Assembly (NCBI RefSeq): GCF_029263155.1
Contig: NZ_JAJCYB010000017.1
Location: 1 to 48,108, forward strand
Source of the DNA: Pseudonocardia sp.
GTDB lineage: Bacteria; Actinomycetota; Actinomycetes; Mycobacteriales; Pseudonocardiaceae
Reading direction: 5' to 3'
Length of the DNA: 48,108 nt
Each line of letters begins with the position of its first letter. Position 1 is the stretch's first letter. The position numbers and the translations under genes were made by a program. The notes under the pieces were generated by a model. It did not search any database. It was not told where the DNA came from and worked only from the letters and a program-made list of their open reading frames with translations. Below are positions 1 through 48,108 of the stretch, one piece after another.

Positions 1-63
1 GGTGGCGCTCAGCCGCCCGACCTGGGGCACCACCAACGCGGCGAGGTCCGTGGACTCCTGCAT
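1..63 (-). CDS. 5' end of an unidentified gene, possibly a tyrosine recombinase (runs off the window)
   Basis: An ATG at 63 on the minus strand is preceded by GAGG five bases upstream and opens a frame of 21 codons that runs off the left edge (starts MQESTDLAALVVPQVGRL). The opening resembles the N-terminus of some actinobacterial site-specific integrases, but this is only recall of a sequence style and 21 residues cannot establish it. It lies directly downstream of the decayed IS21 transposase. Only the start is visible. Confidence 0.3.
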   Translation of the reverse strand, partial: MQESTDLAALVVPQVGRLSAT

Positions 64-129
64 GGCTGCCTCAACGACCGACCTCCCAAATGGTCACTGA
101 GCTGCGGAAACGTCGCCAGTAGTTCAGTC

Positions 130-779
130 AACGGGTAGTGCCGTCCGACCGCGACGATCTCCGGGTGGCGCACCGCGACCCCGGCGATGTGATTGACGCT
201 GACGGTGCGCTCGTTGTCGGTCAACGCGTAGGTCGGGACCCCACCCAGGCGGCGCAGGGTGGTGTCCATGCAGGCCACGATCGTGGGCAGGGTGCGGTCC
301 CAGACCGCGAGCACGACCCGGAACCTCGACCATGCCAGCCACGCGCACCACAGCGACGTGCGGCGCCCGTTCACCCGCGGGCCCTCCGCCCAGTCCCACT
401 GCAGCCACATCCCCGGCTCGACCACCCAGGGCCGGAACACTCGGCGCTGCCCGGCGCGCAGTCGCGCCTTGACCTCGGCGGAAGCCCATCGCGACCAGCC
501 GTTCGTGGACCACGTCGGCGCGGACGCGGCCGTCCGAGCGCACGACCAGTTCCTCGATCTTGTCCAGGCGATCGGCCGGGCCCGGTGCTCGCGGGCCACC
601 GGTGGCTGACCGGCCTCGCGCAGAGCGACGTACCGGGCGACGGTGTGGTGATCACAGCCCGCCAACTCCGCGGCGGCGCGGTAACTGCCCGTGAGGTCGA
701 ACGCCTCCAGGATCTCCATGATCTCCTCGTCTCGCTTCATCGGCAGACCCTTCGCCACCGGCATCGGATGTTTGATCAC
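130..779 (-). pseudogene. Decayed IS21-family transposase (IstA-like), internal deletion and frameshift, 3' end missing
   Basis: The N-terminus (from MKRDEEIMEILEAFDLTGS, start near 740) is an IS21-type helix-turn-helix: AAELAGCDHHTVARYV. A correct reading resumes with AEVKARLRAGQRRVFRPWV and the start of the integrase core, QWDWAEGP, followed by ALTDNERTV. Between them the proper frame switches: the residues LDKIEELVVRSDGRVRAD and VHERLVAMGF are read in another frame, and the segment that should join them to AEVKARL is absent. Homology stops near 130 after VAVGRHY, so the C-terminal third and any istB are missing. The element is clearly inactive. The disruption is visible directly; the family call rests on known IS21 transposase motifs. 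Confidence 0.75.
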
Positions 780-791
780 CGGGGAGATATC

Positions 792-850
792 TGGCCGTCG
801 GCGGGGAGAACCCTGGCCGTCACCGGGGCAATAAATGGCCGCCTACGGGG
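792..850. repeat. Three 22-bp-spaced terminal repeats of the decayed IS21-type element
   Basis: The unit TGGCCGtc-rccGGGG occurs at about 792, 814 and 836, exactly 22 bp apart, immediately upstream of the decayed istA. IS21-family elements carry several spaced transposase-binding repeats at each end, so this is taken as the istA-proximal end of that element. Confidence 0.6.
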
Positions 851-858
851 AGTTTGGA

Positions 859-2306
859 GGCTCTGGCGCACTTTGCGTGATCTGTCGGTGTCAGGTGGCC
901 AGGAGGACGCGCTTCCGGAGGAGGTCGAAGTTGGCGCGTCCGAACATCTGGCGCTTGATCATCTTGATGCGGTTGACGGTGCCTTCGACGGGGCCGGAGC
1001 TGTAGGGCAGGTCAGTCCGGCGGTGACGGCGTCGGGGTCCCGGTCGAGCCCGGTGGCGAACGAGCGCAGGGCCGGGGCTCCGTCGGTGTCGACCCGCTGC
1101 ATCCAGCTACGCAGTTCGTGGCCGCGGCGCTGGGTGAGGATCTGGGCGAACTCGCTGACCTGGTCACGGGTGGCGCGCAGTGCGGGGCTGCGGGTTCAGG
1201 AGTGCGTCGCGGGCGGCGCGTTCCTCGGCGGTGAGGCTGTCGGGATGGCGGGTGAGCCACCCGGTCGCGTCTCGTGCCGTGGGTGGTGTCGGCGGTCGTG
1301 GTGTCGCCGGTTGTGCGCGGCGCAGCGGCTGCAGGTAGCGGCGCACGGTCTTGGTGCTGCCCCGGTAGCCCAGGGCGGTGATCTCGGCGGTGAGCGCAAC
1401 GGCATCGGTGAGACCGTCCGTCCACCGTTGCTGCAGGTGCTCGGTGTAGTCGTCGAGCACGCTGGCTCGGGTGGGGTGCGCGCCCTGGGGCTCGGCTTGC
1501 GAGGCGGCGCGGGCGAGGCGTCGCACGGTCTTGCGGTCCAGGCCCAACGTCTCGCTGATCGCTGACGCTGTTGCGCCGGCGCTGAGCAGGTCGTGTACGG
1601 CGGTGAAGTGCTCGCTGGTTCGCGCCGCGAGCCGGGTCGGGCCGCCACGGCGGGCCCGCTCGCCGGCGGTGTCGTCGGTGTCGGCGTTGGTGGCCGCGGT
1701 GTTGCCAGTCGTATCGACGCGCTGCGCGGGTGCGGGGGCGCGGAGGTCGGCGTGATGCTGGCGGACGACCTTCTCGACGGCCTCGACGAGGTTGTGCCAC
1801 AGGTGCCAGCGGTCCGCGACCTGCACTGCGTCGGGGGCGCCGACGCGGATGGCCTCGGCGTAGGCGCCGGCCCGGTCGCGGCACACGGTCTGCACCCCGG
1901 GATGGACGCGCAGCCACGCCGCGAGGGTGTCGGAGGTTCGATCCGGCAGTAGGTCCAGGGGTCGATGGGTGAGGATGTCGATGATGACGGTGCCGTAGAC
2001 GTGTCCGCGGCGCAGCGCGAAGTCGTCCACGCCCACGACCTGCGGGGTGCCGATCGGCGGGTCGGGCAGGGCGCGGACCAGCCGCACCATGCTGTCCCTG
2101 CTGATCACCATGCCGAGCTTGCCGGCAAGGCGGGCTCCGGCGCGCCCGGCCAACGCCAGCCCGATCGCCTCCAAGGTCACGGTCAACAGCCCGGTCCGTC
2201 GGGCCCGCGGCGTGGTCAGCCCGCGAACCTGCTCGGCGAACGTCCGAGCCGGGCAGCCGGTGTTGTCGCAGAAGAACCGGCGGACCCGCAGCACGACCGC
2301 GATGGC
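859..2306 (-). mobile_element. ISL3-family insertion sequence remnant
   Basis: The remnant runs from a terminal inverted repeat beginning GGCTCTGGCGCACTTTGCGT at 859, typical of actinobacterial ISL3 elements, to the point at 2306 where the IS21 element begins. The partner inverted repeat and the 5' end of the transposase gene are absent. The span is inferred from the left repeat and the transposase homology. Confidence 0.6.
891..2306 (-). pseudogene. ISL3-family transposase, 5'-truncated with two frameshifts
   Basis: The sequence reads as an ISL3 transposase from the zinc-finger-proximal region (RVRRFFCDN, PARTFAEQV) through the DDE core (VGVDDFALRRGHVYGTV, then DRWHLWHNL) to the conserved C-terminus (SGPVEGTVNRIKMIKRQMF, ending FDLLRKRVLLAT at 891). 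The first ~90 residues, with the CxxC finger, are cut off at 2306 by the IS21 end. An extra C near 1193 sends the frame to a premature stop at 1164. A missing base near 1008 breaks the LPYSSGPVEG motif into TCPTAPAP. In short, truncation plus two indels; sequencing error could explain the indels but not the truncation. Confidence 0.85.
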
Positions 2307-2310
2307 TGTG

Positions 2311-2772
2311 TCAACCAGAACTGGCCCCGGAGTTCTCCTCTGATCTGGCCCCATCCGTCGCAGGCGGGAGGCCGGGTGTTCTTCTGTGATCTGGCCCCAC
2401 CCGCTGCTGTGGGAGTTGCAGCCGGGCCTGCTGGGCGGCGGCGCGGGCATCGGCGGCCATCTGCCGGACTTGGCGGCTGTAGTCGTCGACGCCGGTCCGT
2501 TCGGCGCCCCGGGCGATCCGGGTGAACAGCTCGGCCTTGTGGGACAGGAACGCGGCCCTCTCGGCGGGATCGATGTTGGCGATGCCGTCGCGGGTGCTGC
2601 CGTGCAGCTCGGTGAACTGGTGCAGGAGGTCGGCGATGTCGCGGGCGGTGACCCGGTCGTAGGCGTTGTCGTAGTCGCGCTGGTAGGTCTGCGGGTAGCC
2701 GGGGTCGTAGTCGAAGGTCGGCGGGTCGGCTGCGGGATCATCGGCTGCGGGGTCGGTGGGGTGGGCATTCAT
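2311..2772 (-). CDS. Small third ORF of the IS21 element, unknown function
   Basis: The predicted product is 153 residues. Its ATG at 2772 overlaps the istB stop as ATGA, so it is probably translated by coupling to istB. The N-terminal part is acidic and Pro/Ala-rich; the middle is helical and charged (YDNAYDRVTARDIADLLHQF, then AERAAFLSHKAELFTRIARG). The C-terminal ~30 residues are encoded by the terminal repeat region of the element, so the real conserved part is probably the first ~120 residues. I do not recognise a domain. Position and coupling suggest an accessory transposition protein, but this is inference. Confidence 0.55.
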   Translation of the reverse strand: MNAHPTDPAADDPAADPPTFDYDPGYPQTYQRDYDNAYDRVTARDIADLLHQFTELHGSTRDGIANIDPAERAAFLSHKAELFTRIARGAERTGVDDYSRQVRQMAADARAAAQQARLQLPQQRVGPDHRRTPGLPPATDGARSEENSGASSG

Positions 2773-3590
2773 GGGGTGCTCCTTTCCCGGTCTCGCGAGG
2801 TGGTGGTCTTGGCGTGTTTGCGCTGGCTGGAGCGCAGCCGGAAGGACTGCGTGCCGGTCTCGACGATGTGGGCCTCGAAGGTGATCCGGTCCACGATCGC
2901 GGCGCAGAGCCGCGGGTCGGTGAAGGTGCGGGCCCATTCGGAGAACGCGGAGTTCGACGCGACCGCGACCGAGGCGCGTTCCTCGCGTTCGGTGAACACC
3001 TGGAACAGCAACTCGGCGCCGCGCCGGTCGAGTTCCAGGTAGCCCAGTTCATCGAGGCAGAGCAGGTCGACGCGGCCGTAGCGGGCGATGGTGCGGGAGA
3101 GGTGTTTATCGTCGGCGGCCTCGACGAGTTCGTTGACCAGCGCGGCGGCGGTGACGTAGCGGACCCGGTAACCGGCCTCGGCCGCGGCGATTCCCAGCCC
3201 GATCAGCAGGTGAGACTTCCCGGTGCCGGAGTCCCCGATCAGGCACAGGGGTTGCCCGGCGCGGATCCAGGCCCCTTTGGCCAGGGTGTGGATCAGTCCG
3301 GGGTCGATGAGCGGGTTCGCGGTGAAGTCGAAGTCGTCGATCCGTTTCGGGCGCGGAAACCCGGCGTCGCGGATCAGCCGGGTGCGGCGGCGGTCGGTGC
3401 GCTCGTCGCATTCCATCGCGAGTAGCTCGACCAGGAATCCCTTGTAGCCGGCCTTCTGCCGGGCGGCGGCCTCGGCGACCCTGCCGTGGTGCTCGCGGAT
3501 GGTGGGCAGCCGCAGGATCCGGCAGGCCTGCTCGATCGCGGCGTCCGCGGCGGCGTCGGTCAACTCGTCACGACCAGCTGCTCGGGTCAT
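2769..3590 (-). CDS. istB: IS21 helper ATPase IstB
   Basis: A 273-residue AAA+ ATPase of the IstB/DnaC-like family. Walker A is GDSGTGKS at residues 119-126 and Walker B is LLCLDELGY with the acidic pair near 180-181. In IS21 elements IstB assembles on target DNA as an ATP-dependent complex and directs the IstA transposase to it. The start overlaps the istA stop by four bases, and the stop overlaps the start of the third ORF. Length is normal for the family and no disruption is visible. Confidence 0.92.
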   Translation of the reverse strand: MTRAAGRDELTDAAADAAIEQACRILRLPTIREHHGRVAEAAARQKAGYKGFLVELLAMECDERTDRRRTRLIRDAGFPRPKRIDDFDFTANPLIDPGLIHTLAKGAWIRAGQPLCLIGDSGTGKSHLLIGLGIAAAEAGYRVRYVTAAALVNELVEAADDKHLSRTIARYGRVDLLCLDELGYLELDRRGAELLFQVFTEREERASVAVASNSAFSEWARTFTDPRLCAAIVDRITFEAHIVETGTQSFRLRSSQRKHAKTTTSRDRERSTP

Positions 3591-5275
3591 GAACTCCTCG
3601 TCTCCCCAGCAGCGGTGTCCGCGCCGTCCGGTCCGCCGGTGGGCGGGCTTGATCGGCGGCGGGTCAGCAGCTGGTCGTAGTCGCGCACCGACGGCGCCGG
3701 CCGGGCATCGGTAGGAAGCGCGGCCTGGCGGCGCGCGCCCAGGGTCACCACCGCCGCCCGCGACCGCTGCAGCCCAGATCGCTGCGGCGCCGTCGGCTCG
3801 TTCATCGCCGAATCGGCGGCGGCGTGCTTGCGGGCCTCGATGGCCACCACGTCGGCGGCCACGCTGCCCGCGCCCAGCGCGGCCGCGATCCCGGCCAGCA
3901 CGGCGTCGCGGCGCAGCCGGCGGTGCAACAGCAGCACCTCGATCAACGCCCGGGTCCCGGCCGCGTCACCGTGCTTGTTGCGGGCTGCGGCCCAGAACGC
4001 CTCATGGGTCGCGGTGAACGTCCCCGCCTTGCGGGCCTGGGCCAGTGCGGTCGATCCCGGCAGCGCACCCGGCTTGCCCAGCAGGATCTCCAGGTAGTGG
4101 TCCAGCTGCAGGACCGCCCCGCCGCGACAGAGCACCCGCGGGTGGGTCGCGACCCGCGCCGGGCCGTCGAACACCACCAGCTCCGAGGCCGAGAGCGCGA
4201 CCCGCACCCTCGATCCGATCAACCGGGCCGGCACCGAGTAACGCACCTGGCGGACCATGATCTGGGCGTAGCGATCCACCCGGGCGGTCAACGACAGCGC
4301 GGTGTCGAACCGCTCGGCAGGCAACGCCCGCAGCAGCGGTGCCTCGGCGGTGAACGCCGTCCCCACCGACACCGCCCGGCCGTCGATGTGCCGGTCGTCC
4401 TCGACGAGGTCCGCGGCGACCAGGCGGGCGTTGAGCTCGGCCAACGTGTCGACCTCGGGGACCGGGACCAGATGGGCGCGGCGGAACCGGCCCCCGTCGC
4501 CCTCGACCCCGCCCTTCTCGTGCGCGCCTTCCTGGCCGGGCAGGCAGTAGAAGGCGTCGAACCCGTAGTGCGCCCGGAACGCCAGCCAGCGCCCGGACTC
4601 GGCGCGGTTGCGCCCGAACAACACCCGGTGCACCGCCGAGCGCAGGTTGTCGTAGCGGATCTTGTCGAACGGGATGCCGTCCAACACCTCGAACGCGGCC
4701 ACGTGTCCTTCCAGGAACGCCTCCTGCCCCTGCGAGGCGAACACCCGGTGCACCGCTTTGCCCGAGTGCGACAGGCGCAGCGTGAACAGGAAACACTTCG
4801 TCATCTCCCCGGCCAGGCGCACCCACAGATCAGCGAAGTCGACCTCGGCCTCCGCCCCGGGCGGGTGACACTGCGGCACGAACCCGGCCACCACCCCCGC
4901 CCGCGCGCCCTCGCGCGCCGCCGCCTGCGCGGCCAGCTGCGGCCGGCGCCGGTGCACGTACTTCGCGACATAGGAGTACGACACCGCAGCGTCGTGCTCA
5001 GTGCGCAGCCGCTCATGGATCCGCTTCGCGGTGTGGCGCTGCTTGCGCGGCGCCGCCCGGTCCGCCACCAACATGGCGTCGATCAACTCTCGGACCGCAT
5101 CGAGGACCGGCACCGGCCGCGGCGAGGTCCGCCGCGGCGGCGGGATCGGCGAGCCGACCGCCTCGCGCACCGTGCGCCGGTGCACCCCGTACTTGTCGGC
5201 CAGCGCCCGGATCGACATCTGGTTGCGCTGGGAATCGAACCGGATCGCCGCGTACAGCTCCACTCTCGACCCCAT
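3587..5275 (-). CDS. istA: IS21-family transposase IstA
   Basis: A 562-residue DDE transposase, starting MGSRVELYAAIRF. An N-terminal HTH (MSIRALADKYGVHRRTVREA) is followed by the integrase core, with catalytic acids in EVDFADLWV, in IRYDNLRSAV, and in the glutamate of KGGVEGDGGRF. The C-terminal part is basic and DNA-binding in character. An in-frame ATG exists four codons upstream (5287), and the open frame continues further upstream into the IS end; I chose 5275 because family similarity begins there. The gene overlaps istB by four bases. Together with IstB it should be capable of transposition. Confidence 0.88.
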   Translation of the reverse strand: MGSRVELYAAIRFDSQRNQMSIRALADKYGVHRRTVREAVGSPIPPPRRTSPRPVPVLDAVRELIDAMLVADRAAPRKQRHTAKRIHERLRTEHDAAVSYSYVAKYVHRRRPQLAAQAAAREGARAGVVAGFVPQCHPPGAEAEVDFADLWVRLAGEMTKCFLFTLRLSHSGKAVHRVFASQGQEAFLEGHVAAFEVLDGIPFDKIRYDNLRSAVHRVLFGRNRAESGRWLAFRAHYGFDAFYCLPGQEGAHEKGGVEGDGGRFRRAHLVPVPEVDTLAELNARLVAADLVEDDRHIDGRAVSVGTAFTAEAPLLRALPAERFDTALSLTARVDRYAQIMVRQVRYSVPARLIGSRVRVALSASELVVFDGPARVATHPRVLCRGGAVLQLDHYLEILLGKPGALPGSTALAQARKAGTFTATHEAFWAAARNKHGDAAGTRALIEVLLLHRRLRRDAVLAGIAAALGAGSVAADVVAIEARKHAAADSAMNEPTAPQRSGLQRSRAAVVTLGARRQAALPTDARPAPSVRDYDQLLTRRRSSPPTGGPDGADTAAGETRSS

Positions 5276-5375
5276 CCCGGCCCCCATGCGCGAGCGGACG
5301 GACGAGCAACACGATCCGCTCGAACACCGATTTCGCGCAGCACCGAACCGGCGTGTCGCCGGGCGACATCGCCTC

Positions 5376-5470
5376 GGTGGGGCCAACTCCGAGTGCTACA
5401 CCCGCACCACACCCGACCCCTGGTGGGGCCAGAACCGAGAAGAACGGTGGGGCCAGTTCAGAGTGCTACA
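5376..5470. repeat. Duplicated 25-bp terminal sequence at the istA-proximal end of the IS21 element
   Basis: GGTGGGGCCA-CTC/CAG-type sequence ending GAGTGCTACA occurs at 5376-5400 and again at 5446-5470, 70 bp apart, with a third partial copy (TGGTGGGGCCAGAACCGAG) between them near 5421. The outer copy is taken as the terminus. These are probably IstA binding sites. Confidence 0.6.
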
Positions 5471-5697
5471 GCCACGCAGAAGTACCCGGACGTGCCGGTA
5501 CGTCGCGTCGTCACCCGCGACCGGCCCGCCCACGCGCTGCTGGCCGAGGCCGTGGGGGCGCAGCTGGTGGTGGTCGGGTCGCGGGGCCGCGGCGGGTTCG
5601 CGGGCCTGCTGCTCGGCTCGGTCGGTCACGCGCTGCTGCACCGCAGCCCGTGCCCGGTCGCCGTGGTCCGGCCCAGGGGAGCGGGGAGCGGGGATGA
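5471..5697 (+). pseudogene. C-terminal remnant of a universal stress protein
   Basis: Immediately after the IS21 end, the plus strand reads KYPDVPVRRVVTRDRPAHA, then AQLVVVGSRGRGGFAGLLLG and SPCPVAVVR. This is the last ~70 residues of a UspA-family protein, with the G-x2-G-x9-G-S ATP-binding signature. The N-terminal part and promoter are absent. The frame also passes the expected C-terminal end after VVRPRG without a stop, suggesting an indel in the G-rich tail (a TGA lies just out of frame at 5695). It was truncated by the IS21 element or by a rearrangement involving it. Confidence 0.8.
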
Positions 5698-5698
5698 C

Positions 5699-5720
5699 GA
5701 CGGCCGCCCAGGAGGCCGTC
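5699..5720. terminator. Hairpin between convergent genes
   Basis: GACGGCC (5699-5705) pairs perfectly with GGCCGTC (5714-5720) across an 8-nt loop. It lies between the USP remnant and the convergent membrane-protein gene and overlaps the stop codon of the latter. There is no T-tract, so it would be an actinobacterial-style hairpin terminator at best. Confidence 0.4.
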
Positions 5721-7422
5721 AGCCGCGGTGTACGGGGATCGCGCGCAGACCGGTCCCGTCGGCGAGCACGACGACCTCCTCGGCCGTGGTGTCACCCAGC
5801 GCGGCCAGCACCTCGTCCGCGGACCAGTCCCGCTTATCGTCGTCGTCGGCCCGGGCCCAGGCCTGTACGCGACCGCCGGTACGGCGGGCGACCTCGCGGG
5901 CGAGCCCGCGGTCGGTGGGGCCGATGAGCAGCAGGAACCGCGGCCCGCGGGCCGCGGCCGGCGCGTGCGTCCGGTCGGCCCGGTGGACGGTCCAGTGGTA
6001 CCCGGCGATCGCCGGAGCGGTGAGCAGGGCGCCGATGGCGTAGCGCATCCGGCGCAGCGTCTCGGGCCCGGCACTGCCCTCGACGATGTCCTGGAACAGC
6101 AGGTAGGCGGCGACGACGAGGGCGACCACGGCCGCGACGGTGCCCACGCCGAACAGGGCGTAGAGGTACACGCGCCGGCTGGGCGACCCGACCTCCTCGG
6201 CGGCGGTGTCCCGGACCGCGGCGGTGATGCGTCGCCAGTACACCCACCACGTCGGCGCGCCCACCACCAGCAGCGTGGCCGCGGCGAGCAGGGTGTTGAC
6301 GGTGCTCCCGCCCACGAACGCGGGGCCCGCCGCCGTCTCCACGAGCGCGGCGACGACGGTGAGCAGGCCGCCGGCCGCGGCCAGCAGCGCGATGCCCGCC
6401 ATCAGGTACTCGTAGACGCGCCGTGTCTCGCTGCGGGGCCCGGTGCCCGCCGTGGCCAGCACCGCCTGGTGGTACCACCACACCAGCAGGCCGACGGCGG
6501 CCGCCGCGGCCGCGGCGGGAGCGCCGTCGAAGTGCTCCGCGGCGGTGCCCGACGTGGGCTCGCCCAGCAGCCAGACGAGCACCGAGTAGAGCAGCGTGCT
6601 CGCGGCGACGATCGCGGTGACCAGGCCACCGGCCACCCCGGGAAGCAGGAGGTAGGCCAGGCGCAGCGGGTCCGGGTCGGCGCGTGCCGCCGTCCGTACC
6701 CAGTAGAGCAGCCACACGGGTGCGCCGACCGCGACGGTGACCGCACCGGAGGTGATCGGGTCCCCGGACCCGGCGAGCACGGCGCCGGTGTCGAGCCCGG
6801 TCAGGGTGCGCAGCGACGCCGTCAGCAGCGCGCTCAGCCCGGCCGCGGCCGTGACCAGGCCGATCAGCGACCCCGCGAGATGGTGCACGCGGGCGTGCTC
6901 GCGCGGGGTGACGCGCCCGTCCACCCACCACAGCCCGGCCCACAGCCCGCCCCAGACCAGGGCCCGGGCCACGGCGCGACCGTCGTGGTCGGCCAGCCCG
7001 GTGGCCCACCGCAGTGCCTGGTCCAGGCCCGTCATGGCCATCACCAGCGCGGTGAGGCAGGCGGCCGTGGCGAAGAAGACCCAGCCCGGTGACCGGGCCT
7101 CCCCGGGATCCCGGGCGAGGTTGCGGCGCGACCACAGGGCCACGACCACGAGCAGCGGCCCGCCGACGACGGTGAACGCGAGGTCGCGGGCCAGCTCCAC
7201 CCGATCGGAGCGCACCAGGACCTCCGCCTCGACGAGCCGGCCGAGCAACCCGCTGAGCCCGACGGCGACGGTGACGAGCAGCCCGTAGAGCAGCAGGTAC
7301 TGGAACAGCTGCCGGACGGTGTGCCCGTCCGCCCGCGCCTTCCCGTCCGGCGCCCGCGCGGTGCGGGCCGCGAGCGTCAGCAGCGCCAGTACGAGCACCA
7401 CGACCAGCAGGCCGACGACCAT
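5719..7422 (-). CDS. Multi-pass membrane protein, DUF5671-type
   Basis: A 567-residue polytopic membrane protein with about a dozen hydrophobic segments in repeated blocks. The motif VRQLFQYLLLYGLLVTVAVG near residue 36 and similar later blocks fit the DUF5671 family of uncharacterised actinobacterial membrane proteins. The soluble C-terminus (LLLIGPTDRGLAREVARRTG, then DEVLAALGDTTAEEVVVLAD) is predicted to be cytoplasmic. It starts one base after the stop of the upstream small membrane protein, so the two are probably co-transcribed and translationally coupled. No catalytic motif is recognised. Confidence 0.75.
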   Translation of the reverse strand: MVVGLLVVVLVLALLTLAARTARAPDGKARADGHTVRQLFQYLLLYGLLVTVAVGLSGLLGRLVEAEVLVRSDRVELARDLAFTVVGGPLLVVVALWSRRNLARDPGEARSPGWVFFATAACLTALVMAMTGLDQALRWATGLADHDGRAVARALVWGGLWAGLWWVDGRVTPREHARVHHLAGSLIGLVTAAAGLSALLTASLRTLTGLDTGAVLAGSGDPITSGAVTVAVGAPVWLLYWVRTAARADPDPLRLAYLLLPGVAGGLVTAIVAASTLLYSVLVWLLGEPTSGTAAEHFDGAPAAAAAAAVGLLVWWYHQAVLATAGTGPRSETRRVYEYLMAGIALLAAAGGLLTVVAALVETAAGPAFVGGSTVNTLLAAATLLVVGAPTWWVYWRRITAAVRDTAAEEVGSPSRRVYLYALFGVGTVAAVVALVVAAYLLFQDIVEGSAGPETLRRMRYAIGALLTAPAIAGYHWTVHRADRTHAPAAARGPRFLLLIGPTDRGLAREVARRTGGRVQAWARADDDDKRDWSADEVLAALGDTTAEEVVVLADGTGLRAIPVHRG

Positions 7423-7423
7423 G

Positions 7424-7864
7424 TCAGCCCTCCCCGCCGCAGCCGTACATCGGCCAGGGCTCGCCCGCGACGCGCCAGCCCGTACCGGTCCTGGTCAGCC
7501 GGAAGGTGTGTTCCTCGACGTACTCGGAGCCGTCGAACGGTCCGGCCGACGACCTGGCCACGTCGACCTGCACCCGGGCGCCGTCCCCGGTGACCCGCGC
7601 GTCCCGCAGGACGACGCGGACCCCGTCCGGAACGTAGGCCCGGTCCAGGTCGACGACGGTGCAGCGGCTCCCGTCCGCGAGGAGCCGCACGGCCTCGTCG
7701 TGGTCGCCGTCGACCACCGCGCCGAGGTAGGCCTGCACGACCCCCTCCGGGGTCGCGCGGTCGTACTCGGCCACCGGCCGCACGGCCGCGAGCACCCCCG
7801 CGACGGCGGCGACGACCGCGACGGCCACCACCAGGATCAGCAGCACGCGGTCCGGCCGGGTCAC
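7424..7864 (-). CDS. Small membrane-anchored extracytoplasmic protein
   Basis: A 146-residue product from a GTG at 7864, chosen because GGGAGG lies nine bases upstream. An N-terminal membrane anchor (VLLILVVAVAVVAAVAGVLA) is followed by an exported domain of about 110 residues. Its start, RATPEGVVQAYLGAVVDGDH, resembles NTF2-like or Rv0361-type domains in which a folded pocket is displayed outside the membrane. It lies one base upstream of the DUF5671-like membrane protein and probably acts with it. Function unknown. Confidence 0.65.
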   Translation of the reverse strand: MTRPDRVLLILVVAVAVVAAVAGVLAAVRPVAEYDRATPEGVVQAYLGAVVDGDHDEAVRLLADGSRCTVVDLDRAYVPDGVRVVLRDARVTGDGARVQVDVARSSAGPFDGSEYVEEHTFRLTRTGTGWRVAGEPWPMYGCGGEG

Positions 7865-7995
7865 GACGTCGTGCCTCCCATGGTCGATGGGCCCGGGTCC
7901 GGTCGCGAGATCACGGTCGCGCGGATTGCGGCGCGGCGGCCGGGTCGGCGGGCTCGGGTGGCCGAGCCGACGTGATCGTGTCACGGACCGGCTTG

Positions 7996-8460
7996 TCAGT
8001 CACCGAGACGCCGCCGAACACCGCGGTGGCGTTGAGGGACGAGTACGGGCGAACTGAGGCCGCGGCGTACGGCCCGGTCGTCATCGAGCGGCCGGACCCC
8101 GCCGGACCTCAGGACCCGGATGTCGATCAGTACCGCGATCAGCCAGGTCACCACGGTCGACCCGACGAACGACGCGAGCAGGGTGTCCCCGATCGCCCAG
8201 GTCTCCCCGACGAACACCGCGGAGACCCCGAGCAGCGCGGCGGCGACCCCGGTGACCGTGGCGACCCGCCCCCAGGTTCCACGGAAGCCGTCGGGACCGA
8301 TCACGCTCACCGCCACCAGCGCGATCACGAGACCGACCGCGGCCATCCCCGTCACGTCCTCGACGAACGGCATGCTCCCGTTGACGAGGTACCCGACGTA
8401 GGGGACGACGACCGCGGCGACCAGCAGTGTGGCGATCCCGTCGTGCAACCTGATCTGCAT
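7996..8460 (-). CDS. Four-helix membrane protein, unknown function
   Basis: A 154-residue protein starting MQIRLHDGIATLLVAAVVVP; the ATG at 8460 has GGAGG eight bases upstream. There are four hydrophobic helices (about residues 8-28, 38-55, 65-83 and 92-112), then a basic cytoplasmic tail after DIRVLRSGGVRPLDDD. The tail may be extended beyond its natural end. Upstream lie two DosR-type palindromes 22 bp apart, at the same distance from the start codon as those before the DUF1918 gene. It is therefore a likely member of the local hypoxia/dormancy regulon. No enzymatic motif is seen. Confidence 0.65.
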   Translation of the reverse strand: MQIRLHDGIATLLVAAVVVPYVGYLVNGSMPFVEDVTGMAAVGLVIALVAVSVIGPDGFRGTWGRVATVTGVAAALLGVSAVFVGETWAIGDTLLASFVGSTVVTWLIAVLIDIRVLRSGGVRPLDDDRAVRRGLSSPVLVPQRHRGVRRRLGD

Positions 8461-8510
8461 GTACTCCACCTCCGGGAACCGGCCTCGGCCCATGCGTGAT
8501 GCGGCGCCAC

Positions 8511-8546
8511 GGGCCGTCCGTCCTCGCGCTTCGGGCCGATGGACCG
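8511..8546 (-). promoter_or_regulatory. Tandem DosR-type boxes upstream of the four-helix membrane protein
   Basis: GGGCCGTCCGTCCT (8511-8524) and GGGCCGATGGACCG (8533-8546) each match 7 of 8 fixed positions of GGGNCN-NN-NGNCCC. The box starts are 22 bp apart, and the boxes lie 51-64 and 73-86 bases upstream of the ATG at 8460. A perfect palindrome GGACCGGCCGGTCC overlaps the second box (8541-8554). Confidence 0.5.
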
Positions 8547-8620
8547 GCCGGTCCGGCCGACCGGGGCCGCGTCGGTGGACCGGGACCGGCGCAGCGGATC
8601 ACCCCCGGATCAGCCCCGGT

Positions 8621-9637
8621 TCAGCCCGCCCGGGCCGCGGTCGCCGCGACCCGGTGTGCCCGACCAGGGGCGTGTTCCCACATGGTCGCGGCCGCGGTCA
8701 GCGAGTCCGCGAGTGAGCCGTCGGTCCGGATCAGCCGTGCCTGCGGCCACGGGTCGGCCGTCCTGCTCATCATCCGGGCGAGGGGCGCGGTCGCATCCGA
8801 CGCGGTCGGCCCCCTGGTGGCGATCCGTCGCTCCGCGATCCCCTCGTCGGCGTGGCACTGCAGCGCCACCAGGTCGTTGCTCGTGCGGTCGGCCAGGTCG
8901 GCGGCGGCGGCGCGGTGCCGGGCGTCGGTCCAGGAGGCGTCGAGGACGACCGACTCCCCCCGGGAGAGCAGCATCCCGGCGCGGCGCAGCAGCTCGTCGT
9001 AGGTCGCCGCCGTGTGCGCCGCGGTGTAGAGGCCCGACCGGAACGGGGCCCCGGCCGCCGCGGCGGGGTCGATCCCGGCCAGCTCCTTGCGGACCCGGTC
9101 GCTGGAGAGCAGGACGGCGCCGAAGCGGTCGGCCAGCGCGCCGCCGACCGTCGTCTTGCCGGTGCCGGGGAGACCGCCCACCAGGGCCAGCCGCACGGCA
9201 CCGTGCTCGAGATGGCGCAGGGCGAGCGCGGCGTGGTCCGCGGCGTCGGCTGCCGCCCCCGGATCGCCCTGGCCGTGCCGCAGGTAGGCGACCTTGGCGC
9301 GGACGACCGCGCGGTAGGCGATGTAGTGGTGGCGCAGCGCCACCGGTGCCGGGTCGCGGGAGAACTCGACGTAGGCGTCGAGGAACGAGGCACCCAGCTC
9401 GGGCCGGCCGAGGCGTTCGAGGTCCATGGCGAGGAACGCGGCGTCGTCGAGGCCGTCGACGTGGCGCAGGTGATCGTCGAACTCCAGGCAGTCCAGCGCG
9501 CGGGGCCCGTCGTCGAGGCAGAACACGTCCGCGGCGGTCAGGTCGCCGTGGCCGTCGACGATGCGGCCCCGGGCGATCCGGTCGGCGAACTCGGCATCAG
9601 CGAGGTGCTGCGGCCGGCCGGACCGAGGGTGCCCAGG
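8621..9637 (-). pseudogene. Truncated APH/P-loop protein (Rv2004c-like), N-terminal ~160 residues missing
   Basis: The readable product contains the end of an aminoglycoside-phosphotransferase-like domain: RIVDGHGDLTAADVF, whose HGD is the catalytic-loop type motif, then ALDCLEFDD. A kinase-like P-loop domain follows, with GGLPGTGKTT. M. tuberculosis Rv2004c, a DosR-regulon protein of about 500 residues, has the same architecture. Here homology begins just after the stop codon of the upstream USP gene and in the same frame, and the first ~160 residues are gone. The only plausible start is a GTG at 9526, after the APH loop. A deletion that also removed the end of the USP explains this. An active product is unlikely, although the P-loop half is intact. 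Confidence 0.7.
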
Positions 9638-10369
9638 TCACGACTTCACCAGGCTCGCGGCGTGCAGCAACTGGTCGCCCGCACCGCCGTAGGCCACGCG
9701 GAACTCGACCGGCACGTCGGGGTACCGGGCCGCCCACGGCCGCAGGCCGGCTTCCGGTGCTGTCCCGCCCGCAGGCTCCCCGGCCGACCTGTGCCGGACG
9801 TGGACCACCACCAGCGGGGTCCCGTGCCGCTCGGCGTCCGCGAACGCGACGTCCACCGCGTCGGAGTCGACGGCCAGGTCCTCGACGCCGATGACGACGG
9901 GCCCGCGGTGGGTGTCGAGCCGGTGATCGCTGCGCACGACGGTCACCGGGCAGCGGGCCTTCGCGGTGAGCGCGGGCGCGATCGAGGACACCAGCGCGTC
10001 CCCGGTGTGGCCGCCGAGCATGCCCACGACGAGCAGTTCGGCCGAGCGCGAGGCGGACACGAGCGCGTCGGCCGGGCCGCGGTCGGATCGTTCGGTGCGC
10101 AATGCGATGCCGGGCTCTCGCCGGCGCGCGACGGTGACGGCCCTGCCGAGGATCGCCGCGACCCGCCTGTGCCCGGCGGCTCGGTCGGCGCTCGCGTACG
10201 GGGCGGCGTGCACGATCAGCAGAGGGACCCCGCGGACGCGGGCTTCGGTCGCCGCCCAGGCGACCGCCCGCAACGCCATCGCCGTGCCGTCGGTCCCGAC
10301 CACGACCCCCGGGGGCCTGGTGGTGTCCCGGCCGTCCGCCGCCGGGTCGTGCGCGCCTGGGTCCTTCAC
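9638..10369 (-). CDS. Universal stress protein, tandem-domain, C-terminally truncated
   Basis: 243 residues from a GTG at 10369 with GAGAGGA upstream. Domain 1 runs from VVVGTDGTAMALRAVAWA to LLVVGMLGGHTGDALVSS and PVTVVRS. Domain 2 begins PVVIGVEDLAVDSDAVDVA but stops at QLLHAASLVKS, exactly where the VVVGSRG ATP-binding loop and the final strand should follow. Tandem USPs of this type are about 290-300 residues, so 45-50 residues are missing. The stop is followed, in the same frame, by the truncated APH/P-loop gene, which marks a deletion junction near 9640. Four DosR-type boxes lie upstream. Domain 1 may still fold. Confidence 0.75.
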   Translation of the reverse strand: MKDPGAHDPAADGRDTTRPPGVVVGTDGTAMALRAVAWAATEARVRGVPLLIVHAAPYASADRAAGHRRVAAILGRAVTVARRREPGIALRTERSDRGPADALVSASRSAELLVVGMLGGHTGDALVSSIAPALTAKARCPVTVVRSDHRLDTHRGPVVIGVEDLAVDSDAVDVAFADAERHGTPLVVVHVRHRSAGEPAGGTAPEAGLRPWAARYPDVPVEFRVAYGGAGDQLLHAASLVKS

Positions 10370-10427
10370 GGCAGATCCTCTCCCTCGGTTCGTGTCCAGC
10401 GTCCCCGTTGTCCGTGCGCGCCCGGCA

Positions 10428-10463
10428 GGGCCGGGCGCCCTGACCGCCCGGGTCGCCCGGCCC
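10428..10463 (-). promoter_or_regulatory. Proximal tandem DosR-type boxes of the USP gene
   Basis: GGGCCGGGCGCCCT (10428-10441, 7/8 fixed positions) and GGGTCGCCCGGCCC (10450-10463, 8/8), 22 bp apart, lie 59-72 and 81-94 bases upstream of the GTG at 10369. Confidence 0.55.
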
Positions 10464-10482
10464 GCCGCCCCGGCCCGGTTCG

Positions 10483-10518
10483 GGGCCCGGTGGCCGCCGC
10501 GCAGGGGCCGTGCGTCCC
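10483..10518 (-). promoter_or_regulatory. Distal tandem DosR-type boxes of the USP gene
   Basis: GGGCCCGGTGGCCG (10483-10496, 7/8) and GGGCCGTGCGTCCC (10505-10518, 8/8) are again 22 bp apart. The pair starts 55 bp from the proximal pair (five 11-bp steps), so all four boxes could lie on one DNA face. Confidence 0.5.
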
Positions 10519-10554
10519 TACTGCGGCCCCCGCCGGGACCGGCGCTCGGCCGGC

Positions 10555-11520
10555 TCAGCGGGGCATCCGCTCGATCGAGTCGTCGAGGGCGCGCCGGGGC
10601 GTCGGCGGGAGCGGGGGGCCGGCCGGCGCCCACCCCACCCGGAGCACCAGCTGCGGGCTGAGGGTTCCGCCCAGGACCTCCTCGCGCAGAGTGGCGCGCG
10701 TGCTCGCGACCTCGAACGGCTGGCTCAGCGGGCAGCTGGCCAGGCCGAGCTGCGTGGCGTGCAGCAGCACCGCGCTCAGCGCCTCACCCGCACGCAGCTG
10801 GGAGACCGTGTCGTCGGAGGCGGTGCCGAGCGCCCCGTCCGTGCCCTCCGCCGGCTGCGTGACGAGTCCCTCGCTGAACCTCCGCGCGATGCTGTCACCG
10901 GACGAGGGGTCGACGAGCAGGTTCGCGGCCGGCACGCCGTCGTCACCGGTGCGACCGCCGCTCCAGAGCGCGGTCTCGGTGTGGTATCCGGTGCGGGACT
11001 CCTGCTCCCGCGCCGCAGCCTGGATCGCCGCCACCGTCTGTGCGCGCGCGGCCGCCCCGGTGATCGGGCGCAGGACCGCGCCGTACTCGGCGGCGCGGTC
11101 GATCAGCTCCGCGACGAACGCCGTGGGCACCTCCCAGTCCAGGTACCGCCTGCGGTCGGTCCTCCGGTGCACGATGGCGCCTGCGACGCCCGGATCGGCC
11201 TCGGCGCCGACGCCGGGGTGCAGTTCGACCGCGGCGAAGTGGTCACCGACGGCGGGGTTCGGCAGCCGGCGCACCGTGCAGCGCAGGCCGGTCGCCGCGA
11301 GCGCGACGGTGAGGTGGTGCAGCGCCGCACCGCAGCTCACGGCGAGGTCCCGGCCGTCGGCGTCGGTCACCGGCAGCCACCGGCGCAGGTCCGCGAAAAG
11401 GTGGATGCTGCGCAGGCCCAGCAGCCACCGCCACGGCTGGCTGTTGTGGATCGACGGGGCCCTCGTGGCGAGCTCCAGCGCGCTGCGCACCGAACGCTGG
11501 TCCACCCGGTCGACGATCAC
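10555..11520 (-). CDS. Acg-family nitroreductase-like protein 1
   Basis: 321 residues, starting at a GTG that overlaps the stop of the upstream CBS gene (GTGA). The N-terminal motif APSIHNSQPWRW is the FMN/phosphate-binding signature of the Acg family (M. tuberculosis Rv2032, Rv3127, Rv3131). Later conserved blocks are HRRTDRR, GEALSAVLLHATQLGLA and PQLVLRVGWAP. Acg proteins are two-fold nitroreductase-like folds that bind flavin; the mycobacterial proteins belong to the DosR regulon and their substrate is unknown. It is coupled to the CBS protein, with the promoter upstream of that gene. Confidence 0.85.
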   Translation of the reverse strand: MIVDRVDQRSVRSALELATRAPSIHNSQPWRWLLGLRSIHLFADLRRWLPVTDADGRDLAVSCGAALHHLTVALAATGLRCTVRRLPNPAVGDHFAAVELHPGVGAEADPGVAGAIVHRRTDRRRYLDWEVPTAFVAELIDRAAEYGAVLRPITGAAARAQTVAAIQAAAREQESRTGYHTETALWSGGRTGDDGVPAANLLVDPSSGDSIARRFSEGLVTQPAEGTDGALGTASDDTVSQLRAGEALSAVLLHATQLGLASCPLSQPFEVASTRATLREEVLGGTLSPQLVLRVGWAPAGPPLPPTPRRALDDSIERMPR

Positions 11521-11969
11521 CGGGTACCCCGCCGCGTCGCGTCGGCGGCGAGGGACCGGATCAGGTCGGTCGCGGTGAGGATGCCGAGCAGCCGCTCGCC
11601 GTCGGTGACGAGCACGACGTCGGTGCCCTCGGTGTGCATCCGTCGCGCCGCGTCGGACCGGCGGGCGGTGGGGCCGAGCGCGGGGACGGGCCGGCACAGC
11701 TCGCCGACACGCTGCGCCGGCACACCGGGTTCCGGCCGCCGGGCCGCGAGCAGCCGGGCCACGTCGGTCTCCAGGACGACGCCCAGGCAGCGGGTGCCGT
11801 CCAGCACCGGGAGCTGCCGGACCCGGCGTGCGGCCATCAGGCGCAGCGCCACGGCCAGCTCGGCGTCCGGCACGATGGCGACGATCCGCCGTGTCATCAC
11901 CGCGGTGAGGGGAGGGTCGTCGTCGACGGCCTCCGGTGGCGCGGCGAGGCGGTAGGGCTGGCTGGGCAT
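11517..11969 (-). CDS. Tandem CBS-domain protein (Hrp1/Rv2626c-like)
   Basis: 150 residues; ATG at 11969 preceded by GAGGAG. Two CBS modules are visible: the first from PPLTAVMTRRIVAIVPDAEL with RQLPVLDG and CLGVVLETDVARLL, the second from RVGELCRPVPALGPTA with GILTATDLIRSL. CBS pairs bind adenine nucleotides. M. tuberculosis Hrp1, of similar size, is a DosR-regulon member, and the downstream partner here is an Acg nitroreductase, which supports the analogy. Two DosR-type boxes lie 62-75 and 84-97 bases upstream. Confidence 0.82.
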   Translation of the reverse strand: MPSQPYRLAAPPEAVDDDPPLTAVMTRRIVAIVPDAELAVALRLMAARRVRQLPVLDGTRCLGVVLETDVARLLAARRPEPGVPAQRVGELCRPVPALGPTARRSDAARRMHTEGTDVVLVTDGERLLGILTATDLIRSLAADATRRGTR

Positions 11970-12030
11970 CTCGTACTCCTCGTCGGACGGGTGATGCCTC
12001 GACCCTCCCCGGAGACCCACGGGCCCGGCA

Positions 12031-12066
12031 GCGGCGCACGGCCCGCGATGCCGGGCCGATGGTCCT
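12031..12066. promoter_or_regulatory. Tandem DosR-type boxes centred between divergent genes
   Basis: GCGGCGCACGGCCC (12031-12044) and GGGCCGATGGTCCT (12053-12066) each match 7/8 fixed positions and are 22 bp apart. They lie 62-75 and 84-97 bases upstream of both the CBS start (11969) and the HTH start (12128), an exactly symmetric placement. Confidence 0.5.
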
Positions 12067-12080
12067 GATACCCGAACGGC

Positions 12081-12126
12081 GGTCAACTTCAGTTGACCCG
12101 AGGGCGTCGGTCAACTACGGTTGACC
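12081..12126 (+). promoter_or_regulatory. Two tandem GGTCAAC…GTTGACC palindromes before the HTH gene
   Basis: GGTCAACTTCAGTTGACC (12081-12098) is a perfect inverted repeat with a 2-nt centre. GGTCAACTACGGTTGACC (12109-12126) is a second copy ending one base before the GTG start. The centres are 28 bp apart. The position suggests an operator for autoregulation by the encoded HTH protein. Confidence 0.6.
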
Positions 12127-12127
12127 C

Positions 12128-12340
12128 GTGCCCGCCCCGGTTCCCGGTCCCGACGATCCGGAGCAGGCGTTGGCGGCGGTCGTGTCCCTGCGGCGACTGG
12201 CCGATCGGCTCGAGGCGGCCTCGGTCCAGGCGGCCGTCGACCAGGGCTGGAACTGGGTGCAGATCGCCGAGGTCCTCGGCGTCACCAAGCAGGCGGTGCA
12301 CAAGAAGTACGCCCGCCGGGTCCGGCGGCCCGAGGACTGA
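12128..12340 (+). CDS. Small helix-turn-helix protein
   Basis: 70 residues from a GTG immediately downstream of two operator-like palindromes. After a helix (AVVSLRRLADRLEAASVQAA) comes a clear HTH, WNWVQIAEVLGVTKQAVHKK, with a basic tail. Proteins of this size and sequence commonly precede Clp N-terminal-domain genes in actinobacteria, and here such a gene starts 10 bp downstream. It probably binds the palindromes and represses its own operon. The lack of leader between the second palindrome and the start codon fits a leaderless transcript or an occlusion mechanism; this is inference. Confidence 0.75.
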   Translation: MPAPVPGPDDPEQALAAVVSLRRLADRLEAASVQAAVDQGWNWVQIAEVLGVTKQAVHKKYARRVRRPED

Positions 12341-12350
12341 GGGAGACCCG

Positions 12351-12884
12351 GTGTTGCGCGGACTGCGTCGTGCGAGAGCCGACATCGCCACCATGAACCG
12401 GCTGTTCCCCGCCGCCGAGCAGATCGCCCGGGCGGACGGGCTGGAACGCCCCGGCGCCGAGCACCTGCTCATGGCGGCCCTGGAGCTCGACGACCCGACC
12501 GCGTCCGAGGCGCTGCGCGAATGCGGGGTCACCGCCGGTGGGCTGCACGAAGCCGTCCGCGCCCAGCACGCGGCGGCGCTGGAGGTCGTCGGGATCGCCG
12601 TCGACGACGACGCGATCGACGCCGCGCTGCCCCCGTTCGCCCCGTCCCGCGGCCCGTACCGCTCCGAGGGATCGGCGCAGCGGGCCTTCCGCCGCGCGGT
12701 GGCCCTGGCGAAGCACGGTCGTTCGCCGTTGCTGAGCGCGCACGTCCTGCTGGCCGTGATCGAGAGCCGACGCGGCACGGTGGCCCGTGCCCTCGCCGGT
12801 CTGGGTGTCGACCACGACCGGCTGGCCGATGTGGCACGGCGTGAGCTTGACCGCCATGCGCGGGAGCGGTCGGCCGGGTCCTGA
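12351..12884 (+). CDS. Clp N-terminal (ClpR repeat) domain protein
   Basis: 177 residues from a GTG with GGGAGA upstream. It contains two Clp-N repeats: the first around FPAAEQIARADGLERPGAEH with LLMAALELDD, the second around GSAQRAFRRAVALAKHGRSP with LSAHVLLAVIESRRGTVARA. No AAA+ module follows, so this is a stand-alone substrate-recognition-like domain, as found in many actinobacteria. It is co-transcribed with the HTH regulator. A role as an adaptor or decoy for Clp proteolysis under stress is plausible but not shown by sequence. Confidence 0.8.
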   Translation: MLRGLRRARADIATMNRLFPAAEQIARADGLERPGAEHLLMAALELDDPTASEALRECGVTAGGLHEAVRAQHAAALEVVGIAVDDDAIDAALPPFAPSRGPYRSEGSAQRAFRRAVALAKHGRSPLLSAHVLLAVIESRRGTVARALAGLGVDHDRLADVARRELDRHARERSAGS

Positions 12885-12919
12885 CCACTCCGGCCCGGAT
12901 CGCTCGCGCCCACCGGCGA

Positions 12920-13018
12920 TCAGGAGGTCGGGACGAGCCGACGGGAGCCGAGGCGCACCTCGGGCAGCCCGGGGGTCTGCTCGGGACGGTGGGTGACGAT
13001 CAGCGCGGTGCGGACCCC
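12920..13018 (-). pseudogene. C-terminal remnant of an ABC-transporter ATPase
   Basis: About 33 residues (RTALIVTHRPEQTPGLPEVR, ending LVPTS) match the very end of an ABC ATPase: the H-loop VTHRP followed by a short tail, similar in style to CydC/CydD C-termini. The segment upstream is not ABC-like and the nitroreductase gene follows. It appears to be a leftover from a deletion or insertion. Short, so uncertain. Confidence 0.4.
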
Positions 13019-13047
13019 CGCGCGCCCGCCGGTCGGTCGTCCGCCGC

Positions 13048-15958
<2,911 letters not shown>

Positions 15959-16064
15959 TCGCGGGACCCGCGGCCGAGCCGGCCGTCCCGCCGCTGGTGA
16001 CCGGCCGCCCCTGGATCCGCGTGAGCAGCTGAGCACCGGCCCGGCCGCCGCGCCCGCCGCTCGG

Positions 16065-17123
16065 TCAGGGGCGTGCCTCGAGCACCATGTTGACCGGCGT
16101 CTCGGCCGCGCGGCGGAACCGGGAGAAGCCCGCCTCGCCCATGACCTCGTTCAGCCGGGCCTCCCCGGCCTGCGCGCCGAGGCCGAGGCCGACGTCCTGG
16201 GAGAGCGAGTTGGGGGTGCAGAGGAAGATCGACGCACCGTAGTAGAGCCGCCCGACCGGGTTCAGGTTGTCCTGGACCTGGTCACCGGCGGCCGGCTCGA
16301 CCAGCATCACGGTGCCCTCGGCGGCGAGGGCCTGCCGGGCCTGTCGCGCCGCCCCGACCGGGTCGCCCAGGTCGTGCAGTGCGTCGAAGAAGCACACCAG
16401 GTCGTAGGGCCCACCGGGTAGGCCCGCGGCGTCGGCCACCTCGAAGGTGGCCCGGTCGGCGATCCCGGCGTCCGCGGCCGCCGTGCGGGCGGCCCCGATC
16501 GAGGGCTCGTGGTAGTCGACCCCGGTGAACGTCGAGTTCGGGTACGCGCGGGCCATCAGGATCGTCGAGGCCCCGTGTCCGCAGCCGACGTCGGCGACCC
16601 GGGCGCCGTCGACGAGCTTCTGCTCGACCCCGTCCAGGGCGGGGATCCACTCGGACACCAGGTGCGCCCGGTAGCCGGGTCGGAAGAAGGCCTCGGTCCC
16701 GGAGAACAGGCGCGGATGGTGCTCGTGCCAGCCCACCCCCTCCCCGGTGCCGAACGCCTCCTCGATGCGGTCGACACTGGACCAGATGGCGGCGAGCATG
16801 TCGAACCCGCCCGCGAGATACACCGGGCTGTCCGGGTCGGCCAGGATCATCGCGCGCTCGTCGGGCAGGGTGTAGCTGCCCGCCAGCGGGTCGTGGTCGA
16901 CGTACCCGCCCGCGGCCTGGTTGTTCAGCCACTCGCGCACGTAGCGTTCCCGCGTGCCGGTGGCCTGCGCGAGCTGCTCGGACGTCATCGGGCCCGACCC
17001 GGCCATCGCCTGGTACAGCCCGGTCTTGTGGCCGACCAGCGCGGCGGCCATCGAGGTGGCCGCGCCGAGGTCGCCCACGGTGGCGAACAGCGACTCCTCC
17101 AACTTGGCCTGATCGACGGTCAT
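16065..17123 (-). CDS. SAM-dependent methyltransferase with N-terminal winged helix
   Basis: 352 residues. The N-terminal ~90 residues form a winged-helix/dimerisation domain (KTGLYQAMAGSGPMTSEQLA, then TRERYVREWLNNQAAGGYVD). A class I methyltransferase domain follows, with motif I VADVGCGHGAS, an acidic residue ending strand 2 in FTGVDYHEPSI, and DLVCFFDALHDLGDP. The overall layout resembles M. tuberculosis Rv2258c and related proteins; substrate unknown. It sits between devS and a LuxR-type regulator and diverges from the latter. I found no convincing DosR box in its 175-bp upstream region. Confidence 0.82.
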   Translation of the reverse strand: MTVDQAKLEESLFATVGDLGAATSMAAALVGHKTGLYQAMAGSGPMTSEQLAQATGTRERYVREWLNNQAAGGYVDHDPLAGSYTLPDERAMILADPDSPVYLAGGFDMLAAIWSSVDRIEEAFGTGEGVGWHEHHPRLFSGTEAFFRPGYRAHLVSEWIPALDGVEQKLVDGARVADVGCGHGASTILMARAYPNSTFTGVDYHEPSIGAARTAAADAGIADRATFEVADAAGLPGGPYDLVCFFDALHDLGDPVGAARQARQALAAEGTVMLVEPAAGDQVQDNLNPVGRLYYGASIFLCTPNSLSQDVGLGLGAQAGEARLNEVMGEAGFSRFRRAAETPVNMVLEARP

Positions 17124-17298
17124 GACTTCTCCGTTCTCGACGGGATGTGGACGCCGTCGATGGTGCGGCGATCAGGGCGCGCGGTCATGAGCAGCGGGGT
17201 GCTCATCCGCGGACCGGTCGATGCTCAGGTCGTCGACGCCGGGATCGGAGCTCGCGTAGGGCTTTCCCGGTGCAGCCCACCGGGCCTACCGTGCGGAC

Positions 17299-19956
17299 AT
17301 GGCGCGTTCCTGGCCGCTGGTGGGCCGGGGGGACGAGCTCCGCGACGTCGCCGCGATGATGGGGCGCCCGGGCACCCCCGGTCTGGTCGTCCGCGGACCG
17401 CCCGGGATCGGCAAGACGAGGCTGGTCACCGAGGTACTGGCCCGTGCCCCGGCCGCTCGCTTCCGCGTACACCGGGCGACGGGCACCCGCGCCGCGGCCA
17501 CGTTGCCGCTGGCGGCGGTGAGCCACCTGCTTCCCGAGGCCGGGCCGCATCCGGCGGACTTCGACCTGCTGCGGCGCACCTCGCGCGCCCTGGTCGCGAA
17601 CGCCGGACCGCGTCGGGTCGTGGTGGCCGTCGACGACGCCCACCTCCTCGACGACGCATCGGCGGCCCTCCTGCAGCACCTCGTGACGGCGTCGCCGGTG
17701 TTCGTGGTGGCCACCGTCCGGGACGGCGAACCGAGCCCGGACGCCATCCGATGGTGCAGCCGCGACGGCCCGACCGAGCAGTTGGACCTCGGCCCGCTCT
17801 CCGACGAGGAGGTGCACGAAGCGCTGCGCTCCGCGCTCGGCGCGCCGGTCAGCGGCTCGCTCGTGCACCGGTTGAGCGCGCTGTCGGCAGGCAATCCGCT
17901 GCTCCTCACCGAGCTGGTGACCGCCGCGCTGGAGGAGGGACGGCTGACCCGGCGGTCCGGACTGTGGCGGCTCACCGGCGACTGGGCGTGCGGCCGTGCC
18001 CTTCCCGAACTGGTGCGGGACAGGCTCGACCGGTTGAGCCCGCAGGCGTACGCGGCCGCGCAGCTGGTGGCGCTCAGCGAACCGATCGGTGCCGCCGAGG
18101 TGGAAGCGATGCTTTCCGCCGAGGCCCTCGAGGCACTGGAGAGCGAGGACCTGCTCGTGGCCGCCCCCAGCGGGCGGCGCCGGCAGGTACGACTGGTCCA
18201 CCCGCTCTACACCGAGGCGCTCTGCGCCACGATTACCCCGCTGCGGGCTCGTGCCGCCTACCGGGCGTTGGCCGACGCGCTGGGGCGGACCGGGGCCCGC
18301 CGTCGCGAGGACGCGCTCCGGCTGGCGGTGTACCGCACGGAGGCCGGTGAGCCCACCGACCCGGAGCTGCTGCTGCGGGCGGCCCAGCAGGACGAGGCCC
18401 TCCTCGACCGGGGCGTCGCCGAGCGGCTGGCCCGCACGGCCGAGGAGTCCGGTGGAGGGCTGCGCGCCCGGTTCGTCCGCGTCGAGGCGCTGCGCTGGAT
18501 GGGTCGTTCCGAGGACGCCCATGCGCTGCTCACCGACGCGCCGATCGCGGCTGCGCCCGCCGCGCTGCGCGCCCGGGCCGCGACCCTCCGCGCGAGCATC
18601 CTCCTCGTCGGTCTGAACCGCGTCGCCGAGGCCGGGCAGGTGCTGGCCGACGCCCGTGCCGACCTCACCCGGGACCCGGACGCGGACCCGGACGTCGTCC
18701 GGGCCGAGTGCGCCGGGTTCGACGTCCTGGAGGCCGAGTTCCGGTTCAACCTCGGCCGGATCTCCGACTCCGTCGCCGCCGCCGACCGCGCGCTCTGCGC
18801 GGAGCACGCCCGGGCCTCGACCCGGGTGAGCGCGGCGGCCGTCGCCACCGTCGCGATGACCTGGGCCGCGCAGCCCGAGCGGGCCCGGACCGTCGCGACC
18901 GGCGCCCGGGAGTGGTCCCGGGCGTGCCGACCGGGCGGGCCCGGGGTCGCGGTGGAGAACCTGCTCGCGCTCACCCACAGCCTGGCCCACCTCTACGCGG
19001 GACGTCTCGACGCCGCCCAGCGGCTCGCCGATCTCGGCTACCGGCGTGCGCTGGACCTGGGGTCCGAGGCGCTGCAGGGCCAGTCGGCACTGGCGCTGGG
19101 GCACGTGGCCCTGCTGCGCGGCCGGGTCGCCACGGCCCGGCGGTGGCTGCGGGAGGCGAGCGCGCTGATCGAGCGGCACGCGCCCGCGATGGGCCGGTTC
19201 GGCACCGCGTACGCGCTCAGCTCGGCCGGCGAGGCGGCCGCGCTCGCGGGAGACCACACCGAGGCGGACTCGGCCGGTCCCCGAGCCGGCGATGTCCTCC
19301 CGCCCGGTGCCCTGCTGTGCAACCGGGACCGACCCCGGGTGTGGGCCGCGGCGGCCGAGGGAAGGACAGCGACGGCAGTGCGGCTCGCACTGTCCGGCGC
19401 CGACGATCTCGCCGCCGCGGGAGCGACCCTGTTCGAGGCCATGGCCTGTCACGACGTCGTCCGGCTCGGCGCCCCCGACCGGGTCGCGAGCCGGCTCGAC
19501 CGGCTGGCGGCGGGCTCCGACAGCGAACTCGTCCGGCTCTGGGCCGCACACGCCGAGGCGCTGGTCGCCGACGACGCCGCCGCGCTCGACCGGATCACCG
19601 GGGAGTTCGCCCGCACGGGGACCGAGCTGCTCGCCGCGGAGTCGGCCGCCCAGGCCGCCGACGCCCACCGGCGCGCCGGGGCCCCTGCCCGGGCGGCGGT
19701 GTCCGCGCACCGCTCCCGGGAGCTGGCCGGGCGGTGCGAGGGCGCCCGCACCCCGGGGCTCGCACTGGCCGGGGACCCCACGCCGCTCACCCCGCGCGAA
19801 CGTGAGGTCGCAGCCCTCGCCACACGGGGCTTGCCCGACCGCGACATCGCGGCCCAGATCGGCGTGTCCGAGCGCACGATCCACAACCACCTGCACCGCG
19901 CGTACGGCAAGCTGGGCATCCGCAGCCGCCGCCAGCTCCGGTCGATCCTGCCCTGA
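17299..19956 (+). CDS. Large ATP-binding LuxR-family (LAL-type) transcriptional regulator
   Basis: 885 residues. An N-terminal STAND/AAA ATPase domain has Walker A GPPGIGKTR near residue 34 and Walker B VVVAVDDAHLL near 107. A long Ala/Arg-rich helical middle with TPR-like repeats follows. The C-terminal LuxR HTH (LTPREREVAALATRGLPDRD, then SERTIHNHLHRAYGKLGIRS) ends the protein. LAL regulators couple ligand and ATP binding to transcription activation. The ligand and targets cannot be read from sequence, but the neighbourhood suggests a stress or redox role. Start at the ATG at 17299, next to a GGGCCTACCGT promoter-like region. Confidence 0.85.
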   Translation: MARSWPLVGRGDELRDVAAMMGRPGTPGLVVRGPPGIGKTRLVTEVLARAPAARFRVHRATGTRAAATLPLAAVSHLLPEAGPHPADFDLLRRTSRALVANAGPRRVVVAVDDAHLLDDASAALLQHLVTASPVFVVATVRDGEPSPDAIRWCSRDGPTEQLDLGPLSDEEVHEALRSALGAPVSGSLVHRLSALSAGNPLLLTELVTAALEEGRLTRRSGLWRLTGDWACGRALPELVRDRLDRLSPQAYAAAQLVALSEPIGAAEVEAMLSAEALEALESEDLLVAAPSGRRRQVRLVHPLYTEALCATITPLRARAAYRALADALGRTGARRREDALRLAVYRTEAGEPTDPELLLRAAQQDEALLDRGVAERLARTAEESGGGLRARFVRVEALRWMGRSEDAHALLTDAPIAAAPAALRARAATLRASILLVGLNRVAEAGQVLADARADLTRDPDADPDVVRAECAGFDVLEAEFRFNLGRISDSVAAADRALCAEHARASTRVSAAAVATVAMTWAAQPERARTVATGAREWSRACRPGGPGVAVENLLALTHSLAHLYAGRLDAAQRLADLGYRRALDLGSEALQGQSALALGHVALLRGRVATARRWLREASALIERHAPAMGRFGTAYALSSAGEAAALAGDHTEADSAGPRAGDVLPPGALLCNRDRPRVWAAAAEGRTATAVRLALSGADDLAAAGATLFEAMACHDVVRLGAPDRVASRLDRLAAGSDSELVRLWAAHAEALVADDAAALDRITGEFARTGTELLAAESAAQAADAHRRAGAPARAAVSAHRSRELAGRCEGARTPGLALAGDPTPLTPREREVAALATRGLPDRDIAAQIGVSERTIHNHLHRAYGKLGIRSRRQLRSILP

Positions 19957-20129
19957 GATCCCGATCCACATGGGCCCGCCCGGGGCGACCGCGCACGACG
20001 CCGCCTCGCCGATCACGCCGTGCGACACTCGCGCACCGAACCGGGTTTCGCTCGGCGTCGGCGGCCCGCGAAGCCCGGTTCAGCGCGCGAACCCAACCGG
20101 CTGTCGGTGCTCACCGCCCGGCTCTCGGC

Positions 20130-20165
20130 GGGACTTCCGGCCCCCGAACGGGGGCCGTGCGCCGC
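20130..20165 (+). promoter_or_regulatory. Tandem DosR-type boxes upstream of the DUF1918 gene
   Basis: GGGACTTCCGGCCC (20130-20143) matches all fixed positions and closely resembles the M. tuberculosis DosR consensus GGGACTTNNGGCCC. GGGCCGTGCGCCGC (20152-20165, 7/8) lies 22 bp away. They are 73-86 and 51-64 bases upstream of the ATG at 20216. The rest of the 259-bp gap between the LuxR-type regulator and this gene holds no recognisable ORF. Confidence 0.7.
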
Positions 20166-20215
20166 TCGCGGCGTGGCCCGCGGACGGGCAGCGTAGTGCC
20201 CGGAGGTGACGTGCG

Positions 20216-20473
20216 ATGACTGCACCGAACAAGACCGGCGCACATGTCGGAGACTGGCTGGTGGTGCCCGTTCCACCGGTGGAGCGGGGCTGGCGCTGGG
20301 GCCGGATCGTCGAGGAGCTCGCCGGACCGGGTCCCGCCCGGTTCCGGGTGCGCTGGGTCGGCAACGACCGTGACTCGCTGGTGGTGCCACCCCCGGGCTA
20401 CCGCATCGAGAGCGCCGCCCGCTGGCCGCAGGCGCCGTCGAGTGCCATCGGACTGTGGCCGCATCCCGCCTGA
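20216..20473 (+). CDS. DUF1918 protein (Rv0569/Rv2302-like)
   Basis: 85 residues: GAHVGDWLVVPVPPVERGWR, then GRIVEELAGPGPARFRVRWV and DSLVVPPPGYRIES. This is the small SH3-like beta-barrel DUF1918 fold. M. tuberculosis Rv0569 of this family is a DosR-regulon member. The best DosR-type box in the window lies 73 bp upstream, so membership of the same regulon is likely here. The STAS gene begins 88 bp downstream on the same strand. Molecular function unknown; a nucleic-acid-binding role has been suspected for the family. Confidence 0.85.
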   Translation: MTAPNKTGAHVGDWLVVPVPPVERGWRWGRIVEELAGPGPARFRVRWVGNDRDSLVVPPPGYRIESAARWPQAPSSAIGLWPHPA

Positions 20474-20561
20474 TCTCTCGGCTGTCGAGTAACGTCGCCA
20501 CCGAAACAGCCGACATCGGATCGTGCCGGCCGACGGTGGCCGAAGGACGAGAGGCTCGTGG

Positions 20562-20942
20562 ATGTCCGGACAGATCTCGCGGGTGCCGCTGCAGGTCAGC
20601 ACCACGTTGCGCAGCGGCGGTGAGGCGACGATGGCCGTGTCGGGCACCGTCGAGCGGGAGTCGGTCGCCCGCCTGGACACCCTGGTGACCGCGCTCTGCG
20701 CGGCGGGGGCGACCCGTGTCGTCGTCGACCTCTCGCGGGTCTCGGCCTGCGACCGGTCGCTGCTCGCCGTGCTCGAGCGGACCCGGAGCCAGGTGGAGGC
20801 GATGGGCGGATGGTTGGTGCTGGACGGGTCTCCCGCCACGATGAGTGCCTATGACGAGCTGCCGCTCGACGCGGTCTTCCGCATCTACCGGGACGCCTGC
20901 GGCTACCGGGGCGGCGCACCGCTCGCCGCGGGTGCGCGCTGA
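20562..20942 (+). CDS. STAS-domain protein (anti-sigma-factor-antagonist type)
   Basis: 126 residues from an ATG with GAGAGG upstream. A single STAS fold is visible: VSGTVERESVARLDTLVTAL, RVVVDLSRVSACDRSLLAVL, WLVLDGSPATMSAYDEL. In SpoIIAA-type antagonists a serine near the centre is phosphorylated by a partner kinase; here the segment VSACDRSLL holds candidate serines. No anti-sigma factor or kinase is adjacent. It may be co-transcribed with the DUF1918 gene from the DosR-box promoter. Confidence 0.78.
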   Translation: MSGQISRVPLQVSTTLRSGGEATMAVSGTVERESVARLDTLVTALCAAGATRVVVDLSRVSACDRSLLAVLERTRSQVEAMGGWLVLDGSPATMSAYDELPLDAVFRIYRDACGYRGGAPLAAGAR

Positions 20943-20963
20943 GCGGCGGTGCCGCTCAGCGCG

Positions 20964-21611
20964 TCAGCGAGGGCCGTGGCGCAGCTCGGCGGCGTAGACG
21001 GCGGCCTCGGTGCGCCGGGAGAAGCCGAGCTTGTGCAGCAGCGAGGAGACGTAGTTCTTGACGGTCTTCTCGGCGAGGTACATCTCGGCGCCGATCTGGC
21101 GGTTGGTGAGACCCTCGGCGATCAGTTCGAGGATGCGCCGCTCCTGCGGGCTGAGCGTGTCGTAGCGGGGATCGCTGGGCGCGTCGCCCGTGCGCAGGCG
21201 TTCGAGGACCGCGGCGGTGGCACGCGGATCCAGCAGCGATCCGCCGGCTGCGACCGTGCGCACCGCGCCGACGAGATCCATGCCGGTGACCTGCTTGAGC
21301 AGGTATCCCGAGGCTCCGGCCATGATCGCGCCGAAGAGCGCCTCGTCGTCGGAGTAGGACGTGAGCATGAGGCACGCGGGTGCCGGGGTGACCGCCGAGC
21401 GCATGTCCCGGCAGACCGTCACGCCGTCGCCGTCGGGGAGGCGGACGTCGAGGATCGCGACGTCCGGGCGCAGGGCGGGGATGCGGGCGATGGCCTGGGC
21501 GGCGGTGCCGGCCTCGCCGACGACGGTGATGTCGTCCTCGGACTCCAGCAGCTGCGCGATGCCGCGCCGGACGATCTCGTGGTCGTCCAGGAGGAATACG
21601 GAGATGGACAC
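20964..21611 (-). CDS. devR: DevR/DosR-type NarL-family response regulator
   Basis: 215 residues. The receiver domain has the acidic pair D9/D10, phospho-acceptor Asp55 (VAILDVRLPD), and the conserved lysine in GYLLKQVTG. The C-terminal LuxR HTH reads LSPQERRILELIAEGLTNRQ followed by EKTVKNYVSSLLHKLG, nearly identical to the DNA-recognition region of mycobacterial DosR, whose Lys-x2-Lys-Asn residues contact GGG half-sites. That supports reading the local GGGNC…GNCCC boxes as its targets. It converges on the STAS gene and is not in an operon with devS. A perfect box lies 80-93 bases upstream, suggesting autoregulation. Confidence 0.93.
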   Translation of the reverse strand: MSISVFLLDDHEIVRRGIAQLLESEDDITVVGEAGTAAQAIARIPALRPDVAILDVRLPDGDGVTVCRDMRSAVTPAPACLMLTSYSDDEALFGAIMAGASGYLLKQVTGMDLVGAVRTVAAGGSLLDPRATAAVLERLRTGDAPSDPRYDTLSPQERRILELIAEGLTNRQIGAEMYLAEKTVKNYVSSLLHKLGFSRRTEAAVYAAELRHGPR

Positions 21612-21690
21612 GGTCGGGCTCCTCGTCGTCGGTATGTCGACGGTATCGGCGGACGGCGGGCCCCGGTGCCGCCGTTGGACCTGTCCGGCG

Positions 21691-21704
21691 GGGCCGAACG
21701 GCCC
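21691..21704 (-). promoter_or_regulatory. DosR-type box upstream of devR
   Basis: GGGCCGAACGGCCC is a perfect 6-2-6 palindrome matching all fixed positions, 80-93 bases upstream of devR and 11 bases beyond the stop of nitroreductase 3. A 2-nt centre makes a terminator hairpin unlikely. No partner 22 bp away is visible. Confidence 0.6.
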
Positions 21705-21714
21705 GGCTCCGGGG

Positions 21715-22695
21715 TCAGGGCCGGATCAGTACCGACTCGAGTGCGCGGCGTGGGGTCGCCTCGAGGCGCCCCGCCGCGGGGTCGGGGTACCCGACCCGGA
21801 TCACCAGCTGCGGATGGTCCGGCGACCGCAGGACGTGCGCGGCCAGGCGGGTCCGCACGGCCGCGACCTCCTGGGACTGGCTCAGCGGGGTCGTCGCGAG
21901 CCCCTCGCCGGTCGCCGTGAGCAGGGCGGCGCTGGCCGCCTCCCCGGCGAGCAGGTGGTCGATCACGCCGTCACCGGCGGTCGTGAGGACGAGCAGGACC
22001 GACCCGTCGTCGGTCGCCCAGCGGCGCCGGGTGTCGGCGAGCCGGCCGCGGGGGAACCGCCGCAGGTCCGGGTCCCCGCTGCCGGCGGTCCGCGCGCCGG
22101 CCGGGACGCCGTCGCGGGCGGCCGCCCAGCGGTGGCTCCAGATCGCCAGCTCGGCGGCATAGCCCGGGGCGAACCGCTGCCGGGCACCGGCGTCGGCCAG
22201 CAGCTCGTCGAGCCGGTGCCGGGCCCCGTCGTCGACGACCGGCACCAGCAGCGCACCACTACCCGCCGCGGCGGTGACGAGCCGGTCGAGGACCCGGGGA
22301 GGAACCGGTTCGGCTCCGAGGGGCCGCCGGTCGGTACGCCGCTCCTCGATCGCGCGGCTCAGCCTGGCGAGCGCCGACACGGGAGCGCCGCTCCGCACCG
22401 TCACGGTGGCCAGGTGCCAACGGTCCTCCACCGTGGGCAGCCGGTCGACCCGTGCCGACAGCCCCGCCGCCGCGAGGGCCACGCGAAGGTGGTGCAGCGC
22501 CGAACCGCAGCTCAGCACGAGATCGCGGCGGTCGGGGTCGGTGGCCACCAGGTGCCGCGCCGGGTCGGCGTGCAGCTCGATCGCGCCGTCGGCGAGCCGC
22601 CACCGCCACGGCTGTGTGTTGTGCACCGACGGTGCCCGCAGGGCCCGCTCCACCGCTGCCGCCAGCACTCCGGCGGGCACGCGCTCCTCGTCCAT
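21715..22695 (-). CDS. Acg-family nitroreductase-like protein 3
   Basis: 326 residues, starting MDEERVPAGVLAAAVERALR. Signature RAPSVHNTQPWRWRL, then HADPARHLVATDPDRRDLVL, ERRTDRRPL, GEAASAALLTATGEGLATTP and PQLVIRVGYPDP. Asn-Thr-Gln replaces the Asn-Ser-Gln of the other two paralogues. It lies upstream of devR on the same strand with 103 bp between, so read-through into devR is possible. Predicted flavin-binding protein of the dormancy regulon; the reaction is unknown. Confidence 0.85.
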   Translation of the reverse strand: MDEERVPAGVLAAAVERALRAPSVHNTQPWRWRLADGAIELHADPARHLVATDPDRRDLVLSCGSALHHLRVALAAAGLSARVDRLPTVEDRWHLATVTVRSGAPVSALARLSRAIEERRTDRRPLGAEPVPPRVLDRLVTAAAGSGALLVPVVDDGARHRLDELLADAGARQRFAPGYAAELAIWSHRWAAARDGVPAGARTAGSGDPDLRRFPRGRLADTRRRWATDDGSVLLVLTTAGDGVIDHLLAGEAASAALLTATGEGLATTPLSQSQEVAAVRTRLAAHVLRSPDHPQLVIRVGYPDPAAGRLEATPRRALESVLIRP

Positions 22696-22775
22696 ACCCG
22701 CACCCTTCGCCGCCCGGACCGGGCCCGCCAGAGGCCCGACGGCACCGGTTCCGCTGACGAACCGCGAGGCGGGGC

Positions 22776-22811
22776 GGGCCGTCGGTCACGACGTCGAGGG
22801 CCGATCGGACG
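22776..22811 (-). promoter_or_regulatory. Candidate DosR-type boxes upstream of nitroreductase 3
   Basis: GGGCCGTCGGTCAC (22776-22789, 7/8) and GGGCCGATCGGACG (22798-22811, 6/8) are again 22 bp apart. They lie 81-94 and 103-116 bases upstream of the start. Weaker than the others; the remaining part of the 184-bp gap shows nothing else. Confidence 0.35.
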
Positions 22812-22879
22812 GGCCGATCACCGGGCCGGGACGGGACCTCCGGCCGGTTCCCGCGGGTGGCCGCGGCCGTGATCGAGGC

Positions 22880-23686
22880 TCAGAAGACCAGCACCTCGCT
22901 GCTGCGCGGCATCAGGTCGCGGGCCCACACCATGTCCATCGCGGCGGGGGTGACGCGGGCGCAGCCGTGCGAGGCCGGGTAGGCGGGCACGCTCGGATAG
23001 CCGTGCACGGCGATCCCGTCGGGGTGGAAGTAGCGGGGGCGGTACAGCTCGCCCAGCGAGCCGTCGCGCACCCCGTCGACGGCCCAGCTGACGGTGAAGC
23101 TGCCCCCGGGGGTGTCGGCGAGCAGACTCCGGCCCGCGAACCGGTAGGGCTCGAAGGTCCCCGTGGAGGTGTGAAGGACGAGCTGCACCTGCCCGTCTCG
23201 CACGAAGCTGATCAGGCCGGCGTCGCGGTCGATCTCGGTGACGGTGCCGCTCCCGCTGCGTGCCCGGGGGCGGGTGCCCGCGTCGAGTGCCGCCGACGTG
23301 GCGGGGCCGACGATGCCGTCGCGGGAGAGCGCGGCGGCACCCTGCAGGGCGTACACGGCCTGCTCGGTCAGCGTCCCGAACGCTCCGTCGGGCTCGCCGA
23401 GCCAGTAGCCCAGCGAGTCGAGCCGCTCCTGCAGGGCGAGCACCTCCGGTCCGGAGTCCCCCCGACGCAGCAGCGACGCCGCCGGTGCGGGGGTGGGGCT
23501 CGCGTCCGGCGTCGTGGTCGTCGTGGAGGTCGTGGAGGTCGTGCTGGTGGTGCCGGCGGGCGGGGTGCCGATCACCGGGCCCGCGCCGGTGGCCGCGGGC
23601 GGGGTGGCGCACGAGGTCGCCAGGATCAGCAACGCGCCCGCCGCGGGTACGGCCAGGCGACGAACGGACGGCAGTGGCACCTTCAT
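22880..23686 (-). CDS. Lipoprotein L,D-transpeptidase with peptidoglycan-binding domain
   Basis: 268 residues. An N-terminal lipoprotein signal peptide ends in the lipobox LATSC (Cys ~26). A Thr/Ser-rich linker with repeated TTS follows, then a PG_binding_1 domain (RGDSGPEVLALQERLDSLGY, then DGIVGPATSAAL). The YkuD catalytic domain carries the active-site cluster IAVHGYPSVPAY…SHGCARV with the catalytic cysteine. Such enzymes form 3-3 cross-links or attach proteins to peptidoglycan outside the membrane. It is divergent from the USP gene at 23915 and its neighbour is a bifunctional PBP, so this is a small cell-wall cluster. Confidence 0.9.
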   Translation of the reverse strand: MKVPLPSVRRLAVPAAGALLILATSCATPPAATGAGPVIGTPPAGTTSTTSTTSTTTTTPDASPTPAPAASLLRRGDSGPEVLALQERLDSLGYWLGEPDGAFGTLTEQAVYALQGAAALSRDGIVGPATSAALDAGTRPRARSGSGTVTEIDRDAGLISFVRDGQVQLVLHTSTGTFEPYRFAGRSLLADTPGGSFTVSWAVDGVRDGSLGELYRPRYFHPDGIAVHGYPSVPAYPASHGCARVTPAAMDMVWARDLMPRSSEVLVF

Positions 23687-23914
23687 GATCCTACAGACGG
23701 ATCGCGGACCGGTTCCGTTGCCGGATACGCCTTGCGATCGCCTGACGTCCCCGCGCCGTGCTGCCTCGGTGGGCCCGGACGGGCGGGGCCTTCCCATGTT
23801 TCCGCGCGGCGGTTGCGGTGAACGCCCGTGGTGGTCCCGGGTGGACGGCGGCAGATGGCCGCGGTCCGGGACCGGTACGCGGGCCCGCTCGCGGTCGAGG
23901 GGAAGGAGACGGTG

Positions 23915-24373
23915 ATGGCGACCGACCGGATCGTGGTGGGGGTGGACGGATCTGCCGCGGCGCACGCCGCGGTGGACTGGGCCGTGCGGCACGCGCAGCG
24001 ACTGTCGGCGGGGCTGCGGCTGGTCGCCGTGTGGGCGCCGACCCTGCCGGTCGCGGTGCCCGCGGTGCCGCTGGGTGCCGCGCCCGAACCGCTCAGCGGC
24101 GGCACCGCCGTGGACGCCGCCGAGCGCGTCGCCCGCACGGCGCTCGACGACGCGGCGTCGCGGGCCGCCGCGCTGGGGGACCGGATCGAGCGGCACCTGG
24201 AGCCGGGGGAGGCGGGTGACGTGCTCGTCGGCCACGCCGAGCAGGCCGATCTGCTGGTCCTCGGCAACGGCAGGCACGGCGTGCTCGCCGGCGCCGTCAC
24301 GGGTTCGGTGGGGCAGCACTGCGTGCGGCACGCCGGGTGCGCCGTCGTCCTGGTCCCCGGGGCCGCCGGGTGA
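23915..24373 (+). CDS. Single-domain universal stress protein
   Basis: 152 residues; ATG at 23915 with AAGGAG seven bases upstream. The N-terminal strand IVVGVDGSAAAHAAVDWAVR is typical, and the C-terminal loop is LLVLGNGRHGVLAGAVTGSV, which keeps glycine-rich spacing but lacks the usual VVVGSRG wording. UspA-family proteins bind ATP or other nucleotides and accumulate under stress. Unlike the tandem USP at 9638 it shows no clear DosR box in its 228-bp upstream region. It converges with the PBP gene. Confidence 0.88.
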   Translation: MATDRIVVGVDGSAAAHAAVDWAVRHAQRLSAGLRLVAVWAPTLPVAVPAVPLGAAPEPLSGGTAVDAAERVARTALDDAASRAAALGDRIERHLEPGEAGDVLVGHAEQADLLVLGNGRHGVLAGAVTGSVGQHCVRHAGCAVVLVPGAAG

Positions 24374-24423
24374 GCCCGCGGCAGGGCCGGCACGCGTGAC
24401 GCGCGCCTGACGTGAGGTGATCG

Positions 24424-26472
24424 TCACCCGGCCGACCCGGTGCCGGGCAACGCGACGTCGGGACGCCCCTCGTGCAGTGGCCCCATCGTCGCGAACCAGG
24501 TCCGCGCCGGGGCCGTGCCGCCGAACAGCGTGCCCTCGTCGCACAGCCGCGGCGGGTCGCCGGCGCACACCGGGCGGCCGCGGTCCGACCAGGTCATCAC
24601 CGAGCCGGCGAGCTGCGGTGTCGCGCCGAGGAAGGCGGCGGACCGGTTGCTCTGCGTGGTCCCGGTCTTGCCGATCATCGGGCGGTCCCAGCCCGCGGCG
24701 TCGGCGGCGTCCTGCGCCGTCCCGATCGTGTGGTCGTCGGACAGCCCCGTGACGAGCCTGGCGGCCAGCTCCTCGGGCACCGCCTGCTCGCACGGCGCCG
24801 CCTCGACCGCGACGGGCGCGCCGGCGCGGTCGGTCACGGCGGCAACCGGGTCGGGCGGGCACCAGGTGCCGCCGCTGATCACGGTCGCGGCGACGTTGGC
24901 CAGCTCCAGCGGTATCGCGGGCACCGGCCCCAGCGTGAACGACGCGCGTTCCTGCGCCCGGACCGCGTCGCCGACGGTGCCCCCGTCCGGCAGCTGGACG
25001 GCGAGACTCTCGCGCATCCCGAGCCGGCGGGCCATGTCGACCACCGGGTCGACGCTGCCGAGCCGGTCGAGCAGGGTCAGGAACGTCGTGTTGGGCGACA
25101 GGGCGAGTGCCCGCCGCAGCGTGGTCGGATCGGCCGCGCCGCCGTCGCCGGTGACGGTGTAGGGCTCGCCGTCGTCGCCGAAGACCTCGGAGGCGTAGCG
25201 CTCGGGCGCGGGCAGGGGGTCGTCCAGTCCGACCCCGGCCGCCAGCGCGGCGGCCGCGGTGAAGATCTTGTAGGTGGAGCCCGCGCCGTAGGGGACCGGG
25301 TCGGTGGGCAGGGCGTACGCGCTCTGCCCCGCGGCGGCGTCGGGTCCCCACGTGCGGTTGGCGGCGAGCGCCAGCACGCGGCGCGAGTCGCGGCCGGGCT
25401 CGACCACGGCCACCGCGTGCGCGATGCCGGCGGTGGCCGGGACCTGCGCGGTCGCGGCCCGCCGCGCGGCGTCCTGTGCGCGCGGGTCGAGGGTCGTGCG
25501 GACCGTGTATCCGCCGGTGCGCAGCTCGTCCGGGCCGATCCCGAGCCGGCCCAGGTGCTCGACGACGTGGCGGCAGAAGAACCCGGTTCCCGGCCGCGCC
25601 GCCACGCAGCCTTCTTCGGCCTCGCGCAGCGGGTCGACGACACCCAGCCCGCCCGCCCGGGCCCGCTCGGCCTGTGCGGGTGTGAGGGAGCCGACCTGCT
25701 CCATCACCGAGAGGACCAGGTCCCTGCGGTCCCGCGCGGCGGTGGGCTCGGTCACCGGGTCGAACGCCTCCGGGGCCTTGACCAGCGCCGCGAGCAGTGC
25801 GGCCTGGGGCAGGGTCAGCGCGTCGGGTGTGGTGGCGAAGTAGGTGCGCGCGGCGGCGGTCACCCCGTACGCGCCGTTGCCGAAGTACACGGTGTCGAGG
25901 TATCGCGCGAGGATCTCGTCCTTGGTCAGCCGCCGCTCCAGCGCCAGCGCCACCGTGACGTCGCGCAGCTTGCGTTCGAGCGTGTCGGCCGTCGCGGCCT
26001 CCCGTTGCTCGGGTCCCTGCGCGAGGGCGTAGAGGCGGTGGTTCTTGACGTACTGCATGGTGATGGTCGAGGCGCCCTGGCCGTCCAGCGGCGACCCGTT
26101 CGACACCGTGTTGGCGACCAGCGCGCGGCCGACCCCGCGCCAGTCGATCCCGGCGTGTTCGAGGAAGCGGCGGTCCTCGATCGCGACCACCGCCGCCCGC
26201 ATGGTGTCCGCGACCTCGCCCGCGGGCACGCGGTACTGCTCGAACAGCCGCGCGAACGGCACCCCGTCGGCGTCGAGCAGCACGCTCGCCACCGGCATCG
26301 ACGTGCGCTGCGGCAACGGCGCGTCGGGGAGCGGGAGGCCGGCCCGTGTGGCCACCGCGCCCGCGGGCACCGCCAGCAGCGTGCCCAGCAGCACGCCGCT
26401 GAGCAGGACGACCAGCGCGAGCCGGATGACGGTCGGGCCGCGGGGCGGCCCGTGACCGGGGCTACCGGTCAC
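24424..26472 (-). CDS. Bifunctional penicillin-binding protein (GT51 plus transpeptidase)
   Basis: 682 residues with an N-terminal membrane anchor (about 15-40). The glycosyltransferase domain has the catalytic motif EDRRFLEHAG (Glu99) and the motif GASTITMQYVKN. The transpeptidase domain has Ser399-Thr-Tyr-Lys402 (SxxK), Ser459-Pro-Asn461 (SxN) and Lys602-Thr-Gly (KTG). It polymerises and cross-links peptidoglycan outside the membrane. The GTG start at 26472 overlaps the stop of the upstream LpqE-like lipoprotein by 11 bases, so they form an operon. Shorter than PonA-type class A PBPs, without a PASTA tail. Confidence 0.9.
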   Translation of the reverse strand: MTGSPGHGPPRGPTVIRLALVVLLSGVLLGTLLAVPAGAVATRAGLPLPDAPLPQRTSMPVASVLLDADGVPFARLFEQYRVPAGEVADTMRAAVVAIEDRRFLEHAGIDWRGVGRALVANTVSNGSPLDGQGASTITMQYVKNHRLYALAQGPEQREAATADTLERKLRDVTVALALERRLTKDEILARYLDTVYFGNGAYGVTAAARTYFATTPDALTLPQAALLAALVKAPEAFDPVTEPTAARDRRDLVLSVMEQVGSLTPAQAERARAGGLGVVDPLREAEEGCVAARPGTGFFCRHVVEHLGRLGIGPDELRTGGYTVRTTLDPRAQDAARRAATAQVPATAGIAHAVAVVEPGRDSRRVLALAANRTWGPDAAAGQSAYALPTDPVPYGAGSTYKIFTAAAALAAGVGLDDPLPAPERYASEVFGDDGEPYTVTGDGGAADPTTLRRALALSPNTTFLTLLDRLGSVDPVVDMARRLGMRESLAVQLPDGGTVGDAVRAQERASFTLGPVPAIPLELANVAATVISGGTWCPPDPVAAVTDRAGAPVAVEAAPCEQAVPEELAARLVTGLSDDHTIGTAQDAADAAGWDRPMIGKTGTTQSNRSAAFLGATPQLAGSVMTWSDRGRPVCAGDPPRLCDEGTLFGGTAPARTWFATMGPLHEGRPDVALPGTGSAG

Positions 26473-27067
26473 CGGGCTGCACGAAGGGGTCCGGGCCGGT
26501 CCCCACGATCGCCGGTTCCTCCTCGGCCTCCCGTGCCCGTGGCGGCAGCACCTCCGGGTTCTCCACGCCGACCTGCAGGCGCAGCTCGCCCGCCTCGGCG
26601 AAGGTGAACACGACGGGGTAGGTCAGCCCGGCCCGGAGCGGTTCGATGAGCCCTTCCAACGCGATCGTCACCTCGCGGGCGTCGCCGAGGGTGATCGCGG
26701 AGACCGGCCCGTCGTAGCCGGCCACGAGCGCCTGCCCGTCGGGAATGGTGGCGTCGCCGACGATGCGGCCCGAGGTGGCGACCGGGCTCGACACCGAGAT
26801 CAGCCGGTCCGGATCGTCGGCACCCGCGTCCCGGTTGACGATCGTGACCTGCAGCTCCGCGTCGGCGCCGACCGGGTACACCTCGTCGCCTGCGACCGGT
26901 TCCGACCAGCTGACCTGGGCGTCGCGCACCTGCATCGAGCCGACCGTGCCCAACGAACCCGGCGAGGTCGAGCGCTGGGCCGACGTCGCCGACTCCTGGC
27001 CGGCCCCGCATCCGGCGATGCCCGCCAGGCACGCGGCGGCCGTCGCCGCGGTCACGATCCTGCGCAT
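26462..27067 (-). CDS. lpqE: LpqE-like lipoprotein
   Basis: 201 residues. Signal peptide MRRIVTAATAAACLAGIAGC with lipobox IAGC. The mature protein begins GAGQESATSAQRS, close to the start of mycobacterial LpqE (GAGQISQT…). A beta-sandwich of the DUF461/PCuAC type follows, with DRLISVSSPVA, GDATIPDGQALVAGY and GLTYPVVFTFAEAGELRL. Proteins of the PCu(A)C family bind copper through His/Met residues; those are not obvious here, so metal binding is doubtful. It lies upstream of and overlaps the PBP gene. A strong inverted repeat lies 23 bp upstream, shared with the divergent lipoprotein gene. Confidence 0.72.
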   Translation of the reverse strand: MRRIVTAATAAACLAGIAGCGAGQESATSAQRSTSPGSLGTVGSMQVRDAQVSWSEPVAGDEVYPVGADAELQVTIVNRDAGADDPDRLISVSSPVATSGRIVGDATIPDGQALVAGYDGPVSAITLGDAREVTIALEGLIEPLRAGLTYPVVFTFAEAGELRLQVGVENPEVLPPRAREAEEEPAIVGTGPDPFVQPGDR

Positions 27068-27089
27068 GTCACACCTGTTGCAGTCATGC

Positions 27090-27125
27090 CCGGGGCATAC
27101 CCCGACCCGCGCGGGGTATGCCCGG
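27090..27125. promoter_or_regulatory. Inverted repeat with ATACCCC/GGGGTAT arms between divergent lipoprotein genes
   Basis: GCATACCCCG (27095-27104) and CGGGGTATGC (27112-27121) are perfect complements around 7 nt, and flanking CCGG extends the arms with one bulged G. It fills most of the 61-bp gap between the two start codons. ATACCC…GGGTAT arms recall copper-responsive CsoR/RicR operators, though the spacer here is longer. Confidence 0.5.
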
Positions 27126-27128
27126 AAC

Positions 27129-27566
27129 ATGCCGGGAGAGCCCTCGCACGCCGTTCGGACCGCCCTCGTCGCCCTGGTCGCCGCCGCCCTGACCGGGTGT
27201 GGCGACGGTTCCACCACCGGCCCCGAGACCGGGGTCACGATCGACGGGATACAGGAGGCCCAGAACTTCTACGAGGGCGAGTACCTCGGGCAGCGCGTCA
27301 CCGTGAGCGCCGAGGTCTCCGACGTCCTCGACCCCCGCAACCTGGAACTCGCCGGTGTCGACTACAGCGAGGACAGCCTGCTCGTGCGCACCGCCGACCC
27401 GGTGGAGGTCCGGCAGGGGCAGGTGGTTCGCGTGGTCGGCACGGTCGGCCAGTACCACCGGTTCCTGGAGGGTGAGGGGGTACCGCCGGTGCAGTACGAC
27501 ATGTACGAGGAGTACGAGACCGAGGCGTACCTCTACGACGCCGCGGTGGAGGTGCTCGACGGCTGA
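27129..27566 (+). CDS. Small lipoprotein, unknown function
   Basis: 145 residues from the ATG at 27129. Signal sequence with lipobox (AAALTGC), then a domain with NFYEGEYLGQRVTVSAEVSD, DYSEDSLLVRTADPVEV and GQVVRVVGTVGQYHR. The pattern of an exported OB-fold-like beta barrel is plausible. The gene is divergent from the LpqE-like gene across a strong palindrome and is probably co-regulated with it. I do not recognise a named family. Confidence 0.7.
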   Translation: MPGEPSHAVRTALVALVAAALTGCGDGSTTGPETGVTIDGIQEAQNFYEGEYLGQRVTVSAEVSDVLDPRNLELAGVDYSEDSLLVRTADPVEVRQGQVVRVVGTVGQYHRFLEGEGVPPVQYDMYEEYETEAYLYDAAVEVLDG

Positions 27567-27593
27567 GGGTTCCGGCCGGCGGACCCGCCCCGG

Positions 27594-27818
27594 TCATCGG
27601 CGACGTGACCGGTACAGACCCCACGTCATCGCCGAGACCAGCAGCACCGTCGTGACGGCGGCGAAGACGGTGAAGGCCGGGTTCGGCACCCGCACCAGCG
27701 AGGTGACGAACAACCCGACCAGCAGCGCCAGCGAGGTGACGCCGGCCAGCACCTTCCACCGGAGAAGGCCGCGGTCGGACTGCAGCTGCTGCGTGTCGCG
27801 ATCGTGTGGTGTACCCAT
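27594..27818 (-). CDS. Small two-helix membrane protein
   Basis: 74 residues starting MGTPHDRDTQQLQSDRGLLR. Two transmembrane helices (VLAGVTSLALLVGLFVTSL and FTVFAAVTTVLLVSAMTWGL) and a basic C-terminus. It lies just downstream of the molybdopterin oxidoreductase on the same strand (77 bp gap). Function unknown. Confidence 0.55.
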   Translation of the reverse strand: MGTPHDRDTQQLQSDRGLLRWKVLAGVTSLALLVGLFVTSLVRVPNPAFTVFAAVTTVLLVSAMTWGLYRSRRR

Positions 27819-27895
27819 GCGGCGGGCGTACCCGCCCGTCGTCGGGGCATGCCATGGCCGGTCGCCCGCCCCGGTGCTCCGCACCGGGACCGTGA

Positions 27896-29443
27896 TCACG
27901 CCACCGTGAACGTGACGGTGTGCCGGCCGGTCGCGCCGTCCGGGCCGGGGTTGATCGGGTCCACGCGCTCGGCGGTCTGCACCTGGCCGGTCCGGTCGGT
28001 CGCCCGGACCGTGGCGGTGTGCAGGCCGGAGCCGAGCGGGACGCGCAGGTACCACATCCGCCAGGTGAGGGTGTTGACCGGCGCGCCGAGCTCGGCGGGG
28101 AGCCAGGGCCCGTCGTCGAGGGAGACCTCGACCGCGGCGATCCCCCGGCCCGGCGCCCACGACGTGCCGGCCAGCACGACCTCGCCCGCGGGCACCCGCG
28201 CGAAGCCGGCGGGCGCGTCGATCCGCGAGGAGGTCTTGATGGGGACGATGCCCTCCGGGTCGCCGTCCCAGCCGCGCTGCTCCCAGTAGGGGTCGAACGC
28301 GAACGTCGTCAGCTCCAGGTCGGTGAGCCACTTCGTCGCGCTGACGTAGCCGTAGAGGCCGGGCACCACCGTGCGCAGGGGGAAGCCGTGCTCGGGCAGC
28401 AGCGGCTCGCCGTTCATCCCGATCGCGAGCAGCGCGTCGGGGTTGCCGAGCACGCGGTCCAGCGGCGTGCCGATGGTGAACCCGTCCACCGCACGCCCGA
28501 CGAGCTGCTCGGCGTCCGGGCGCACGCCCGCCTCGGCGAGCAGGTCGCCCAGCGGGACGCCGACGAAGTTCGCCGTCGACACGTACGGGCCGCCGACGTA
28601 GTTGGACACGCACGTCATCGTGATCGTGCGCTCCACGAGCGGGCGCGCGGCGATCTCGGCGAAGGGCAGCTCGACCTCCCGGTCGACCATGCCGTGGATC
28701 CGCAGCACGGCGTCCTGCGCCCGCAGCCGCGGCACGGTGAGGTTGACGTCGACGCGGTAGAAGTCCGCGGCCGGGGTGAGGAACGGCGGCGTGCCGAGCT
28801 CGGGGAACGCCGCGCCCGGCGGGATCGGCGGAGCGGGCTGCGCGGGTACGAGCGGCCCGACCGCGCGCCGGGACGCCCCCACGTCCACCCGGTCGGCGAG
28901 CAGCCGCCCGCCCAGTCCGCCCAGCGCTGCTCCGGCGGCGACACCACCCGAGGCGAGCAGCAGCCCGCGGCGCCCGGCGTCCGGGCGGGCCGCCGCGCGG
29001 GCCCGTGCGTGGAGGAGGACGAACGCCGCGAGCCCGGTGGCCAGCGCGGCGAGCGGGGCGAGCAGGGACACCGCGGCGGGTGACTGCTCGGCCACGGCGA
29101 GACCGCCGATCAGCCCGAGGACCCCGACGACGATCAGGCCCGGTCGGGGCCGCCGCCGCGACACGAGCCCGGCCACCGCGGCGACGACCGCGATCACGAC
29201 GGCCATGCCGGCGAGCAGCGCGATCTTGTCGTTGGTGCCGAACACGGCGATGGCGAAGGACTTCACCGGGTTGGGCGTGCGATCGATCGCGGCGTTGCCG
29301 ACGGCGAGGAACGGCGAGGCCTGCGGGCGGGCCAGCAGGCCGGCGACGAGGTGTCCCGCGCCCAACGCCGCGGCGACGGCGAGCAGCCCGACGAGGGCGG
29401 CGACGGGGCGGCCCGGCGATCGCTCGGTGGTGGACATGCACAC
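27896..29443 (-). CDS. Membrane-anchored molybdopterin-dependent oxidoreductase (sulfite-oxidase fold)
   Basis: 515 residues. The N-terminal third has about five transmembrane helices and an RRGLLL twin-arginine-like stretch near 158. An extracytoplasmic sulfite-oxidase-type Mo-cofactor domain follows, with the molybdenum-ligand cysteine in ITMTCVSNYVGGPYV, and PLLPEHGFPLRTVVPGLYGY and SATKWLTDLEL. The C-terminal Mo-co dimerisation domain has LAGTSWAPGRGIAAVEVSLD. Physiological substrate unknown. The fasciclin lipoprotein lies immediately upstream; the same pair is common in actinobacteria. Start at 29443 or two codons later. Confidence 0.88.
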   Translation of the reverse strand: MCMSTTERSPGRPVAALVGLLAVAAALGAGHLVAGLLARPQASPFLAVGNAAIDRTPNPVKSFAIAVFGTNDKIALLAGMAVVIAVVAAVAGLVSRRRPRPGLIVVGVLGLIGGLAVAEQSPAAVSLLAPLAALATGLAAFVLLHARARAAARPDAGRRGLLLASGGVAAGAALGGLGGRLLADRVDVGASRRAVGPLVPAQPAPPIPPGAAFPELGTPPFLTPAADFYRVDVNLTVPRLRAQDAVLRIHGMVDREVELPFAEIAARPLVERTITMTCVSNYVGGPYVSTANFVGVPLGDLLAEAGVRPDAEQLVGRAVDGFTIGTPLDRVLGNPDALLAIGMNGEPLLPEHGFPLRTVVPGLYGYVSATKWLTDLELTTFAFDPYWEQRGWDGDPEGIVPIKTSSRIDAPAGFARVPAGEVVLAGTSWAPGRGIAAVEVSLDDGPWLPAELGAPVNTLTWRMWYLRVPLGSGLHTATVRATDRTGQVQTAERVDPINPGPDGATGRHTVTFTVA

Positions 29444-29509
29444 TCCGGAGGAAGAGCGCGGGTGGCCCGGGGCAGGCCACCCGCGCAGCTCAGGTCACGG
29501 CCGGGTGGC

Positions 29510-30181
29510 TCAGGCGGCCGGCGGCATCAGCACGGTGTCGATGACGAACACCGTCGCGTTGGCCGTCGGGATGTTGCCGCAGAGCACGCTGGCCTGCTCC
29601 TGCTCGTCGATCGTCAGCGACATCGGCTCGCCGGTGATCGTCAGGTTCTCGCCCTGTACGGTCGTGACGGTGCCGGCCTCGGCCAGGCCCTGCGCGTCGT
29701 AGCGCTCCGGCACGACGTGGTAGGTCAGGATCTCGCTGAGCTGGCCTTCCGGTTCGGCCAGCAGCATGTCCAGCGTACCGGCCGGCAGCGCCTCGAAGGC
29801 CGGGTCGGCCGGGGCGAACACGGTGTAGGCGGCGTTCGGGTCGTTGAGGGTGTCCACCAGGCCGGCCTCGGTGACGGCCGTGGTGAGCGTGCCGAGCAGC
29901 GGGTTGTTGCTCGCGGCCGTGCCGACCGGGTCGTCGACCATGCCCTCGGCGGACCCCTCGCCCTCGGTGGGAACCTGGTCGCAGGCCGGGCCGTAGATGT
30001 CGGAGGTCTGGGTGACACCGGACCCGGCCGCGGCGGTTCCGCTTGGCATGGACTGCGACGTCGTCGGAGCGGTCGTGTCGGGCGCCGCGGGGGTGGGTGC
30101 GGCGTCCTCGCCGCAGCCGCTCAGGGCGACGGTCAGCGCGGCAGCGGCGCCGAGGGCCGCGAGGCGGGGGAGACGGTTCAT
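29510..30181 (-). CDS. Fasciclin-domain lipoprotein (MPT70/MPT83-like)
   Basis: 223 residues. Signal peptide with lipobox ALSGC, a Thr/Pro/Ala-rich linker, then one FAS1 domain from GPACDQVPTEGEGSAEGM through LTTAVTEAGLVDTLN, AYTVFAPADPAFEALP, ILTYHVVPERYD and TVFVIDTVLMPP. It closely follows the layout of mycobacterial MPT83 and MPT70, surface lipoproteins controlled by SigK; no sigK or anti-sigma gene is present here. It is upstream of the Mo-oxidoreductase on the same strand (66 bp), probably an operon. Confidence 0.9.
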   Translation of the reverse strand: MNRLPRLAALGAAAALTVALSGCGEDAAPTPAAPDTTAPTTSQSMPSGTAAAGSGVTQTSDIYGPACDQVPTEGEGSAEGMVDDPVGTAASNNPLLGTLTTAVTEAGLVDTLNDPNAAYTVFAPADPAFEALPAGTLDMLLAEPEGQLSEILTYHVVPERYDAQGLAEAGTVTTVQGENLTITGEPMSLTIDEQEQASVLCGNIPTANATVFVIDTVLMPPAA

Positions 30182-30327
30182 GTCTGCGTCCTTGTATCTC
30201 GGTCGTTCGGACGCAGTCGGGCTACCCCGTGCGGCGGCACGCACGCTCACGGGAGGGCAACGGAACGGTCACGGTGCGCGGCCGAACCGTGACGGAGACA
30301 AGATCGGTGTGAGGGACGCGACCCGGG

Positions 30328-31035
30328 TCAGACCGCGCAGGATCCGTCGGTGCACCCGTCGGCGTCGGGCCGGCCCGACGGGGTCAGATCCTGCAGCGGG
30401 TGCGCGTCCGCCCATGCCGTCCGCAGCACCTCCAGCAGCGCCTCGGCCGGCTGGGCGCCCGACACCCCGTACTTCGCGTCGACGACGAAGAACGGCACGC
30501 CGCTGATGCCGTAGGCGCGCGCCTGGCGCACGTCGGCGCGCACGTCGTCGAGGTAGCGGTCGCCGGAGAGCACCTCGCGGGCCTCCGCCTCGTCCAGCCC
30601 GGCGTCGGCGACGACGCGGGCGAGCGTCTCCGGGTCGCCGATCCGCTCGCCCTCGGTGAGATAGGCGCGCAGCAGCCGCTCCTTCACCGCGTCCCCGACA
30701 CCGCGCTCGGCGCCGAGGTGGATCAGCCGGTGGGCATCGACGGTGTTGCCGCCGCGGGCGTGCTCCAGGTCGAACTCCCAGCCCTCCCCGGCGGCCGTCT
30801 CGCTCATCTGCCCGATCATGCCCCGCGCCTGCTCGGGCGAGGTGCCGTACTTCGCGGCGAGGTGCGTGGCCAGCGTCCCCTCGCGTTCCCGGGGTGCGGT
30901 CGGGTCGAGCTCGAAGCTGCGCCAGCGCACCTCCACCTCGTCGCGGTGCTCGAAGCGGGCCAGGGCCGCCTCGAACCGGCGCTTGCCGATCGCACACCAC
31001 GGGCACACCACGTCGGACCAGATCTCCACCTGCAT
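30328..31035 (-). CDS. DsbA/FrnE-family thioredoxin-fold oxidoreductase
   Basis: 235 residues starting MQVEIWSDVVCPWC. The CPWC redox motif is at residues 11-14, with a cis-proline loop in GISGVPFFVVDAKYGVSGAQ and a helical insertion between. FrnE-like proteins are cytosolic disulfide or 2-hydroxychromene-type oxidoreductases; there is no signal peptide. The C-terminal DGCTDGSCAV adds two more cysteines, a tail seen in some actinobacterial homologues. Neighbours give no substrate. Confidence 0.88.
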   Translation of the reverse strand: MQVEIWSDVVCPWCAIGKRRFEAALARFEHRDEVEVRWRSFELDPTAPREREGTLATHLAAKYGTSPEQARGMIGQMSETAAGEGWEFDLEHARGGNTVDAHRLIHLGAERGVGDAVKERLLRAYLTEGERIGDPETLARVVADAGLDEAEAREVLSGDRYLDDVRADVRQARAYGISGVPFFVVDAKYGVSGAQPAEALLEVLRTAWADAHPLQDLTPSGRPDADGCTDGSCAV

Positions 31036-31143
31036 GTCCGTGCTCAACCGCGCCGCGGCGGATCGTGTTCCGGCGCGGACCGCTCCACCATCCCCTGCCC
31101 GGCCGAAACACCGTTGTGGAAGGGCAGGCCCTACCGTGTGCGC

Positions 31144-32475
31144 ATGCACGAGGACCAGGGCGCGTTCCCGCCTCCCGACCCGACCGGGGGAATCGGGGTG
31201 ATCGTCCCGTTCGACTTCGCCCTCGACCGGGAGCTGTGGCGGTGGGTGCCCGAGCCGGTGGCCCTGCATCTCACGCGCACCCCGTTCGTCCCGTCCCCGG
31301 TCACGGCCGAGATGGCCCGTGCCATCAGCGACCCGGAGCCGGTCCGCAGCGCCACCCGTGACCTGCTCGAACCCGGTCCCGGCATCGTCGCGTACGCGTG
31401 CACGTCGGGCAGCTTCGTCGACGGTGTGGCCGGGGAGACGGCGCTGCTGGAGATCATGCGCGCGGCGGGCGCCCCGTACGCGCTGACCACGGCCGGGGCG
31501 CTGGTGTCCGCGCTGGCGTCGGTGTCGGCCACGCGGGTGGCGATCGTCACGCCCTACGTCGACACGCTCACCGACCTGCTCGCCGCGTACCTCGCCGCCA
31601 ACGGGGTCACGACGGTGGCGTCGGTGGGGCTGGGGCTGCTCGGCCAGATCTGGCGCGTGTCCTACGAGGAGGTGGTCCGTGCCGTGCGGGCCGCCGACCG
31701 GCCCGAGGCGCAGGCGGTGTTCATCTCCTGCACCAACCTCGCCACCTTCGACGTCATCGCGCCCCTGGAACGCGAGCTGGGCAAGCCGGTGTTCACCGCG
31801 AACCAGGTGACGATCTGGGCCGCGCTCTCGGCCATCGGCGTGCCGGCGCACGGGCCCGGGCAGCGGCTGCTGGCACGCGGCGCCGGCCGGCTGCCCCACC
31901 TGCGCGCCGTGCCCGACCCGGCCCCGCTGCGCCGCCGGTCGCAGGGCGACGCGACGTCCCTGCACCGCGTCCGGGTGCGCCTGCCCGACGAGTCCGGTGC
32001 GCTGGCCCGCCTCGCCGACGCGGTGGCCGGAGCGGGCGGGAACATCCTGGGCCTGGCCGTGCACGGCCAGGACTCCCGCTCGGTCGTCGACGAGCTGATC
32101 GTCGGGGGCGCGCCGGATCCGGAGCTGCTGGCCGGGTCCGTGCGCGCGTCCGTCGGGCCCGGGGCCGGGGCCGTGCTGGTCACCGAGGCCGACCCGCACG
32201 ACCTCGTCGACGCCCCCACCCGCGCGCTCGACCTCGCCGCGCAGGCGGTGACCACCGGCGACCCGGCGTCCGCGCTGGCCGCGCTGCTGCACGCCGACTC
32301 CGTCGAGGCCCAGGCCGACCAGCCCGAGGACGACGACCACGTGCTCGCCGTCCCGGCCCCCGACGAGGGCTGGCTGGTGGCGCGGAGGTCGTGGGCGCCG
32401 TTCACGGTCACGGAGTCGGCGCGGGCGGAGGCGTTCGTCCGCACGCTGACCGCGCTGGCGCCGGTGCTGCCGTGA
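31144..32475 (+). CDS. Maleate isomerase/Asp-Glu racemase-like domain fused to an ACT domain
   Basis: 443 residues. Residues 1 to about 246 match the maleate cis-trans isomerase (AMDase/Asp-Glu racemase superfamily) fold, with two catalytic cysteines in VAYACTSGSFVDG and AVFISCTNLATFDV. After an Arg-rich linker, an ACT domain begins at LHRVRVRLPDESGALARLAD with GGNILGLAVHGQ. The C-terminal ~90 residues (LDLAAQAVTTGDPASALAAL, then GWLVARRSWAPFTVTESARA) resemble the tails of ACT proteins that are usually separate genes. The frame is open throughout. The gene overlaps the downstream methyltransferase as GTGA. A ligand-controlled enzyme is suggested, but the substrate is unknown. Confidence 0.75.
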   Translation: MHEDQGAFPPPDPTGGIGVIVPFDFALDRELWRWVPEPVALHLTRTPFVPSPVTAEMARAISDPEPVRSATRDLLEPGPGIVAYACTSGSFVDGVAGETALLEIMRAAGAPYALTTAGALVSALASVSATRVAIVTPYVDTLTDLLAAYLAANGVTTVASVGLGLLGQIWRVSYEEVVRAVRAADRPEAQAVFISCTNLATFDVIAPLERELGKPVFTANQVTIWAALSAIGVPAHGPGQRLLARGAGRLPHLRAVPDPAPLRRRSQGDATSLHRVRVRLPDESGALARLADAVAGAGGNILGLAVHGQDSRSVVDELIVGGAPDPELLAGSVRASVGPGAGAVLVTEADPHDLVDAPTRALDLAAQAVTTGDPASALAALLHADSVEAQADQPEDDDHVLAVPAPDEGWLVARRSWAPFTVTESARAEAFVRTLTALAPVLP

Positions 32476-33038
32476 GCCTGCCCGCCGACTGGGAGCGCTG
32501 GCGCGACCAGGTCGACCTCGACGCCTACGACGAGCGCTGGGCGCAGCTCGCGCAGCCCCACGGCGAGGCCGACCTGGTGATGACCTACGCGCCGGCGGCC
32601 GTGCTCGACGGCGGCTGCGGCACCGGGCGCGTCGGGATCGAGCTGGCCCGCCGGGGCGTCACCGTGATCGGCGTCGACCCGGACCCGGACATGATCGCCG
32701 CCGCCCGGACGAAGGCCCCCACGCTGGAGTGGCTCCTGCTCGACCTGGCCGACCTCGACCGCCCGGAGCGGTTCGACCTGGCCGTGCTGGCCGGCAACGT
32801 GGTCCCCTACGCGCAGCGCCGCGCCGAGGTGGTGGCGGCCTGCGCGCGCCACCTGACGCCGGGTGGGCGGCTGGTGGCGGGCTTCCAGCTGCAGGACGGC
32901 TGGCCCACCCTCGCCGAGTACGACGCGTGGTGCGCCGCGACCGGCCTGGAGCCCGAGGACCGCTGGTCCACCTGGGACCGCGATCCCTACACGGGCGGCG
33001 ACTACGCGGTCTCGGCTCACGTCCTCCCCGAGCCGTAG
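32472..33038 (+). CDS. Class I SAM-dependent methyltransferase
   Basis: 188 residues from a GTG overlapping the previous stop. Motif I is AVLDGGCGTGRVGIEL, strand 2 ends VIGVDPDPDMIAAAR, and later blocks are FDLAVLAGNVVPY and HLTPGGRLVAGFQLQDGW. It resembles small UbiE/YcgJ-type methyltransferases. Coupling to the maleate-isomerase/ACT protein implies shared expression, not a known pathway. Confidence 0.82.
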   Translation: MSLPADWERWRDQVDLDAYDERWAQLAQPHGEADLVMTYAPAAVLDGGCGTGRVGIELARRGVTVIGVDPDPDMIAAARTKAPTLEWLLLDLADLDRPERFDLAVLAGNVVPYAQRRAEVVAACARHLTPGGRLVAGFQLQDGWPTLAEYDAWCAATGLEPEDRWSTWDRDPYTGGDYAVSAHVLPEP

Positions 33039-33184
33039 ACCTCCCGGGCCCGTAGGACCTCCCGGGAGTTGCAGCAAGGCCCCGGCCCTTTCCCCGTGGA
33101 CGGGTCCACCACCCGCCCGCCCTGCAGGATCGCCACCTCACGCGCGGACACCAGCCGCGGCGCCGCCATCCGGGCGGGCTCCAT
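33017..33184 (-). CDS. Possible small ORF (55 residues), unknown
   Basis: ATG at 33184 with GGGAG upstream; the product contains REVAILQGGRVVDPSTGKGP, then a Cys-Cys and SREVLRAREV. It overlaps the end of the convergent methyltransferase by 22 bases and fills the gap before aroE. No family recognised. A tandem GACCTCCCGGG (near 33038 and 33057) lies inside it, so this could instead be untranslated terminator-region DNA. Confidence 0.25.
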   Translation of the reverse strand: MEPARMAAPRLVSAREVAILQGGRVVDPSTGKGPGPCCNSREVLRAREVYGSGRT

Positions 33185-33208
33185 CGGCTCCCGCCGGCTT
33201 CTCCGGGG

Positions 33209-34024
33209 TCACCGGGCCGCCACGGCCGCGTCCAGGGCCGCGCGCATGGCCTCGACCGGCCCGGGGCGCCCGGTCATCAGCTCCACCTGCGCCACGGCCT
33301 GGTGCAGCAGCATCTCCAGCCCGCTGACCACCGTCGCGCCCGCGGTGGAGGCCGTCGCGGCGAAGGGGGTGGGCCAGGGCGCGTAGACCACGTCCAACAC
33401 GACGCCGGTGGCGCCCGCGAGGGCGTCGGCGGCGCCGCCGGGCAGCGTGGAGACCACGACCCCGGCCCCGGCCAGCGCCGCCGCGGCCCGGGTGGGCTCG
33501 GCGAGCGCGTCGTCGACCACGGGGTCGATCCCGAGCCGCGACGCCGCCGCGCGCAGCTCCCCGGCCCGCTCGACCGACCGCACCAGTACCCGGACGTCGG
33601 CGATGCCCAGCTCCCGCAGCGCGGCGAGCGCCGCCTGTGCTGTGCCGCCCGCACCGAGGACCACCGCCGTCGCACCGGCCCCGCTCACCCCGGCCCCGCG
33701 CAGGGCGGCGACGATCCCGGCGACGTCGGTGTTGTCGGCGAACCACGCGCCGTCGCGCGGGACCAGCGTGTTCGCGGCCCCGGTCGCCGCCGCCAGCGGT
33801 GACACCGTGGCGGCGACGTCGAGCGCCGCGCGCTTGAGCGGCATCGTCAGCGACAGGCCGGCCCACTCCGGTCCGAGACCGGCGACGAACCCGGGCAGCG
33901 CGTCCTCCGCGCACTCGTGCCGCCCGTAGCTCCAGCCGTCGAGGCCGAGCGCGGTGTAGGCGGCGGTGTGCAGGGCGGGGGACAGTGAGTGGGCGACGGG
34001 GGAACCCAGGACGGCGGCACGCAC
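33209..34024 (-). CDS. aroE: Shikimate dehydrogenase
   Basis: 271 residues from a GTG at 34024. It reduces 3-dehydroshikimate with NADPH in chorismate synthesis. The substrate-site motif is GSPVAHSLSPALH near residue 8, with the catalytic lysine in SLTMPLKRAA and the Asn-Thr-Asp in FADNTDVAGI. The Rossmann loop is VVLGAGGTAQAALAAL and the C-terminal motif is SGLEMLLHQAVAQVELMTG. No other aro genes are adjacent. Slightly short but typical of the AroE/SDH family. Confidence 0.9.
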   Translation of the reverse strand: MRAAVLGSPVAHSLSPALHTAAYTALGLDGWSYGRHECAEDALPGFVAGLGPEWAGLSLTMPLKRAALDVAATVSPLAAATGAANTLVPRDGAWFADNTDVAGIVAALRGAGVSGAGATAVVLGAGGTAQAALAALRELGIADVRVLVRSVERAGELRAAASRLGIDPVVDDALAEPTRAAAALAGAGVVVSTLPGGAADALAGATGVVLDVVYAPWPTPFAATASTAGATVVSGLEMLLHQAVAQVELMTGRPGPVEAMRAALDAAVAAR

Positions 34025-34256
34025 GGGCGCCAGTATCGCTACCGGCGGGACCGCTCCACCCGCACGACCCCCTCGGCGAGGCGCCCCGGCCGCCGCCGCG
34101 ATGCCGGCCGGCGCCGCGCTCAGGTGGTCCTGCACCACCGGCGACGGCGAGTGGAACGCAGGCCGCGACCGGTCGGGCAACCGGACCGCGAACACCGTCT
34201 CGGACACCGGGCAGGCTGGAGCGGCCCGGTCTCCGCGATGTGTCACGCTCGCCCCC

Positions 34257-35009
34257 GTGACGGGGACGGTGCTGGTGCTCGGTGGTCGCAGCGAGATCGG
34301 GCTGGAGGTGGCGCGGCGCCTCGCCCCCGGGTCCACGGTCGTGCTGGCCGCCCGCCGCAGCGCGGATCTCGACGACGAGGAGCGGGAGTTGCGTGCCGCC
34401 GGGGCGGCGGCCGTGGACCGCGTGGAGTTCGACGCCGACGACGTCGCCCGGCACCGCGAGGTGCTCGACGGCGTCCTCGCGCGGCACGGGCGCCTGGACA
34501 CCGTCGTCGTCGCGTTCGGGATCCTGGGGGAGCAGGCGCGGGCCGAGCGGGACGTCGCGCACGCGCTGGCGATCGTGCACACCGACTACGTCGCGCACGT
34601 CTCCGTGCTCACCCACCTGGCGCAGCTGCTGCGCGAGCAGGCCGGTGGCACCGGGCGCGGTGGGGACCTCGTGGTCTTCTCCTCGGTCGCCGGCGCCCGG
34701 GTGCGGCGCGCCAACTACGTCTACGGCTCGGCGAAGGCCGGGCTCGACGGTTTCGCCTCCGGCCTGGCCGACGCGTTGCACGGCAGCGGAGTGCGGCTGC
34801 TGCTCGTCCGCCCGGGCTTCGTGATCGGGCGGATGACGGCGGGCATGTCCCCGGCCCCGCTGTCCTCGACGCCCGCCCAGGTCGCCGCCGCCACCGTGGC
34901 GGCGCTGCGCGCGGGCCGCGGCGAGGTGTGGGTGCCCGCGGCGCTGCAACCGGTCTTCGCGGGCCTGCGGCACCTCCCGCGCGCACTGTGGCGGCGGATG
35001 CCGCGCTAG
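34257..35009 (+). CDS. Short-chain dehydrogenase, DprE2-like
   Basis: 250 residues from the GTG at 34257. NAD(P)-binding motif VLVLGGRSEIGLEVARRL, Ser in DLVVFSSVAGARVRR, and the catalytic Tyr-x3-Lys YVYGSAKAG. The GGRSEIG form and the C-terminal FVIGRMTAGMSPAPLSSTP, then HLPRALWRRMPR, closely resemble decaprenylphospho-2-keto-ribose reductase DprE2 of arabinan precursor synthesis. A DprE1 oxidase is not nearby, so the exact substrate is uncertain. The 232-bp region upstream shows no gene. Confidence 0.75.
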   Translation: MTGTVLVLGGRSEIGLEVARRLAPGSTVVLAARRSADLDDEERELRAAGAAAVDRVEFDADDVARHREVLDGVLARHGRLDTVVVAFGILGEQARAERDVAHALAIVHTDYVAHVSVLTHLAQLLREQAGGTGRGGDLVVFSSVAGARVRRANYVYGSAKAGLDGFASGLADALHGSGVRLLLVRPGFVIGRMTAGMSPAPLSSTPAQVAAATVAALRAGRGEVWVPAALQPVFAGLRHLPRALWRRMPR

Positions 35010-35620
35010 CGGCGCGTCGCCCACACCGCGTAGAGCGGGTCGCCGCGCCCGGGCGGGGTCCGCAACCCGCCCCGGACCTGCCCGAACCCGCCGGACACCA
35101 CGAAGAACGCGTTGACGATCTGCAGCCTGCCCTCGTCGTCGGCGGCGAGCCAGCCGCGGATCGCCTTGGTCGGGAAGCAGCGGTTCGAGAACGTCACGAC
35201 GAACCGACCGCCCGGCCGCAGCACCCGCGCCACCTCACCGAACACCGCGACCGGATCCACGAGGTAGTCGACGGACACGCAGCAGACGGCGTCGTCGAAA
35301 CCGGCGTCGTCGAAGGGGAGGGTGGGATCGGCGTTGAGGTCGCGCACGACGTGCGAGGCGAGCATCGGGTTCGCGGCCAGCTCGTCGGCGTTCATGCCCA
35401 GGCCGACCAGCCGCCGCGGCGCCGCGGTGAAGTGCGAGACCCAGGAGGCGCACAGGTCGAGCACGTCGCCGTCGAGGCCCAGCTCGGCGTAGAGGGCCCC
35501 GACGGCGGCGATCGCCCGGTCGTCGATGTGGGTGACGAACCGGGGCGGGGCGTAGAACGCGGTGTCGGGCGAGGGGTCGGAGCGGTCGAAGAAACCGGGT
35601 GGGAACACGTCGTCGGCCAC
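35006..35620 (-). CDS. SAM-dependent methyltransferase-like protein
   Basis: 204 residues from a GTG at 35620. The motif I region reads DGDVLDLCASWVSHF, where the usual Gly-x-Gly is replaced by Ala-Ser-Trp, followed by VGLGMNADELAANP and VARVLRPGGRFVVTFSNRCF. The altered glycine motif is seen in a subgroup of Methyltransf_11-like proteins also found in plants and cyanobacteria. It overlaps the convergent dehydrogenase gene by four bases. Confidence 0.75.
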   Translation of the reverse strand: MADDVFPPGFFDRSDPSPDTAFYAPPRFVTHIDDRAIAAVGALYAELGLDGDVLDLCASWVSHFTAAPRRLVGLGMNADELAANPMLASHVVRDLNADPTLPFDDAGFDDAVCCVSVDYLVDPVAVFGEVARVLRPGGRFVVTFSNRCFPTKAIRGWLAADDEGRLQIVNAFFVVSGGFGQVRGGLRTPPGRGDPLYAVWATRR

Positions 35621-35701
35621 GCCGCGACGGTACCGCCGAGCATCCGCGATCAAGGGCAGATGGCGGCCGTCCGACCGTGCCCGGCGACCATCAGCCCTTG
35701 A

Positions 35702-36202
35702 TCAGCGCGACTCGGGGCTCCGGCCGTCGGGGCGCAGCCGCGGGCGGAGGTCGTCCGGGGACAGCGCGCCGGTCCCGCCGTCCTCGATCCGCCGGGCGAG
35801 CCGATCGGCGCGGGCGGCCAGGGCGGTGACGTCCAGCCCCGCCGGCGCGACGCCGACCCAGCGCCGCAGGTGATCCTGGCCACGGTCGAGCAGGGAGACC
35901 GCGCCGCGGGGGTTGCCGCGCTGGGCGTGGGTGAGCCCGACGGCGAGCTGTGCGAGGCCGCGCCACAGCTCCCGCTCGGCCGGAGCCGCCGCCTTCCACG
36001 CCGCCTCCAGCACCTCGTGCGCCGCGAACGGCTGACCGCCGTCGAGCAGCTCCTGGGCCTGGTCGACCGCCTGGTCCGCGGAGAGCACGAGCTCGTCCGG
36101 CAGGCGTTCCACCCCGACCGATCCGCGCGGCAGCGGCCGCCCCGCCGCGTCGCGGGGGCGGGCGTTGCGGGCCCGCCCGGAGCCGTCCCGGTCCCGGTCC
36201 AT
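35702..36202 (-). CDS. DUF309 protein
   Basis: 166 residues. The DUF309 signature is clear: LLDGGQPFAAHEVLEAAWKA followed by ELWRGLAQLAVGLTHAQRGN and GAVSLLDRGQDHLRRW. The FxxHEVLE motif is the conserved core of this helical family; its function is unknown. The N-terminus is Arg-rich. Divergent from the MFS transporter across a 106-bp gap. Confidence 0.88.
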   Translation of the reverse strand: MDRDRDGSGRARNARPRDAAGRPLPRGSVGVERLPDELVLSADQAVDQAQELLDGGQPFAAHEVLEAAWKAAAPAERELWRGLAQLAVGLTHAQRGNPRGAVSLLDRGQDHLRRWVGVAPAGLDVTALAARADRLARRIEDGGTGALSPDDLRPRLRPDGRSPESR

Positions 36203-36308
36203 GGCGCAACGATGCCATGCGGCGCGGAACAAACGGGGCGACGGCGTTCGTAGAGTCCGTGGGGAGCCGGGTACGCGGGACCGGCGCGAGAGACCTGGGG
36301 GACGCACG

Positions 36309-37724
36309 ATGACCGGCCCGACCACCCACATCCCGGAGCGCGCCGCGCCCGCCACCCGGACCAACCTGGTGATCGGGCTGCTGGTCGGCTCCGCGTTCGT
36401 CATGATCCTCAACGAGACGATCATGAGTGTGGCGCTGCCGACGCTGATCGTGGACCTGGCGGTCACCGCCAGCACCGCCCAGTGGCTGACCAGCGGTTTC
36501 TTCCTCACGATGGCCGTGGTTATCCCGATCACCGGGTTCCTGCTGCAACGGTTCACCCCGCGCCAGGTGTTCGTCGGTGCGATGTCGGCGTTCAGCACCG
36601 GCACCCTGGTCTCGGCGCTGGCCCCCGGCTACGGAGTGCTGCTGACCGGCCGGATCGTGCAGGCCGTCGGCACCGCCGTGATGATCCCGCTGCTGATGAC
36701 CACCGTGCTGCGGCTCGTGCCGGTGCAGCGGCGCGGGTCGATGATGGGCACGATCTCGATCGTCATCGCCGTGGCGCCCGCCGTCGGGCCGACCATCTCC
36801 GGGCTGATCCTCTCCGCCCTGGACTGGCGCTTCATGTTCTGGCTGGTGCTGCCGATCGCGCTGCTCGCGCTCGGGGCCGGGGTGGCGCTGCTGCGGGTCG
36901 ACTCGGAGACCCGGACGGTCCCGCTCGACGTGGCGTCGGTGGCGCTCTCGGCGGTCGGCTTCGCCGGGTTCGTCTACGGACTGACCGCGATCGGCGAGGC
37001 CGCGCGGGGCGGGGCGCTGGTCCCGCCGTGGATCCCGCTCGTGGTCGGCGCCGCGGCGCTCGTGGTGTTCGTGCGCCGCCAGCTCGTCCTGCAGCGGGCC
37101 GACCGGGCCCTGCTCGACCTGCGCCCGTTCACGCTGCGCCCGTTCGTCGTGTCGATCGTGCTGGTCGTGCTCAGCATGATGGCGCTGTTCGGCGCCCTGA
37201 TCCTGCTGCCGCTGTACCTGCAGGACGTGCTCGGCACCGATCCGTTCGTCACCGGGCTCGTCGTGCTGCCGGGCGGGCTGGTGATGGGCCTGCTCGGCCC
37301 GTTCGTCGGGCGTGCCTTCGACCGCATCGGTGCCCGCCCGCTGGTGATCCCCGGCGCGGTGGTGCTCAGCGGTTCGCTGTGGGCGCTCACGGCGTTCGTC
37401 GGCGCCCCGCTGTGGACGGTCGTGGTGATCCACATCGTGCTCAGCGCCGGCATCGCCCTGATGCTGACGCCGCTGATGACCGAGGCACTGGGGTCGCTGC
37501 CCGCCGACCTGTACTCGCACGGCAGCGCCATCGTCTCGACGCTGCAGCAGGTGGCCGGGGCGGCGGGCACCGCGCTGTTCGTCACGATGCTCACGCTGTT
37601 CTCGGCCTCCGGGGGTGCCACCGACGCCCCGGGCATCCGTGCGGCGTTCCTGGTCGGGGCGATCCTCTCGACGGCGGCCGTGGGGGTCTCGCTCCTGGTC
37701 CGTGGACGACAGCCCAGCCCATGA
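36309..37724 (+). CDS. MFS exporter, DHA2 (EmrB/QacA) family
   Basis: 471 residues with about 14 hydrophobic segments. Family motifs include FVMILNETIMSVALPTLIVD in helix 1, ITGFLLQRFTPRQVFVGAM (motif A) and a motif C-like stretch VAPAVGPTISGLILSALDWR. A proton-driven drug or metabolite exporter in the cytoplasmic membrane; substrate unknown. A hairpin terminator follows ten bases after the stop. Confidence 0.9.
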   Translation: MTGPTTHIPERAAPATRTNLVIGLLVGSAFVMILNETIMSVALPTLIVDLAVTASTAQWLTSGFFLTMAVVIPITGFLLQRFTPRQVFVGAMSAFSTGTLVSALAPGYGVLLTGRIVQAVGTAVMIPLLMTTVLRLVPVQRRGSMMGTISIVIAVAPAVGPTISGLILSALDWRFMFWLVLPIALLALGAGVALLRVDSETRTVPLDVASVALSAVGFAGFVYGLTAIGEAARGGALVPPWIPLVVGAAALVVFVRRQLVLQRADRALLDLRPFTLRPFVVSIVLVVLSMMALFGALILLPLYLQDVLGTDPFVTGLVVLPGGLVMGLLGPFVGRAFDRIGARPLVIPGAVVLSGSLWALTAFVGAPLWTVVVIHIVLSAGIALMLTPLMTEALGSLPADLYSHGSAIVSTLQQVAGAAGTALFVTMLTLFSASGGATDAPGIRAAFLVGAILSTAAVGVSLLVRGRQPSP

Positions 37725-37734
37725 TCGGCAGGAT

Positions 37735-37770
37735 CGGGACCTGAGCTGCGCATGTGCACGTCAGGTCCCG
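37735..37770 (+). terminator. Rho-independent-like hairpin after the MFS gene
   Basis: CGGGACCTGA (37735-37744) pairs perfectly with TCAGGTCCCG (37761-37770) over a 16-nt loop, just after the MFS stop and 45 bp beyond the 3' end of the convergent tRNA. No T-tract. Could serve both directions. Confidence 0.55.
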
Positions 37771-37814
37771 GACGGGGCGATCTCGGCCTACTGACTCGGA
37801 CGTGGTGCTCGGCG

Positions 37815-37887
37815 TGCCCCCGGTGCGACTCGAACGCACACTGGATGGGTTTTGAATCCATTGCCTCTGCCGTTGGGCTACGGGGGC
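37815..37887 (-). tRNA. tRNA with CAA anticodon (Leu by anticodon), short variable loop
   Basis: 73 nt fold into a full cloverleaf: acceptor GCCCCCG/CGGGGGC with discriminator A, D-arm GCC…GGC with GG in the loop, anticodon arm ATGGA-TTCAAAA-CCCAT (one A-C mismatch at 31-39), 5-nt variable loop, and T-arm GTGCG-TTCGAGT-CGCAC. U33 is followed by CAA at 34-36, which reads UUG leucine codons. CCA is not encoded. Ordinary bacterial tRNA-Leu is class II with a long variable arm; this one is class I, which is unusual. Confidence 0.88.
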
Positions 37888-38005
37888 TCGGCACGTCCAC
37901 GATAGCGGGTTGCGGTGGCCGGAGATCACAGCGCGGGCCGTCCGCAGGTCGGGCTACTCTGGATCCTTCCCGTTCCACCCCCCGTCCGGTGTGAGGAGTA
38001 GCCCG

Positions 38006-38641
38006 GTGACCCAGTCGGTTTCCGAGGAGAACAGCCCTGCGGACGAGGCCCGACCGGCCGTCGGCCTGCGGGTTCTCGTGGTCGAGGACGAGGCGCTCAT
38101 CCGCCTCGACCTCACCGAGATGCTGCGCGAGGAGGGCTACGTCGTCGCGGGCGAGGCCGGCGACGGCGAGCAGGCGGTGAAGCTGGCGCGCGAGCTGGCG
38201 CCGGACCTCGTGATCATGGACGTCAAGATGCCCAAGGTCGACGGGATCGCCGCGGCGGGCGAGATCGTCGCGGAGCGGATCGCACCGGTCGTCATGCTCA
38301 CCGCGTTCAGCCAGCGCGAGCTCATCGAGCAGGCGCGCGACGCAGGCGCGATGGCGTACCTCGTCAAGCCGTTCGCCCGCCACGAGCTGGTGCCCGCGAT
38401 CGAGCTGGCCGTCTCGCGGTTCGCCGAGCGCAAGGCCCTGGAGGACGAGGTGGCCACGCTGACCGACCGGCTGGAGACGCGCAAGATCGTCGACCGGGCC
38501 AAGGGTCTGCTGATGAGCCGGCAGTCGATGTCCGAGCCCGACGCGTTCCGCTGGATCCAGCGCACCGCGATGGACCGCCGCACCACGATGAAGGCGGTGG
38601 CCGAGGCCGTCGTGGACGGGCTCAATCCGCCGCGCGGCTGA
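38006..38641 (+). CDS. pdtaR: ANTAR-domain response regulator (PdtaR-like)
   Basis: 211 residues; GTG at 38006 with GAGGAG eight bases upstream. The receiver domain (LRVLVVEDEALIRLDLTEML) has phospho-acceptor Asp in LVIMDVKMPKVDG and a conserved lysine in AYLVKPFARHEL. A coiled linker (LEDEVATLTDRLETRKIVDR) leads to the RNA-binding ANTAR domain (AKGLLMSRQSMSEPDAFRWI, then MKAVAEAVVDG). In mycobacteria, PdtaR phosphorylated by PdtaS binds two-hexaloop RNA hairpins to antiterminate. No kinase gene is nearby. Confidence 0.92.
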   Translation: MTQSVSEENSPADEARPAVGLRVLVVEDEALIRLDLTEMLREEGYVVAGEAGDGEQAVKLARELAPDLVIMDVKMPKVDGIAAAGEIVAERIAPVVMLTAFSQRELIEQARDAGAMAYLVKPFARHELVPAIELAVSRFAERKALEDEVATLTDRLETRKIVDRAKGLLMSRQSMSEPDAFRWIQRTAMDRRTTMKAVAEAVVDGLNPPRG

Positions 38642-38790
38642 GCCGACCGGGGAGTTCTCCGCGCGTTCGGTCACGTCTTCGTCACGACCGTCGCCCGTTC
38701 GTGTCGATCGGGCCGACATCGAACTACCTTCTCCCCACCATCGTGCCCGGGCATCGAGCCCGGGCCGGGAACGTGCAGAAGGAGAACTGG

Positions 38791-40116
38791 ATGGCGCAGC
38801 GCGCTGCTTTCCGTGCGGCGGCCCTCGTGGGGGCCACCGCACTGGTGCTGGCCGGTTGTGGTGGCGGTGGCGGTGACACGGCCGATCCCGCCGCCGCACC
38901 GTCCACCGCCGACACGGCCGCCCCGGCCTGCGAGCCGGCACAGGCCACCCCGACCGGGTCGCCCAGCACCGACCCGCTGATCATCGGGTCGCTGCTGCCG
39001 GAGACCGGGAGCCTGGCGTTCCTCGGCCCGCCCGAGTTCGCGGGCGTCGACGTCGCGGTCACCGAGATCAACGACGCCGGCGGCGTGCTGGACCAGCCGA
39101 TCCAGCACCAGCGCGGCGACTCCGGTGACGACACGACCGACATCGTCAACCAGACCACCGACCGGCACCTGGCGGCCGGCGTGCAGGCCATCGTCGGCGC
39201 GGCCTCCTCGGGCGTCTCCAAGCTCGTGATCGACAAGATCACCGGCGCGGGCGTGGTGCAGTTCTCGCCCGCGAACACCTCCGACGAGTTCACCTGCTGG
39301 GAGGACTCCGGGCTGTACTTCCGGACGGCTCCGCCGGACGTCCTGCAGGCGCAGGCGCTGGCGGGCCTGATCGCCGGTGACGGCGCGCAGCGCGTCACGA
39401 TCCTGGCCCGCAACGACCCCTACGGTACGGGTCTCGCCGACAACACCGAGCAGAACCTGCTCACCGCCGGCATCCCGCAGGACCAGATCCAGAAGATCAT
39501 CTACGACCCCAACGCGGCGTCGTTCAACGCCGAGGTCGACCAGATCGTGCAGTTCGACCCCGACGGCATCGCGGTGATCGGCTTCGACGAGTCCAAGCGC
39601 ATCCTCACCCGGATGACCGAGGTGCAGATCGGGCCGGCCCAGAAGTCGGTGTACGGCACCGACGGCAACATGGGCAACGCGCTGGGCGAGGGGCTGCCCC
39701 CGGGCCTGCTGGAGGGCATGAAGGGCACCACGCCGCTGACCGAGCTGGCCGGGGACTTCCAGGAGCGGCTGCTGGCCCAGGACCCGAGCCTGACCGACTT
39801 CAACTACGCGGCCGAGTCCTACGACGCCGTGGTCATCACCGCGCTGGCCGCGGAGGCGGCCGGGTCCACCAACGGTGCCGACATCGCCTCGGAGATCAAC
39901 GGCATCACGGCCGACGGCGAGAAGTGCGAGACGTTCGCCGACTGCCTGGCGATCATCGACGCGGGGGGTGACCCGGACTACGACGGTGTGACCGGTGCAC
40001 TCAACTTCACCGCGGCGGGGGAGCCGGGTTCGGGTTCCTACGGCATCCTCAGCTTCACCGCCGAGAACACCATCGCCGACGACACCGAGTTCGTGATCGT
40101 GGGCGAGACCGGCTGA
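38791..40116 (+). CDS. Branched-chain amino-acid-type ABC substrate-binding lipoprotein 1
   Basis: 441 residues. Lipoprotein signal with lipobox VLAGC, a Gly-rich then Ala/Thr/Pro-rich linker, then a Peripla_BP_6 (LivJ-type) domain: IIGSLLPETGSLAFLGPPEF, VGAASSGVSKLVIDK, ILARNDPYGTGLADNTEQNL and YAAESYDAVVITALAAEAAG. Located outside the membrane, it delivers ligand to LivH/LivM. It converges with livF across a strong terminator, so it is transcribed separately from the permease operon. Ligand unknown: leucine-like amino acids or other small organic molecules. Confidence 0.88.
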   Translation: MAQRAAFRAAALVGATALVLAGCGGGGGDTADPAAAPSTADTAAPACEPAQATPTGSPSTDPLIIGSLLPETGSLAFLGPPEFAGVDVAVTEINDAGGVLDQPIQHQRGDSGDDTTDIVNQTTDRHLAAGVQAIVGAASSGVSKLVIDKITGAGVVQFSPANTSDEFTCWEDSGLYFRTAPPDVLQAQALAGLIAGDGAQRVTILARNDPYGTGLADNTEQNLLTAGIPQDQIQKIIYDPNAASFNAEVDQIVQFDPDGIAVIGFDESKRILTRMTEVQIGPAQKSVYGTDGNMGNALGEGLPPGLLEGMKGTTPLTELAGDFQERLLAQDPSLTDFNYAAESYDAVVITALAAEAAGSTNGADIASEINGITADGEKCETFADCLAIIDAGGDPDYDGVTGALNFTAAGEPGSGSYGILSFTAENTIADDTEFVIVGETG

Positions 40117-40135
40117 TCGTCAGCCGCGCACGACA

Positions 40136-40168
40136 GAGGGGGCGGTACCCGACGGGTGCCGCCCCCTC
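40136..40168. terminator. Strong bidirectional terminator hairpin
   Basis: GAGGGGGCGGTACCC (40136-40150) pairs with GGGTGCCGCCCCCTC (40154-40168) over a 3-nt loop: 15 bp with one T-G. It lies between convergent genes (binding protein and livF). Confidence 0.8.
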
Positions 40169-40182
40169 CGTGTGCGTGCGCG

Positions 40183-40998
40183 TCAGTTCGTCTCGCTGCT
40201 CCCGGCCAGCGTACCCAGGTACAGCTCGATGACCTTGGGGTCGTGCATGAGCGCCGGGCCCGTGTCGGTATAGGCGTTGCGGCCCTGGTCGAGCACGTAC
40301 CCCCGGTCGCACACCTGCAGGCAGCGGCGCGCGTTCTGCTCCACCATGATGATCGACACCCCGGCGGCGTTGATCTTCTTGCAGCGCACGAAGACCTCGT
40401 CCTGCAGCATCGGCGAGAGTCCCGCGGACGGCTCGTCGAGCAGCAGGACCGAGGGCTCCATCATCAACGCCCGGCCCATGGCCACCATCTGGCGCTCGCC
40501 GCCCGACAGCGACCCGCTCTTGACCTTGCGCCGGGCACCCAGCATCGGGAACAGCTCGGCCACGTGCGCGAACCGGTCGGCGAACGACTTCGGGCGCAGG
40601 TACACGCCCATCTGCATGTTCTCCTCGATGGTCAGCGACGGGAACACGTTGTTGTTCTGCGGCACGTAGCCGACGCCCTTGGTGACCAGGACGTGCGCCT
40701 TCGCCCCGGTGATGTCGGCGTCCCGCAGCCGCACGGTGCCCTTGCGCACCGGGATCAGCCCGAACATCGTCTTGAGCAGGGTGGACTTGCCCGCCCCGTT
40801 CGGCCCGATGATGCCCACGATCTCGCCCTGGCCGAGGAAGAAGTTGCAACCGGTCAGGATGTCCACGCCCGGGACGTAGCCCGCGACGAGGTCGTCGGCG
40901 CGCAGCAGCGCGTCGACGGCGAGCTCGCGGTGCCGTTCGGGGGTGGCGGCGAGCTCGGCGGGGGTGAGCCGGGGGGTGGTGTCGGGTGTCTCCGTCAC
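40183..40998 (-). CDS. livF: ABC transporter ATPase LivF
   Basis: 271 residues from a GTG that overlaps the livG stop (GTGA). Walker A GPNGAGKST, Q-loop VPQNNNVFPSLT, signature LSGGERQMVAMGRA, Walker B VLLLDEPSAGLSP and H-loop-equivalent IIMVEQNARR, the His-lacking form typical of LivF. The ~35-residue N-terminal extension is longer than in E. coli LivF. It energises uptake with LivG. Last gene of the operon, followed by the terminator. Confidence 0.93.
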   Translation of the reverse strand: MTETPDTTPRLTPAELAATPERHRELAVDALLRADDLVAGYVPGVDILTGCNFFLGQGEIVGIIGPNGAGKSTLLKTMFGLIPVRKGTVRLRDADITGAKAHVLVTKGVGYVPQNNNVFPSLTIEENMQMGVYLRPKSFADRFAHVAELFPMLGARRKVKSGSLSGGERQMVAMGRALMMEPSVLLLDEPSAGLSPMLQDEVFVRCKKINAAGVSIIMVEQNARRCLQVCDRGYVLDQGRNAYTDTGPALMHDPKVIELYLGTLAGSSETN

Positions 40999-42032
40999 GA
41001 TCTCGGCTCCTTGCCTGCCGCCGGCGGCTCCGCGGCCGCGGCCTGGGTCCCCATCTCGGCGGCCTCCATCTCGGCCACCAGCTCGGCCGTCTCGCCCACC
41101 GGGTTGCCCTCGTCGTCGAACTCCAGCGCCCGGTCGTGGTGCGCGCCCAGGTAGGCGTCGACCACGGCCCGGTTGGAGGAGAGCGCCTCCGGCGGGCCCT
41201 CGGCGATCACCGATCCCTGCGCCATCACCACCACCCAGTCGCTGACGTCGCGGATCACGTCCATGTCGTGCTCGACGAACACCACGGTCATGCCGTCGTC
41301 GCGCAGCGACCGGACGTGGCCGAGCAGGCTCTGGGTCAGCGCCGGGTTCACCCCCGCCATCGGTTCGTCGAGCATGACCACCGTCGGGTCCATCATGAGG
41401 GCCCGGGCCATCTCCAGCAGCTTGCGCTGGCCGCCCGAGAGCGATCCGGCGAGGTCGTCGGCCTTCGCGTCGAGCTTGAACCGGGCGAGCAGCTCCCGCG
41501 CCCGCTCGGTGACCTGCTTCTCCTGGCGGCCCCACGGGGTGAACAGGGCGCCGAAGAACGACTCGCCCCGCTGTCCCGTGGCGCCCAGGCGCATGTTGTC
41601 CAGCACGCTCAGCTTGGCCAGCGCCTTGGTGAGCTGGAACGTGCGGACGACCCCGAGCCGGGCGACCCGGTGCGAGGCCATCCGGTTGAGCGCGGTGCCG
41701 TCGAAGGTCCAGTTGCCGGTGTCGGCCCGGTCGAACCCGGTGAGCAGGTTGAACAGCGTGGTCTTGCCCGCGCCGTTGGGCCCGATGAGACCGGTGATCG
41801 CGCCGCGCTGGAACTCCAGGTGCGCGACGTCGACGGCGGTGAGCCCGCCGAAGGTCCGCGTCACGCCGTCGACGACCAGCACCGGGTCGGGTTTGGCCAC
41901 CCCCACCTCGGGGGCGACGCCGGCGAGTCGACCACCCGGCGTCGCGTCGCGTGGGGCCGGCTCGTCGGCGACGGGTGGTGGTTCGGTCAGGGGGTCCTCC
42001 CCGGGGCGGTGGTCGGGCTCGTCAGCGGCCAT
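40995..42032 (-). CDS. livG: ABC transporter ATPase LivG
   Basis: 345 residues, starting MAADEPDHRPGEDPLTEPPP and overlapping livM by 11 bases. Walker A GLIGPNGAGKTTLFNLLTGF, signature LSGGQRKLLEMARALM, Walker B TVVMLDEPMAGVNP and H-loop VVFVEHDMDVI. An acidic Pro-rich N-terminal extension of about 50 residues and a ~45-residue acidic/Ala-rich C-terminal tail (LEFDDEGNPVGETAELVAEM) are extra relative to E. coli LivG. Partner of LivF on the cytoplasmic face. Confidence 0.93.
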   Translation of the reverse strand: MAADEPDHRPGEDPLTEPPPVADEPAPRDATPGGRLAGVAPEVGVAKPDPVLVVDGVTRTFGGLTAVDVAHLEFQRGAITGLIGPNGAGKTTLFNLLTGFDRADTGNWTFDGTALNRMASHRVARLGVVRTFQLTKALAKLSVLDNMRLGATGQRGESFFGALFTPWGRQEKQVTERARELLARFKLDAKADDLAGSLSGGQRKLLEMARALMMDPTVVMLDEPMAGVNPALTQSLLGHVRSLRDDGMTVVFVEHDMDVIRDVSDWVVVMAQGSVIAEGPPEALSSNRAVVDAYLGAHHDRALEFDDEGNPVGETAELVAEMEAAEMGTQAAAAEPPAAGKEPRS

Positions 42033-43017
42033 CGAGTGCCACCTCCTGTCGACGTCCGAACAGTCCCTGCGGTCGGAAGACCATGAGCAGGCCGAGGAAC
42101 AGGCCGACGAGCACGAAGCGGATCGCGCCGACGTCCTGCGACTCGATGAAGGGCAGCAGCGGGTCGGCACCCGCGGTCGCCTGGCGCAGGAAACCGTCGG
42201 TGATCGAGAGCAGGAACCAGAAGACCATCGCCCCGATGACCGGCCCGAGCACGCGCCCGGCGCCGCCCAGGATCAGGGCCGCGTAGGCGAAGAAGGTCTG
42301 CGCGGGGGAGAAGAAGTCCGGGGTCAGCGACTGGGTCGCCAGCGCGTAGACGATCCCGCCGAGAGCTCCGAACACCCCGCCGAGCGCGAGCGCCTGCATC
42401 TTGTAGGCGAACACGTTCTTGCCCAGCGCGCGGGCGGCGTCCTCGTCCTCGCGGATGGCCTTGAGCACCCGGCCCCACGGGCTGCGGACCAGCAGGAAGG
42501 TCAGCAGCGTGCAGAGGATCACCACGGTCCACCCGACGACCATCGCCCAGAGGTCGTTGCGCAGGAACGTCAGCCCGAGGAACGAGTAGGACTGCTGGGT
42601 GAACGGGTTGGCCGCGGCGTAGGTGCCGCCGAACCCGGTGAGGCCCTGGGTGCCCCCGGTGAAGTCGGTCTGGGAGACCGACCGGGTGATCAGGCGCAGG
42701 ATCTCCGCGGCGGCGATCGTGACGATGGCCAGGTAGTCGGTGCGCAGGCGCAGCGTCGGGATGCCCAGCAGCAGCGCGAGCACCACCCCGGAGGCCATGC
42801 CGACCAGCACACCGGCCCACAGCGGCAGCCCGAAGGTCGCCACCGCGATCCCCATGCCGTAGCCGCCGACCAGGGCGAACCCGATCTGCCCGAAGTTGAG
42901 CAGGCCGGTGTACCCGAAGTGGATGTTGAGCCCCAGTGCGAGCAGGGCGAAGAAGATGGCCGACGGCCCGATGAACTGGGCCACCCCGTTGGAGAGCAGC
43001 GCTCCGAAGTCGATCAT
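42022..43017 (-). CDS. livM: ABC transporter permease LivM
   Basis: 331 residues with about nine hydrophobic helices. The BPD_transp_2 signature is visible: GLNIHFGYTGLLNFGQIGFA, then RLRTDYLAIVTIAAAEILRL and the EAA-like loop ALGKNVFAYKMQALALGGVF; C-terminus ALILGGAGRVLGPVIGAMVF. It starts four bases after the livH stop and overlaps livG. Forms the translocation pore with LivH. Confidence 0.92.
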   Translation of the reverse strand: MIDFGALLSNGVAQFIGPSAIFFALLALGLNIHFGYTGLLNFGQIGFALVGGYGMGIAVATFGLPLWAGVLVGMASGVVLALLLGIPTLRLRTDYLAIVTIAAAEILRLITRSVSQTDFTGGTQGLTGFGGTYAAANPFTQQSYSFLGLTFLRNDLWAMVVGWTVVILCTLLTFLLVRSPWGRVLKAIREDEDAARALGKNVFAYKMQALALGGVFGALGGIVYALATQSLTPDFFSPAQTFFAYAALILGGAGRVLGPVIGAMVFWFLLSITDGFLRQATAGADPLLPFIESQDVGAIRFVLVGLFLGLLMVFRPQGLFGRRQEVALDGR

Positions 43018-43021
43018 GCCG

Positions 43022-44380
43022 TCACCCGATCCTGGCCCGGGAGCCCAGCAGGCCCTGGGGGCGGAACACGAGGATCACGATCAGCACGACGAGCCCGCCC
43101 AGGTACTTGAGGTCGACCGGGAGGACCAGCGTGGACATCTGGACCAGGATCCCGACGATGAGGCATCCGACGAGCGCGCCGTAGGCGGTGCCCAGGCCAC
43201 CGAGGATGACCCCCGCGAACATCAGCAGCAGCAGCTTGAAGCCCATCTCGTACTGGACCGTGCTGGACAGCTCGGAGAGCGCGAACAGCACGCCGCCCAG
43301 CGTGGCGAGCGCGCCGCCGAGGATCCAGACGAACAGCACCACCCGGTCGACGTCGATGCCCGACGACGCGGCCAGGTCCCGGTTGTCCGAGACGGCGCGC
43401 ATCGCCTTGCCGATCCTGGTGCGCTGCAGCAGCAGCGCGACGCCGATCATGACCACGATGCTGATCACGATGGCGGACAGGTCCTTGTCGGTCAGCACGA
43501 CCGGTCCGTACGACCGCGCGGTCTGCGCGGTGTAGTCGGCGAACGACTCCGACCGGCCGCCGAAGAAGATGAGGACGAGGTAGCGCAGCGCGATCGCCAG
43601 CCCGATGGAGACGACGAGCTGTGCGATCAACCCCACCCCGCGCCTGCGTAGTCGGCGCCAGATGGCCCACTCGTTCAACGCCCCGACGAACCCGCCGACG
43701 ACGATCGCGATGATCGTGGCCGGGATCAGCTGGACGCCGCCGACCACGTTGACGGTCCAGGCGACGACCGCACCGATGGTGACCAGGTCCCCGTGCGCGA
43801 AGTTGGTCAGCCCGGTGGTGCCGAAGATCAGTGAGAGGCCCACGGCGGCGATGCCGATGACCAGGCCGAACCGGATGCCGTCGACGAGCAGCCGGACGAA
43901 CTGGCCCGCGGCCGAGGTGTCGAGGCCGCCACGTTCCTCACCGAAGCGGAAGATGACGGTCGCGAGCCGGCCCTCGGCCACATCCCGGGTGACCTCGCCC
44001 TGCAGCACCTCGGTGCCCTCGGGGAGCGTGTCCTCCTCGACTCGGAACAGGTAGGTGCCCGGCTCGGGCACCTCGATCTCGAAGCGGCCGTCGGGGCCGG
44101 AGACGTCGTCCACGACGATGCTGCCGCCGCCGCCGACGGCCGTGACGGTGACGCCCTCGAGCAGCGTGCCCTCGGAGTTGCGCAGCGTGCCGTTGACCGC
44201 GATCCCGGAGCTGGTCTCGTCGTCGGGCGGCGGCGCCGGGGTCGAGGCCGACGCACTGCCGGTGGCGGCGAGGCCCGCGAGCATCATGATCAGGATGGTC
44301 CCGAGAAGCCATCTGGCCGCGGCGGATGTGCGGCGCTGCGCACCGTCCCGCGGCAGGGGGGCGGGCGGATGCACGTGCAT
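43022..44380 (-). CDS. livH: ABC transporter permease LivH with an N-terminal extracytoplasmic domain
   Basis: 452 residues; ATG at 44380 with AGGAGG upstream. Residues 19 to about 45 look like a signal peptide or anchor (WLLGTILIMMLAGLAATGSA). Then comes a carboxypeptidase-regulatory-like beta domain (AVNGTLRNSEGTLLEGVTVT, DGRFEIEVPEPGTYLFRVEE, about 60-150). The usual ~290-residue LivH permease follows (LVDGIRFGLVIGIAAVGLSL, GTTGLTNFAHGDLVTIGAVV, then GGALATLGGVLFALSELSS and AGVILGGLGTAYGALVGCLI). The extra domain would face outside and might contact a binding protein or the wall. First gene of the operon livHMGF. Confidence 0.88.
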   Translation of the reverse strand: MHVHPPAPLPRDGAQRRTSAAARWLLGTILIMMLAGLAATGSASASTPAPPPDDETSSGIAVNGTLRNSEGTLLEGVTVTAVGGGGSIVVDDVSGPDGRFEIEVPEPGTYLFRVEEDTLPEGTEVLQGEVTRDVAEGRLATVIFRFGEERGGLDTSAAGQFVRLLVDGIRFGLVIGIAAVGLSLIFGTTGLTNFAHGDLVTIGAVVAWTVNVVGGVQLIPATIIAIVVGGFVGALNEWAIWRRLRRRGVGLIAQLVVSIGLAIALRYLVLIFFGGRSESFADYTAQTARSYGPVVLTDKDLSAIVISIVVMIGVALLLQRTRIGKAMRAVSDNRDLAASSGIDVDRVVLFVWILGGALATLGGVLFALSELSSTVQYEMGFKLLLLMFAGVILGGLGTAYGALVGCLIVGILVQMSTLVLPVDLKYLGGLVVLIVILVFRPQGLLGSRARIG

Positions 44381-44591
44381 GGGCCTCCTCGTCGGGCCGG
44401 GTGGTGACGGCGCAGAGTAGCCGTTCGCGACCGTTCCGGGGGGCGTCACCCGGTTGGCTGTATCCCAGATGTAACGAGATCGCGTCGCGCGCCGGGTCGG
44501 GAGGCGCCGAGGGGGGCGGCCGGGGTGCCCGCCGGCGTCACTACAGTGGGCCGCTCCGCGGCGTCACGTGCGGTCCCAGGAGGAGAACAGC

Positions 44592-45830
44592 ATGCCCCCG
44601 AGGCGCGTCACCGTGTCCGCCGTGATCCTCCTCGGGACCCTGCTGCTCCCGGCCTGCGTCGCGGGGCAGGACGGCTCGGACGGGGCCGCCGCCGGTGGTG
44701 CGGGTGGCTGCGACACCAGCCGGGGAACGCTGGCCATCGGCCTGATCGCCCCGCTGCTCGGTGATCTCTCGGTGCTCGCGATGGGCATGCGCAACTCCGC
44801 CGACCTCGCCGTCGACCAGGCCAACGCCGCCTGCGCCGTGCCGGGCTACGAGCTCCGGTTGCAGGCCGAGGACGACAGGGGGCTGCCGGAGGAGGCGGCG
44901 GAGGCGGCGAGCAGGCTCGTCGCCGATCCGGACGTGGTGGGCGTGGTCGGCACGCTGAACTCCTCCACGGCGCAGGTCGTGCAGCCGATCCTCGCCGAGG
45001 GCGAGCTCGCGACGGTGTCGCCCGCCAACACCAATCCGTCCCTCACCCGCGGCGAGCGGTACACGACCGACCCGGTCCGCGCCTTCGACAACTACTTCCG
45101 GGTCGCGCCCACCGACGACCTGCAGGGACCCTTCGGGGCGCAGTACCTCGTGCAGACCGCCGGGCTGAGCGAGATCGCCGTGGTCGACGACGGCAAGACC
45201 TACGGCGTCGGGCTGGCGGACGCGTTCGTGGCCGCCGCCGAGGACCTCGGGGCCACGATCGTCGCCCGCGAACAGGTCGACGACCAGGACACCGACTTCT
45301 CCGGCCTGGTCACCGATCTTGCCGGGGTCGGCCCGCAGGCGGTCTACTACGGCGGCGAGTACCCGGTCGCGGGCCGGCTGTCGAGCCAGCTCGCCGGGGC
45401 GGGACTGGACGTCCCGGTGATGGGCGGCGATGCGCTGATCAACGCCGAGTACGTCCCGCTGGGCGGTCGCACCGGCGACCTCGGCACCAGCTTCGGCGCC
45501 CCCGTGGACCAGCTGCCGAGCGCGGAGCGGTTCGTCCGGGACTACCGCGCCGCCAACTACGTCGAGGACTTCGAGACCTACGGCCCGCTCACCTACGACG
45601 CCACCACCGTGATCATCCGGGCCCTGGCCGCGGCGCTGGACGGCGGTGAACGGTCAGCGGAGATACGGGCCCGCGTCGTCGAGGCCGTGCAGTCGACCGA
45701 GTTCGAGGGCGTCTCCGGGCCGGTGTCGTTCGACGAGTACGGCGACACCCGGCACAAGACGCTCACCGTCTACCGGGTCGAGGGCGCGCAGTTCGTCCCG
45801 GTGCGGACCGGGGAGTACCCGACCGGCTGA
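44592..45830 (+). CDS. Branched-chain amino-acid-type ABC substrate-binding lipoprotein 2
   Basis: 412 residues. Lipobox LLPAC, then a Peripla_BP_6 domain: LAIGLIAPLLGDLSVLAMGM, GYELRLQAEDDRGLPEEAAE, VGVVGTLNSSTAQVVQPILA, VSPANTNPSLTRG and IAVVDDGKTYGVGLADAFVA. AGGAGG lies seven bases before the ATG. It is divergent from livH across a 211-bp intergenic region and only distantly similar to the binding protein at 38791. The single permease operon may thus serve two ligands or two forms of one ligand. Confidence 0.88.
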   Translation: MPPRRVTVSAVILLGTLLLPACVAGQDGSDGAAAGGAGGCDTSRGTLAIGLIAPLLGDLSVLAMGMRNSADLAVDQANAACAVPGYELRLQAEDDRGLPEEAAEAASRLVADPDVVGVVGTLNSSTAQVVQPILAEGELATVSPANTNPSLTRGERYTTDPVRAFDNYFRVAPTDDLQGPFGAQYLVQTAGLSEIAVVDDGKTYGVGLADAFVAAAEDLGATIVAREQVDDQDTDFSGLVTDLAGVGPQAVYYGGEYPVAGRLSSQLAGAGLDVPVMGGDALINAEYVPLGGRTGDLGTSFGAPVDQLPSAERFVRDYRAANYVEDFETYGPLTYDATTVIIRALAAALDGGERSAEIRARVVEAVQSTEFEGVSGPVSFDEYGDTRHKTLTVYRVEGAQFVPVRTGEYPTG

Positions 45831-45859
45831 CGTCCCCGCGCGGCCGGCGTCCGACCCCG

Positions 45860-46270
45860 CTACGGGCGGCTGTCGCGGTGCACGCAGGTGAGCCTGGCGG
45901 TGCAGGTGCGGCGGCCCTGCTCGTCGCTGATCACGATCTCGGACGTGGACGTGCTGCGGCCGACGTGGACCGGCCGGGCCACCCCGGTGACGAAGCCGCT
46001 GGTGGCCGACCGGTGGTGGGTGCAGCTCAGCTCCAGTCCGACCGGGAACCGCTCGGGCAGCGCGTGCAGCGCCGCCAGGGTGGATCCGAGGGTCTCGGCC
46101 AGCACCGCGCTCGCCCCACCGTGCAGCAGGCCGAACGGCTGACGGTTGCCCTTCACCGGCATCCGGCCGACCACCTCGTCGAGCGAGACCGTCACCAGCT
46201 CGATGCCCATGAGGTCGGCGAGCTGCTCGACGCGGTCGAACTCGGGCAGGTCCTCGGGATCGATGGGCAC
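45860..46270 (-). CDS. Hotdog-fold thioesterase (PaaI-like)
   Basis: 136 residues from a GTG at 46270. Hotdog signature GLLHGGASAVLAETLGSTLA with the catalytic-region His-Gly-Gly, preceded by GNRQPFG; later TGVARPVHVGRSTSTSEIVI. Hydrolyses acyl-CoA thioesters, possibly phenylacetyl-type or a menaquinone-pathway intermediate; the exact substrate cannot be read. Convergent with the binding-protein gene (29-bp gap). The 247-bp region to the next plus-strand gene holds no further ORF that I can support. Confidence 0.85.
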   Translation of the reverse strand: MPIDPEDLPEFDRVEQLADLMGIELVTVSLDEVVGRMPVKGNRQPFGLLHGGASAVLAETLGSTLAALHALPERFPVGLELSCTHHRSATSGFVTGVARPVHVGRSTSTSEIVISDEQGRRTCTARLTCVHRDSRP

Positions 46271-46517
46271 GGAGGGCAGCCTATGGCAGAATTCGCGCGC
46301 GGCGCGCACCACGCCGGACCTCCTGATCCCGCCACCCACGCGGCGGGGCCACGCGGGGGCGAAGGGGACTCGCTCCACCCGCCCCGGGCCTCCTCCGTCG
46401 GCCCTCCATCCCCCCACGGGTGCCTCGGGCAGCCACCAGCCGTGATCGGATCGACGGCCGGGCGGCACGCGGGGCGTGGGGCCGGGTGCCGCCGTCGCGG
46501 CCGCGAGAGGTCTGGTC

Positions 46518-46886
46518 ATGACGAGTCAGAAGCAGCTCAAGATCGGCATCCGCGCCCGGATGGCCCGTACCGGGGAGAGCTACACGACGGCGCGCCGGCA
46601 CGTCGCAGGCCTTCCCGATGCCGCGGTCACCGCTACCGGCTACCGGCTGCGCGGCGGGCAGCACCCGGGTTCCGCGTCGATCGCGAACGTCCTCGCCCAC
46701 CACGGGGTGCGCTGCGGCGGTGCCGAGCTCACCGAGGCGCTGGTGTTCGGCGGCGCAGGCGGCCCGGGGGCCGGGTACATCCTGTGGGAGTTCGCCCACG
46801 ACGACTCGCGGCCGGTCGTGCTCGCGTTCTCCTCGCAGTGGCAGTACGCCGACCGGGCCCTGCTCGCCGGGCTGGAGCGGCTCGGA
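46518..46886 (+). pseudogene. N-terminal part of a BtrH_N/DUF4872-type protein
   Basis: From ATG 46518 the plus strand gives about 123 good residues: MTSQKQLKIGIRARMARTGE, SIANVLAHHGVRCGGAELTE, GAGYILWEFAHDDSRPVVLA and WQYADRALLAGLERLG. This is a BtrH N-terminal-like, cysteine-peptidase-fold family that normally continues for another ~280 residues. After 46886 the plus strand becomes the reverse complement of later parts of the same gene. The open frame beyond is an antisense shadow. Confidence 0.7.
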
Positions 46887-47538
46887 CGCGATCCCGGCGG
46901 CCAGAGCGGTGCGCAGCGTCGGCTCCGGCACGTCCCCGGTGGGTTCGGGCACGATCAACAGGTGCTTGGAGGAACCGACGCGCGAGCGGGCCGCGTCGAA
47001 CTGCGCCCGGGGCACCGTGAGCGGCGCGACGCCGCGGTCGTCGAGCGAGTAGGTGTCCCCGTCGAGACCGTGCACGACGACCGGGTGCCCACCCCACAGC
47101 TCCGCCGCCGCAGCGGCGGCGTCCGCCCGCCCGGCGTCGCCCTCGCCCACCACCGACTGCTGGATCGCCGCCGTCAGCGACCGCAGCCGGGCGAACTCCG
47201 GGACGTCGACGGGCAGCGCGGCGTCCGCCGCCACCGTCCACGCCGCTCCGGCCTCCCGCCACCGCGCCGCCGCGGGCGCGAGATCGACGCCGAGTACCGG
47301 GGCGGCCTCGTCGAGGAACCGCGCGGTGAGGTCGCGCAGGTGACCACCCGTCATGCCCGCGGGCGAGCACCCCTCCCACACCGAGGCGAGCGCCCCCGCA
47401 AGCCCGCGGCCGTCGGCGAACACCCGCGGCCAGCCCTTCGCGGCGTTCGCGTCGGTCATCAGGCGCGCCCACTTGCGCCAGGCGGGGAGCGCGAACGACG
47501 TCGACGTGCCGCCGAGCCGCGCCGCGCAGTCCGCGGTC
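46887..47538 (-). pseudogene. Inverted middle and C-terminal blocks of the same BtrH_N/DUF4872-type gene
   Basis: On the minus strand, from about 47538 down, the frame reads TADCAARLGGTSTSFALPAW, RKWARLMTDANAAKGWPRVF, AGMTGGHLRDLTARFLDEAA and ends that block at AAAAAELW near 47089. It then jumps in frame to GGHPVVVHGLDGDTYSLDDR, SSKHLLIVPEPTG and LRTALAAGI, ending near 46887. In an intact protein the VVVHGLDGDTYS block precedes the ADCAARLGG block, and both would be on the plus strand after the N-terminal part. Both blocks are therefore inverted in place. Confidence 0.65.
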
Positions 47539-47839
47539 GGGGCGTCGCGGGCGCTGGCCGCGACGCTCGACTCGGGTCCGGCGCTGGTCTGGCCGGACCG
47601 GTACCAGGCCGGCTACTGGCACCTCCCCGCAGCGCTGGACGGGGTGCCGGTGCGCGTCGCGCGCACCGGTGGCGCGGGCGCTGCGCACGGAGCTGGACGC
47701 GGCCCCGCCGCTCGCGCCGGGCGAGCGGACCGACCTGTTCGCGGCGCTCGGGGGCGCGCTCACGGCCGTCCACGCGGCGGAGTCGGCCGCGGTGAAGGAG
47801 CTGGCCGCGGTGTCGGCGCGGATCGGGGGGACGGGGTGA
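47536..47839 (+). pseudogene. Displaced internal and C-terminal pieces of the same BtrH_N/DUF4872-type gene
   Basis: The plus strand reads VGASRALAATLDSG, PALVWPDRYQAGYWHLPAAL up to about 47641, then VPVRVARTGGAG to about 47680. In another frame it continues LRTELDAAPPLAPGERTDLF, LGGALTAVHAAESAAVKELA and ends at a TGA at 47837. In the intact order VPVRVARTGG should follow the N-terminal part at 46886 and precede GASRALAATLD. So these pieces are on the correct strand but partly swapped. The GCGGGCGCTG word occurs at both 47548 and 47675, marking a junction with shared sequence. Confidence 0.6.
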
Positions 47840-47883
47840 CCGCGGCCTGAGCAGCCCGGGCTGCGGCCGAAGGAACCCGGGGC

Positions 47884-47958
47884 CGACGACGATCACCGAC
47901 TCGGAACCGGCGGGCGTGTCAGGAGCGTCGCCCGGTTCCGAAGCGATGATCATCGTCG
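47884..47958. repeat. Long imperfect inverted repeat
   Basis: The arm 47884-47910 (CGACGACGATCACCGACTCG, then GAACCGG) is largely complementary to 47932-47958 (CCGGTTCCGAAGCGATGATC, then ATCGTCG), with a 9-bp perfect core CGGAACCGG/CCGGTTCCG and a 21-nt loop. The right arm runs into the 8-bp tandem repeat. Confidence 0.55.
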
Positions 47959-48083
47959 CCGGGTCGCCGGGTCGCCGGGTCGCCGGGTCGCCGGGTCGCC
48001 GGGTCGCCGGGTCGCCGGGTCGCCGGGTCGCCGGGTCGCCGGGTCGCCGGGTCGCCGGGTCGCCGGGTCGCCGGGTCGCCGGG
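47956..48083. repeat. Sixteen exact tandem copies of an 8-bp unit (TCGCCGGG)
   Basis: 128 bp made of 16 uninterrupted TCGCCGGG units, then a diverged GCGGCCCGG tail at the window edge. The unit length is not a multiple of three. No gene clearly spans it. Confidence 0.95.
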
Positions 48084-48108
48084 GCGGCCCGGCGAGCGGG
48101 AGCCGGCG

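What the first reader, a model, noticed from the sequence alone, without database searches (positions are those of the whole stretch)
8511..22811. Pairs of DosR-type palindromes set exactly 22 bp apart upstream of several transcription units
Boxes fitting GGGNCN-NN-NGNCCC occur in pairs whose starts are exactly 22 bp apart: 8511/8533, 10428/10450, 10483/10505, 12031/12053, 14139/14161, 20130/20152 and, more weakly, 22776/22798. Most lie 50-100 bases before a start codon. Four match all eight fixed positions (10450, 10505, 20130, and the single box before devR at 21691). In such GC-rich DNA a 7/8 match alone is common (roughly one per 200 bp by my estimate), so the constant spacing and position carry the evidence. 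A two-turn spacing would let two DevR dimers bind the same face. The DevR-like protein here keeps the DosR recognition residues. Seen directly: boxes and spacing. Inferred: DevR binding and cooperativity.
Basis: partly seen in the sequence, partly recalled or inferred. Interest (0 to 1): 0.78.

Follow-up and report, generated by a model that had tools for sequence, protein, structure and literature searches.

The report
Paired DevR boxes, 22 bases apart
In this bacterium several genes of a predicted low-oxygen stress programme carry two palindromic DNA boxes exactly 22 letters apart, most of them at a set distance before a promoter-like motif, where two pairs of the regulator DevR would likely sit side by side and switch the gene on; this extends a known arrangement rather than revealing a new one.

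Summary
With both boxes at 7/8 or better, the window has 6 pairs at 22 bp and at most 1 at any other spacing from 10 to 44; 0 of 1000 shuffles reach 6. All six are intergenic. In 40 island stretches of relatives, 53 intergenic pairs lie at 22 bp against a mean of 4.1 at 25-100 bp; coding DNA shows no peak. Eighty named devR loci and 20 class-wide stretches peak there too.

New here: perfect boxes, taken regardless of partner, lie 23/24 or 45/46 nt before an ANNNT -10-like motif far above chance, so boxes favour two registers one 22-bp step apart. The 'single' box before devR is the distal half of such a pair.

DevR keeps the DosR recognition helix; neighbouring genes are DosR-type. Best reading: two DevR dimers bind one DNA face and activate transcription. 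Adjacent strong and weak DevR boxes reaching -35 are known in M. tuberculosis, and 22-bp dimer spacing in BvgA. Binding is untested; about half of the perfect boxes fit neither register.

The parts
8511..8546 (-). Box pair 8511-8524 (proximal) and 8533-8546 (distal) before the gene at 7996-8460; no ANNNT in register (GAGGCC at 24 nt: A in place, T missing)
7996..8460 (-). Predicted protein, 154 aa, no Pfam or NCBIfam match; relatives' copies also follow full elements (L050, L057)
8621..9526 (-). AAA_33 ATPase gene, next after the Usp gene on the same strand
9638..10369 (-). Universal stress protein (Usp) gene
10398..10403 (-). -10-like motif GACGCT, 24 nt after the proximal box
10428..10463 (-). 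Box pair of the Usp gene: proximal 10428-10441 (7/8), distal 10450-10463 (8/8)
10483..10518 (-). Second, upstream pair 10483/10505 (7/8, 8/8); 33 bp from the inner box of the first pair; no own -10 in register
10555..11520 (-). Acg-family FMN oxidoreductase (nitroreductase), overlaps the CBS gene by 4 bp: predicted operon
11517..11969 (-). Two-CBS-domain protein gene
12002..12007 (-). -10-like motif GAGGGT, 23 nt after the proximal box
12031..12066 (-). Box pair 12031/12053 (7/8, 7/8) before the CBS-nitroreductase genes
13048..14052 (-). Acg-family FMN oxidoreductase (nitroreductase)
14110..14115 (-). -10-like motif AACAGT, 23 nt after the proximal box
14139..14174 (-). Box pair 14139/14161 (7/8, 7/8); in register with the nitroreductase, not with divergent DevS
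14231..15958 (+). DevS/DosS-type GAF-GAF-HisKA_3 sensor kinase
20130..20165 (+). Box pair 20130 (distal, 8/8) / 20152 (proximal, 7/8)
20189..20194 (+). -10-like motif CAGCGT, 23 nt after the proximal box
20216..20473 (+). DUF1918 protein gene
20964..21611 (-). DevR/DosR-type response regulator
21640..21645 (-). -10-like motif TACCGT of devR, 23 nt after the weak proximal box
21669..21704 (-). Hidden devR pair: proximal 21669-21682 (5/8), distal 21691-21704 (8/8)
21715..22695 (-). Acg-family FMN oxidoreductase (nitroreductase)
22776..22811 (-). Weak pair 22776/22798 (7/8, 6/8) before the nitroreductase; no ANNNT in register (GAACCG at 24 nt)

Best explanation
The box pairs are promoter elements in which two boxes lie exactly 22 bp apart, five of the eight pairs here with the gene-proximal box 23 or 24 nt before an ANNNT -10-like motif, and on them two phosphorylated DevR dimers would likely bind one face of the DNA and recruit RNA polymerase. 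Shown: the boxes, the spacing, the distance to the -10-like motif, the gene content and the DevR sequence. Inferred: the proximal dimer is centred near -42.5 and touches the -35 region (class II activation), and the distal dimer near -64.5 helps it bind. At devR the strong box is the distal one and the proximal one is weak, so a dimer on the distal box would load the proximal one, giving cooperative autoactivation. The signal (low oxygen, NO or CO through a haem GAF domain of DevS) is inferred from homology alone.
For: Spacing peak in the window, 40 island stretches, 80 named devR loci and 20 class stretches, in intergenic and not coding DNA. Register.ANNNT at 23/24 nt on 54 of 173 (islands) and 40 of 108 (named) perfect-box sides, at 45/46 nt on 39 of 173 and 27 of 108, random shifts about 7 each. 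Gene content: Usp, three Acg-family oxidoreductases, CBS, DevS, DevR. DevR closest to DosR 3c3w with LAEKTVKNYVS identical; DevS GAF closest to DevS-type GAF structures, HPPMR stretch kept. Known in M. tuberculosis: cooperative binding to adjacent strong and weak sites, proximal site overlapping -35 (PMC3029386). Genes after full elements in islands resemble a window gene in 83 of 150 cases against 157 of 567 others.
Against: 83 of 173 and 43 of 108 perfect boxes fit neither register. Three of eight pairs here (8511, 10483, 22776) and the DevS side of 14139 lack ANNNT in register. Non-gene sides show small 23/24 or 45/46 peaks in places (islands 6 and 5 of 121 at 23/24; named 7 and 5 of 83 at 45/46), perhaps from miscalled genes. 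Genome-wide the d=22 to d=25 ratio is alike in genomes with and without Acg nitroreductases: 185:79 and 28:14. 21- and 23-bp pairs are also enriched (15 and 19). In M. tuberculosis ChIP-seq resolved site pairs 40 and 57 bp apart (PMC2812949), not 22. No binding or expression data for this organism.
Confidence: 0.88

Rival explanations
1. The pairs are operators of another NarL/LuxR-family regulator with a similar palindrome, not of DevR.
For: NarL-family regulators use related inverted repeats, and the window holds another LuxR-type regulator gene (17299-19956).
Against: The sequence is the OsdR consensus; the element lies before devR itself here, in 13 of 24 island and 10 of 20 class devR loci (no chance rate measured); the gene set is DosR-type.
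Confidence: 0.07
2. Chance or compositional artefact of a GC-rich genome.
For: 7/8 boxes are common (106 in the window), and most genome-wide pattern hits examined outside the window lie in ORFs.
Against: 0 of 1000 shuffles reach 6 pairs; no peak at 22 in coding DNA; peak repeated in independent loci; fixed -10 register.
Confidence: 0.02
3. The palindromes act in RNA or as dispersed palindromic repeats (tandem hairpins, REP-like elements), not as protein sites.
For: GGGCC-GGCCC palindromes could pair with themselves and come in tandem.
Against: They lie upstream of the -10-like motif, so they would not be transcribed from it; the unselected centre positions are A/T-enriched as in the published protein box (matrix). 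I did not fold them.
Confidence: 0.03

Closest known systems
DevR/DosR regulon promoters of Mycobacterium tuberculosis
   Same: Orthologous-looking regulator, same palindrome class, adjacent strong and weak sites, proximal site overlapping -35, cooperative binding (PMC3029386, introduction and passages; PMC7018068 and PMC4973870, passages).
   Different: Boxes here are GC-rich; exact 22-bp period and two registers are measured here and were not found stated in the held papers; ChIP-seq pairs there were 40 and 57 bp apart (PMC2812949, passages).
OsdR regulon of Streptomyces coelicolor
   Same: Consensus AGGGCCGATCGGCCCT; Usp and nitroreductase genes; sites about 50-100 bp before genes (PMC5069765, section 7).
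   Different: Published there as mostly single sites; pairing not described in the section read.
BvgA of Bordetella (NarL-family response regulator)
   Same: Dimers spaced 22 bp, two helical turns, on one face; strong distal site, weaker sites down to -35 (PMC7250471, abstract and passages).
   Different: Different organism group and recognition sequence, up to six dimers; what it works like, not the same family member.

Membership tests
DevR/DosR (OsdR) regulon | NarL-subfamily response regulator with the DosR DNA-contacting helix | tested here: met
   3c3w best solved match; LAEKTVKNYVS identical; Response_reg + GerE
DevR/DosR (OsdR) regulon | GGGNC-GNCCC palindromic boxes upstream of target genes | tested here: met
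   consensus from PMC5069765
DevR/DosR (OsdR) regulon | Two or more closely packed boxes, proximal one reaching the -35 region | tested here: met
   Pairs and ANNNT register by sequence; start sites not mapped, so the -35 position is inferred
DevR/DosR (OsdR) regulon | Target genes: Usp, Acg-type oxidoreductases, CBS proteins, devR itself | tested here: met
   devR element
DevR/DosR (OsdR) regulon | Haem GAF sensor kinase DevS/DosT | tested here: inconclusive
   GAF-GAF-HisKA_3 with HPPMR stretch; that this holds the haem histidine is recall, haem binding untested
DevR/DosR (OsdR) regulon | Phosphorylated regulator binds the boxes cooperatively; genes induced by hypoxia, NO or CO | not testable with these tools
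   needs footprinting and expression data
BvgA-type 22-bp dimer array | Site centres 22 bp apart, last one next to -35 | tested here: met
   Site spacing and register by sequence only; says it works like BvgA, not that it is BvgA

The most novel reading that the evidence does not exclude
Across the actinomycete class one rigid cassette, box - 8 bp - box - 23/24 bp - ANNNT, is the general DosR/DevR/OsdR activation unit: boxes that drive a promoter occupy only two registers, so a seemingly single box, devR's own included, is half of a pair with a degenerate partner. The cassette is mirror-symmetric, so one pair can fire both divergent genes, as ANNNT motifs in register on both sides in L047, L050 and L069 suggest.
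Probability: 0.5. Interest if true: 0.58.

Novelty: new member of a known kind. Interest (0 to 1): 0.42.

Why it matters
It would turn a loose, GC-rich palindrome that cannot be scanned for reliably into a position-specific element: with spacing and -10 register, 800 kb of islands give 266 placements (245 intergenic, overlapping registers counted) and 400 kb of control stretches 5. DosR-type regulons could then be read in uncultured actinomycetes, single-box predictions re-ranked, and the same-face cooperativity model tested with 5-bp insertions in harmless strains.

Tried and rejected
Rejected: chance; coding periodicity (no d=22 peak in coding DNA); another regulator, and RNA hairpins or repeats (see rivals; hairpins were not folded).

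Led nowhere or went against: presence of Acg nitroreductases does not change the genome-wide d=22 to d=25 ratio. A recurring coding sequence matches the pair pattern in several genomes (C29 and C106 here; G008, G012, G026, G054) and inflates genome counts. Presence or absence of devR among the 60 nearest relatives was never obtained. Nine literature searches and the passages opened showed no statement of a 22-bp period for DevR boxes; the one promoter paper I asked for was not held, so the number may well be in print.
Full report
What was checked.

The pairs. With both boxes at 7/8 or better there are 6 pairs at 22 bp and 0-1 at any other distance from 10 to 44. Shuffles give a mean of 0.61, and 0 of 1000 reach 6. 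All six pairs are intergenic. The seventh, 22776/22798, scores 7+6.

Own genome. The two-box pattern with up to 2 mismatches has 62 hits per strand, 6 of them in this window. The nine outside pairs that came with loci all lie inside called ORFs; the other 47 were not examined. Adding ANNNT at 23 nt and allowing 3 mismatches gave 31 forward and 29 reverse hits; the only one with a single mismatch is 20130 in the window. Of the 29 new loci, 11 are in the window, none overlapping a called ORF; of 18 outside, 16 overlap ORFs (one partly; L195 judged) and two, L194 and L212, do not. The 24-nt version could not be searched genome-wide.

Relatives. An Acg-type nitroreductase search hit 45 of 60 genomes. 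I took 40 stretches of about 20 kb from 29 of these genomes and 20 control stretches. Intergenic pairs at spacings 20-24: islands 4, 15, 53, 19, 3, mean 4.1 at 25-100; controls 1, 2, 3, 1, 0, mean 0.8. Coding: islands 4, 1, 4, 5, 4, mean 3.0; controls 1, 3, 2, 1, 2, mean 1.7. Eighty named devR loci (the best 80 of 573), 45 of mycobacteria by title (one MAG, L118, is titled Bifidobacterium but was counted with them on its 88% identity) and 35 of Nocardia, Rhodococcus, Amycolatopsis and others, gave 10 and 15 intergenic pairs at d=22 against means of 0.50 and 0.54, and 0 and 0 in coding DNA; in mycobacteria d=21 is nearly as common (7) and d=57 shows 4. Twenty devR stretches from other orders of the class gave 11 against 1.4, with d=16, 23 and 24 at 7, 6 and 6; coding 2 against 1.0. 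Across 60 whole genomes, pairs with at most 1 mismatch number 213 at d=22 and 93 at d=25; in G008, 12 of 17 lie in one 152-kb region. The ratio is alike in genomes with (185:79) and without (28:14) the nitroreductase, so this count alone does not tie pairs to the regulon.

The register. I turned each intergenic pair towards its gene. On 75 gene-facing sides .ANNNT starts 23 or 24 nt after the box on 18 and 24 occasions, against 0-2 at nearly all other offsets (one of 5); on 42 other sides 4 and 1. I then dropped the pair requirement and took all perfect intergenic boxes.ANNNT at 23/24 on 54 of 173 (islands) and 40 of 108 (named) sides, at 45/46 on 39 of 173 and 27 of 108; random shifts give about 7 each, at most 19. 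The second peak is the first plus 22. Non-gene sides show no 45/46 peak in islands but 6 and 5 of 121 at 23/24, and in the named set 7 and 5 of 83 at 45/46; controls show none, but hold only 4 gene-facing perfect boxes. In the class set the counts are 9 and 4, then 5, 3 and 8 at 44-46, of 47. ANNNT is the -10 core used for mycobacteria (PMC6448022, passages). If the hexamer spans -12 to -7, box centres lie at -42.5/-43.5 and -64.5/-65.5: this conversion is inference. 83 of 173 and 43 of 108 perfect boxes fit neither register.

Window promoters. Full elements: Usp (GACGCT, 24), CBS-nitroreductase (GAGGGT, 23), nitroreductase 13048 (AACAGT, 23), DUF1918 (CAGCGT, 23), devR (TACCGT, 23). Without: 8511, 10483, 22776 and the DevS side of 14139. 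devR's perfect box is distal; the proximal partner is 5/8. Among relatives' devR genes an element (one box >=7, the other >=4, ANNNT in register) is found in 13 of 24 islands, 10 of 20 class and 10 of 78 named loci (chance rate not measured); the low last figure fits devR lying inside an operon in mycobacteria (recall).

Genes and regulator. Genes directly after full elements in the islands resemble a window gene in 83 of 150 cases, other genes in 157 of 567; none of the 150 and 28 of the 567 resemble DevS. DevR. DevS.

Literature. DevR binds adjacent strong and weak sites cooperatively, and in the promoters studied the proximal site overlaps -35 (PMC3029386, introduction and passages). OsdR's consensus is the same palindrome (PMC5069765, passages and section 7). 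BvgA dimers sit 22 bp apart on one face (PMC7250471, abstract and passages). ChIP-seq in M. tuberculosis resolved sites 40 and 57 bp apart (PMC2812949, passages). So the kind is known; what I add is the exact period, the two registers and their spread.

Limits. Home-made gene calls, related genomes, islands picked by a regulon gene, overlapping placements counted, class devR loci overlapping the class stretches, no binding data.

Noticed in passing
window 14231-21611: devS and devR are convergent but about 5 kb apart, with a methyltransferase, a large LuxR-type ATPase regulator, DUF1918 and STAS genes between; in 11 of 17 island stretches holding both they are adjacent and on opposite strands, in 43 of 64 named loci adjacent on the same strand.
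   Followed up: partly
window 1164-5263: Transposase genes (ISL3-type, IS21 IstB, Mu-type C-terminal domain) lie just left of the regulon island.
   Followed up: no
L212:1501-1565 and L194:1501-1565: Two weak full elements (3 and 2 mismatches) of the own genome outside the window that overlap no called ORF; L212 lies just before a called gene.
   Followed up: no
L005:1303-1338, L007:252-287: The same coding sequence matches the pair pattern on contigs 29 and 106, and similar ones recur in other genomes: a decoy for pattern scans.
   Followed up: partly
L047:12293, L050:5076, L069:6208: One pair with an ANNNT motif in register on both sides, between divergent genes.
   Followed up: partly
window 10428-10518: Four boxes before the Usp gene at steps 22, 33 and 22 bp, all near whole helical turns.
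   Followed up: no
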